Position numbers and translations under genes: made by a program. The notes under the pieces are model-generated. The model saw only the letters and a list, made by a program, of their open reading frames with translations. It was not told the DNA's origin and searched no databases. DNA of 43,792 bases from a virus: IMG/VR virus record IMGVR_UViG_3300027759_002180, positions 1 to 43,792 of that record. One strand, 5' to 3'. Each line of letters begins with the position of its first letter. Within the stretch, counting starts at the first letter, position 1. Of this stretch, positions 1 through 43,792 are shown piece after piece.

Positions 1-35
1 TCACCGATTGTGAAGCCAAATAGTTTTATAGCCAC
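1..35 (-). CDS. 20: Portal protein gp20, N-terminal fragment (partial)
   Basis: A reading frame runs off the left edge. It starts at a GTG whose first base is position 35 and reads M-A-I-K-L-F-G-F-T-I-G. An AAGGA ribosome-binding site lies 8 bases upstream. Only 11 full codons are visible. The assignment rests on position directly after gp19, as in T4-like genomes, and on the Leu-Phe-Gly-Phe start, which resembles portal N-termini of aquatic T4-like phages. In that family gp20 forms the dodecameric portal ring at the capsid vertex, through which gp17 pumps DNA. It is separated from gp19 by a hairpin terminator. The fragment is too short for a firm identification. Confidence 0.5.
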   Translation of the reverse strand, partial: MAIKLFGFTIG

Positions 36-54
36 TTTGATTTTCCTTTACATT

Positions 55-83
55 ATAAAAAAGAGGAGAGCCTGGGCTCCCCC
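55..83 (-). terminator. Rho-independent terminator after gp19
   Basis: On the minus strand GGGGAGC and GCTCTCC form a 7-bp stem (one G-U pair) around the loop CCAG, followed by TCTTTTTTATAATG. The hairpin starts a few bases after the gp19 stop codon. It should end transcripts coming from gp18 and gp19 and lower read-through into gp20. The T-run also contains a TATAAT hexamer, but no -35 element is visible at a suitable distance. Confidence 0.8.
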
Positions 84-88
84 CTTAC

Positions 89-634
89 TTAGACTACTAG
101 GTCCTCTACTGATTCCCACCATTGATAGGTAAGATTTACAGTAAATTCTTCAATTGTGTCATTAGCACTCCAATCAACATCAATTGATGAAAGATCGGTT
201 GGGAACACACCAATGAACTTGTACTTCTTCAAAATGGAACCAGATTTACCATACTGACGAACTTCGCCATCTACGCTATAGCCTAGTTGAGTAGCCGCCG
301 CTGGATTACGAACGTTTAGATTATGGCTATTAATGCCATTCATCCAACGTTCAAATGCATTACGAATGACAAAATCTTCGTCATTGATAATTGTAATAGA
401 CCAATCTTGAAAGGTTCTATTTCCCGCAAACTTTAATTCACGACCAAAGTATTGAACTGGCACAGTACCGATTGTTGAACCGGGTAGTTGAGCAGTCCTG
501 CACATAAAACTTAATTTATTTTGTGCAGTTCCTGGCAATGAGAATGCTGGGAATGGAAGCGTAACCTCAAATAAATTTGGGCGTGCTCCATCTCCCTGCA
601 TCTGAGAGCGGAATTCGTTAATGTTAAATGCCAT
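89..634 (-). CDS. 19: Tail tube protein gp19
   Basis: This 181-aa protein has the length and sequence character of T4 gp19, the subunit whose stacked hexamers form the inner tail tube and the DNA conduit. Family features are the N-terminal MAFNINEFRSQM segment, the P-N-L-F-E-V strand near residue 20, a central segment with F-x-D-W-x-I-T-I-I-N-D-E, and a C-terminal Y-Q-W-W-E aromatic cluster. The start at 634 is supported by AGGAGA about 8 bases upstream. It lies directly downstream of the sheath gene, the standard arrangement for the two most abundant tail proteins. An ATAAATA late-promoter-like box lies about 20 bases upstream and a terminator follows, so it can be transcribed as its own unit as well as from gp18. 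Confidence 0.95.
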   Translation of the reverse strand: MAFNINEFRSQMQGDGARPNLFEVTLPFPAFSLPGTAQNKLSFMCRTAQLPGSTIGTVPVQYFGRELKFAGNRTFQDWSITIINDEDFVIRNAFERWMNGINSHNLNVRNPAAATQLGYSVDGEVRQYGKSGSILKKYKFIGVFPTDLSSIDVDWSANDTIEEFTVNLTYQWWESVEDLVV

Positions 635-654
635 TTAAGTTTCTCCTATCTCTC

Positions 655-661
655 TATTTAT
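655..661 (-). promoter_or_regulatory. T4-type late promoter box upstream of gp19
   Basis: The minus strand reads TAATAAATAGA here, containing ATAAATA, close to the T4 late-promoter element TATAAATA. It overlaps the gp18 stop codon and sits about 20 bases before the gp19 start, which would give a very short leader carrying the AGGAGA site. The same box precedes other late units in this window. Confidence 0.55.
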
Positions 662-2325
662 TAAACTCTTCCAACAATTTCTTCAAATGCTACACCAGTG
701 CGAACAGCGGTGAAATTCAATTGAATGAAGTTGATAGAACGAGCGGGTTTGATGTAAATATCGCCAACAAATTGATTTTGGTCAATAACTTCTGCTGTAT
801 TATTTGTAGTATCAGCAACAACACGGTAATCATAGATGCCGCGGCGACCTTGTACATCACGCAAGAAGGGTTCTACAATATTAACAAAAGCGGCTCTTGT
901 AAATTCGTCATTGAATTCAAACAATGAAGAACGGGCTGCTTTGGTAATAGACTTTTCTAGAACGATAAACAAGCGGCGAACATTGATTCTATCAAATGCA
1001 CTTGGGCGATTCAATAGAGTTTTGTCTCCGTATAGTATTGTGCCTTCACCTGGGAATGTAACAACTGAGTTTACACCAGCTTTGTACAATTCATCACGTT
1101 CAGCTTTGGTTGGGTTCCAAGCAAGTCTAACAACGTTCTTGATAACGCCACGATTTAGACCAGCTGGTGAGAACCATGGATCACGTTCATTGTCTGTACG
1201 AACACATAGACCAGCGATATCGCCATTCAATGGTACCCAACGATATACGTCATTGTACTTGTCGTACTGATACTTGTAGCCAGAATCCATAACTGCATAT
1301 GAAGACTTGGTATATGTTCCTGCTGTGGTAATTACTGTTGTAGATTCTGAACCAGAATTGTTTACAACATCGTCTTGTTCAGGCGAAACAAATACCATAC
1401 AATCTTTGCGTGTTTCAGCCAGTGCGATTAGATAGTTTGGAATTGTTGTTCCAGTTGTAGCCCCGGCCATCAATAGAGAAACATCTACTGCATCAGGATT
1501 TGCAAACTTAGCATAAGCTGTATTTGTATTTGCGGCTACAGGAGTTGCATCAATACCACCTGTAAAGGTTGAAGCATATGCTGTTGCAAATGTGGTATAT
1601 GAAACTGCACCAGCTGTGCCCCAGTTTGCGGCTAGATGACCTGCCCACCAAACATATTTGGATCTAGAGTTTAAAACATCTTTATAGTAATTGCTTGTTC
1701 CGTCGGAATTCTTAGCATCACTTGCCTTAGAAACGTAACCAAATTTTTCAATGACTGTATTAGCAGTACCAGAAATTGCACCAGTTACGTCAATAACAAT
1801 GATGTGCAATTCATCATTTGATGCGCCACGTTGAGATGCATATGTAGAAGTCGCTGGCGCAGAATCAAATTCTGCTTTGTATGAAGTCCAACCTGAATAT
1901 GAAGAACTGTCTGCCATTTCAACTCTGATTGAATTACCGACTGCACCCGCCCATTTAGCATGAAATGCTGATGTACCGTTTGAAGAATGGTTTTGTTGAT
2001 AGTCTGTTTCGTTTTCAATCAGTATCGTTGTAGTATTTGAGTTTGCAGTTGCATTTTTAGCTGTTGCTCCAATAGAACGTACAATTCTCAAGTCGCTTCC
2101 ATATGATAAGAAGTTGGCTGCGGTAAAGAATGTTTGGAATGTATTAGCATCTGGTTTGCCGAATCTATCTACAAGTTGCGTTTCGTTGCTAATGATAGTA
2201 ATTTCATTAGCTGGACCCCATGTAAAAGCGCCTGCTAAACCACCAATCGTAGTTGCAACAGAAGGAACAACTGTTGTCAAATCTACTTCGGAGATATTAA
2301 CTCCTGGTGATAATTGGAAAGCCAT
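661..2325 (-). CDS. 18: Contractile tail sheath protein gp18
   Basis: The 554-aa product starts MAFQLSPGVNISEVDLTT, the typical opening of T4-like sheath proteins. It forms the contractile outer tube around gp19. The C-terminal third holds the conserved sheath core, with Y-G-D-K-T-L-L-N-R-P-S-A-F-D-R-I-N-V-R-R-L near residues 435-455, the stretch that carries the sheath-to-sheath connections in T4. The middle (about 130-270) is variable and rich in Ser, Thr and Ala, and probably forms the surface-exposed protrusion domain. The product is shorter than T4 gp18 (659 aa) but within the range for aquatic relatives. A good AAGGAGA site precedes the start. It is preceded by gp17 and followed by gp19, as in T4. 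Confidence 0.95.
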   Translation of the reverse strand: MAFQLSPGVNISEVDLTTVVPSVATTIGGLAGAFTWGPANEITIISNETQLVDRFGKPDANTFQTFFTAANFLSYGSDLRIVRSIGATAKNATANSNTTTILIENETDYQQNHSSNGTSAFHAKWAGAVGNSIRVEMADSSSYSGWTSYKAEFDSAPATSTYASQRGASNDELHIIVIDVTGAISGTANTVIEKFGYVSKASDAKNSDGTSNYYKDVLNSRSKYVWWAGHLAANWGTAGAVSYTTFATAYASTFTGGIDATPVAANTNTAYAKFANPDAVDVSLLMAGATTGTTIPNYLIALAETRKDCMVFVSPEQDDVVNNSGSESTTVITTAGTYTKSSYAVMDSGYKYQYDKYNDVYRWVPLNGDIAGLCVRTDNERDPWFSPAGLNRGVIKNVVRLAWNPTKAERDELYKAGVNSVVTFPGEGTILYGDKTLLNRPSAFDRINVRRLFIVLEKSITKAARSSLFEFNDEFTRAAFVNIVEPFLRDVQGRRGIYDYRVVADTTNNTAEVIDQNQFVGDIYIKPARSINFIQLNFTAVRTGVAFEEIVGRV

Positions 2326-2369
2326 TTTGTGTTCTCCTTTTTTTTATTATAGAACTAAATCGTATTATC

Positions 2370-2376
2370 TATTTAT
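2370..2376 (-). promoter_or_regulatory. T4-type late promoter box upstream of gp18
   Basis: The minus strand reads CATAAATAGATA about 45 bases before the gp18 start, in the 55-base gap after gp17. The core ATAAATA matches seven of the eight bases of the T4 late element, and the trailing G-A matches the other boxes in this window. A strong dedicated promoter for the sheath gene is expected, given the copy number of gp18. Confidence 0.6.
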
Positions 2377-2380
2377 GTTT

Positions 2381-4015
2381 TTATAAAGTTGACGATATAT
2401 AACCCTTGCGCTTTGCTGCCGTCCAAAGGTCTTCTCCGTCAAAATGTTTTTCTTCTTCTAAGCCGTCATCCAAAATTCCTATTGGTAACATTTCTTCTTC
2501 CATTTGAAGGTGTCGTTCTTCCAAAAGTCTTTGCCTAACATCGGAATTTGTTATCTCTTTGAAGAAACTTTGTGCTGACAACCATGAAAAAAGTACCAAA
2601 GTCATCACAATATCATCATTGTTGCCCTCTTCGGCTTTATAAGAATCTTTATCTCTTACGAAAGTATTTAGCTCCGCGATGGTGTCAAAGTCTGTAGTAG
2701 TGAGTTTGTCAGTTTCTATCAGAGTTTTCAGATTGGAACAGCCAATCTTTTTGACAGTCTTGGATGTTTTGACACCGTAGGCTGCACCCTTCTTGAATCC
2801 GCTGGCAATGTGCTGACCTTTAATGTCATGGCTTTCAATGCGGAAGATGTTTTCATACTCCAAATCATAATGTAAAATGTCAACCACTTGTTGCCCAACG
2901 CTATTAGTTTCTACCAATATCCAAGCACGATTGTATCTGTTAGCAAGATTATAAACATATGTTGGGAAGATGAAAGCTGATAGTTTATTGTCTCTAAACT
3001 TGGCTACATGCTTATATGGTATCTCGGTAACGTCAATAATTGAGCATACTGAATAGTCTAGTCCAACGCCTTCCGCACAATCTACAATTGCCATGTAAGT
3101 ATGGCCTGGTTTTGGTGATTCGTAAATGTCTAAGTATTCTTCTTTTTCTACTGGATTGTTAAACGTAAGCATCTTGAGTTTAGCGCCAGGAATCAATGTC
3201 GCTGATGAACCAATAAACTCGGTTTCAAACTCTTGCCTGAACTGTTCTTCACTGGTGTTTCTAATCGTTTCTTCACGCCAGGTTGCATCTCTTCCTGGTA
3301 CCATAGACCAATGAACTTCAAAGGGTACATACAATGAACGCTGTTCAACTGCATCTGTCCACATCTTGTAAAACTGATTCAATCCATGTGGCGTTGAAAC
3401 GATAATAACTTTTGTGGTTTTACCAGACGAGATTACCGGATAAGTGGAAGTAAAGAATTCGGCTGCAATGTTTTGTGGAACGAAAGCAAACTCATCCAAG
3501 AATACTAGATTGTATGTTCCTCCACGAACACCAGATGCGTTTGTTGCGTAAGCGGAAATCTCAGAACCATTCTCAAGAACGATGTTGCCCTTGTTCCATT
3601 CCATAATGCCTTGTTGCATCCACAATGGAAGATATTCATATGAGTATTTGATACGACCAAGAATGTCACGGGCTAAGTCGCCTTTGTTCGCTAAAATCGC
3701 AATCTTGTAGTCATCTGTAAACAAAACAGCCCAAAGCATGTAACCTGCTGTGGTGGTTGTTTTACCAACTTGTCGTGGCATCTTAGCAATAGAGAAACGA
3801 TTGCTGTGGAAACCACGAACCATCTCCTCTTGAAAGTTCCACATATCAAAAGGAATTAAACCCAAGTCTACGTTAACAATCTTTACATAATTTTTAATGA
3901 AGTAGACTGGATCTTTAATGCACCGAGTAATCTCAATCAGCTGGTCATTGGTGTACTCTACTTGTACGCCAGACCGCTTTAACTTTGGATTACCTAAATA
4001 ACCACCGATTGACAT
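2381..4015 (-). CDS. 17: Terminase large subunit gp17
   Basis: This 544-aa protein is the ATP-driven packaging motor with headful nuclease. The N-terminal ATPase shows a Walker A-type loop M-P-R-Q-V-G-K-T-T at about 79-87, a Walker B V-F-L-D-E-F at about 171-176 and the coupling motif S-T-P-H-G at about 207-211. The C-terminal RNase H-fold nuclease has acidic residues at D312 (V-D-C-A-E-G), E369 (V-E-T-N-S-V-G) and D467/D468. The 57-residue spacing between the first two equals that of T4 gp17 (D401 and E458). Its ATG overlaps the stop of the upstream Dps gene by one base (TAATG) with no clear ribosome-binding site, suggesting translational coupling. It follows gp16 as in T4, but with the Dps gene inserted between them. 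Confidence 0.97.
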   Translation of the reverse strand: MSIGGYLGNPKLKRSGVQVEYTNDQLIEITRCIKDPVYFIKNYVKIVNVDLGLIPFDMWNFQEEMVRGFHSNRFSIAKMPRQVGKTTTTAGYMLWAVLFTDDYKIAILANKGDLARDILGRIKYSYEYLPLWMQQGIMEWNKGNIVLENGSEISAYATNASGVRGGTYNLVFLDEFAFVPQNIAAEFFTSTYPVISSGKTTKVIIVSTPHGLNQFYKMWTDAVEQRSLYVPFEVHWSMVPGRDATWREETIRNTSEEQFRQEFETEFIGSSATLIPGAKLKMLTFNNPVEKEEYLDIYESPKPGHTYMAIVDCAEGVGLDYSVCSIIDVTEIPYKHVAKFRDNKLSAFIFPTYVYNLANRYNRAWILVETNSVGQQVVDILHYDLEYENIFRIESHDIKGQHIASGFKKGAAYGVKTSKTVKKIGCSNLKTLIETDKLTTTDFDTIAELNTFVRDKDSYKAEEGNNDDIVMTLVLFSWLSAQSFFKEITNSDVRQRLLEERHLQMEEEMLPIGILDDGLEEEKHFDGEDLWTAAKRKGYISSTL

Positions 4016-4449
4016 TATTTAATAATACTTCTTAACATCCATGCTTTCTTTTGGTGAGCGCCCAAAAGTTCTTGCAAAAAGTTACCAATCGCTGGCTCAT
4101 CGGCTTGTTCGGCTGCAACAATACCAGCACGGAGATGAATTATGTATCTATCGTTATCACGTTTCAATTCAGTCATCATAGCAAGTGCCATTGGAATATT
4201 TTGTGATTCTTCCAAGTCGGCTAATTCCAACATTCTTTCTAATGATCCTGGAGCATAACTATCTAATTGCCGGATATGTTCCGCAATAGGGTCGTTTTGA
4301 TTAAAAACTTCAGTGTAGAATCCATTGAGGAAATCATGGTATTGTGGAAAATTAGCACCCTCAATATTCCAATGGAAGCCATGTGATTTTAGATACAGAG
4401 CAAAATTGGTACCCAAGATTACTTTTAGTTGTTGAATTAATTGTTCCAT
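4015..4449 (-). CDS. Dps-like ferritin-family protein
   Basis: The 144-aa product resembles Dps, the dodecameric mini-ferritin that oxidises and stores iron and protects DNA from peroxide. The signature is clear: H-G-F-H-W-N-I-E-G at 23-31, H38, then D53 and E57 in a D-x-x-x-E-x-I-R segment, followed by P-G-S-L. The spacing H26-H38-D53-E57 (12, 15, 4) equals that of the Listeria Dps ferroxidase site (H31, H43, D58, E62), so the site appears intact. The N-terminus is short and lacks the lysine-rich tail some Dps proteins use to bind DNA. AGGAT precedes the ATG. The gene lies between gp16 and gp17, which are adjacent in T4, and is probably co-transcribed with both. Whether it acts in the infected cell or travels in the virion cannot be told from sequence. 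Confidence 0.85.
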   Translation of the reverse strand: MEQLIQQLKVILGTNFALYLKSHGFHWNIEGANFPQYHDFLNGFYTEVFNQNDPIAEHIRQLDSYAPGSLERMLELADLEESQNIPMALAMMTELKRDNDRYIIHLRAGIVAAEQADEPAIGNFLQELLGAHQKKAWMLRSIIK

Positions 4450-4450
4450 T

Positions 4451-4834
4451 TTATCCTACTTGTTTAATTTGTTTAATTAAATCTCTTGTTGAGCCTACGA
4501 ATACCGCTTTGTCTACATTCACTACAGTCTGTTCTTTGATTGGTGACAAATCTCTTTTTCTCCTTTGCAACTCAAGTAAATCTTTATTAATGTCAGACAT
4601 ATTTTTAATTAATGTGGCTGCAACTTCATATGCTCTTGGATGATCCGTTGCTTTTGCTACCATAAGAATATTATCTACCGCAACTCTACCCTTTTCGGCT
4701 AACTCACGAATATTGTTTCTTGCGAATTCAAAATCCGAATCCACATCTGTTGGAACAATTTCAACTATAGAAGATTCGTCTTCTGCTAGTGGTTGAACTC
4801 CAAAGATGTTGGATAGATTTTCATTAGTTTTCAA
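4451..4834 (-). CDS. 16: Terminase small subunit gp16
   Basis: The 127-aa product fits the T4-like small terminase, which recognises DNA and stimulates gp17. The core has a helical segment with A-R-N-N-I-R-E-L-A-E-K-G, then A-T-D-H-P-R-A-Y-E-V, then a coiled coil with L-L-E-L-Q-R-R-K-R-D-L, as in cyanophage gp16. An upstream ATG at 4894 would give 147 aa, but that extension lies entirely inside the preceding fibre gene in another frame. I prefer a TTG at 4834 (L-K-T-N-E-N), which overlaps the fibre stop as TTGA and has AGGGTG a few bases upstream. The TTG start is inference. The gene ends one base before the Dps gene. Confidence 0.85.
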   Translation of the reverse strand: MKTNENLSNIFGVQPLAEDESSIVEIVPTDVDSDFEFARNNIRELAEKGRVAVDNILMVAKATDHPRAYEVAATLIKNMSDINKDLLELQRRKRDLSPIKEQTVVNVDKAVFVGSTRDLIKQIKQVG

Positions 4835-6069
4835 TCTACACCCTGACCTTTGATATACCAAGTATTTCCACTGACATACAATAGTGTAGCCCAACCACGA
4901 GGATACACATTTGCATATCCTCTTACTGTAGAATTGTTAGCAACATAAAGAGTAACATCATTTGAGGTTGCAACATTAATTTTTCCAGTACCATCAAGAA
5001 CAATATCAATTACTGTGCCAGTAGGCCATGCGACAACGCCAGTGTTTGGAATTGTAATTGTTTGAACTTGTGTATTGGTACTATAGATATGTTTTCCACG
5101 ATCCGTCAACTGCAACGTGTAGTTTTGTATTTGAATATTTTGTGATATATTCAATGCAGTATTAGCGGCTGTGTATGCACCATTAGCTTGATTGAATGCA
5201 TTGTTAATATTATTTGTTAACGGAATTAAACTTGATCCTACATTTGCTTGACCAGCGGCAATAGCAACTCCAACGTTTGCTTGATATGCTGTTGTTATTG
5301 ATATGACAGCGGCACCTACGTTTGCTGACCTTGCGGCTACTTCAACTCCAACGTTTGCTTGATATGCTGATGTTACAGTAATTAGTCCAGCACCAACATT
5401 TGCTTGTCCAGATGCAATAGCAACTCCAACATTAGCTTCGTAAGCTGATTTTGTAGATATTAATCCAGCACCAACATTCGCTTGTCCAGATGCAATAGCA
5501 ACTCCAACATTTGCTTCATATGTTGATTTGGTTGATAATAGTCCAGCACCAACATTTGCTTGTCCAGATGCAATAGCAACTCCAACATTAGCTTCGTAAG
5601 CTGATTTTGTAGATATTAATCCAGCGCCAACGTTTGCTTGTCCTGTAGTTACGGCTGTATTAGCCGCATTATATGATAAGTTTGCTTGATTGAATACGTT
5701 AGTTATATTGTTGGACAAAGTAATAACGCTTGCACCGATATTAGCTTGTCTAGCAGCCACTTCTACGCCAACGTTTGCTTGATATGCTGATGTTAATGAT
5801 ATAACCGCGGCACCTACGTTTGCTGACCTTGCGGCTACTTCAACGCCGACATTCGCTTCATAAGCGGCTTTAGTTGATATAAGTCCAGCACCCACGTTTG
5901 CTTGTGATGCAATATCGGTAGCAAATGTTGAATCGAGATATGCTGATAGTGAAGATAGTGTTATAGTATTTGATGTTCCGCTTGCAGTATTTGAAATGCC
6001 AAATATGACATTTCCTGGTGTATCTCCAACATTAGAGATTGCGGTTAATTGAGAAAACTTTTTTGTCAT
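4831..6069 (-). CDS. Fibre-like protein with ANVGA repeats between gp15 and gp16
   Basis: The 412-aa protein has three parts. Residues 1-50 (MTKKFSQLTAISNVGDTPGN) form a short head found on aquatic phage fibres. About 55-305 is almost wholly repeats of the types Q-A-N-V-G-A-G-L-I-S-T-K-S-A-Y-E and A-F-N-Q-A-N-x-A-Y-x-A-A-N, predicted here as coiled-coil stalk. The last 100 residues form a beta-rich tip with T-L-Q-L-T-D-R-G-K-H-I-Y, then I-T-I-P-N-T-G, then G-T-V-I-D-I-V-L-D-G-T-G and a final N-T-W-Y-I-K-G, resembling a tip module common on phage fibres. AGGAAG precedes the start. T4 has no fibre gene at this position. It shares exact DNA repeats with the 1742-aa fibre gene. A fibre or whisker attached near the neck is possible, but this is inference. 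Confidence 0.75.
   Translation of the reverse strand: MTKKFSQLTAISNVGDTPGNVIFGISNTASGTSNTITLSSLSAYLDSTFATDIASQANVGAGLISTKAAYEANVGVEVAARSANVGAAVISLTSAYQANVGVEVAARQANIGASVITLSNNITNVFNQANLSYNAANTAVTTGQANVGAGLISTKSAYEANVGVAIASGQANVGAGLLSTKSTYEANVGVAIASGQANVGAGLISTKSAYEANVGVAIASGQANVGAGLITVTSAYQANVGVEVAARSANVGAAVISITTAYQANVGVAIAAGQANVGSSLIPLTNNINNAFNQANGAYTAANTALNISQNIQIQNYTLQLTDRGKHIYSTNTQVQTITIPNTGVVAWPTGTVIDIVLDGTGKINVATSNDVTLYVANNSTVRGYANVYPRGWATLLYVSGNTWYIKGQGVD
5621..5727. repeat. 107-bp repeat, copy 1 (412-aa fibre gene)
   Basis: These 107 bases are identical, by direct reading, to 21796-21902 in the 1742-aa fibre gene about 16 kb away, in the same orientation. They encode the joint between a Q-A-N-V-G-A stretch and an N-I-T-N-V-F-N-Q-A-N stretch. 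Exact identity over this length, with synonymous differences just outside it, suggests recent recombination between the two genes. Confidence 0.9.
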
Positions 6070-6083
6070 TTAGACTTCCTATT

Positions 6084-7085
6084 TTAAGTCAATGTACTTG
6101 GAAATTCTGTAATCGTTTCTGAGAATCCAAAATCTTCATCCGAGTTTGCTGATACTGGATCGGGCACAGTTATAATTGCAACTGTTTTTAATGGATTCAA
6201 ATCTACGGTATTTATTGTATATGTAGCATTAGAATAATCACCAACAATCACATCATCTTCTTCAAGCAAATCATTTAAGTCTGACACAACTAATGTGCCT
6301 CCGCTATTATTTGCAAAGTATACGACAGTTCCTGTTTTGTTTTTGGACGAACTTCTAACAACTTCTCCCGTAACTAAAACACCAGAACCATTAGCATAAT
6401 CAACATATACTTTTTGTGATAGCGTGCTTCTTGAATCTGTATAGATATTTGTATTTGCTTGTTCAATCAAACCAACTGTGCTTACTGGTGGGAAGATGTA
6501 TCCTTTTACAGTAAAAGATAAGTTCCAAATGATAAGTCTAGTCGTAGACATATCACCTTCATATTCTGTTTGTGGCGTCACAGAATTAAGAATAACTGGC
6601 ATATCATATTTTCTACCTAATGCTGGTATTAAATCTACAGTCACTGTAAAGTCTGGCGTGAAGTATGGTAATATCTGCTCAAGAATTTGTGTACCATCTT
6701 CCGTGTTTCTAACATAGATAGCCAACTCAAATTCAAAGTTGTATGGTATTGGCGCATACTGCCCAGATACTGTACCAGTCGTAGCATTTGTTGAGAAGTT
6801 TCTGTTTATTGTATTAAATTTTCTGGATGAATCGTATTCTAATCCAACCAAATCAAAAGAAATTCTTGGCACAGATGTTGCAATAGATTTTGTTAATGTT
6901 GGATCAGATGCTAGTCGTGTGATGTATTTTTCTTTTGCGCCATAAGAAAGAGGAACACGCATTCTCTCATGCTCAATTGTTCCAGCTTTATTGTATCTTA
7001 CCAATAACAAATCATTGAATAGTGTGCCAAAAGAAACTACTACTTTACGAATTGTTCTATTATAAAAATGTGAATTATTTAACAT
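6084..7085 (-). CDS. 15: Tail completion and sheath stabiliser protein gp15
   Basis: This 333-aa protein matches T4-like gp15, which caps the tail as a hexameric ring and contacts the neck. The N-terminal half is characteristic: F-Y-N-R-T-I-R-K-V-V-V-S-F-G-T-L-F-N-D at about 7-25, R-V-P-L-S-Y-G-A-K-E-K-Y at about 43-54, and P-R-I-S-F-D-L near 73. Residues from about 215 onward (G-S-G-V-L-V-T-G-E-V-V to the end) look like an added beta-rich segment compared with T4 gp15 (272 aa). The start overlaps the gp14 stop by one base (TGATG). The gp13-gp14-gp15 order is the same as in T4. Confidence 0.92.
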   Translation of the reverse strand: MLNNSHFYNRTIRKVVVSFGTLFNDLLLVRYNKAGTIEHERMRVPLSYGAKEKYITRLASDPTLTKSIATSVPRISFDLVGLEYDSSRKFNTINRNFSTNATTGTVSGQYAPIPYNFEFELAIYVRNTEDGTQILEQILPYFTPDFTVTVDLIPALGRKYDMPVILNSVTPQTEYEGDMSTTRLIIWNLSFTVKGYIFPPVSTVGLIEQANTNIYTDSRSTLSQKVYVDYANGSGVLVTGEVVRSSSKNKTGTVVYFANNSGGTLVVSDLNDLLEEDDVIVGDYSNATYTINTVDLNPLKTVAIITVPDPVSANSDEDFGFSETITEFPSTLT

Positions 7086-7993
7086 CAGGCTTCACCAAAA
7101 GGATTATTTTCCGTGAAGTCTAATATTCCATCAGCTTCAGTTTCTATTCTAACATTGTCTGCGATATCTTCAAATATACTATTACCAACTTGTGAATCAT
7201 CATTGTATGATATGGACCTTCTCAATGTATTACTTGTATTACCGCGAACATTACCAGTAACAAAAGAGCCTTGTACCCGAATAATATCAACTGATGAATG
7301 TGCAGTATAAGAATAAACAATAGCTTGTGCATTTGCTGTCGCTAATGAAGAACCTTGATATATGATTTCTCCAGGAACAAAAGAGCCAGTTCCTGCAGGA
7401 AACACTGTTGTATTTGCGAGAGGCAATGATGAACGTTTGTAGCTATCAAATATCTGGTTATCAATTTCATCAACGCCAGTGGAGATAATTTCTTCACTAA
7501 AGACAAACTGTTTCAACTTCAAAGCATACACATAAACATTGCCGCCGCGACCACGACCTAATGTGTAGAACATTGCTTGATTGTTTTCGTGTTCTACAAA
7601 CGATATCTCAAAGAAATTTTGTAATAGAGGAATATAAACTAAGTCGCCTTCTCTAGGTCTAATTAAAGATGTACCTAAAGATGCAAATCTTCTACGTGAC
7701 ATTAGTAGTGTTACTTCATCTCTAATCTCTAAACCAAATTTGGATATGAAGTCGCCTTCGCCATCCATACCACTAACATTTTCCAAATACATTTCAATTC
7801 CGTAAGCACTACGAAATTCTTTTAATGTATCTTCACCATAGAGCATATCTACTTGGTCTCTTGTCGTTTGTGGAAGATAATAAACATCCATGCCATGAAT
7901 TTGCATAGCTTCAATCACCAAATCTTCTACTAGTAATTGCTCACTAGTTATTTGATGTTGTGGAAAATTATTAAAGTAGAAATTCGTTGGCAT
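7085..7993 (-). CDS. 14: Neck protein gp14
   Basis: This 302-aa product is the T4-like gp14, which with gp13 closes the head after packaging and joins head to tail. It begins with N-F-Y-F-N-N-F-P and continues with E-D-L-V-I-E-A-M-Q-I-H-G-M-D-V-Y-Y-L-P, a hallmark of cyanophage and T4-like gp14. R-P-R-E-G-D-L-V-Y-I-P-L near 112-123 is also family-typical. An inserted beta module of about 60 residues (roughly 195-255, with F-V-P-G-E-I-I-Y-Q-G and V-Q-G-S-F-V-T-G-N) also occurs in gp8 and the gp7-like protein of this window. It lies two bases after gp13 and overlaps gp15 by one base. Confidence 0.93.
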   Translation of the reverse strand: MPTNFYFNNFPQHQITSEQLLVEDLVIEAMQIHGMDVYYLPQTTRDQVDMLYGEDTLKEFRSAYGIEMYLENVSGMDGEGDFISKFGLEIRDEVTLLMSRRRFASLGTSLIRPREGDLVYIPLLQNFFEISFVEHENNQAMFYTLGRGRGGNVYVYALKLKQFVFSEEIISTGVDEIDNQIFDSYKRSSLPLANTTVFPAGTGSFVPGEIIYQGSSLATANAQAIVYSYTAHSSVDIIRVQGSFVTGNVRGNTSNTLRRSISYNDDSQVGNSIFEDIADNVRIETEADGILDFTENNPFGEA

Positions 7994-7995
7994 GT

Positions 7996-8952
7996 TTAGC
8001 CCATAAAGATTTCGCTAGGCATACTGCTGATGGTATACATTTCTTCTTCTAGTTTGTCCAACTCCACTTGTGCTTCTTGCATGATTCTTGGACCATCTAG
8101 TGTTACACCACCAGGCATTTGAATGCCAGCAAACTTAGAAAGATTGGTACCCCATTGATATTTAATTTTAGCTGTAGCGTAATTCTTCAAAAATTTATCA
8201 TTCCAAACATCCGTAACACCAGCTTTTGTCGCTGTATTAGCTGTAATGTTTGTTGTTAAACTACTTGCAATAGTAATACTTGTCGGAGAATTGATTGTAC
8301 GAATCTGAACTTCTTGACCACTAGATAGTGTAATAATGTCGTTTTCAATAACTTCTTGGTCAAATATTGTTCCTGTTCCAGTCAAAGTATTGTTGCTTGT
8401 TGTGCCAGTTATTGTACCCGTCAAAGTAACTGTATCTGGGCGCATCGCACGATAGCACTCCACAACAACATACTGACCAACCTGTAAGTCTCTAGACCAA
8501 TCAATGTCTAAGAAAATCTTATTTTGTTTACGGTTAAATCTGAATAGTGGTGTACCAGAGAACAATAGATTCAATGTGCGAATGTGTTGCATGGTAATTT
8601 CATATGACACATACGACACGGATGTGAAGTCATACAAATCATGCAAACGCAACTGATAGCGCAAGTCAAACATATTGACCGATGAAGAAGACTGGTCAAA
8701 TGGTATGATTCCCGTAACAAAAATTACTGGATCTGGGCAATAAATCCATCTGCGGTCAATATCAGCTTGAGTGATTTGATGCTTCATATACATTTGTTCG
8801 CAACCATCAAAATGATAGTCTTCAAAGAATTGTAATGCATCATCAATTCTGTCTTCAACTTGGTCATCATCCACATTGATTTGGATTACTGGATGACCTA
8901 ATCTGCGTAGGCAGTAGTCTTTGAATGTCGCTCTAGTTGTGGGTTTAGCCAT
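7996..8952 (-). CDS. 13: Neck protein gp13
   Basis: This 318-aa product is T4-like gp13, a head-completion or neck protein. The N-terminus A-T-F-K-D-Y-C-L-R-R-L-G-H-P and then D-D-D-Q-V-E-D-R-I-D-D-A-L-Q are strong family signatures, as is the C-terminal segment K-Y-Q-W-G-T-N-L-S-K-F near 265. Residues about 174-244 are an insert rich in Thr and Ser (L-T-G-T-G-T-I-F through N-I-T-A-N-T-A-T) that splits the usual junction after the C-Y-R-A-M segment. A related module is visible near the C-terminus of the gp7-like protein. GGGAA precedes the start, and a perfect TATAAATA box lies about 27 bases upstream. It is the first gene of a gp13-gp14-gp15 unit. Confidence 0.93.
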   Translation of the reverse strand: MAKPTTRATFKDYCLRRLGHPVIQINVDDDQVEDRIDDALQFFEDYHFDGCEQMYMKHQITQADIDRRWIYCPDPVIFVTGIIPFDQSSSSVNMFDLRYQLRLHDLYDFTSVSYVSYEITMQHIRTLNLLFSGTPLFRFNRKQNKIFLDIDWSRDLQVGQYVVVECYRAMRPDTVTLTGTITGTTSNNTLTGTGTIFDQEVIENDIITLSSGQEVQIRTINSPTSITIASSLTTNITANTATKAGVTDVWNDKFLKNYATAKIKYQWGTNLSKFAGIQMPGGVTLDGPRIMQEAQVELDKLEEEMYTISSMPSEIFMG

Positions 8953-8978
8953 TTATAGTTCCCAATAGTTTTATTATC

Positions 8979-8986
8979 TATTTATA
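8979..8986 (-). promoter_or_regulatory. T4-type late promoter (TATAAATA) upstream of gp13
   Basis: The minus strand reads GTATAAATAGATA, a perfect match to the T4 late element TATAAATA, in the 64-base gap between the 74-aa gene and gp13. In T4 this element is read by RNA polymerase carrying gp55 and gp33. It would drive the gp13-gp14-gp15 unit and possibly gp16, dps and gp17. It is the best-matching box in the window. Confidence 0.7.
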
Positions 8987-9016
8987 CTATTACAATATAG
9001 CAATATTACCCATTTC

Positions 9017-9241
9017 CTAATCTTTTTCAGTTACAATTATAGCAACTTTGTCAACCCAAATTAAACGACCATAACAGGCAATATTCCATTTAGTTTGGCC
9101 ATATTCCTCAGTACATTCAGTAAAAGTCTCGCCTATAAGTCTAACATCGGTAGCTAAATGTTCTACTCCATTCTCAAAAATGCGCCACACCAGATCGGAG
9201 CCATTGTGTTTGGTGTTAAATCTGATGTGATACTTTTTCAT
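9017..9241 (-). CDS. Small conserved hypothetical protein
   Basis: This 74-aa protein has no assigned function. It begins MKKYHIRFNTKHNGSDLVWR, continues with I-F-E-N-G-V-E-H-L, and contains T-K-W-N-I-A-C-Y-G-R. The pattern of alternating charged and hydrophobic residues suggests one small beta-rich domain with no membrane segment. I recall similar short proteins in T4-like aquatic phages, but cannot check this here. Its ATG overlaps the stop of the upstream APS kinase fusion by four bases (ATGA), so it is probably translationally coupled to it. It lies just before the gp13 promoter. Confidence 0.7.
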   Translation of the reverse strand: MKKYHIRFNTKHNGSDLVWRIFENGVEHLATDVRLIGETFTECTEEYGQTKWNIACYGRLIWVDKVAIIVTEKD

Positions 9242-10092
9242 TTTAGTCCGAGTTCTTTGCGAATGTTTGTTGCAGAAATTGCATGTGTCGCATCATCAAA
9301 AACTTCTTGTTCAATTTTGTAACCCACATCTCTACCATATGTGATGTTTGTGATGTTTGGCACCAGTAATATTTCATACTGACCTTGATAGACTGGATCC
9401 AAATCTCGTTTGATAAATTCTTTAACTTGATTAGCCTCAAAAGGATTTGAACCATTCCATCCTTGACAATCCCTAATCATAATGCAAACTTGCCCAGTCT
9501 TAGCAATTGATCTATCAAACAAAGCACGATGACCTGGATGCCATGGTTGCCAACGACCCAACATCTCAACAGTTTCTTTTTTCCAATCAAATGTTGGTCT
9601 ACGGCGATCATAAAGAATATGTTCACCAACAAATTCTACCCACTTCTCAGCATTCATTTCTGTGATACGGAAATCATAAACATCTGGTGGTGTAAATGCT
9701 TTGTTAGTATCTTCATATCTTCCTGCATCAATTGTATCCATCCAAATGGTCCAATCTGCTTTGAAGTTATTACGCATCTCTGGTAAAGGCGCAACAAAAT
9801 CACAAATAACAAAATCGCCAGTGCATTTGATTGCAAAATCTAACATTCGCAAACTTTGACGAATGCGACCTTCTTTAGAAAAATCCCAATCGTTAAATTT
9901 TCGGCGAACATCATCAGCATTAAACCAATCTACTTTTGATTTGTAAGTAGCTGGCATTCTTTCCATTTGATCCATACGCCATTTTGGCATACTGCTTAAA
10001 CTGCTATTTTGTTCCAAGTACTTTTTCAATCTCTCAGCAAAATAAGTTTTACCTGATCCAGGCAATCCCATAATAAGTATTCTCATATTCAT
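9238..10092 (-). CDS. APS-kinase-like / HxGH nucleotidyltransferase fusion enzyme
   Basis: I place the start at the ATG at 10092, because GGAG lies six bases upstream; a TTG at 10104 lacks this spacing. The product is 284 aa. The first 150 residues resemble APS kinase (CysC), which makes PAPS from APS and ATP: P-loop G-L-P-G-S-G-K-T at 9-16, F-N-A-D-D-V-R-R-K-F in the place of the family's D-G-D-x-V-R, then D-F-V-A-P and I-W-M-D-T. The second half has G-R-W-Q-P-W-H-P-G-H, N-P-F-E-A-N and a final I-S-A-T-N-I-R, the motif set of NMN adenylyltransferase or cytidylyltransferase-type enzymes. ATP sulfurylase would instead show Q-x-R-N-x-x-H-x-x-H. It lies downstream of a sulfotransferase and a methyltransferase. 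Domain families are fairly sure; the substrate of either half is not known. Confidence 0.8.
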   Translation of the reverse strand: MNMRILIMGLPGSGKTYFAERLKKYLEQNSSLSSMPKWRMDQMERMPATYKSKVDWFNADDVRRKFNDWDFSKEGRIRQSLRMLDFAIKCTGDFVICDFVAPLPEMRNNFKADWTIWMDTIDAGRYEDTNKAFTPPDVYDFRITEMNAEKWVEFVGEHILYDRRRPTFDWKKETVEMLGRWQPWHPGHRALFDRSIAKTGQVCIMIRDCQGWNGSNPFEANQVKEFIKRDLDPVYQGQYEILLVPNITNITYGRDVGYKIEQEVFDDATHAISATNIRKELGLK

Positions 10093-10107
10093 ATTAAACT
10101 CCAAAAA

Positions 10108-10707
10108 TTATTTGTACAATGTGGAAAATCTTCCTGGCTTATGCACTTTGATAAAAATATTAACGCTTTCCGCAACATTGGCCATAGTGTTTAAGTTTAT
10201 ATCTAGTTGTTTTGGACCAAGAAGACCTTCTTGTTGTTGCTTTAACCAATAACCAATAATGTTATGCGATACATCATAAACTTCAAGATCAACATTATTC
10301 ATTACACCAAATGTACTATCACTTAATCCTCTTTCAATCGATTCGTGATTAACCTTTTGGTCAAATAACGCAAATGTTTTAGGTGTTAATACTCTAACAT
10401 GTGTATAGTCGTTCCATTGATTGTCACAGCGATGATGCGGTACGTTGATATACCATTCGGCACCATCTTTACTGACACGGTACATCTCTTTAATAATTTT
10501 TGTAAAGACTTTTGGATCTTGTCCTAAGTGTTCTAAGATATTATCTGCGGTAATCTTTTCAAAAAAATCGTCTTCATATGGCCAAGGTGTTACTTCAAAA
10601 TCTAATACTTCATCTGGATTACATTTTTTTTCAACGTCTACATTCCAATGGTCGTTTAGTTTTTTAAAACCACATCCCATATTTAATTTTGTTAATTCGG
10701 GTGTCAT
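10108..10707 (-). CDS. SAM-dependent methyltransferase (class I, type 11-like)
   Basis: I choose the ATG at 10707 because AAAGGA sits about seven bases upstream; an ATG at 10731 would overlap the sulfotransferase gene. The product is 199 aa. It opens with L-N-M-G-C-G-F (SAM-binding motif I), has an acidic D-V at the end of the second strand, then D-N-I-L-E-H-L (motif IV region, as in Methyltransf_11) and E-M-Y-R-V-S-K-D-G. This is the usual fold of small-molecule or sugar methyltransferases found in glycan gene clusters; the acceptor cannot be read from sequence. The ribosome-binding site overlaps the sulfotransferase stop, so the two genes are tightly linked. A role in methylating a glycan is inference. 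Confidence 0.8.
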   Translation of the reverse strand: MTPELTKLNMGCGFKKLNDHWNVDVEKKCNPDEVLDFEVTPWPYEDDFFEKITADNILEHLGQDPKVFTKIIKEMYRVSKDGAEWYINVPHHRCDNQWNDYTHVRVLTPKTFALFDQKVNHESIERGLSDSTFGVMNNVDLEVYDVSHNIIGYWLKQQQEGLLGPKQLDINLNTMANVAESVNIFIKVHKPGRFSTLYK

Positions 10708-10717
10708 AATATTTCCT

Positions 10718-11521
10718 TTAAATCCAAGCATTCCAAAAAATTTCTCTGTTATATTGTTCGTATAGTTCTAGTCCAAGATACTCAACACAATTTACTGTTG
10801 TTTTATCTAGAGAGTTTTTAATTTTATGAAGATTTGGTAAACCAACTGCAAGATCATTATATTTTTCTTCTTGAGTGATGTTATTGAAATCATGTTCATA
10901 ATTATCTAGTTCCAAAAATTCATAGATTCTTTTCATCTGTGCTTTTGGTGTGTTACACAATCTATTATAGTCTACAAATAAAAGTCTATCTAGATATCCC
11001 ATAGTGACAGCATCTTTTACATTCCTATGATTTAGTCCAAGAACACCTCCTGGACCAGCATAATACATTGCTCTTGATGCTATGTTTGATCCTGGTCCTA
11101 AGTTTGAATCAACACCAGTAACAAATAATGGATTACTTCTTCTCATTTTTTCAAAAGAAGATAATATTTCTGCTGGATTTCTAACACACACAATCATCTT
11201 CATTTTTCTTTGTAGAATTTCTTCTAACACTGGAATATGTGAAATCCAAGTCCTGTCTTTATCAATTATGATTGGTTTATCAATATGTGAATGATAACCA
11301 GCAAGTACTCCTTTGATTACACCAATCTTAGCTGAAGTGTTTGTATATTCTTTGTTAGCTTCAAAATTATTCCAACCATAATTAATATTACCAACAAGTG
11401 CCGATAAAGAACTTACCGCTTCACCATGAATTTTTGGATTTTGTTTGAAGATATTAGTGAGTAAAGTTGATCCTGATCTAGGCAAGCCAACAATAAAGTG
11501 CAAAGTTTTTTGATTTTCCAT
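10718..11521 (-). CDS. P-loop sulfotransferase
   Basis: The start at 11521 (MENQKTLHFIVG) is chosen because GGAAAG lies about eight bases upstream; the frame extends to a TTG at 11536 that would cover this site. The product is 267 aa. G-L-P-R-S-G-S-T-L-L at about 12-21 is the 5'-phosphosulfate loop that binds PAPS. M-I-V-C-V-R-N-P-A-E-I-L-S-S-F, near residue 110, matches the 3'-phosphate-binding motif (R-x-P-x-x-x-x-x-S). The family transfers sulfate from PAPS to a hydroxyl or amine, often on a glycan or a tyrosine. Neighbours are a glycosyltransferase upstream and a methyltransferase and APS-kinase-like enzyme downstream, so a sulfated sugar product is plausible. The acceptor is unknown. There is no signal peptide, which suggests a cytoplasmic enzyme. 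Confidence 0.85.
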   Translation of the reverse strand: MENQKTLHFIVGLPRSGSTLLTNIFKQNPKIHGEAVSSLSALVGNINYGWNNFEANKEYTNTSAKIGVIKGVLAGYHSHIDKPIIIDKDRTWISHIPVLEEILQRKMKMIVCVRNPAEILSSFEKMRRSNPLFVTGVDSNLGPGSNIASRAMYYAGPGGVLGLNHRNVKDAVTMGYLDRLLFVDYNRLCNTPKAQMKRIYEFLELDNYEHDFNNITQEEKYNDLAVGLPNLHKIKNSLDKTTVNCVEYLGLELYEQYNREIFWNAWI

Positions 11522-11550
11522 AATTTTTCTTTCCAATAAAATAACAATAA

Positions 11551-12588
11551 TTAAGTTTCATTATAAGTTGAACAAAATTTTTCCAACTCATTTCGTATTT
11601 CCAAAAACGGCTCATCCCATTTTCCAAAAGTTTGTTGCCTAAAAACAGTTGTTGTTTCTTCATACCAAGGACTATGTTTATCCCCATGTGCCCAAATATG
11701 GTATGGTAAAATAGGCAATATCACCCACGTTGGTTTGCCCATTGCTGATGCAAGATGTGCTATACTAGTGCATGACGTTATGACCAAATCAAGATTTTCA
11801 ATACATGCCGCAGTATCTTCCCATGATATTAATAAATGTTGTAAGTCACTTATTTCATCAGGCAATTCAATTAAATCGTTATCCTTTTGTAAAGAATAAA
11901 ATTGTATGTCTTTAAAATCTTTATGTAGATTGATTAAGTTTTTAGGAGAGAATACTCTAAACTGTTGATGTTCAAACTTTGGATTACCACTCCAACGAAT
12001 GCCTACCTTAAGTTTTTTAGTATTCAACATATTTTTCCACAAATCAACACTTTCGTGTTTTGCAAATATATATGGTTGATTTGGCATTGTGTCTACGGTA
12101 TGACCAAATAACCAACTACAACTAAAACCTGGAATCCAAAAGTCGTGATATGTTGATTTTACCTGATTCTTTTTTATACATGAATGCACACCAGGTATAC
12201 GTGAAAATAAAGAGTGCACCGTTTCATCACAGCATAGAATACATTTGCCTCCTCTGTTCCAGATTTCGGTGGCAAATCTAGCGTAAATCATATTATCACC
12301 ATAACCTCCCTCAAGATTAATGATGACCGTTTTTCCGGTTAAATCGCTTTGATCCCAAATAAGTTTTGTTGTAGGTAGTTTTTCATTTCCATAAACTTTT
12401 AAAGGTCGGCCATATTCAAGACATTGAAAGCCCTCTTGAAATTTACCTTGATTGATAAGAAACCAGCCTCTATTGAATAATGCTCTAGGTTCATTAGGCA
12501 TTTCTTCATAGAGTTGTTCACATATTTTCCATGCTTCATCAAATCTGCCTCTTATCATTAAATTTAATTGTTGGTCAATTAAATGCAT
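11551..12588 (-). CDS. TPR-containing glycosyltransferase (GT9/heptosyltransferase-like)
   Basis: The 345-aa product has two parts. Residues 1-65 hold tetratricopeptide-like helices (G-R-F-D-E-A-W-K-I-C then N-R-G-W-F-L-I-N-Q-G-K-F-Q-E-G). The rest resembles GT-B enzymes of the GT9 type seen fused to TPRs in many bacteria: L-I-W-D-Q-S-D-L-T-G-K-T, L-E-G-G-Y-G-D-N-M-I-Y-A-R-F, K-V-G-I-R-W-S-G-N-P, and the donor-site stretch V-I-T-S-C-T-S-I-A-H-L-A-S-A-M-G-K-P near 270-290. TPR-linked transferases often act on proteins, so glycosylation of a virion protein is possible, but a lipopolysaccharide or capsule target is equally open. GGAGA lies about ten bases before the ATG. It follows the RCC1 adhesin gene by 48 bases and leads into the sulfotransferase gene. 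Confidence 0.82.
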   Translation of the reverse strand: MHLIDQQLNLMIRGRFDEAWKICEQLYEEMPNEPRALFNRGWFLINQGKFQEGFQCLEYGRPLKVYGNEKLPTTKLIWDQSDLTGKTVIINLEGGYGDNMIYARFATEIWNRGGKCILCCDETVHSLFSRIPGVHSCIKKNQVKSTYHDFWIPGFSCSWLFGHTVDTMPNQPYIFAKHESVDLWKNMLNTKKLKVGIRWSGNPKFEHQQFRVFSPKNLINLHKDFKDIQFYSLQKDNDLIELPDEISDLQHLLISWEDTAACIENLDLVITSCTSIAHLASAMGKPTWVILPILPYHIWAHGDKHSPWYEETTTVFRQQTFGKWDEPFLEIRNELEKFCSTYNET

Positions 12589-12636
12589 ATTAAAAAATCT
12601 CCATAATATTTTTAAACTATCAAGTATATATAACGC

Positions 12637-15600
12637 TTATTTTATTCCTACTGAATGAGCACCGCCCATGTCAATTGCCATCCAAGAGCCTGAACCTATC
12701 TGTACTGGTGATGATTTATTGTAATAAGTTCCATCACCTAATCGTCCGTCAGAGTTATATCCCCAAGTAAATAATTTTCCATCTTGTCTAATAGCGCCCA
12801 CAAAATTTCCGCTAGCAGATGCGGAAACTGCTGTCCAAGAACTTGATCCTATTTGTATTGGTGATGGATAACCGTAGAAGCTACTACCTCCATTGCCAAG
12901 TACTCCATAAATATTAAGTCCCCAACTAAACAATAAACCATTCGATTTAATAGCCGCTGTATGCATACGACCAGCACTAACTGCTGACCAAGAACTTGAT
13001 CCAACTTGTACTGGCGATGGTCTATTGTAGGGGCTCCCAGCATATCCATCGCCTATTTGACCATAAGAATTTGAGCCCCAAGCAAATAACGCTCCATCGG
13101 ATCTAATAGCCGCGGTATGATAACCACCAGCACTAACTGCTGTCCAAGAACTTGATCCTATCTGTACTGGTGAAGAATAATCATATTGATTACCAAGCCC
13201 CAATCTATAATAATATCCACGACCCCAAGCAAATAATCCACCATCTTGTCTAATCGCCAATGTATGATAAATACCAGCACTAACTGCTGACCAAGAACTT
13301 GATCCAACTTGTACTGGTGATGATCGCGGATCAGCAGGTGACGGTCCTCCACCTATTATTACTGGTGATGACCTATTAGTAGTAGTTTTATCACCAACTT
13401 GGCCATCATTGTTTTGACCCCAAGCAAATAATAAACCATTCGATTTAATAGCCGCTGTATGCTCACGACCAGCACTAACTGCTGACCAAGAACTTGATCC
13501 AATTTGTACGGGTGATGATCTAGTAGTAGTAGTTCCATCACCTAATCGACCGTAATTGTTATAGCCCCAAGCAAATAATAAACCATTCGATTTAATAGCC
13601 GCTGTATGATTACGACCAGCACTAACTGCTGACCAAGAACTTGATCCTACTTGTACTGGTGAATATCTGTCAACGCCATAATAAATACTACCCAATTGAG
13701 CAAAATTATCTTTACCCCAATTAAATAATAAACCATCGGATCTAATAGCCGCTGCATGATAACCACCAGCACTAACTGCTGTCCAAGAACTGTATCCTAT
13801 TGGTACTGGTGATGAACTACTAGTGAAAGTTCCATTACCTAATTGTCCGTTGGGATTTGTTCCCCAAGCAAACATCTGATCTGCTCTTAAGCCCGCCGGC
13901 GCCGCTGCAATGGCTACTGTAAATTGCCAGCCCGCAGAAACGTCTTTCCAGTATTTTACACTACTGGCAAACGATGGACCAGTTATTCTTATCGGTGAAA
14001 ATCTAGTAGTAGTAGTTCCATCACCCAATTGACCTAGACCATTTGCTCCCCAAACCCATAGGGTTCCATCCGATCTAATAGCAGTGCCATGATTAAGGCC
14101 AGCTGATGTTTTTTGCCAATATAATCCATGTACTACATTTTTTGGAGTTGTTCTGTTGAGTATTGAACTATCGCCCACTTGCCCAGCATCATTTGAACCC
14201 CAAACATACAACTCATTATTCACGGTAATTCCTGCTGTACAAAATTGACCAGCACTAACTGTTGTCCAAGAACTTGATCCAATTTGTACGGGTGATGATT
14301 TATCAGTTGTAGTTCCATCACCAAGTTGACCCTGGGCGGCGGTACCCCAAGTAAATAATTTTCCATCCGATCTAATAGCCGCTGTATGATAACCGCCAGC
14401 AGAAACTGCTGTCCAAGAACTTGATCCTATTTGTACGGGAGATGATCTATTGTAATAAGTTCCATCACCCACTTGACCATTCATATTCATACCCCAAGCG
14501 AACAATTTTCCATCTTGTCTAATAGCAACTGCATGTTTTCTGCGAATACCAATTGCTGTCCAAGAACTTGAACCAATTTGTATTGGTGATGGATTAACGT
14601 AAGGAGCTCCATAAGTTCCATTGCCTAATTGACCATAATTATTATTACCCCAAGTAAATAATTTTCCATCTTGTCTAATAGCCATTACGCTTGCATATCC
14701 AACATTGACTGCTGTCCAAGAACCTGAACCTACTTGTATCGGTGATGTAATACTATAATACCCATAATTTCCAGTACCTTGTCCTAAACTACCACTGCCG
14801 TTCCAACCCCATGTCCATAAAGTTCCATCCGATCTAATAGCCGCTGTATTATACTTACCAGAACTGACTGTTGTCCAAGAACTTGATCCTATTTGTACGG
14901 GAGATGATCTATTAGTAGTACTTCCATCACCAACTTGCCCATATTGATTTCTACCCCAGCCAAACAATAAACCATCTGATCTAATACCAAACGAGGTCTC
15001 GGCATGCATAACTGCTGTCCAGGAATGTGTTCCTAATTGTACCGGTGATGATCTTTTAAGGTTGGAGTTTCCAGCAGTTCCATCGCCCCATTGTCCATCG
15101 AAATTGCCGCCCCAAACGAATAATGTGCCATTCTGTCTAATAGCCATCGTGCCTTCATATCCTGTTGAAACTTTAGAATAGAAAACATCCGGAACAGAGA
15201 TAGCTCCTGTTCCTATTAATACTGGTGAACTCGTTGCTGCAATATTACTTGGACCTGGGCTAGAAATTACGACTGGCGATGATCTACTATTTGTAGTTTG
15301 ATTGCCCAATTGATAATAGTCATTTCGACCCCAAATATAAAATTCTCCATTTTGGTTAAAAGCTCCTGTATTTCCGTATGAAGCGGAAACTGCTGTCCAA
15401 GAACTTGATCCTATTTGTACTGGTGATGATCTAGTAGTAGTAGTTCCATCACCTAATTGTCCGAAATTGTTATAGCCCCAAGCAAATAATGATCCACCGG
15501 ATCTAATAGCGGCGGTATGATGTTGTCCTGCAGAAACTGCTGTCCAAGAACTTGATCCTATTTGTACTGGTGATGATGTTACTGGAGTAGCTCCAGTGCA

Positions 15601-17151
15601 TTGTCCTTCAAAATTTCGACCCCAAGCAAATAATCCACCATCTTGTCTAATCGCCAATGTGTGTTCGCCTCCGCCAGCAACTGCTGTCCAAGAACTGGAT
15701 CCTATTTGTACAGGTGAATATCTATTGGTAGTGGTTCCATCACCTAATGGTCCCCAGTTATTTCTTCCCCAAGTAAATAATGCTCCATCTGATCTAATAG
15801 CAACTGCGTGAGAGTATCCTGCAGAAACTGCTGACCAAGAACTTGATCCTATCTGTACTGGTGACGTTCTATAAGTAACAGTTCCATCACCCAATTGTCC
15901 ACTTGGATTTGCGCCCCAAGTAAATAATGCTCCATCTGATCTAATAGCCGCATTGAATTTTTTACCACCACTAACTGCTGTCCAAGAACTTGATCCAATT
16001 TGTACTGGCGATGATCTATTAGTATAAGTTCCATCACCAAGTTGAGCATAAAGGTTTCCGCCCCAAGTAAATAATTTTCCATCTGATTTAATAGCGACTG
16101 TGTGAAATTGACCAGAACTAACTGCTGACCAAGAACTTGAACCAATTGATACTGGCGACCCTTTCGTGACGGTCGTTTGATCGCCCAACATTCCATAAAC
16201 ATTTCGGCCCCAGGTCATCAATCCACCATCTGTTCTAGTAGCAACTGTGTGATATGTACCTGTTATAACGGATGCCCATTTAAGTGATGGAGTGGTGCCC
16301 AATTGTCCGGCACTGTTACTACCCCAAACATATAGTTCACCGTCCGATGTAATAGCTTGCGTATGAGAACCACCAGCACTAACTGCTGTCCAAGAACTTG
16401 ATCCAATTTGTACTGGTAATGATCGCTCACCACTCTGTCCATTACCAAGTCGCCCATCAGTCCCTAAGCCCCAAGTAAATAATTTTCCATCCGATCTAAT
16501 AGCCGCTGTATGATAATCCCCAGAACTAATTACTGACCAAGAAAAAGGAGCTTCATAAACTGAATTACCCAATTGACCAGAACCATTATCACCCCAAGTA
16601 AATAATTTTCCATCCGATCTAATAGCCGTCGTATGACCTCCGCCAGCAGAAACTGCTGTCCAAGAACTTGCTCCTATTTGTACGGGTGATGATTTACGGA
16701 TTTCAGTACCATCACCTAATTGGCCAGAATTATTACTACCCCAAGCAAATAATAAACCATCCGATCTAATAGCCGCTGTATGATAACCGCCAGCAGAAAC
16801 TGCTGTCCAAGAACTTGCTCCTATCTGTACAGGAGATGGTCTATTGTAATCAGTTTCATATGGAATTCCATCACCTATATTACCAAAGTAGTTACTGCCC
16901 CAAGTATATAAAAAATTATCTGGTCCAAAAGATACGGAACCTAAGGCTGCAAAGAGTGTTCCTACATCAGCACCGGAAACTTTAAGATTTGTGGTACCAA
17001 AAGGAGTTCCAAGTGTGGCATCAGCATAAAAATTGGATAAGTCCGTACCACTAATTTTAAAATTAACATCGTCTCTTTTTGTAGTTGCACCTATAGGCTC
17101 AAATAAAGCATCAAGGTCAGTAGACGTTACTCTAAAATTAGTGTTTGCCAT
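12637..17151 (-). CDS. Giant RCC1-repeat beta-propeller adhesin, 28 blades
   Basis: This 1504-aa protein is built almost wholly of RCC1-type repeats of about 50 residues. Each has S-S-P-V-Q-I-G-S-S-S-W-T-A-V-S-A-G, then H-T-A-A-I-R-S-D-G, then L-F-A-W-G-x-N-x-x-G-Q-L-G-D-G. I count 28 W-G strands. RCC1 propellers have seven blades, so 28 would fill four propellers. The protein starts with an L-Y-T-W-G strand and ends with the H-S-V-G-I-K half-blade, as in propellers closed by strands from both ends. Residues 1-75 carry three degenerate copies of an N-F-R-V-T-S-T-D-L-D-A-L-F unit, likely the virion attachment part. Extra linkers lie between blades 12/13, 20/21 and 24/25; the blade-length stretches between 3/4 and 5/6 are short. 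There is no signal peptide or membrane segment. It lies three bases after a fibre-chaperone-like gene, so a receptor-binding tail protein is the likely role. Confidence 0.85.
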   Translation of the reverse strand: MANTNFRVTSTDLDALFEPIGATTKRDDVNFKISGTDLSNFYADATLGTPFGTTNLKVSGADVGTLFAALGSVSFGPDNFLYTWGSNYFGNIGDGIPYETDYNRPSPVQIGASSWTAVSAGGYHTAAIRSDGLLFAWGSNNSGQLGDGTEIRKSSPVQIGASSWTAVSAGGGHTTAIRSDGKLFTWGDNGSGQLGNSVYEAPFSWSVISSGDYHTAAIRSDGKLFTWGLGTDGRLGNGQSGERSLPVQIGSSSWTAVSAGGSHTQAITSDGELYVWGSNSAGQLGTTPSLKWASVITGTYHTVATRTDGGLMTWGRNVYGMLGDQTTVTKGSPVSIGSSSWSAVSSGQFHTVAIKSDGKLFTWGGNLYAQLGDGTYTNRSSPVQIGSSSWTAVSGGKKFNAAIRSDGALFTWGANPSGQLGDGTVTYRTSPVQIGSSSWSAVSAGYSHAVAIRSDGALFTWGRNNWGPLGDGTTTNRYSPVQIGSSSWTAVAGGGEHTLAIRQDGGLFAWGRNFEGQCTGATPVTSSPVQIGSSSWTAVSAGQHHTAAIRSGGSLFAWGYNNFGQLGDGTTTTRSSPVQIGSSSWTAVSASYGNTGAFNQNGEFYIWGRNDYYQLGNQTTNSRSSPVVISSPGPSNIAATSSPVLIGTGAISVPDVFYSKVSTGYEGTMAIRQNGTLFVWGGNFDGQWGDGTAGNSNLKRSSPVQLGTHSWTAVMHAETSFGIRSDGLLFGWGRNQYGQVGDGSTTNRSSPVQIGSSSWTTVSSGKYNTAAIRSDGTLWTWGWNGSGSLGQGTGNYGYYSITSPIQVGSGSWTAVNVGYASVMAIRQDGKLFTWGNNNYGQLGNGTYGAPYVNPSPIQIGSSSWTAIGIRRKHAVAIRQDGKLFAWGMNMNGQVGDGTYYNRSSPVQIGSSSWTAVSAGGYHTAAIRSDGKLFTWGTAAQGQLGDGTTTDKSSPVQIGSSSWTTVSAGQFCTAGITVNNELYVWGSNDAGQVGDSSILNRTTPKNVVHGLYWQKTSAGLNHGTAIRSDGTLWVWGANGLGQLGDGTTTTRFSPIRITGPSFASSVKYWKDVSAGWQFTVAIAAAPAGLRADQMFAWGTNPNGQLGNGTFTSSSSPVPIGYSSWTAVSAGGYHAAAIRSDGLLFNWGKDNFAQLGSIYYGVDRYSPVQVGSSSWSAVSAGRNHTAAIKSNGLLFAWGYNNYGRLGDGTTTTRSSPVQIGSSSWSAVSAGREHTAAIKSNGLLFAWGQNNDGQVGDKTTTNRSSPVIIGGGPSPADPRSSPVQVGSSSWSAVSAGIYHTLAIRQDGGLFAWGRGYYYRLGLGNQYDYSSPVQIGSSSWTAVSAGGYHTAAIRSDGALFAWGSNSYGQIGDGYAGSPYNRPSPVQVGSSSWSAVSAGRMHTAAIKSNGLLFSWGLNIYGVLGNGGSSFYGYPSPIQIGSSSWTAVSASASGNFVGAIRQDGKLFTWGYNSDGRLGDGTYYNKSSPVQIGSGSWMAIDMGGAHSVGIK
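14363..14423. repeat. 61-bp exact repeat inside the RCC1 gene, copy A
   Basis: These 61 bases are identical by direct reading to 16757-16817, 2.4 kb away in the same gene. Many other blades share shorter exact stretches of 30-50 bases around the A-V-S-A-G and I-R-S-D-G segments. Such repeats can lose or gain blades by homologous recombination or replication slippage. Confidence 0.9.
16757..16817. repeat. 61-bp exact repeat inside the RCC1 gene, copy B
   Basis: Second copy of the 61-base stretch at 14363-14423. It covers the end of one blade and the start of the next (I-R-S-D-G back to S-S-W-T-A-V-S-A-G-G-Y-H). Both copies are in the same reading frame, so recombination between them would delete or add whole blades without a frameshift. 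Confidence 0.9.
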
Positions 17152-17154
17152 GTT

Positions 17155-17637
17155 TTAATAATCGGTGAAGACAGGCCATGTAAGATTATTTAAATCTTCT
17201 ATTGTAGAAATTGATAAATTAGTAATCGCTGTTTTAAAAGAATTCAACTTATTTATATCTTCATGTTGAGAAATACCTTTTTCAACCAATTTCTCCGCTC
17301 TTGTGATTCTTTCACCAACATTTTTTAGCATAAATTCTTTTCGTTGTTGTGCTTGATTAATACGCATTTCGTCTGTCACAACAGGCTTTAATGAAACTTC
17401 ACGGTGCTCAATAACTTCACCATCAACAACGGTATATGTTGGAAATTCTGAAAGGTTATGTGTTTCACTATTGTACTCTGGATTGTGTCTTACGATTTTA
17501 ACGAATCCATTTTCTTTCATAGTTTCTTCATTGTTTTTGGCAACAATATCAAAATTATTAATTCCATTCCAAAATTTAGGTATTAAATCATAAACACCCT
17601 TAACTTCACCATTAACTAAATTTGCATAAACAGTCAT
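17155..17637 (-). CDS. Probable tail fibre assembly chaperone
   Basis: This 160-aa protein resembles phage tail assembly chaperones. It has an N-terminal beta-rich part (Y-A-N-L-V-N-G-E-V-K-G-V-Y), a helical middle (Q-Q-R-K-E-F-M-L-K-N-V-G-E-R-I) and the closing pattern I-E-D-L-N-N-L-T-W-P-V-F, with the W-P near the C-terminus that is typical of the family. Such proteins help neighbouring fibres fold and usually do not stay in the virion. The ATG overlaps the stop of the 1742-aa fibre gene by four bases (ATGA) and the gene ends three bases before the RCC1 gene, so the client could be either. The family call is moderate because these proteins are short and divergent. Confidence 0.55.
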   Translation of the reverse strand: MTVYANLVNGEVKGVYDLIPKFWNGINNFDIVAKNNEETMKENGFVKIVRHNPEYNSETHNLSEFPTYTVVDGEVIEHREVSLKPVVTDEMRINQAQQRKEFMLKNVGERITRAEKLVEKGISQHEDINKLNSFKTAITNLSISTIEDLNNLTWPVFTDY

Positions 17638-20600
17638 TTGTTTTCTCCCTTAATTTGTTTTTTCAATTCATCAATTTGTTTTTGTTGTTCTTTTATAGCT
17701 TCAATCAGTAAACCAACTATGCTGTCATATGAAACAGATTTTATTCCATCTTCATTTGTATTAACAACTTCGGGTACGATTGGTTCAACTTCTTGTGCTA
17801 TTAGACCAATTGCTTTATTGTTATTGTCTATCCATTCAAAACTTACACCTCTAAGTTGTAAAACTTTTTCTAGTGAATTTTGAATAGTCTCAATATTTTG
17901 TTTGCTATTTATATCCGACAACGAATTGAATATGGTTGAATTCAATGTTCCTGTTGAAGGATTAAAATACAATTTGGTACTGCTACCCTTTGCTGTTTGT
18001 ATACTGCCTACCGCGCCAACAAATACTGGATAGAAAGATGCATTAGATGCTGTATCATCTGTTGCATTAATATTGACAGCACTAGAAATTAATCCTGCAC
18101 CTACGTTTGCTTGATAGGCTGATGTTACAGATATTAATCCAGCACCAACGTTGGCTGATCTGGCTGCAACTTCAACTCCCACGTTAGCTTGATAGGCTGA
18201 TGTTAATGATATAACCGCGGCACCTACGTTAGCTGATCTGGCTGCAACTTCAACTCCCACGTTAGCTTGATACGCTGATGTTACAGTAATTAGTCCAGCA
18301 CCTACGTTGGCTTGATACGCTGATGTTACAGTAATTAGTCCAGCACCTACGTTGGCTTGTCCTGTTGTTACAGCACTGTTGGCTGCATTATAAGCTAAGT
18401 TGGCTTGTGCAAATGCATTGTTTGCTTGATTATAAGCTGAGTTGGCTTGATTTCTTACCCAAGCATCTACACCGCCGCTTGCACTATTGGCTGCATTGTA
18501 AGCTAAGTTTGCTTGATTAAATACATTTATTATGTTATTGCTTAATGTAATTACACTTGCACCAACGTTAGCTTGTCTAGCCGCAATTTCAGTAATCAAA
18601 CCTGCGCCAACGTTTGCTTGGTAAGCACTAGTAACTGTAATTATAGTAGCACCAAGATTAGCATTATCAGCTTGTCTTCCTGATACAATACTAGCGGCTA
18701 AAGTTGTATTAGCTGTGTTTGCATCAATTCTTGCCGATCCAACGTTAGCTTGATATGCTGATGTTACAGATATTAATCCAGCACCTACGTTTGCTTGACC
18801 GGCTAATGCGGCTGCACCAGTATTTGCCTGTGCATTACTATAAATTGTATTTGAGTAATCTAATGGATCAAGACCACGTAATGTAATTACGTTTGTGATT
18901 AGATTTGCGCTTAGTGTTGCAACTCTTGTGTTTGCAATATCAATGATATTTGTTGGTTCATTATTTGTTAACAAATTGTCAAACAAGTAATATTTACCAT
19001 CGGAAAATTTACGAATCAACCCGGTATGATTATTTGGTGTATTAGCGTAGTGACCAATGAAACCAATATCCAACAAATCGCTTTGATTTTGTGTTCCTAA
19101 TTGTATTAGTGTATCAGTAACACTTAATGACGTTACGTTAAGTGTTGTTGTAGTTCCAGAAATTGTTAAGTTGCCAGAAACAGTTAAGTCGCCAGCAATA
19201 GAACCGCCAGTTGTTGGTAAAGCATTGTTAGCTTTATTGAATGCTGAATTGGCATGATTAAAAGCATTACTTGCGCTGGTCGTTAATGTGATTACACTTG
19301 CACCAACGTTTGCTTGTCCAAAAGCAACATCTGCAATTCTAGCCGCTCCAACATTTGCTTCATATGCAGATTTGGTACTAATAAGTCCAGCACCAACGTT
19401 TGCTTGATACGATGATGTTACTGAAATAACGGCTGCACCAACGTTTGCTTGCCCTGTTGTTACTGCTGAGTTGGCCGCATTATAAGCAAGATTAGCTTGA
19501 TTAAATACATTGGTTATATTATTGGATACTGTAATAATACTTGCACCAACGTTCGCTTGACTTGTAGTTACCACTGAGTTGGCTGCATTATATGCTAAGT
19601 TAGCCTGATTAAATACGTTAGTTATATTGTTGGACAAAGTAATAACGCTTGCACCAACGTTTGCTTGTCCTTGTGCAATTGCAGAACCTACGTTTGCTTG
19701 ATATGCTAATGTAACAGTATTAGCTGTTGATATTAATCCTGCACCAACGTTAGCTTGTGCGGCGGCTGAATCAGTAATTCTACCAGCACCAATATTAGCG
19801 GCTAAAGAAGTGTTGGCATTACCAGTATCTAATCTTAATTGTCCAACGTTTGCTTGGTAATTGTTAGTAACAGTGATTAATCCAGCGCCTACGTTAGCTT
19901 GATATGCTAATGTTACAGTATTAGCTGTTGATATTAATCCTGCACCCACGTTTACTTGATATGCACTTGTGACTGTAATTAATCCTGCACCAACGTTTGC
20001 TTGATATGCTAATGTAACAGTATTAGCTGTTGATATTAATCCTGCACCAACGTTAGCTTGCCCAGAAGCAACATCAGCAATTCTACCAGCACCAATATTA
20101 GCGGCTAAAGAATTATTAGCTGTGTTTACATCAATTCTTAATTGACCAACGTTTGCTTGACCTTGACCAATAGCAGATCCAACGTTTGCTTGATATGCGG
20201 ATGTTAATGAAATAACTGCGGCACCAACGTTTGCTTGTCCGGTTGTTACTGCTGAGTTGGCGGCTGTATAGGCAAGATTAGCCTGATTGAAAACATTGGT
20301 TATATTATTGGATACAGTAATGACACTTGCGCCAACATTTGCTTGACCCTGACCAATAGCAGATCCAACGTTTGCTTGATATGCTGTCGTAATCGTAATT
20401 AAACCAGCCCCAACGTTTGCTTGTGCGGCCGCTGAATCAGCAATTCTACCAGCACCAATATTAGCGGCTAAAGAAGTATTAGCGTTGCCTGTGTCTAATC
20501 TTAACTGACCAACGTTTGCTTGATAATTATTTGTGACAGTAATTAATCCAGCACCTACGTTTGCTTGATATGCTGATGTTACAGATATTAATCCTGCACC

Positions 20601-22862
20601 TACGTTTGCTTGACCAGCTAAAGCGGCTGCACCAGTATTTGCTTGATATGCAGAAGTTAATGAAATAACTGCGGCACCAGTATTTGCTTGTGCATTACTA
20701 TAAATTGTATTTGAGTAATCTAATGGATCAAGACCGCGCAACGTTATTACATTTGTAACTAGGTTTGCGCTTAGTGTTGCAACTCTTGTGTTTGCAATGT
20801 CAATAATATTAGTTGGATCAACATTTGTTTGTAAATTATCAAACAAGTAGTATTTACCATCAGAGAATTTGCGAATCAATCCTGTGTGATTATTTGGTGT
20901 ATTTGCATAACGACCAATGAAACCAATATCCAACAAATCTGTTTGATTTTCTTTACCTAATTGAATAAGAGTATCTGAAACACTCAATGAAGTAACATTA
21001 AGTGTTGTTGTAGTTCCATTAATAATTAAATTACCAGTAACTGCTAAGTCACCAGTAATTGTACCACCAGTTTTTGGTAGCGCATTATTTGCTGTAGTGT
21101 ATGCTAAGTTAGCCTGTGCGAATGATGAATTTGCCCTATCATACGCAGAGTTAGCTTGATTTCTTACCCAAGCATCAACACCACCGGCGGCATTATTTGC
21201 AGCCGTAAATGCTAAATTAGCCTGATTAAATACATTAGTTATGTTATTAGACAAAGTAATAACACTTGCGCCAATATTGGCTTGTCTAGCCGCCACTTCA
21301 GTAATTAATCCAGCACCAGCATTTGCTTGATATGCGGCAGTAACGGTGATTAATCCAGCCCCTACGTTTGCCTGACCAGTTGTTACTGCTGAATTGGCTG
21401 CATTGAAAGCAAGATTAGCTTGATTAAAGACATTAGTTATATTATTGGATAAAGTAATTACACTTGCACCAACGTTTGCTTGCCTTGCGGCTATTTCAGT
21501 AATTAATCCAGCACCAACGTTTGCTTGGTAAGCACTAGTGACTGTGATAAGTCCAGCACCAACGTTTGCTTGTCCCGATGCAACATCAGCAATTCTAGCG
21601 GCTCCTACATTTGCTTGTCCAGTTGTTACTGCTGAATTGGCTGCTGTGTACGCCAAGTTTGCTTGATTAAATACGTTAGTTATATTATTAGATGCTGTAA
21701 TAATACTTGCGCCAACATTTGCTTGTCCTGCCGCAACATCCGCAATTCTAGCGGCTCCTACGTTTGCTTGGTACGCTGATGTTACAGCAATAATACCAGC
21801 GCCAACGTTTGCTTGTCCTGTAGTTACGGCTGTATTAGCCGCATTATATGATAAGTTTGCTTGATTGAATACGTTAGTTATATTGTTGGACAAAGTAATA
21901 ACACTTGCGCCAACGTTTGCTTGTCCAGAAGCAACATCTGCAATTCTAGCGGCTCCCACATTTGCTTGATATGCTGATGTAACGCCAATTAAGCCAGCGC
22001 CAACGTTTACTTGATATGCACTTGTGACTGTAATTAATCCTGCACCAACGTTTGCTTGTCCTGTAGTTACGGCATTATTTGCGGCTGTAAACGCTAAGTT
22101 GGCTTGTGCAAAAGATGAAACCGCAACACCATAACTTGTGTTTGCTTGTGTATATGCTAGATTAGCTTGTGCAAAAGAACCGTAAGAAGTATTTGCTTGA
22201 TTGAATGCTAGATTGGCTTGATTGAATGCGTTGAGTGCAATGTTAGCACTAGCCGATGATGATACAGATGGTGCACCAGTTGTTGATTGAAAAACAAAAT
22301 CAGATGCGCCAGAGATTACAATCTGCCCACCATTATTTCCAATAACAATACCATCAATGTTGATTGAACCCGGACCAACAAACAAATCTTTCCAACGTTT
22401 TGATGCTGAACCTAAACTATAAACATTATCTGTTGTTGGAGTTACATTACCAGTTACAATTACATTCCCAGAAATTGTACCACCAGTAGAATTGAATTTT
22501 GTATTAGCGGCATCATAAGCTAAGTTAGCCTGTGCGAATGATGAATTTGCTCTATCATATGCCGAGTTAGCTTGATTTCTTACCCAAGCATCAACACCAC
22601 CGGCGGCATTATTTGCGGCTGTAAACGCTAAGTTGGCTTGTGCGAATGATGAGTTTGCTCTATCAAATGCTAAATTTGCTTTTGTGAATGCGAGTTGATC
22701 GAACTGTGTTGATTGTAAAGCAAGAGGAAAACCACCAGGAGTTGTTCCATCGTGAACAACAATTGTTTTCTTATCGGTATCTACGGTAATCTCAGCCACT
22801 GCTCCAGTAAATGTTGCTGTTTGGGCTGTATTTCCTCTTCTTAGCTGTAATTGCGTTGGCAT
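17634..22862 (-). CDS. Giant tail fibre with S74 intramolecular chaperone domain
   Basis: This 1742-aa protein starts MPTQLQLRRGNTAQTATFTG and has V-D-T-D-K-K-T-I-V-V-H-D-G-T-T near residue 30, the N-terminal domain that anchors many phage fibres to baseplates. The stalk is built of A-F-x-Q-A-N-L-A-Y-x-A-A-N heptads and about 40 Q-A-N-V-G units of 11 or 15 residues. A 140-residue beta block (from G-D-L-x-V-x-G-N-L to D-P-L-D-Y-S-N) occurs twice. The last 94 residues, from S-D-I-N-S-K at about 1649, are a peptidase S74 domain with G-L-I-A-Q-E-V-E and P-E-V-V. In the S74 family the Ser-Lys pair cleaves just before the Ser after helping the trimer fold. AAGGAT precedes the ATG, and a late-promoter-like box lies about 25 bases upstream. 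It is probably a trimeric adsorption fibre. Confidence 0.85.
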   Translation of the reverse strand: MPTQLQLRRGNTAQTATFTGAVAEITVDTDKKTIVVHDGTTPGGFPLALQSTQFDQLAFTKANLAFDRANSSFAQANLAFTAANNAAGGVDAWVRNQANSAYDRANSSFAQANLAYDAANTKFNSTGGTISGNVIVTGNVTPTTDNVYSLGSASKRWKDLFVGPGSINIDGIVIGNNGGQIVISGASDFVFQSTTGAPSVSSSASANIALNAFNQANLAFNQANTSYGSFAQANLAYTQANTSYGVAVSSFAQANLAFTAANNAVTTGQANVGAGLITVTSAYQVNVGAGLIGVTSAYQANVGAARIADVASGQANVGASVITLSNNITNVFNQANLSYNAANTAVTTGQANVGAGIIAVTSAYQANVGAARIADVAAGQANVGASIITASNNITNVFNQANLAYTAANSAVTTGQANVGAARIADVASGQANVGAGLITVTSAYQANVGAGLITEIAARQANVGASVITLSNNITNVFNQANLAFNAANSAVTTGQANVGAGLITVTAAYQANAGAGLITEVAARQANIGASVITLSNNITNVFNQANLAFTAANNAAGGVDAWVRNQANSAYDRANSSFAQANLAYTTANNALPKTGGTITGDLAVTGNLIINGTTTTLNVTSLSVSDTLIQLGKENQTDLLDIGFIGRYANTPNNHTGLIRKFSDGKYYLFDNLQTNVDPTNIIDIANTRVATLSANLVTNVITLRGLDPLDYSNTIYSNAQANTGAAVISLTSAYQANTGAAALAGQANVGAGLISVTSAYQANVGAGLITVTNNYQANVGQLRLDTGNANTSLAANIGAGRIADSAAAQANVGAGLITITTAYQANVGSAIGQGQANVGASVITVSNNITNVFNQANLAYTAANSAVTTGQANVGAAVISLTSAYQANVGSAIGQGQANVGQLRIDVNTANNSLAANIGAGRIADVASGQANVGAGLISTANTVTLAYQANVGAGLITVTSAYQVNVGAGLISTANTVTLAYQANVGAGLITVTNNYQANVGQLRLDTGNANTSLAANIGAGRITDSAAAQANVGAGLISTANTVTLAYQANVGSAIAQGQANVGASVITLSNNITNVFNQANLAYNAANSVVTTSQANVGASIITVSNNITNVFNQANLAYNAANSAVTTGQANVGAAVISVTSSYQANVGAGLISTKSAYEANVGAARIADVAFGQANVGASVITLTTSASNAFNHANSAFNKANNALPTTGGSIAGDLTVSGNLTISGTTTTLNVTSLSVTDTLIQLGTQNQSDLLDIGFIGHYANTPNNHTGLIRKFSDGKYYLFDNLLTNNEPTNIIDIANTRVATLSANLITNVITLRGLDPLDYSNTIYSNAQANTGAAALAGQANVGAGLISVTSAYQANVGSARIDANTANTTLAASIVSGRQADNANLGATIITVTSAYQANVGAGLITEIAARQANVGASVITLSNNIINVFNQANLAYNAANSASGGVDAWVRNQANSAYNQANNAFAQANLAYNAANSAVTTGQANVGAGLITVTSAYQANVGAGLITVTSAYQANVGVEVAARSANVGAAVISLTSAYQANVGVEVAARSANVGAGLISVTSAYQANVGAGLISSAVNINATDDTASNASFYPVFVGAVGSIQTAKGSSTKLYFNPSTGTLNSTIFNSLSDINSKQNIETIQNSLEKVLQLRGVSFEWIDNNNKAIGLIAQEVEPIVPEVVNTNEDGIKSVSYDSIVGLLIEAIKEQQKQIDELKKQIKGENK
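18815..19235. repeat. Duplicated 140-aa fibre module, copy 2
   Basis: Encodes the block starting T-T-G-G-S-I-A-G-D-L and ending D-P-L-D-Y-S-N-T-I-Y inside the 1742-aa fibre. It is closely related to the block at 20675-21095; most residues match (for example S-D-G-K-Y-Y-L-F-D-N-L), but the DNA has diverged at many third positions. The duplication is therefore older than the exact repeats elsewhere in the fibre genes. Edges are approximate. Confidence 0.8.
20675..21095. repeat. Duplicated 140-aa fibre module, copy 1
   Basis: First copy (in protein order) of the beta module of the 1742-aa fibre, with K-T-G-G-T-I-T-G-D-L near its start and N-H-T-G-L-I-R-K-F-S-D-G-K in the middle. A more distant relative of the same module lies in the 547-aa fibre (T-H-H-G-L-V-R-R). 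Edges are approximate. Confidence 0.8.
21796..21902. repeat. 107-bp repeat, copy 2 (1742-aa fibre gene)
   Basis: Identical over 107 bases to 5621-5727 in the 412-aa fibre-like gene. Both lie in the same frame and orientation, so exchange between them would join the two fibres without a frameshift. Confidence 0.9.
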
Positions 22863-22885
22863 TTAATATCCTTAAATTATCAATC

Positions 22886-22892
22886 TATTTAT
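22886..22892 (-). promoter_or_regulatory. T4-type late promoter box upstream of the 1742-aa fibre
   Basis: The minus strand reads CATAAATAGATTG, with the same core and trailing G-A as the boxes before gp18 and the 547-aa fibre. It lies about 25 bases before the ATG, in the 31-base gap after the 281-aa fibre gene. It could start a transcript covering the large fibre, the chaperone-like gene, the RCC1 gene and perhaps the enzyme cassette. Confidence 0.6.
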
Positions 22893-22893
22893 G

Positions 22894-23739
22894 TTATGCT
22901 AGAAAGCCAAGGTCTTTTCTTAAATAAAAGCCCGTAGGAATAGTTGGATCATTTCTGCAATCATAAAATGTTCCACTTATTTCTCCTTCCATGAATGTAT
23001 TGTCTGAAACAAGAGCAACAAAATTTTCTGTGACAAAACCATATGATCCTGTTGGAAACGGGTAATCTGATGTGGAAGAAACTCCAACAGAAATAATTGT
23101 ATTAGCGTAATTGTATGCTGATTGTGCTAAATTTGTTGCCGCGTTGGCTTGATCGAATGCTGAACTAGCTAAATTGCTTCCAACATTAGCTTTGTCATAT
23201 GCAAGATTTGCTTGGCCGAATGCTGAACCAGCAACATCTCTTGCAATAGGATCTATTGTGCCGCCCGCACCACCAGTTAACAAATTACTATCTGCACCAG
23301 TATTTGCTTGCGTCAAATCAATATAAGCACCTCTAGCAGAACCACCCTGTTCAAAAAATCTAATTCTGTTTCGATAAACGTCAATTGTGACGCCACCATT
23401 CAGTGTTGTATTGGATTGTGGTTTTGCTAGAAATATTTCACCACCTTCCTCACCAGAAGATGCGGTTACGCTAATTTTCGCATTAACTGATAATTCACTA
23501 TTAGTCGAATCAAATTTTAGTTTTGCTGATGAACCAAATACACCAGAATCATTGAATTGTAATTCTTGATTTAAACCTGCTGGTTCTGTTATCGCATCAA
23601 ATAAAACTGCGTTATTTGTTTGATTACCATAATACAGTTTACCATCGGCATAGTTGATAGCCAATTCGCCCGGTTGCAAAGTACCTGGTGTATTACCTGA
23701 TGCGCCCGAATTTTTTAACCGAATTATTGTATTTGCCAT
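22894..23739 (-). CDS. Short tail fibre-like protein
   Basis: The 281-aa protein starts MANTIIRLKNSGASGNTPGT and has L-Q-P-G-E-L-A-I-N-Y-A-D-G-K-L-Y-Y-G near residues 20-38, the N-terminal anchoring domain shared with other fibres of this window. A beta-rich part with I-D-V-Y-R-N-R-I-R-F-F-E follows. Residues about 165-220 are a short stalk (S-A-F-G-Q-A-N-L-A-Y-D-K-A-N). The last 55 residues (S-T-S-D-Y-P-F-P-T-G-S-Y-G to the end) have one Cys and many aromatics, and may be a small tip domain. It lies ten bases downstream of the coiled-coil gene and just before a promoter box. Its role as a minor fibre or fibre adapter is inference. Confidence 0.7.
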   Translation of the reverse strand: MANTIIRLKNSGASGNTPGTLQPGELAINYADGKLYYGNQTNNAVLFDAITEPAGLNQELQFNDSGVFGSSAKLKFDSTNSELSVNAKISVTASSGEEGGEIFLAKPQSNTTLNGGVTIDVYRNRIRFFEQGGSARGAYIDLTQANTGADSNLLTGGAGGTIDPIARDVAGSAFGQANLAYDKANVGSNLASSAFDQANAATNLAQSAYNYANTIISVGVSSTSDYPFPTGSYGFVTENFVALVSDNTFMEGEISGTFYDCRNDPTIPTGFYLRKDLGFLA

Positions 23740-23749
23740 TTACCGAATC

Positions 23750-24364
23750 TTAGAATGTTCCGCCAGATTTTACAATGTCATCAATTGGAAGAACTGCTTC
23801 TTCAACTGTAATTTCTGGAACATCAGGTTGAACAACTTCACCAAGTTTAACTCTTTTGAGTTTGTTTGCTGGAACTACTGCTTCCAATCTTGTCACATAT
23901 TTAGTGAGTTCTTCAATCCGATTATTGTTTTGTAACAAAACATCTTGTGATTCACTTTTGACTTTTAACACCTCTTGCTGTGTTTCTTTTAGTTGCCTCA
24001 TGTAGTCATTAACTGCACTCTGCAATCTATCTTTTTCTTGGCGCAAAGAATCGTTTGATCCTGAGGAACTTTTTAAGTTGTCCCTTTCGGTCGTTAGTTG
24101 ATTTATAAGTTTATCTTTTTCAACAAGTTGATTTTGATATTGACTATTTGACTCATTTATAAGTTTATCTTTTTCAACAAGTTGATTTTGATATTGAATA
24201 TTTGAATCAGAAACTTCCTTTAATCTTCTTACCGAATCTTCCGATTCTTGTACACTATTCTTTCCTACTTCAATTTGCGCTTGAAACAATAGATTCTGCT
24301 TGACAACTTCCATAAAATTGCCAAGCAAAACCTCCACATAAGCATTTTGTAATTTCACATCCAT
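23750..24364 (-). CDS. Coiled-coil protein with C-terminal GGTF
   Basis: I do not recognise a family. The 204-aa protein starts MDVKLQNAYVEVLLGNFMEV, then forms a long predicted coiled coil from about 30 to 160, rich in Gln, Glu, Lys and Leu (for example Q-N-Q-L-V-E-K-D-K-L-I-N, present twice in tandem). The C-terminus is extended and acidic, with P-E-I-T-V-E-E-A-V-L-P, and ends in S-G-G-T-F. The neighbouring 547-aa fibre also ends in G-G-T-F. It lies between two fibre genes, with AAAGGA before the ATG, so an adapter, rod or fibre-folding helper is plausible. There is no signal peptide or membrane segment. Confidence 0.65.
   Translation of the reverse strand: MDVKLQNAYVEVLLGNFMEVVKQNLLFQAQIEVGKNSVQESEDSVRRLKEVSDSNIQYQNQLVEKDKLINESNSQYQNQLVEKDKLINQLTTERDNLKSSSGSNDSLRQEKDRLQSAVNDYMRQLKETQQEVLKVKSESQDVLLQNNNRIEELTKYVTRLEAVVPANKLKRVKLGEVVQPDVPEITVEEAVLPIDDIVKSGGTF
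24101..24208. repeat. 54-bp tandem repeat in the coiled-coil gene
   Basis: Two adjacent 54-base units start at 24101 and 24155. The first 43 bases are identical and the rest differ at a few positions. Each encodes 18 residues including N-Q-L-V-E-K-D-K-L-I-N. The unit is in frame, so it lengthens the coiled coil without disrupting it, although 18 is not a multiple of seven and shifts the heptad phase. Confidence 0.9.
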
Positions 24365-24386
24365 AATAAAATCCTTTCATTATAAT

Positions 24387-26030
24387 TTAGAATGTTCCAC
24401 CATTTAGGTGTGCAAAAGTTGGTGCTCCAGATGAATTAATTTGTAATACATGACCTTCAGTTGGCGAAGTCAATGCAGACAATGCACCAGTTGATGATGA
24501 TAAATCGGAAATGATAACCCCTTTAGTGGTGAACGAAGATGCTCCAGTACCGCCTTTTTGAACACCAAATACACCAGAAACAATTGCGCTTGTATCAATA
24601 TTGATTGCAGTGTTGCTTACACCAGAAACACGACCCAATGCATCAGTTGTAACCACAGGAACATAAGAGGCTGAACCATAAGTGTTTGCTGTACCAGTAT
24701 TTGCTAATGTTTTGATTGCAGTACCATCATAGAATACTGCGGCACCAGTTGTATATGTGTCGTTGTTTGTACCGCCTCTGTTAATTGCTACTTTACCCGA
24801 TACAATATTTGATGCATCAATTTGAATTGCACTATTTGTAACTGTTGATACACGACCATAAGCATCTGTAGTCACAATTAAAGTATTTGATGCTGAACCA
24901 TATGTTCCAGCAGTACCTGTGTTAGCAAGAACTTTTAATGCACTTGTTCCATCGCCGACTAGAATACTACCAACTGCAAATGTGCCTACTCCAGTACCAC
25001 CATCAACAACGCCAATGGTATTAGCGAGACCAGAAATCATACCACCAGTTAAGTTAGCACGAAGCGTAGCAGTATTAGAAGTCGTTACTGAGCCTGTAGC
25101 AAGAACGTTTGCCGTTGGATCGGCAGTTAATCCTTTGAACAAGAAGAAGTCACCACCTGCTCTACGAACAAGACCGTGATGAGTAACTTGTGTGCCAGTA
25201 TTTGCTTTGCCGTAGAAACCGGTATCTAGAACATCGCTTACTGTGTTATTTGCGGCTAATCTAATTAAAGAATCTGCTGTTGATACTGTTGTTGTGTCAA
25301 CGATAGTTGTATTACCAGCAACAAACAAACTTCCCGTTAATGACAAGTCACCAGTGATAAATTGATTTCCGGAATTTCTAAGAACTGTATTATCAAGAGC
25401 AACAAGTACTGTATTATTTGCATCAACAGCGACTGTATTGATACCGCCAGATGGACCGCCCTTGATTGTTAAGGTATCAGTAATTAGAGATAAACTTCCT
25501 GGGGCTGCACCAGCATCACCAGCAAAGTTTAGTGATGATGAAATTGCAACGTTAGCCGCATAAGTTACACGACCTTTTGCATCTACAGTAACTACGGATG
25601 CGTTTGTTGCACCACCATAAGTTCCTGCCGCTACTCCTGTGCTTGCTAATACTAATGGAATGTTAGCGTTTGCTGTACCATCAACTGAAATTACACCGTT
25701 TGCATCTCCAGAAACACCAATGTTTCTAGGAGTTTCCCATTTAGTTGCAGAAGCGGCCACACCATAAATTGTACCAACAATGTTGGCGCTAATAAAATTG
25801 AACGATGCATTACCTGTCGTATCACGTAGAACAAGAGTATTTCCTGTAGGCGCAGAAGTTGCATTGTCAATTTTTGTCGTGTATGCTTTACCGCCAATAG
25901 GAACAACGCTAGTACCATCGTCAATCCAAAGGGTGCCGGATACATTAGAGTAAGCTGGTTCCGCTACATTAAGTGTAGGCGGTTTATTGGTTGTACTGGA
26001 ATATTTTAATTGAATTACTGTGTTTGCCAT
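24387..26030 (-). CDS. Tail fibre protein with C-terminal GGTF
   Basis: This 547-aa protein starts MANTVIQLKYSSTTNKPPTL, then A-E-P-A-Y-S-N-V-S-G-T-L-W-I-D-D-G, a version of the anchoring domain also found at the start of the 281-aa fibre. The body is beta-rich and repetitive, with several copies of a unit like N-T-G-T-A-(N/G)-T-Y-G-S-A-S and V-V-T-T-D-A-x-G-R-V, a pattern common on phage fibres. Around residues 225-330 lies a block related to the duplicated module of the 1742-aa fibre (G-D-L-S-L-T-G, then H-H-G-L-V-R-R). It ends A-H-L-N-G-G-T-F. There is no S74 domain. A late-promoter-like box lies about 35 bases upstream. It is probably a structural fibre; the receptor is unknown. Confidence 0.75.
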   Translation of the reverse strand: MANTVIQLKYSSTTNKPPTLNVAEPAYSNVSGTLWIDDGTSVVPIGGKAYTTKIDNATSAPTGNTLVLRDTTGNASFNFISANIVGTIYGVAASATKWETPRNIGVSGDANGVISVDGTANANIPLVLASTGVAAGTYGGATNASVVTVDAKGRVTYAANVAISSSLNFAGDAGAAPGSLSLITDTLTIKGGPSGGINTVAVDANNTVLVALDNTVLRNSGNQFITGDLSLTGSLFVAGNTTIVDTTTVSTADSLIRLAANNTVSDVLDTGFYGKANTGTQVTHHGLVRRAGGDFFLFKGLTADPTANVLATGSVTTSNTATLRANLTGGMISGLANTIGVVDGGTGVGTFAVGSILVGDGTSALKVLANTGTAGTYGSASNTLIVTTDAYGRVSTVTNSAIQIDASNIVSGKVAINRGGTNNDTYTTGAAVFYDGTAIKTLANTGTANTYGSASYVPVVTTDALGRVSGVSNTAINIDTSAIVSGVFGVQKGGTGASSFTTKGVIISDLSSSTGALSALTSPTEGHVLQINSSGAPTFAHLNGGTF

Positions 26031-26065
26031 TATGGTTCCTTAGGTTGGGAATCTTGTTATTATTC

Positions 26066-26072
26066 TATTTAT
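26066..26072 (-). promoter_or_regulatory. T4-type late promoter box upstream of the 547-aa fibre
   Basis: The minus strand reads CATAAATAGAATA in the 55-base gap between the 73-aa gene and the 547-aa fibre gene. Core and flanks match the boxes at 2370 and 22886. Confidence 0.6.
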
Positions 26073-26085
26073 GATTTTTGGTAAT

Positions 26086-26307
26086 TTAAAATCTGCCACC
26101 ATTTATATTATCAACTTCAATGTTTATAGGTTGATTTTCAAACTTTCCAGTGCTGGCGACATACGTTAAAACATCTCCTTCTTGCGCTTGGTCAATGGCG
26201 GTATCAAACAATTCAACTAAACCGACATTAGGCTTAGGAGTAAATTTTGGATCTGCAATTGTTGTTCTTTGATTTGGGCGAACTACCACTCTTCCTATTG
26301 CTGCCAT
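26086..26307 (-). CDS. Small virion-associated hypothetical protein
   Basis: This 73-aa protein is unassigned. It starts MAAIGRVVVRPNQRTTIADP, continues with F-T-P-K-P-N-V-G-L-V-E-L-F-D-T-A-I-D and G-D-V-L-T-Y-V-A-S-T-G-K-F, and ends in N-I-N-G-G-R-F. Its last residues resemble the G-G-T-F ends of the two longer proteins just downstream. It starts three bases after the 110-aa gene and lies in the middle of the fibre array, so a small baseplate or fibre adapter is likely, but this is inference from position. Confidence 0.6.
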   Translation of the reverse strand: MAAIGRVVVRPNQRTTIADPKFTPKPNVGLVELFDTAIDQAQEGDVLTYVASTGKFENQPINIEVDNINGGRF

Positions 26308-26310
26308 TTA

Positions 26311-26643
26311 TTACCTCGTAACTGAAGGTAGAACCGTCACAATTCCTTCAACAACTCTTGTTACTACAGATGTTGGAGATGTGATAATTACATCATAAAC
26401 ATATCGGCCTGGCGTTAATGCCGCAGTATTAGCCGCAGTTACACGAAGGGTTACTTCACCATTTGCTGTGCCGGTTACTGTAGATGTAATTGTTGTTGCA
26501 CTTGATGAATAGTATGATTTACGCATCATGGAGTTTGCAGTATAACCATAAAGATTAATTGCGGCTCCAGCAGTATCTTCAACATTAATTGTAGTGTTGA
26601 ATGTTGCACCTTGCTCTATAACGATTTCTGAAAATGCGGCCAT
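26311..26643 (-). CDS. Small beta-sandwich structural protein (BppU/Ig-like)
   Basis: The 110-aa protein begins MAAFSEIVIEQGATFNTTIN and shows alternating strands: A-I-N-L-Y-G-Y-T-A-N-S-M-M-R-K-S-Y-Y, V-T-L-R-V-T-A-A-N-T, L-T-P-G-R-Y-V-Y-D-V-I-I-T-S, and a closing V-V-E-G-I-V-T-V-L-P. The order (E-Q-G-A-T-F, then G-Y-x-A-x-S-M-M-R-K-S, then P-G-R-Y-V-Y-D-V, then E-G-x-V-x-V-x-P) is common in small baseplate-associated proteins of T4-like aquatic phages and resembles BppU N-terminal folds. It has no strong ribosome-binding site. A connector between baseplate and fibre is plausible. Confidence 0.65.
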   Translation of the reverse strand: MAAFSEIVIEQGATFNTTINVEDTAGAAINLYGYTANSMMRKSYYSSSATTITSTVTGTANGEVTLRVTAANTAALTPGRYVYDVIITSPTSVVTRVVEGIVTVLPSVTR

Positions 26644-26671
26644 GTTTTTTTATATTAATTCTATTGTTGAT

Positions 26672-27982
26672 TTAGCGAAGTTCAGTCCATTTTTGAAGGA
26701 CGCTTATGCCCGTTGAAACCACAATGTACGAGCTTCCAGCAGGAACAATTGCAGAAACGGTTCCTTGAACATAGCCAGCGCCAAATGATGACCAACCCGC
26801 CAGTGCAACCGAAATTCCGTCTACCTGTAATTCCATATATTGATTGGTACCGCAGTAAGCATATGTGGACACTATAATTGGTCTGCCCGTACTGTTGGTG
26901 TACGTTACATTGATAGCTCTACTAGCAACCACATCCTGCCAAGTCTGACCAGCACCAACTGGCTTTGCAGCCGTAGCTAAGTTTGCAACAGTTACAGTGC
27001 CTGTGCCTGAAACGTTAGTTGCATTGGTTGCATCGGTTGCATTAGTGGCACTAGAAACAGCACTGCTAATCAAAGTTCCAGGAATTGATCCTGTTGTTAA
27101 AGTTCCTATGCCTGTTATTCCGGTATATGATCCAGAAATTCTAGCTGATGGTAATGTTCCTGAAGATAAATTAGATGCATTTAATGCGTTATTGGCCTGT
27201 GTAAATGCTGAGGCTGCAATACCAGCCGCTGAATTGGCTTGTGTAAATGCGGCGGCGGCAACACCACCCGCATTTCCAGCCGAAGTACTGGCTGAATTGG
27301 CTGTAGTAAATGCTAAGTTAGCCTGTCCGAATGCCGAAGCGGCTACACCACTCGCAGCCCCAGCCGAAGTACTGGCTGAATTGGCTGTAGAATATGCTAA
27401 GTTAGCTTGTCCGAATGCAGAAGCGGCAACACCACCGGCTGAATTAGCTGTAGAATATGCTAAGTTAGCTTGTCCGAATGCAGAAGCGGCAACACCACCG
27501 GCTGAATTAGCTGTAGAATATGCTAAGTTAGCTTGTCCGAATGCCGAATTGGCTCTTGCTCCAACAATAATTAATCCAGCGCCAGTATTCGCTTGTGCGG
27601 AAGATAGTGTTGTTGATGCATTTGATGCCGCGGCATCAAAAGCGGCTTTTACTGCACTTGCTGTGGCAGCGGCTGTAGTACTTGTATTGGAAACTGAATC
27701 AGCTAATTGAACAACGCCAGTTACCGAAGTTGTTGCTGTGCGAATTGTAGTATTTGTGGCTGCAACAATTTGACCTAGTGCATTATATTGAATAGTTGGT
27801 ACAATAATATCTGCGCCTTGTCCTCTTGTTCCAGCAGTAATAACACCAGATGTTATGTTTGCGGCATATGTAATTCTGCCCTGTGCATCAACAGTAAATG
27901 CTTGAAGGGTTTGAGTACCACCATAAGTTCCCGAAGTTACTGCGGTATCTGCTAAAACTGAACCTGTGACTTTCGTTGTCAT
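26672..27982 (-). CDS. Tail fibre protein with phage fibre repeat and beta tip
   Basis: The 436-aa protein starts MTTKVTGSVLADTAVTSGTY. Around residues 85-120 it has T-G-V-V-Q-L-A-D-S-V-S-N-T-S-T-T, then T-A-S-A-V-K-A-A-F-D-A-A, a close match to the phage tail fibre repeat (Phage_fiber_2) of T4 gp37-like proteins. About 130-270 is a stalk of A-S-A-F-G-Q-A-N-L-A-Y-S-T-A-N heptads, including two identical 21-residue units. The last 90 residues (N-V-T-Y-T-N-S-T-G-R-P-I-I-V to W-T-E-L-R) form a beta-rich tip of a type seen on many phage fibres. Its ATG overlaps the stop of the 1517-aa fibre by four bases (ATGA). A paired distal fibre segment is possible. Confidence 0.75.
   Translation of the reverse strand: MTTKVTGSVLADTAVTSGTYGGTQTLQAFTVDAQGRITYAANITSGVITAGTRGQGADIIVPTIQYNALGQIVAATNTTIRTATTSVTGVVQLADSVSNTSTTAAATASAVKAAFDAAASNASTTLSSAQANTGAGLIIVGARANSAFGQANLAYSTANSAGGVAASAFGQANLAYSTANSAGGVAASAFGQANLAYSTANSASTSAGAASGVAASAFGQANLAFTTANSASTSAGNAGGVAAAAFTQANSAAGIAASAFTQANNALNASNLSSGTLPSARISGSYTGITGIGTLTTGSIPGTLISSAVSSATNATDATNATNVSGTGTVTVANLATAAKPVGAGQTWQDVVASRAINVTYTNSTGRPIIVSTYAYCGTNQYMELQVDGISVALAGWSSFGAGYVQGTVSAIVPAGSSYIVVSTGISVLQKWTELR
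27418..27543. repeat. 63-bp perfect tandem repeat in the 436-aa fibre gene
   Basis: Two adjacent 63-base units (27418-27480 and 27481-27543) are identical by direct reading. Each encodes 21 residues, exactly three heptads of the A-F-G-Q-A-N-L type. Perfect identity implies a recent duplication that kept both frame and heptad phase. Confidence 0.92.
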
Positions 27983-30900
27983 TTAATTTGTCCTTTTATT
28001 TCTTCAACTTCTGCTCTCAATTCTTTAATAGCTTCAATCAACAGAGGAATAAGTTTTTCATAGTGAACAGTTAAGTATTGATTATCAATTGGAGCAGGAA
28101 CAACTACTTCTGGCATAATTGCTTGAACTTCTTGAGCAGATACACCAACTTCTCTCTTTACTTCAAAACCTAAATCTTGTGCTGTTTTATTTGGTTCATA
28201 GAAGAAGCCCGAAATAGCCGAAACTTTATCAAGAGCATTTTCAATATTACCCAATCTTGTTTTTAATTTATCATCTGAGAAACCAGCTGTGATATCACCA
28301 GTAGCAGTAATTGAGCCATTTATAGTTAGTCCAGAAAATGTTGGACTGCTACCGGTTGTTAGTCCCGAAATGTCCGCCTGCGCCAATGAAACATCCCCAG
28401 TTTTACTAGCAACAGAAGTTACTTTAGCATCTGTGTATGATGTACTAATGCTAGTAGCATTCCAAACGCCGGCTGTGAGTGTACCAACGCCAGTTATTCC
28501 AGTATAAGAGCCAGAAATTCTAGCTGATGGTAATGTTCCTGAAGAAATGTTACTTGCATTTAATGCAGTAATTAAGGCTGCACCTGTATTGGCTTGTCTG
28601 TTGGTAATTTCATTACTTAGACCAATATTTACTGCACCAGTATTGGCTTGATAACCATTTGTGACAGTAATCAAGCCAGCACCAACATTTGCTTGTCCTG
28701 CCGCAACATCCGCAATTCTAGCGGCTCCTACGTTTGCTTGTCTGTTGGTAATTTCATTACTTAAACCAATGTTTACTGCACCTGTATTGGCTTGATAACC
28801 ATTTGTCGCACTAATTAAGGCTGCACCAGAGTTAGCTTGATATCCAGATGTTAGTGTTGATGATAATGATAATAATCCTGCACCAGAGTTAGCTTGATAT
28901 CCAGATGTTAGTGTTGATGATAATGATAATAATCCTGCACCAGAGTTAGCTTGATATGCGGTTGTGACAGTAATTAGTCCAGCACCTACGTTTGCTTGTC
29001 TGTTGGTAATTTCATTACTTAAACCAATGTTTACTGCACCAGTATTGGCTTGATAACCATTTGTCGCACTAATTAAGGCTGCACCAACGTTTGCTTGTCT
29101 ACCTGAAATTTCATTAGTTAAACCAATACTTAATGCACCAGTATTTGCATTAAACGTATTGGTGTCTGTAATTCTACCAGCGCCCACGTTTGCTTGATAA
29201 CCATTTGTGACAGTAATCAAGCCAGCACCTACGTTTGCTTGTGCCGCTGTTGTTGTAATCTTTCTTGATTCCAGACTATCAATAGCTAACTGAATAGTAT
29301 TTGCTGATGCGGCAATATCGCCGGTTACAGGTCCATATGCTATGTTATTTGCATAATAAGGATTCACTGTGTATGCATCAACTTCAAGTAAAATTGCATC
29401 ACCAGAACTTGTTCCAGTTGTTAATGTTACACTATGTCCGGTCGTAAATGAAAGACCGGTTGTCGTGCCCGCTGTTGTTGTGATAGCCGCACCACCAACT
29501 GTTTCCGATAGCGAGAAATAATTGACATTTATTGTTTTAATATAATAAATTTTACCAGCAACATAGCCACTAATCGTTGCAGTTCCTGTCAATGTTCCTG
29601 TAATTGCAACTGCGGCATCTTGTACAAGTGTTGATGTTGCAGATGTTGTTGAGAAATAACCATTTGATGCTACTGAAGCAACGGCAGTTAAGTTATTTGC
29701 TCCTTCAGTATATTCAGATGCAAACTGTCTAACCCCATTGATATAAACTCTTAACTGACCTGTACCAGTTTGATAGATAGGTGTTACAAATATTCTTTGC
29801 GAAGCGTTAACTGTTGGTGTTGTTCTAGTTGAAGTAATGGTTGTTCCTGGAGTTGAACCACCGCCACTTCCAGTACCGCCCGCTGCCCAATAATAAGTTC
29901 CTGAACCACTAGTTGCTAAAACATAACCGGCTGTTCCGCCAGCTGGCAATAGATTTGTTAAAGCACCGCCGGGTGAAGTTGCTCCTGTACCACCTTGTGA
30001 TGTGGGAAGAGCATTTGTTAATGTCAATGCGTTAAATGTTGGACTTGCGGTTGTTCTTACATCTTGTGGAGTATTAACAGTAATTGTATTTGCAGCCGCA
30101 ACTAATGTGATTCCATTTGTACTTGTAAATGAAACTACACCATTACTTGGTAATGCAGAACCCGATGTTCCATTAAACGTGTTTGATGCAAGATTAGCAA
30201 TACCAAATGCGCCATTCGCACGACCCATTACAATGATATCACCTAAACCTGTGTTTGCAGTATCAGCAATTCTAGCCGCACCAATGTTTGCGCTTAGATT
30301 GATACCGAGTAAACCAGCGTTTGCTGCCGCTGTTTGAATAGCACTGGTGTCTACATAACTCTTTAGATTCGTATTTGCATTATCAACATAATTTTTCATT
30401 AACCATGAAGATGCAAAATCAGCGTTACTTACCGATGCAGTACTTGTTGTAATTAGATTTGCGGTAAGTATTTTAGAATATTGATTTGTAGGATCTGAAT
30501 TAAATACATCACGAATTTGCCAAGTGTTAGCATCCCCACTCCAACGAATATATGCGTTAGCATTTGCCGCTGAGCCACCTGTGCCACCGTTTACACCACC
30601 CTTATCATTTCCTCTGAATACGCCAAAATATCCAGCTCCAGTGTTTATGATTGGAGTTACTGTGCTAATAGCGAGAGCATCGGTATCATAAACAATATCA
30701 CCGGACAATACAAAGTCTCCATTTACAGTTAATTTACCAGTAATTAATGCATCGCCACTACCTATTGTTTCAAAAGATGTTGCTTTTAAAGCACCAACAT
30801 CTGTCTTACCGGATACTAAAGATCCAGCATACACCATACCTTGCGTGTTCACATTTCCCGTTACAAGATTACCACTGATATTAGCAGCCGCAGTTGCGCT

Positions 30901-32532
30901 TGTTATTCTTAGGCTGTCAACAACAACTGATCCTCCAGGAGAAACAAAAGAATTTCCATTTGCATAAGATTGTAATGAACTACCAAAAGCAACATTAGTC
31001 GCAAAACGACCGGTATCAGCAACGACTGAATTTGTAGTTACAATATGTCCACCAACACTAGCGTTAGCATTAATTCTAGCATTGTCAACAACAACTGATC
31101 CGCCGTTTGCGACAAACGAAGTACCATTTGCATAAGATTGTAATGAACTACCAAAAGCAACATTAGTCGCAAAACGACCGGTATCAGCAACGACTGATTG
31201 AGAAGCAGTAAAATGTACAGCATTAGCATTTGCGCCAATTCTAGCATTTGTTGTATTAACAGTAATTGTTGTTAGTTCTTCTCCAACGGAAGTATTGGCA
31301 TTAAATCTAGCTGTATCTGCAACAACAGAACCACCATTATTTGCTGTAAAATGTGCGGCATTAGAATTACCAGATACTCTAGAATTAACAGTATTAACTG
31401 TAATAGTTGTTAATTCTTGACCAATAGAAGTGTTAGCAATGAATCTGGCATTATTTGCAACAACAGATCCACCGTTTGCGACAAACGAAGTACCATTTGC
31501 ATAAGATTGTAATGAACTACCAAAAGCAACATTAGTAGCAAACCTAGCAGTATCCGAAACAACTGAATTTGTTACAACAATATGTCCACCAACACTAGCA
31601 TTAGCATTAATTCTAGTGTTGTCAACAACAACTGATCCGCCGTTTGCTACAAAAGATGTTCCGTTTGCATATGATTGCAAAGAACTACCGAAAGCAACAT
31701 TAGTCGCAAAACGAGCATTATCCGCAACAACTGATCCACCTACACCTGCAGTAAAATGAGCCGCGTTAGCATTTGCACTAATTCTAGCATTAGTAGCATT
31801 TAATGTTGTAACAGTTATTTCTGTTGCTGTGGCATTTGCTGTAATTCTAGCATTGTCTGCAACAACAGACCAAGTGGAATTTAAATTCCCTGTAGTTGTA
31901 TTATTGGTTATTCTAGCGCCGTAAGATACAACAGAATTGGCCGCTATGATATGTTCCACAGTTACATTATTACTAAAACGACCATTGTCCGCAACAACCG
32001 AATTCGCAGTTGTTAAATTACCAACTGCGGTGTTTCCAATTACAGTCAAAGTTGTACCAATATAACCGCTATTTGCTACACCTAAAAATCTTGTATTTGC
32101 TGTACCAACAACAACTACATTTGAATTTACGGTTAGATTATTTGCTACAATAGTGTTTTTAATAACAAGACTGCCATTGGAGATTACATTGTTTGCGATA
32201 TAAAGACCTGTGTGGGTTGCTCCGCCAGCACCACCGCCGCCATAAATGAAAACAGTATTACCAACAGAAAGATTGCCTGTTTGAGATACTTCTGAACCAA
32301 GAACTATATCCTTACCAACAGTAAGTTGGGTGCCGATTAGAGCATTATTTGAAACTTGAAGCGGAGTTCCTTGAGCGGTAATAGACAATGCACCATTTGA
32401 AGAAATGGTGAATGTTCCGTTAGTTTTATTGTAATTACCAGTCTCAATTTGATTAAGCGCATTGGCTGCCAAATTAGTCTGAATGCGCCACTCATCAATC
32501 GTATTTGTTCGTGTAATGTTATTAATTGCCAT
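27979..32532 (-). CDS. Giant tail fibre with S74 intramolecular chaperone domain
   Basis: The 1517-aa protein starts MAINNITRTNTIDEWRIQTN, a head typical of long fibres in aquatic T4-like phages. Residues about 120-560 repeat a unit like S-V-V-A-D-N-A-R-F-x-x-N, with several copies of V-A-F-G-S-S-L-Q-S-Y-A-N-G; this may be beta-helical. A middle part holds beta modules, including S-N-G-Y-F-S-T-T and Y-F-S-L-S-E-T-V-G-G, which also occur in the gp7-like protein. Q-A-N-V-G-A stalk repeats follow. The last 99 residues, from S-D-D-K-L-K at about 1419, are a peptidase S74 chaperone (G-V-S-A-Q-E-V-Q, M-P-E-V-V), expected to fold the trimer and then release itself. It overlaps the small coiled-coil gene by one base (TAATG) and precedes the 436-aa fibre. 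Confidence 0.85.
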   Translation of the reverse strand: MAINNITRTNTIDEWRIQTNLAANALNQIETGNYNKTNGTFTISSNGALSITAQGTPLQVSNNALIGTQLTVGKDIVLGSEVSQTGNLSVGNTVFIYGGGGAGGATHTGLYIANNVISNGSLVIKNTIVANNLTVNSNVVVVGTANTRFLGVANSGYIGTTLTVIGNTAVGNLTTANSVVADNGRFSNNVTVEHIIAANSVVSYGARITNNTTTGNLNSTWSVVADNARITANATATEITVTTLNATNARISANANAAHFTAGVGGSVVADNARFATNVAFGSSLQSYANGTSFVANGGSVVVDNTRINANASVGGHIVVTNSVVSDTARFATNVAFGSSLQSYANGTSFVANGGSVVANNARFIANTSIGQELTTITVNTVNSRVSGNSNAAHFTANNGGSVVADTARFNANTSVGEELTTITVNTTNARIGANANAVHFTASQSVVADTGRFATNVAFGSSLQSYANGTSFVANGGSVVVDNARINANASVGGHIVTTNSVVADTGRFATNVAFGSSLQSYANGNSFVSPGGSVVVDSLRITSATAAANISGNLVTGNVNTQGMVYAGSLVSGKTDVGALKATSFETIGSGDALITGKLTVNGDFVLSGDIVYDTDALAISTVTPIINTGAGYFGVFRGNDKGGVNGGTGGSAANANAYIRWSGDANTWQIRDVFNSDPTNQYSKILTANLITTSTASVSNADFASSWLMKNYVDNANTNLKSYVDTSAIQTAAANAGLLGINLSANIGAARIADTANTGLGDIIVMGRANGAFGIANLASNTFNGTSGSALPSNGVVSFTSTNGITLVAAANTITVNTPQDVRTTASPTFNALTLTNALPTSQGGTGATSPGGALTNLLPAGGTAGYVLATSGSGTYYWAAGGTGSGGGSTPGTTITSTRTTPTVNASQRIFVTPIYQTGTGQLRVYINGVRQFASEYTEGANNLTAVASVASNGYFSTTSATSTLVQDAAVAITGTLTGTATISGYVAGKIYYIKTINVNYFSLSETVGGAAITTTAGTTTGLSFTTGHSVTLTTGTSSGDAILLEVDAYTVNPYYANNIAYGPVTGDIAASANTIQLAIDSLESRKITTTAAQANVGAGLITVTNGYQANVGAGRITDTNTFNANTGALSIGLTNEISGRQANVGAALISATNGYQANTGAVNIGLSNEITNRQANVGAGLITVTTAYQANSGAGLLSLSSTLTSGYQANSGAGLLSLSSTLTSGYQANSGAALISATNGYQANTGAVNIGLSNEITNRQANVGAARIADVAAGQANVGAGLITVTNGYQANTGAVNIGLSNEITNRQANTGAALITALNASNISSGTLPSARISGSYTGITGVGTLTAGVWNATSISTSYTDAKVTSVASKTGDVSLAQADISGLTTGSSPTFSGLTINGSITATGDITAGFSDDKLKTRLGNIENALDKVSAISGFFYEPNKTAQDLGFEVKREVGVSAQEVQAIMPEVVVPAPIDNQYLTVHYEKLIPLLIEAIKELRAEVEEIKGQIK
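28823..28936. repeat. 57-bp perfect tandem repeat in the 1517-aa fibre gene
   Basis: Two identical 57-base units (28823-28879 and 28880-28936) are followed by the start of a third. Each encodes 19 residues of the S-G-A-G-L-L-S-L-S-S-T-L type in the stalk. They are in frame, so copy number can change without breaking the gene. Confidence 0.92.
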
Positions 32533-32765
32533 TATTCTTTACTCTGTTTCAGCAATGCGTTTAGTAGGGACTTGATTTCCTTCATATCCGAAGACAATTC
32601 TTCCACTTGATTCTTCAAGTTATTTATCTCATTATTTTTACCATTCATCCTATCAGCAAGTTTTTTCCTTGCTTCATTTTCAATCAAAGCATTTCGCCCG
32701 GTCATCAATAGGGCGTTTGTGCCAGTATCTTTAATAAAATTGGTACCTTCAACTTTCACAAACAT
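32532..32765 (-). CDS. Small coiled-coil protein of the baseplate region
   Basis: The 77-aa protein has an N-terminal segment (MFVKVEGTNFIKDTGTNALL) and a charged helix from about 33 to 75 with N-N-L-K-N-Q-V-E-E-L-S-S-D-M-K, a good heptad pattern for a short coiled coil. I recall small proteins of this type beside the giant DUF4815-type protein in cyanophage-like genomes, but have no assigned function for them. It starts two bases after that gene and its stop overlaps the start of the 1517-aa fibre, so it is probably made together with both. A fibre-to-baseplate connector is inference. Confidence 0.65.
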   Translation of the reverse strand: MFVKVEGTNFIKDTGTNALLMTGRNALIENEARKKLADRMNGKNNEINNLKNQVEELSSDMKEIKSLLNALLKQSKE

Positions 32766-32767
32766 GA

Positions 32768-35700
32768 TTACTCGGCTGGAGTTGCGATGATACGCAAGTC
32801 TTTAACGCTTGGTACAATCGCTGGATCACTAGAAGTCAATACAATTTTAATAGCAAAAGTTTTAAATGAATTATATGTTACTCCATTTGTTCCTGCATAT
32901 GTAATTGCATTTGTTGTAGCCGATGGGCGATACTCATAATCGCGGAATGTTTCGTTATCTGGTGATTGTGTTACAGTAGGATTAATACAAACCATTTTTT
33001 GATATGGTCTATCTTTAAATGGAGTTGCATCACTATCTGATAACACTTTGTAGAATACAGAAACTTCCGAAGATCCAGGTTTGTTTGCGCCAAGAAATAC
33101 ACGCAAATCACCAGCATCATATCCATCAGCTAACTTAACTGGCTTAGTGATGTACCGTGCTAGACATGGACCACCCGAAGAATCATATTCACTATTCAAT
33201 TCAATAACTGCATTAGATGTAACTGTGGTTGAATTGCCGGTATCTGGATATGAAATAGTAAAGTCATCCAAATAGCCTGATCCTGGCGATGTAACATAAA
33301 TTGCAATAACATTACCATTACCATCAACAGTTACGTTTGCATTTGCTCCTGTACCAGATGAACTTGTGATAATAATTGAGTTTGCGTTATTGTATCCTCT
33401 GCCGGGGGCAGTGATAGTGAAGTCTTCGGAATTAATTTCTGCATTATCAATGTAGTTTTCCCACATGTTAACATAAGCAGATTCTAATGAGAAGATTGGC
33501 GACACAGCATCACTTGTTGTTGTCATATCAAGTTTCAATGTAAAATCATTTGCATTGAACATTTTCTTTCTGCGATAACCAACTTGATACAAATCATCAG
33601 CGGAAAAATCATATGTTTGTCCTGGAGACAATGTTCTAAATGAAGATTCTTTTGCGCCCGAAATCGTAGTCGTTGCGATGCTATGCGTCAACGATGTAAC
33701 TTTTGCATCTGGTACAATTGAATTTGTAATCAATCTTATTTTGTCATAGTTTGTGCTAGTAGGTAGTGCTTGATTTCTTAGGTAATATGTTGCATTAGTG
33801 TTTGTTGTAAAAACGCAACGATTTAACCTAAACATCAAATCTTCATTAATAAAAGGAGTCCATTCAGCGGTATTTTGTGATTTATACAAAGTACCCATGT
33901 ATGGCTGTTTATCCACATATTCATTGTTGGTAGTTGTTCCACCCTTTTCAGCTTCCCAAACAATATATTCTTGAGTATCAGCCAAAACAATTAATGCGTA
34001 TAGACCCGGCTTTAAATAGACAGGGAAACTAAATTCAAAATTAGTAGATGTGCTTGAATCAGCAACACTCGGCGTTTCAGAAACATTGATTTGAGAAGGA
34101 TACTTGGTGACAACAGATTCTGGATACCAGTAATCAGAAGATGGGAATCCATTTACCGTTGGACGAATTTGCATTGTCACTGGCAAATTGCCATCATCTT
34201 TTGCTTTAAAGAATAAATCAACACTACTTAAGAACAAACCTTGTGGATATACTACAGGATCAACAAAGAATGTTTGTGCAAGTGGATCGGTAGTAGACCA
34301 CGCATATAAAAATTCTTGGCCAGATGCTACAGAACCAATCAATCTGTCGGAAGTTTGTGTGCCAACAATTTTTCTATCAACATCAACATTCAATACAGTA
34401 TCAACAAGAGTTGTTTTGCTTACTGTTAGACCAGTTGCGTTGTATGTTTTATCTGAGAACGAAATTGAATCTGCGTCATATGTATTATTAAAAGATTCAG
34501 TAACGCGGAAGTTTCTTTCACCTGAACGAAACGTTGCTTTTGGCATATAGAATGCACCGCCAACTTGTCCCAAAGTGTTCGTTCTATTTGTTCCAAAACT
34601 ATAGACATATGTTCCACCAGCATATGCACTTGCTCCACTTACGGTAGCAACCTTTGTGCTAGTATCATACGATGTTACTGTAAATTGTGCTCCCACTCCT
34701 TCAAATGATGAAGTTGAACGAATAATAGTAATCGTGTTTCCAACTATGCTGTAAGCTGGCGCATCGGAAGCAAGGGTAATCGTTGAAGCACTAACGCCTC
34801 TTGTTACACCGGAACGATGGTCATTTACGGAACTTACTGTGTAATATTTACCGCTGTCTAGTCCATAAACATATTTACCCGAAAGAGGTTTACCTGTTTC
34901 ATTAATAATAGAGACATTAGCAGATCCAATCTCACTTACAACAACAAATCCAGCATCAAAAGAATTTCCACCAGATAATAGACTTACTAAGTTTGCGGTC
35001 AAGTCTGCAATAGTGTTTGCTGTAAGAACTGATTCGCCAGAAATCAAAGTTGTATTAGCATTCAAAGTAACTTTGTTTGGCACTACAATATATTTGTTAA
35101 CATCAGTTTCGTCAAAGAAAGAATACATTACTGTTGAAGGTCTCATGCCTTCGGTAGCAAAAAGAATTTGCTTTGACTTCATGTATGGTTGAATAGCCAA
35201 ATCTGTAACAAAAGTTCCAACGTCCACTTGTGAAGTTGATGTGGAAATTTGTTTCTGATTTAGTTCTGCGCCCTTAGTCAAATAAGTGTTGTCATTAACG
35301 GCTGCATATTGACCGAAAGTTCTTCCGCCTAAATGTATGGTTGTTTGTTTAGTATAATCTGTTTCTCTTAAAGTTTTATACCATTTACTATCAGCAATTT
35401 GAGCAAAGGGACTATTTCTATCATCAGCCCATTGTTTATTATTGTCAGCAACATACTTAAATGCATCATTGATAAAGTTGAAAGCATTATCAATGCCCTG
35501 AGTTGAATTTAGTGTAACTCTCGCTGTAGAACCAGTATCAACATCTCCAGTAAATTCTGGGAACAGTTTTGTTTTACCTTTAAAGTTAGCAAATGTTGCA
35601 TCAGCAATCGCTAAAGATTTTGTTGCATAAGGTTGCTTTGCAAATTCAGAAGTTGTGTATGAAAGCATCAATGCTTTTTTGGTACCAGTTCCAACAACTT

Positions 35701-38700
35701 TTGTTGCACCGGTGCTTAATGATGTATTTGCTTCCAATGCAACAGTTCTCATTAGAGAAGCTGGATACAATCTTCCAGCATCAATCAAGTTTCTGTTATC
35801 ATAATCTGCATCTGAGAATGTTGCTTGTGAATCTTTTGATGTGAAGTTATCAACAAGAATACCATATTTTGAGCGTTCAAGACCATTGTTGTCCAGAATT
35901 TTTGTTGAGGCTGCATCTTTCTCTAATGTTGTTAATGCAACATAATATTCCAGTCCACGAATTCTGTCCTCAAACGCTTGAATGTCACTCATTGTATATC
36001 TGCGATGATTCTTAAAGTCTGCGCGGATATCCTTAACGCTTTCTGTATATGCTGGAATATACAATGTATAAATCAACATATCTTTAGGATTCACTGCAGG
36101 TGGTGTTGGAACAACTGCTGATTGTCCTTTTAACACTCCAATTTCTCTAGAAGATTTAACAACTACTTGGTCAATTCTTGGCAAGAAATAATCAAAATCC
36201 ATTGTAATATTTTCTAATGGCTCAGGATTTAATGCACCAGATAATGATGTTCCGCCAATTGCTCTGTAAGGTCTAAAGTCAAATGCGCCTCTTAGGGGAA
36301 TAAGTTTTTTATCTTCTTTATTATCAAACTTGGAAATATCCGAATAAGAAATGTTTGAACCTTTTGTGTATGAATCAACATCAAATAATCCGGCAAATCC
36401 AGACAAACTTTTGAAGTACCTATATTGCACAAATACTTTTCCTACAGGCGCAGAATAACCACGTTTCAATTTAATTGTTGCGTGGTCATAATGTGTTTTG
36501 CGTTGACCATTGTCAAATTCATAGTTTGATGTGATATCATTGGATGCAGTTGTCAGCATAGCAGATGTTACATTTGATCCTGTATTTTTAGAATCATAAA
36601 TGCCAATGATTTCATATACATCCGGAACTTGCAAACTAACTGCTTTTCCTGGTGTTCTCAAATTTGTTAATACTGTACCGTTATCAAAGTTGGTTGCACC
36701 GATACTTTTGAATACCGCACCGCCTGAAAAATATGTTACTTCGCCAGATGTATTTGCTGAATATAGAACAGTTGTTCCTTGAGTTCCGGAGGTGTTCATT
36801 TCATAAGGAATCAATGAATGTAAATCTGTTCCGCCCGTAATTGGTATTAATTGTTTACGCTTGGTAACACCGTTTGTGCCATCTTCTGCATTATTGATTT
36901 TTGTTTTTATGAGCAAATCAACTCTAATTGTTTCCGTAGCTTTCACATTAATTGAAAACTGAGATGCTGATATCGGAGTAACCACAAAACCAGATTGTGA
37001 TAAACTAAGAACTGTATTAGGCGCAATATTATATTGATTATTACTTGCACTGTCGGCACGAACAAAACAAATTATATTGTCTTGAATCTGTGAATTGGTA
37101 AGTGGATCACCAGATGAGAACGAGAACGTATCTGTGCCAGAAGCTGTTACAGTAATTATACCGCTAGTTGTTTCTGTTGGTCTATTTGAATATAGTTTTC
37201 TAACTTGAAAATCCATATCGCTAATTGTATTAGCTTTGATTGCTTCATATGGAGTTTCAAAAACAAGACTTGTTCTTGCTGGTTCGCTGATGGAAACAAA
37301 TCCTGTAGTTGGATCTTTTGAATCTGTATCAATATTACCGGCAAATTGAATATACGATCCACCATTTTGAGATAAGGATTCTGCATTTTTAATATCGGAT
37401 TGAATCGTAAAAGTATTTGATGCCGGAATAAAAGTTAATGATGATGCTAAATTAAATGTAGCCGCATTTGAACTTGTAATTAGAATTGGAGATAATGAAG
37501 CGCCAGCAAGATTGGTAATTTGAAAATACATATTTGCATATGCATTCAATGGCAAAGCATTGTTGAACGCGGCAGGAATTGCAATTGTGGTAGCAGATGA
37601 TCCAGTTGCGGCTAATGTTCCTGTAATTGGAACAGTATTAGCACCAAAAGTATTCACTATATGACTGTGACTTCTTCCATTTGATGAAGTTGTTGAATCA
37701 TTATAGCGAATCATGTTTGCATAAATTGTACCAATTTTGGTAGAATTATATGTTGCAGTTGTTGATAGACTAATATTTGCAACATTGACGCAATGAATAT
37801 CCAAAGATGGGAATGTGGAAATATCAAGTGTTCCGCGAACGTTTGCTAGAACCAAACTACTTTCATAGTTTGTTGGTAAATCAGAATTGGCGGTGGAAAC
37901 ATCTCTCGCTCGGTCAACTTCAATAATTGTTGGAGCAATAGTTTCAAATTCGTATCCACTTACATATGCTTTACCTGGATCTAAAACAACGTTAAATTTG
38001 CCATTAGCACTATCACCTTCATCAAGCGAAATAACAAATGGATCCACTGTATAGTTTCCCGATTCATCATATGTACGGCGTGCTAAAGTTTTTTCAATCT
38101 CACTGTAAATTGGATATTCAATTTCTTTTGTTTTTATGCCATTAACAAGACGAACAATTTCAAAGAATGTTGAAATGTCAGCAGAATCTAATGTTCTCTT
38201 TGAGAGTGAGGTTTGAATTGCAAAACGCTCGGCTCCTGGTGCTTGATAGTTAAATGCGCCCTGTGCTGGATCTAACAATGATGTATCATCAACTTCATCA
38301 ACAATAGTCTCGGTAAATTCAATACCGATTTTGTATGATGGGTTTAAATTAATTGTTGATGTGTTATATCCTACACGATAAAAAATTTCAAGAATAAGAT
38401 ATTGTGGAACTACTTTTACAAATTGTCCTTTAAAATAGTAAATACCCTCTTGAAGTTTAGCTATGTAAGAACCACCAACGGCTGCTGTGGATCTTAGTTG
38501 TGCATAAATTTCTTGACCATAAACACGAATTTCTTCTGATTCGGAAAATCTTTCGCCACTTAAATATTTTAAAATAAGAATAGGATTTGCCGTTGATGTG
38601 TCAATTGCAATAACTTTTGCTCTAATTATTTTTGATGAATTATATGAAACGACAGTCTTGTTTAGAAATTGTGTAGCATCAACGTCCAAGTTATTATACT

Positions 38701-38938
38701 GAGCAGCCAGAATAACATAATTTGCTTTAGTGTCTAATGAAACTTTACCACCAACAATCGGACTACCACTCTTAAAAATGTGATTACCAAATTTTTCAAT
38801 TTGGTTAGCTAATATAGTTTGTAGCTGTGTTAATTCACGGGCTTGAACCGAATATCCAGGACGAAACAAAACACGCATGAAGTTTTTATCTTCATCAAAA
38901 TCATCATAATATGGATCGTAGTTAAAGGTAGCAGTCAT
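32768..38938 (-). CDS. Giant baseplate-region structural protein (DUF4815-like)
   Basis: This 2056-aa protein begins Y-D-P-Y-Y-D-D-F-D-E-D-K-N-F, then R-P-G-Y-S-V-Q-A-R-E-L-T-Q-L-Q and N-Q-I-E-K-F-G-N-H-I-F, the signature I associate with DUF4815 structural proteins of T4-like aquatic phages. The middle is long and beta-rich. The C-terminal quarter has a module with G-R-G-Y-N-N-A-N and S-P-G-S-G-Y-L-D, also present in gp8 and the gp7-like protein, and ends with F-K-T-F-A-I-K-I-V-L and V-K-D-L-R-I-I-A. It stands where T4 has gp9, gp10, gp11 and gp12, none of which I recognise here, and may replace some of them as the platform that carries the fibres. GAGGAA lies just before the ATG. Confidence 0.75.
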   Translation of the reverse strand: MTATFNYDPYYDDFDEDKNFMRVLFRPGYSVQARELTQLQTILANQIEKFGNHIFKSGSPIVGGKVSLDTKANYVILAAQYNNLDVDATQFLNKTVVSYNSSKIIRAKVIAIDTSTANPILILKYLSGERFSESEEIRVYGQEIYAQLRSTAAVGGSYIAKLQEGIYYFKGQFVKVVPQYLILEIFYRVGYNTSTINLNPSYKIGIEFTETIVDEVDDTSLLDPAQGAFNYQAPGAERFAIQTSLSKRTLDSADISTFFEIVRLVNGIKTKEIEYPIYSEIEKTLARRTYDESGNYTVDPFVISLDEGDSANGKFNVVLDPGKAYVSGYEFETIAPTIIEVDRARDVSTANSDLPTNYESSLVLANVRGTLDISTFPSLDIHCVNVANISLSTTATYNSTKIGTIYANMIRYNDSTTSSNGRSHSHIVNTFGANTVPITGTLAATGSSATTIAIPAAFNNALPLNAYANMYFQITNLAGASLSPILITSSNAATFNLASSLTFIPASNTFTIQSDIKNAESLSQNGGSYIQFAGNIDTDSKDPTTGFVSISEPARTSLVFETPYEAIKANTISDMDFQVRKLYSNRPTETTSGIITVTASGTDTFSFSSGDPLTNSQIQDNIICFVRADSASNNQYNIAPNTVLSLSQSGFVVTPISASQFSINVKATETIRVDLLIKTKINNAEDGTNGVTKRKQLIPITGGTDLHSLIPYEMNTSGTQGTTVLYSANTSGEVTYFSGGAVFKSIGATNFDNGTVLTNLRTPGKAVSLQVPDVYEIIGIYDSKNTGSNVTSAMLTTASNDITSNYEFDNGQRKTHYDHATIKLKRGYSAPVGKVFVQYRYFKSLSGFAGLFDVDSYTKGSNISYSDISKFDNKEDKKLIPLRGAFDFRPYRAIGGTSLSGALNPEPLENITMDFDYFLPRIDQVVVKSSREIGVLKGQSAVVPTPPAVNPKDMLIYTLYIPAYTESVKDIRADFKNHRRYTMSDIQAFEDRIRGLEYYVALTTLEKDAASTKILDNNGLERSKYGILVDNFTSKDSQATFSDADYDNRNLIDAGRLYPASLMRTVALEANTSLSTGATKVVGTGTKKALMLSYTTSEFAKQPYATKSLAIADATFANFKGKTKLFPEFTGDVDTGSTARVTLNSTQGIDNAFNFINDAFKYVADNNKQWADDRNSPFAQIADSKWYKTLRETDYTKQTTIHLGGRTFGQYAAVNDNTYLTKGAELNQKQISTSTSQVDVGTFVTDLAIQPYMKSKQILFATEGMRPSTVMYSFFDETDVNKYIVVPNKVTLNANTTLISGESVLTANTIADLTANLVSLLSGGNSFDAGFVVVSEIGSANVSIINETGKPLSGKYVYGLDSGKYYTVSSVNDHRSGVTRGVSASTITLASDAPAYSIVGNTITIIRSTSSFEGVGAQFTVTSYDTSTKVATVSGASAYAGGTYVYSFGTNRTNTLGQVGGAFYMPKATFRSGERNFRVTESFNNTYDADSISFSDKTYNATGLTVSKTTLVDTVLNVDVDRKIVGTQTSDRLIGSVASGQEFLYAWSTTDPLAQTFFVDPVVYPQGLFLSSVDLFFKAKDDGNLPVTMQIRPTVNGFPSSDYWYPESVVTKYPSQINVSETPSVADSSTSTNFEFSFPVYLKPGLYALIVLADTQEYIVWEAEKGGTTTNNEYVDKQPYMGTLYKSQNTAEWTPFINEDLMFRLNRCVFTTNTNATYYLRNQALPTSTNYDKIRLITNSIVPDAKVTSLTHSIATTTISGAKESSFRTLSPGQTYDFSADDLYQVGYRRKKMFNANDFTLKLDMTTTSDAVSPIFSLESAYVNMWENYIDNAEINSEDFTITAPGRGYNNANSIIITSSSGTGANANVTVDGNGNVIAIYVTSPGSGYLDDFTISYPDTGNSTTVTSNAVIELNSEYDSSGGPCLARYITKPVKLADGYDAGDLRVFLGANKPGSSEVSVFYKVLSDSDATPFKDRPYQKMVCINPTVTQSPDNETFRDYEYRPSATTNAITYAGTNGVTYNSFKTFAIKIVLTSSDPAIVPSVKDLRIIATPAE

Positions 38939-38949
38939 TTATTCCTCGT

Positions 38950-40278
38950 TTAGAAACTCAAAATGAAACGAATTCGTTCGGTTTGGGCTGGGTCTCTTGT
39001 AATTGGTAGTTTATCTGATATGTATAATATCTTTCCAGAGTACAAATCAAGAGTAGGGTTTGTAACTATGTTTACGATGCGAATAGCGCCTGTTTGTAAG
39101 CCTCTAATCGCTTGATTTGTTTGTAGAGTTCCGCGAACATTGTTTAGATATAAAAGATTTGGAGTTTCACTAAATGAAATTACATCAGCGGTGAATGTTG
39201 CACTTGCGTATGTTGTTCCTTGATAAACAACTTCATCGTTGTTAAAGTCACCAACACCTGGCGAAACTTTAACAAGAGTGTATAAAGAATATCTTTGTCC
39301 GGTAGCTAATGTTGTTGTATTATACAGATATGGATTTCGTAAAATTACAACTTCACGAAAATCATTATCAACCGGTAATACTCCACCCTCATCTTCGTCA
39401 AATTCCACATTAAACATTATTGTAGAACCACCCAACTCATAAGTCGGTTCATAACCGTGTCCATTATGTGGAGCAATTGAAACTTGTGCGGCTGCCAATG
39501 TTCCTATGCCACCACTAACATCGGTAAAAGTTAAATTTGCGTAAGTGTAGTAATTTCCGCGATTTTGAATAACAATATTTTGTACTTTACCACCAGAAAC
39601 GTTGGCTTTCAATACTGCGCCTGTGCCATCGCCATCAATTGTAATGATATTTTGTACAGTGCCAACTGTGTAATTATTACCAGAATTTGTTACCGTCACA
39701 ATATCAATTGAGCCTGGTTCGGCTGCGGCTCGTACAAACTTGTTTACTGATACTGGCATCCAATCATCAGTTAAGAATTTTTGTTTTTGTATAGATGTTA
39801 ATGTGTACATATACTTCCATTTATAAAAATCGGAAGTCTCAACATAAGGTTCTTCTAGTGAAGTTGTTGATAGCGTCAATTCTGGTGATACTGTAGAAGC
39901 TGTACCTGGCGAAACATTTGAAAGGCACTTAAAGACTTGATCCTTAGAATTTATTACATAAAAATTTGTATTTGCTTCATACGTATTATATACTGTATTT
40001 GAAGTCCAATCGTTTCTAGGAATAACAAGAGAAGCATTTTCCAAAGATATTTGTTTTGCAAGAACCCCACGTTTGTAGTAATCATTTATAGCCGAATCCG
40101 TTTGCGATGGGGATCCTTCCACTTCGGTTCCTGAATTCCATGGTAAATGTCTACCAAAAAAGGCATACAAATAAGATTTTTTTGCGGCGGGCAAATATGC
40201 GTTTGCACCCAAGTCCAACAGGTTATAGACTTGCTCCGCCATCAAAATTTTGAAATTTTTAGTTAAGAGTGCTGACAT
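38950..40278 (-). CDS. 8: Baseplate wedge protein gp8
   Basis: The 442-aa product starts MSALLTKNFKILMAEQVYNL and continues with Y-L-Y-A-F-F-G-R-H-L-P-W and then W-K-Y-M-Y-T-L-T, segments typical of gp8 in T4-like aquatic phages. gp8 dimers link gp7, gp6 and gp10 in the T4 wedge. It is about 100 residues longer than T4 gp8 (334 aa), because of a beta module with G-N-N-Y-T-V-G and G-N-Y-Y-T-Y (about 195-270) and another with D-E-V-V-Y-Q-G-T-T-Y (about 345-400), both shared with the gp7-like protein. No ribosome-binding site is visible. An ATAAATA sequence at 40284-40290 is only five bases from the ATG. It lies after gp7 as in T4. Confidence 0.85.
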   Translation of the reverse strand: MSALLTKNFKILMAEQVYNLLDLGANAYLPAAKKSYLYAFFGRHLPWNSGTEVEGSPSQTDSAINDYYKRGVLAKQISLENASLVIPRNDWTSNTVYNTYEANTNFYVINSKDQVFKCLSNVSPGTASTVSPELTLSTTSLEEPYVETSDFYKWKYMYTLTSIQKQKFLTDDWMPVSVNKFVRAAAEPGSIDIVTVTNSGNNYTVGTVQNIITIDGDGTGAVLKANVSGGKVQNIVIQNRGNYYTYANLTFTDVSGGIGTLAAAQVSIAPHNGHGYEPTYELGGSTIMFNVEFDEDEGGVLPVDNDFREVVILRNPYLYNTTTLATGQRYSLYTLVKVSPGVGDFNNDEVVYQGTTYASATFTADVISFSETPNLLYLNNVRGTLQTNQAIRGLQTGAIRIVNIVTNPTLDLYSGKILYISDKLPITRDPAQTERIRFILSF

Positions 40279-40286
40279 GTTTCTAT

Positions 40287-43200
40287 TTATCTATTTTTTT
40301 GAATGGTTGCGCTCAAATTGCTACCGTTTGATGTAAATATACTACTTGCGAAAATAGTATTTGCATTTCTGGAATTAGCCCTGACAGTAGCAGTATAAAC
40401 CAGATTAACCAGTGCCGAAGTTGATGTTACATTAATTATGGTATCTAGTATAGCAAAAGACGAATTGGTGACTTCTTTAATCGTTACTGTGTTTCCAGTT
40501 GAAAGATAGATGGTGTCTCCATCTTGCAAATCATTTATAAAGTTGACGCTATTAGCCGCACCAAACAAAATATTTGATCCTGTAACAACATTAACTGTAT
40601 TCTTCAATCTTCTATGAACATTTGATATAAGAATTAAATCGCCAACATTAACCGTAGATTGAAGATTTGCACTTGTGTTTGTGGTAATAATTTTATTAGA
40701 GCCATTGGCAATATTGTAAGTATCTGCGAGTGAAGTGATTGTTATAAAAGAAGAAGTGTTAACTTGAGTCAACATTTCTTCATTGTTGTCAATCTTGGTA
40801 ATAAAAGTTTTTGTTCCAACTGGATGAACAATATCGTTTAGTGGTTTCTTAAATTTAGAATAGTCGGTTTGTGACTTAATGATGTATGAGAAGTTATGAT
40901 ATTTTTCGCCGTCTTGCAACTTCTTATCCGCACTAATTTGACCATCGGTATTCAAGTAAATGCCAGGATAACGAATCAAACCATTTTCAAAGTTTGCTGT
41001 AGCTTTTGCGTTACCATCACCATAGAATAACGATGATGTTACATTTCCGGTAACTGTTCCATCATCCGACTTGATAGTTTTAGTTGCATCAAATACGCCG
41101 CGATAATTAAATATTCTAAGTGTTGCAGTTGCGGAAGTATAAGAATCTACTGTCGCACTAAATGAAGAATTGCTGTTTGATGTGCCTTGATAAATTGAGG
41201 TATTTGGAACAAACAATTGTCCTTCAGTAACACTATTCAATACTATATCAGCATTTCTCAAAGAGACTGTCGGTGCCTCAACATAATCATAACCAAAACT
41301 ACTAATTCTCAATGATGTTATTGCGCCAATTCTTGAAGTTGTCAATCCGTATTGTTCACCATCACCTGTTATTTGAGCAACCGTCAAATTAGCACTTGTA
41401 CCAGAAACTGATTGAACATTAATTGATGGCAATGAATCTCTTGTATATCCTTCTCCGCCAATAACAAAAGCATTTGAAGAATGATTGTTAATAGTGACTG
41501 AAGTAATTACACCAGAAGAAACATTTACATATCCATTTGCACCATAACCAGAACCGCCGGTAAAAATTAAAATATCTCCATTAGCATAACCAGTGCCACC
41601 ATTGTTAACTGTTATTCTACCAAGCGATCCAATTTTATACAGATCGTTTCTTAAAATTTTATAAACTGATACGTTTGTTAAATCATTTGGAAACGCCTCG
41701 GAAAAATATAAATTGTTTGCGTCAACATACAACACTTCACGAATGGCTTCAAATTTATTTTTAATGAATAGTCTAACATAATCTCCGGGTTCAAAAGAAT
41801 TCGTTAAAATTTGATCGGGATCATTTATTAATGATGTTCCTTTTACAATTGTACGATTGTTAGAAACTAGGCTATCATCGTAGTCTTCATTATAAAAACT
41901 ATAAGTTTCTACGGATGGCTTTTGGCGATATCCACCGCCTGAACCATCAACAGCAACAAATGAAATTGGATAAACTGGAAATTCATCAAATGTAGATAAA
42001 CTGTAAATTGTTTGTGTTTCTTTATTTGCCGTAATAGTGAGACCGGTAGTTGTGCCTGATGTGGTACTGATTGCAGCCCCACCAACAGTTGCTGATAAAG
42101 AAAAGAAATTTGCTCCTGGACCTCCAGCTTGGGTTTTAATATAGTATAATTTTCCTGTTTGAAAAGTTAAACCCGTTGTTGTTCCATTGAGTGATGTAAT
42201 TGTATTACCACCAATAGATTCGGATAAGGAAAAATAATTAGAATTTTTTGTCTTAATGTAATATGTTGTTCCTGATGAATAATTATAAATTGTTCCAGTT
42301 CCAGTCAAAGTTCCTGAGATACTAACCGGATCACCAACTGTAATTGTTGATGGCGATGATGTGGTTGAAAAATAACCATTTGATCCTTCAATTACAACAC
42401 CAGTTAAAGTTGTTGATGAATAGTCGGTAATTGTTCCAGTTCCTGTCAATGTTCCATAAGAAGTTACTGCATTTCCAATCGTAAGATTTCCAAAGTATGA
42501 AGTTGTTGTTGAAAAATAACCATTTGATCCCACAATAGAAACGCTAGTTAGTACTCTTGAAATTTTAGAAAAATAACCATCTAAAGTATCAACAGCCATA
42601 TTGGATACATTTATTTTTCTTGATATTGAAGTATCCAACAAATTGATGGTTGCTTTAGCTTCAGTACCAAATGCTACACCATCAAATCCACCTTTAAAAT
42701 CAATAATTGATGAATTTAAATTTATTGCTGGATCTCTGAAACCAAAACCACCTTTTTCAACAATGATATCCGTGATGCCGCCTTTTGTAGTTACTCCAAC
42801 ATAAGCAACCGCACCAATTGGCGTGTTAGCAATAGGATTTAAACCACCAACAATACTGACTGGATCTCCAGGATAAGAGGGGATGGCATCAAGATCGTAT
42901 CCATTATAAAAAAGACCTCTGTTTAGCGGATTAATTTTTATTTCGGATAGTGCGCCAATCAAACGACCACTAACAGTAACATTTAGATCAGTAGCTTCAT
43001 CAACATAAGTGGCTGTTATTCTTTCGCCCGTTGTAAACAATCTTTGAACATTTGAAACATAAATTTCGGTGTACGTAATGCCGAGTTGTCGGTCAACTGA
43101 TTGAATTACTTTTTCAACAAGTGCTGTAGCTTTTGAGGTTTCGCCGGTAATTAAAGTTTTTGCAATGTTGAAAATATTGTTGTCATCAGTATCAACTCTA

Positions 43201-43610
43201 AGTGCTAAAGGCAATACCCATTTACCATCAGACGCTTTTAGAATATCTTCTTTTGGATAATAGATTTCAATATTTTCATTGTACAATGCTCTGAAAAGGA
43301 ACTTAACAGATTCTTGTGTGCCACTTGATCTATAAAATTGGGTGACTAGTTTTAGAAACAATCTTTTGTCTGTTACTATTTCTTGAGGAAAATAAGGAGC
43401 CAAGTCCTTCTTTAATTGCTGAATATAATAATCATCTGAATTATCAATATCATTTGCATTACGTAATGCATCAATTTCATAGGAAACGCTATTTGTAGTT
43501 TCCAGCCACTCATAGTATTTTTCTAAGAAAGTAACAAACTTTGGATAGTCACTTCTTACGAAATCTGGTAATTGTGAAGATACCAGGTTTGATGTGCGAA
43601 CATTTTCCAT
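40287..43610 (-). CDS. 7: Baseplate wedge initiator, gp7-like
   Basis: This 1107-aa protein lies between the end of gp6 and gp8, where T4 has gp7 (1032 aa), and has a similar length. The N-terminal 130 residues are helical and conserved (L-P-D-F-V-R-S-D-Y-P-K-F-V, F-L-E-K-Y-Y-E-W-L-E, F-Y-R-S-S-G-T-Q-E-S-V-K-F-L-F-R-A-L). The middle holds repeated beta modules: two S-N-G-Y-F-S-T-T units and two Y-F-S-L-S or F-F-S-L-S units (about 355-535), then G-x-G-Y units (about 655-790) and an S-I-Y-Q-G-T-S unit near 800. Y-H-N-F-S-Y-I-I-K-S near 910 is a further conserved piece. gp7 joins the wedge to the hub in T4. The ATG overlaps the gp6 stop by one base. The gp7 name rests on position and length more than on sequence. 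Confidence 0.75.
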   Translation of the reverse strand: MENVRTSNLVSSQLPDFVRSDYPKFVTFLEKYYEWLETTNSVSYEIDALRNANDIDNSDDYYIQQLKKDLAPYFPQEIVTDKRLFLKLVTQFYRSSGTQESVKFLFRALYNENIEIYYPKEDILKASDGKWVLPLALRVDTDDNNIFNIAKTLITGETSKATALVEKVIQSVDRQLGITYTEIYVSNVQRLFTTGERITATYVDEATDLNVTVSGRLIGALSEIKINPLNRGLFYNGYDLDAIPSYPGDPVSIVGGLNPIANTPIGAVAYVGVTTKGGITDIIVEKGGFGFRDPAINLNSSIIDFKGGFDGVAFGTEAKATINLLDTSISRKINVSNMAVDTLDGYFSKISRVLTSVSIVGSNGYFSTTTSYFGNLTIGNAVTSYGTLTGTGTITDYSSTTLTGVVIEGSNGYFSTTSSPSTITVGDPVSISGTLTGTGTIYNYSSGTTYYIKTKNSNYFSLSESIGGNTITSLNGTTTGLTFQTGKLYYIKTQAGGPGANFFSLSATVGGAAISTTSGTTTGLTITANKETQTIYSLSTFDEFPVYPISFVAVDGSGGGYRQKPSVETYSFYNEDYDDSLVSNNRTIVKGTSLINDPDQILTNSFEPGDYVRLFIKNKFEAIREVLYVDANNLYFSEAFPNDLTNVSVYKILRNDLYKIGSLGRITVNNGGTGYANGDILIFTGGSGYGANGYVNVSSGVITSVTINNHSSNAFVIGGEGYTRDSLPSINVQSVSGTSANLTVAQITGDGEQYGLTTSRIGAITSLRISSFGYDYVEAPTVSLRNADIVLNSVTEGQLFVPNTSIYQGTSNSNSSFSATVDSYTSATATLRIFNYRGVFDATKTIKSDDGTVTGNVTSSLFYGDGNAKATANFENGLIRYPGIYLNTDGQISADKKLQDGEKYHNFSYIIKSQTDYSKFKKPLNDIVHPVGTKTFITKIDNNEEMLTQVNTSSFITITSLADTYNIANGSNKIITTNTSANLQSTVNVGDLILISNVHRRLKNTVNVVTGSNILFGAANSVNFINDLQDGDTIYLSTGNTVTIKEVTNSSFAILDTIINVTSTSALVNLVYTATVRANSRNANTIFASSIFTSNGSNLSATIQKNR

Positions 43611-43792
43611 TAAATTGTAGTAGTCTTAACAGTAACGCTGGTAGGATCATCTGCATCCAGAACAAGCATCTTATTTAATTTTGATTGAATGATATTAATC
43701 TTTGGCTTAATATGAACCATGATATCGCCAAAGTCGTTGTTAACTGCTGTTGGATTAAAATTACTGATCGTTATTTTACCTAATGTGTAATC
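43610..43792 (-). CDS. 6: Baseplate wedge gp6, C-terminal fragment (partial)
   Basis: An open frame enters from the right edge and ends at a TAA overlapping the next ATG (TAATG). It gives 60 residues, reading L-G-K-I-T-I-S-N-F-N-P-T-A, then I-M-V-H-I-K-P-K-I-N-I-I and M-L-V-L-D-A-D-D-P. Position before the gp7-like gene and the closing beta pattern fit the C-terminus of gp6, the subunit that ties neighbouring wedges into a ring. The rest lies outside the window, so the call depends on gene order. Confidence 0.6.
   Translation of the reverse strand, partial: DYTLGKITISNFNPTAVNNDFGDIMVHIKPKINIIQSKLNKMLVLDADDPTSVTVKTTTI

Follow-up and report, generated by a model that had tools for sequence, protein, structure and literature searches.

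How might a single phage protein arrange 28 RCC1 blades, four times the number in a seven-bladed propeller, along one chain? The window in which the question arises, the whole stretch of 43,792 bases that was analysed, comes from a freshwater T4-like phage. Its tail tube, sheath, sheath stabiliser, terminase, and baseplate wedge could be identified, and the terminase is closest to those of Synechococcus phages (∼53 per cent identity). The protein is encoded by the following gene:

12637–17151, minus strand: RCC1-repeat protein of 1504 aa with 28 blades (ATG-started ORF; 28 PF00415 stretches; blade count)

The initial annotation had counted 28 W-G strands and proposed that they supply four complete propellers. 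The count can be taken as virtually certain: two of the 30 'WG' dipeptides are the second within a blade, leaving 28 blade W-G strands, and PF00415 matches 28 separate stretches, each above the cut-off, two of them once neighbours in the frame are included. Matches of the protein to RCC1 families have E values of 7e-251 or lower, PF25390 and PF00415 are both over the cut-off, and the protein carries the repeat signature by which the RCC1/BLIP-II family is recognised; the solved proteins nearest by sequence are UVR8 (best, E ∼5e-52), HERC2, RPGR, and RCC1. A normal unit runs in the order C (LFxWG), D (SSPVQIG), A (WTAVSAG), and B (HTAAIRSDG), with 49 residues from W-G to W-G. The A-V-S-A-G...H...A-I segment that had been placed before every W-G strand precedes 27 of the 28, the 28th such segment forming the C-terminus.

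Four blades depart from this unit in a complementary way. Blades 3 and 5, which went unreported earlier, are short and lack the fourth strand (the SPVQIG-type D), and blades 12 and 24 are long and contain the D strand twice (SSPVVISS...SSPVLIG in blade 12, SSPVIIGGG...SSPVQVG in blade 24). Within each long blade the loop from the preceding C to the first D is of the usual kind, as is the linker between the second D and the A that comes next. This is the layout expected if a complete A-to-D propeller had been inserted in the C–D loop of a host blade. The longer spacings that follow blades 12, 20, and 24 had already been remarked upon as a puzzle, and they are indeed present (73, 62, and 65 aa); those at 12 and 24 are explicable as the ends of inserted rings, and that at 20 is of another kind, with a single D strand and its extra length partly in the hairpin. 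Blade 20 was tried as a third closing bracket and rejected, having one D strand only.

If each short blade is written as an opening and each long blade as a closing bracket, the protein reads ..(.(......)...........).... and parses as 1-3( 4,5( 6-12 )13-24 )25-28, with levels of 7, 14, and 7 blades. As W-G spacing alone fails at blade 20, brackets were assigned by C-to-A linker length, with cut-offs (opening up to 24, closing from 37, against a normal 27) chosen from the same data. From short blade 5 to long blade 12 the distance is exactly 7 blades, and from short blade 3 to long blade 24 it is exactly 21. When two opening and two closing brackets are placed at random, 300 of 105,300 placements are balanced with every level a multiple of seven (p=0.0028 for this single protein). 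The segments delimited in this way are:

16561–16935, minus strand: outer ring, first segment, blades 1–3; blade 3 is short, an opening bracket (41 aa, no SPVQIG-type strand)
16282–16560, minus strand: second level, first segment, blades 4–5; blade 5 is short, an opening bracket (38 aa, no SPVQIG-type strand)
15250–16281, minus strand: innermost ring, blades 6–12, contiguous; blade 12 has two D strands, a closing bracket (D motifs; bracket parse)
14425–15249, minus strand: second level after the innermost ring, comprising the D strand assigned to blade 5 and blades 13–17, putative ring {4,5,13–17} (14-blade level from the parse; ring split putative)
13342–14424, minus strand: putative ring {18–24}, next in tandem within that bracket; the two D strands of blade 24 make it a closing bracket (D motifs; parse; ring split putative)
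12640–13341, minus strand: remainder of the outer ring, made up of the D strand assigned to blade 3, blades 25–28, and C-terminal A/B strands predicted to close on blade 1 (parse)

These features would be accounted for if the protein were an N-terminal anchor followed by four seven-bladed RCC1-type beta-propellers, nested one within another. A whole propeller, seven A-B-C-D blades, would be inserted in the C–D loop of a blade belonging to another propeller. This host blade would then read short (A-B-C, no D), its C strand running into the first A of the insert, and the last inserted blade would read long, carrying its own D and then that of the host, after which the chain would resume its course round the host ring. 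The outer ring would thus consist of blades 1–3 and 25–28, enclosing a 14-blade level that in turn encloses ring {6–12}, and the 14-blade level may most simply be divided into rings {4,5,13–17} and {18–24}. The second D strand of blade 12 (residues 641–647) would pair with the C strand of blade 5 (residues ∼273–278), and residues 1277–1283 are the proposed partner of the C strand of blade 3 (residues ∼183–188). By count, the two flanking pieces amount to seven blades and complete one domain, as in recursive domain insertion, and the suggestion that the first and last half-blades complement each other survives for the outermost ring, which is now composed of blades 1–3 plus 25–28. Similarity of whole blades at a period of seven gives a weak signal (z=2.1, p=0.02 uncorrected) and for that reason is not relied on.

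The bracket rule is not peculiar to this protein. RCC1-encoding stretches are numerous in IMG/VR (at least 599 pattern matches in one scan), and the counts that follow are of complete ORFs grouped into clusters, taken as unfiltered viral cluster representatives and labelled by a fixed automatic rule. Single-propeller proteins of exactly 7 blades, counted alike, make up 109 of 176 viral clusters, and the larger clusters peak at 14 (n=6), 21 (n=14), 28 (n=9), and 35 (n=7) blades, with single clusters at 42, 49, and 63. Because the counts of viral relatives peak at multiples of seven, 28 as four times seven is likely to be meaningful, and the protein very probably contains four seven-bladed rings. 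The distance from an innermost opening to its closing bracket is 7 in 42 of 61 cases among the viral clusters, and the control distance, from a closing bracket to the next opening one, is 7 in 0 of 27. Twenty of the 37 bracket-bearing viral clusters are balanced with every level a multiple of seven, and the other 17 fail the strict automatic parse. Among the fully consistent clusters are L018, with seven rings to a depth of 5 in 49 blades, L028 (42 blades), L033, L021, and L080 (35, branched), L058 (28, a linear nest), and L032 (14), a 711-aa protein predicted to read 1( 2-8 )9-14; L057 (42 blades, clustered with L053) is a regular 4/3 nest of depth 5. Shuffles of L033, L028, and L018 matched the rule in 0 of 200,000 cases, and per-protein p-values are not independent of one another, because the rule was spotted by eye from the spacings before testing and the families share ancestry. 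Across the 20 consistent clusters, the position that most often hosts an inner ring is blade four of seven (20 of 30 insertions).

As an out-of-sample check, the rule was first fixed and two further scans were then run with queries that carry short and long blades and so select for marked blades, not for their positions. Two complete proteins fetched in this way fit exactly, and their architectures are of kinds absent from the earlier set. In L326 a single ring carries three inserted rings, ..(......).(......)(......)., and in L287 a single ring carries two, ..(......)..(......).; each has at most 14 per cent of its 7-mers in common with the earlier set. L268 (45 per cent shared 7-mers) shows the pattern of L046 again, L335 and L289 fit in part, and fragments and the L284 proteins from these later scans do not fit. 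Nested RCC1 genes may also occur in adjacent pairs in one phage, as at L048:5342–14929 (63 blades) with 15015–18341 (21), and L014:1993–6444 (28 blades) with 6491–9700 (20). A different elaboration is seen at L119:6863–14200, where long collagen-like GXT repeats separate the groups of blades of an RCC1 protein.

Four consecutive propellers (1–7, 8–14, 15–21, and 22–28), with short and long blades incidental, would also amount to 28, and this was the simple string of rings first envisaged. It might be expected from the bacterial relatives: RCC1 proteins recovered from bacterial genomes with the same query mostly have 7 or 14 blades, and many multi-ring ones have long linkers right after blade 7, 14, or 21 and are ordinary tandem rings. 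Several viral proteins with multiples of seven blades (14, 21, and 28 among them) likewise have few or no brackets (L016, L031, L055, L060, L064), and that of Synechococcus phage BUCT-ZZ01 (L164) has 14 blades and no brackets; nesting is therefore not universal among viral proteins. However, no special linker was found at 7, 14, or 21 in the 28-blade protein, its marked blades being 3, 5, 12, and 24, and the pairing of short with long blades at exactly 7 and 21 recurs as a rule in many other clusters; the bacterial set contains two matched bracket pairs only, neither a multiple of seven. The blades of one ring, which in RCC1/BLIP-II proteins are usually, though not by strict definition, consecutive, appear from this pairing not to be so here. 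Consecutive rings are therefore an unlikely reading of this protein, and on the strength of the blade spacings there is good reason to prefer rings that are nested.

The same pattern could in principle have arisen by chance, from unequal recombination among near-identical repeats together with short-read misassembly. The repeats are similar (mean blade identity ∼0.53), metagenomic short-read assemblies may collapse or misjoin repeats, and sister arrays do differ in length: L053:1230–8237 (46 blades) and L057:2003–8458 (42) are one four-blade module apart, L022 (34 blades) and L021 (35) are one blade apart, and in both pairs the balance is broken. Such differences reflect either recent recombination or assembly collapse. 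Yet the 28-blade gene is identical in four assemblies with differing flanks, recurring in three further samples where all 4515 nt agree and the surrounding contigs differ by 2–25 bases, and thus the array is not the assembly accident of one sample; nor would noise keep counts in multiples of seven, and the balance of brackets, across divergent clusters. An origin of the pattern in such noise is accordingly very improbable. Some failures of the parse have evident causes, namely mislabelling of a divergent blade (L023 and the 63-blade protein of L048) and broken or part ORFs (L344, L247, L338). Others appear to be real exceptions: the second gene of L014 has a six-blade level, L053 has one unmatched short blade, and L070 and L284 are irregular.

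Structure prediction contributes little to the question. AlphaFold2 gave a mean pLDDT of 31 for blades 4–24 from a single sequence, and for a 21-blade relative (L062), modelled with two further relatives, a mean pLDDT of 56 and a pTM of 0.60, again of low confidence, with weak spots near the predicted crossings (270–294, 621–638, and 776–799). Foldseek searches with this low-confidence L062 model returned no propeller; the matches were weak and solenoid-like, their E values lying above 1. These models lend support to no arrangement and count slightly against nesting. The solenoid-like matches might be taken to favour an open array without closed rings, in which the number of repeats would be free, but the L062 model is too poor to count, an open array offers no reason for multiples of seven or for bracket distances in sevens, and the solved relatives identified by sequence are RCC1-type propeller proteins. 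An open array therefore seems remote. We infer instead closed rings of seven blades each, as the blade counts and bracket levels, all multiples of seven, would suggest.

In the nested arrangement the chain would cross each junction between rings twice. A pair of strands would thus hold neighbouring rings together, and the resulting string of discs should be stiffer than one joined by single linkers. The usual host blade, fourth of seven and so roughly opposite the entry of the chain, is as expected for an extended array. Such a protein would most likely serve as a stiff, repeat-extended fibre on the tail, for receptor binding or spacing, whose reach would be tuned by the gain or loss of rings, seven blades at a time.

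The genes around the array bear on this proposed role, and the features concerned are:

17634–22862, minus strand: large tail fibre gene with an Mtd_N start and S74 C-terminal chaperone (PF18454, PF13884)
17155–17637, minus strand: 160-aa gene resembling tail fibre assembly chaperones, directly before the RCC1 gene in the direction of transcription (PF02413, E=4.5e-5)
16936–17151, minus strand: N-terminal anchor domain of the RCC1-repeat protein, about residues 1–72 (alignment of 11 sequences)
11551–12588, minus strand: downstream 345-aa gene (an ORF of 341–356 aa stands at the same place in most related loci)
10718–11536, minus strand: sulfotransferase gene (PF00685; place conserved by ORF size)

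The gene had been assigned to a fibre array beside a fibre-chaperone-like gene, and both parts of that description hold: it stands in a T4-like tail-fibre cassette directly after the assembly chaperone gene, which PF02413 recognises. The order in the window and related loci is fibre, assembly chaperone, RCC1, and then ORFs of about 345, 265, and 200 aa, of which the latter two are sulfotransferase and methyltransferase in the window and in L062; the L062 sulfotransferase domain is confirmed, and the L062 ORF at the ∼345-aa place is weakly glycosyltransferase-9-like. PF16778 proteins take the place of the chaperone in L028, L057, L058, and L080, and in L033 a collagen/S74 fibre precedes the RCC1 gene. 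A search for the same N-terminus in other phages found ∼72 residues conserved among 11 sequences. This anchor matches PHROG 11610 weakly and has no match in a Pfam search; it is joined to a single seven-blade ring in L079 and to a different, RCC1-free C-terminal domain of ∼100–140 aa at L015:10001–10567, L093:5015–5656, and L095 ∼9999–10645. Exchangeable C-terminal parts on one anchor are what would be anticipated if the anchor carried interchangeable adhesins, and both this arrangement and a position in a fibre module beside an assembly chaperone are characteristic of fibre and receptor-binding proteins.

Several other observations concern this region. A kinase-like gene (9238–10104) with a weak APS kinase match (PF01583, E=2.4e-5, KTI12 similar) and a marginal cytidylyltransferase-like match at its C-terminus lies near the sulfotransferase gene; a kinase gene like it is also present in L033, and a sulfotransferase also in L062. 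Together kinase and sulfotransferase possibly form a sulfation cassette, comprising donor synthesis and transfer, that acts on fibres or host glycans. A motif like 'YQANVGAGLITVTSA / QANVGASVITLSNNITNVFNQANLAYNAAN' is repeated in the fibre-region proteins 4831–6069, 17634–22862, and 27979–32532, which suggests that the YQANVGAGLITVTSA/QANVGASVITLSNNITNVFNQANLAYNAAN-like motif is a common shaft repeat exchanged between genes. A ferritin-like (Dps-type) gene (4015–4449; PF00210, E=4.7e-18) adjoins the large terminase gene.

RCC1-like proteins have been found in phage particles before. GAP_001 of phage GAP32 is an RCC1-like virion component (PMC5259590), and gp549 and gp551 of phAPEC6, each named 'DNA condensation protein', appear in the mass-spectrometry table of virion proteins (PMC7247149). 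The latter differ from the 28-blade protein in being ∼41 kDa, one ring's worth. The authors of that study propose a role in ordering DNA, and together with the family name, 'regulator of chromosome condensation', this raises the alternative of rings, nested or tandem, in a DNA-condensing or other intracellular protein. Against such a role, the gene lies directly after fibre and fibre-assembly chaperone genes here and in related loci, and the anchor is common to unrelated C-terminal domains, as in receptor-binding proteins. An intracellular function is therefore rather doubtful, and by analogy with the virion proteomics of other phages, and given the gene cassette, a virion adhesin appears the somewhat better candidate. 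Taken as a whole, a tail-associated protein of nested rings is the best explanation of the locus and a probable one.

Parts of this architecture have precedents. RCC1, UVR8, and the RLDs of HERC proteins share, by sequence, the repeat and strand order of the 28-blade protein, but they have one ring of sequential blades per domain, whereas the present protein would have about four with the sequence interrupted. Amplification of propellers from single blades is already known, with recently amplified blades in arrays of up to 47 and RCC1/BLIP-II as the third largest group (Pereira and Lupas 2022; PMC9218822). Those highly repetitive arrays resemble the present one in their recent amplification and differ in that their blades are consecutive, forming a continuum of blade numbers with an example of two neighbouring rings (7+8); 'nested', 'inserted', and 'phage' are absent as words from that paper. 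Recursive domain insertion is likewise known, to as many as six levels, in cyanobacterial RNA polymerase rpoC2 (Protein Sci 2026; PMC13114784), a paper from which the word 'propeller' is absent. There too a domain lies within a domain, but the inserts are other small domains, whereas here the same repeat fold would be put into itself with seven blades conserved at each level. RCC1 repeats lie near fibre genes in Synechococcus phages BUCT-ZZ01 and S-SRM01, as here, and unlike the 28 bracketed blades here the S-SRM01 genes have 6–7 blades and BUCT-ZZ01 has 14 without brackets. Bacterial tandem RCC1 proteins (GTDB loci L167–L241) commonly have multiples of seven blades, as in the present case, but have long linkers after 7, 14, and 21 and no recurring balanced pairs of short and long blades. 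Among open-licence papers no description was found of nested propellers, of a bracket rule that conserves seven, or of either in phages.

There is reason to think that viruses encode a class of proteins in which seven-bladed propellers have probably been inserted recursively into other propellers, taking the form of linear nests, branched trees, and hub-and-spoke arrangements (L326), all readable as brackets. By the automatic rule such proteins would contain up to seven rings (49 blades, depth 5), and relabelling one blade would raise the maximum to about nine (63 blades). If this is correct, the sequence of a propeller protein would reveal its topology through a bracket grammar, and a repeat fold could be extended by inserting rings into rings, not end to end, giving branched, doubly tethered architectures. 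Such proteins would provide a direct test case for repeat-domain evolution and a hard case for structure prediction, and would show designers closed repeat rings that in nature tolerate insertion of a whole ring at a defined loop. They would also offer a candidate explanation of what the abundant viral genes annotated as 'regulator of chromosome condensation' build.
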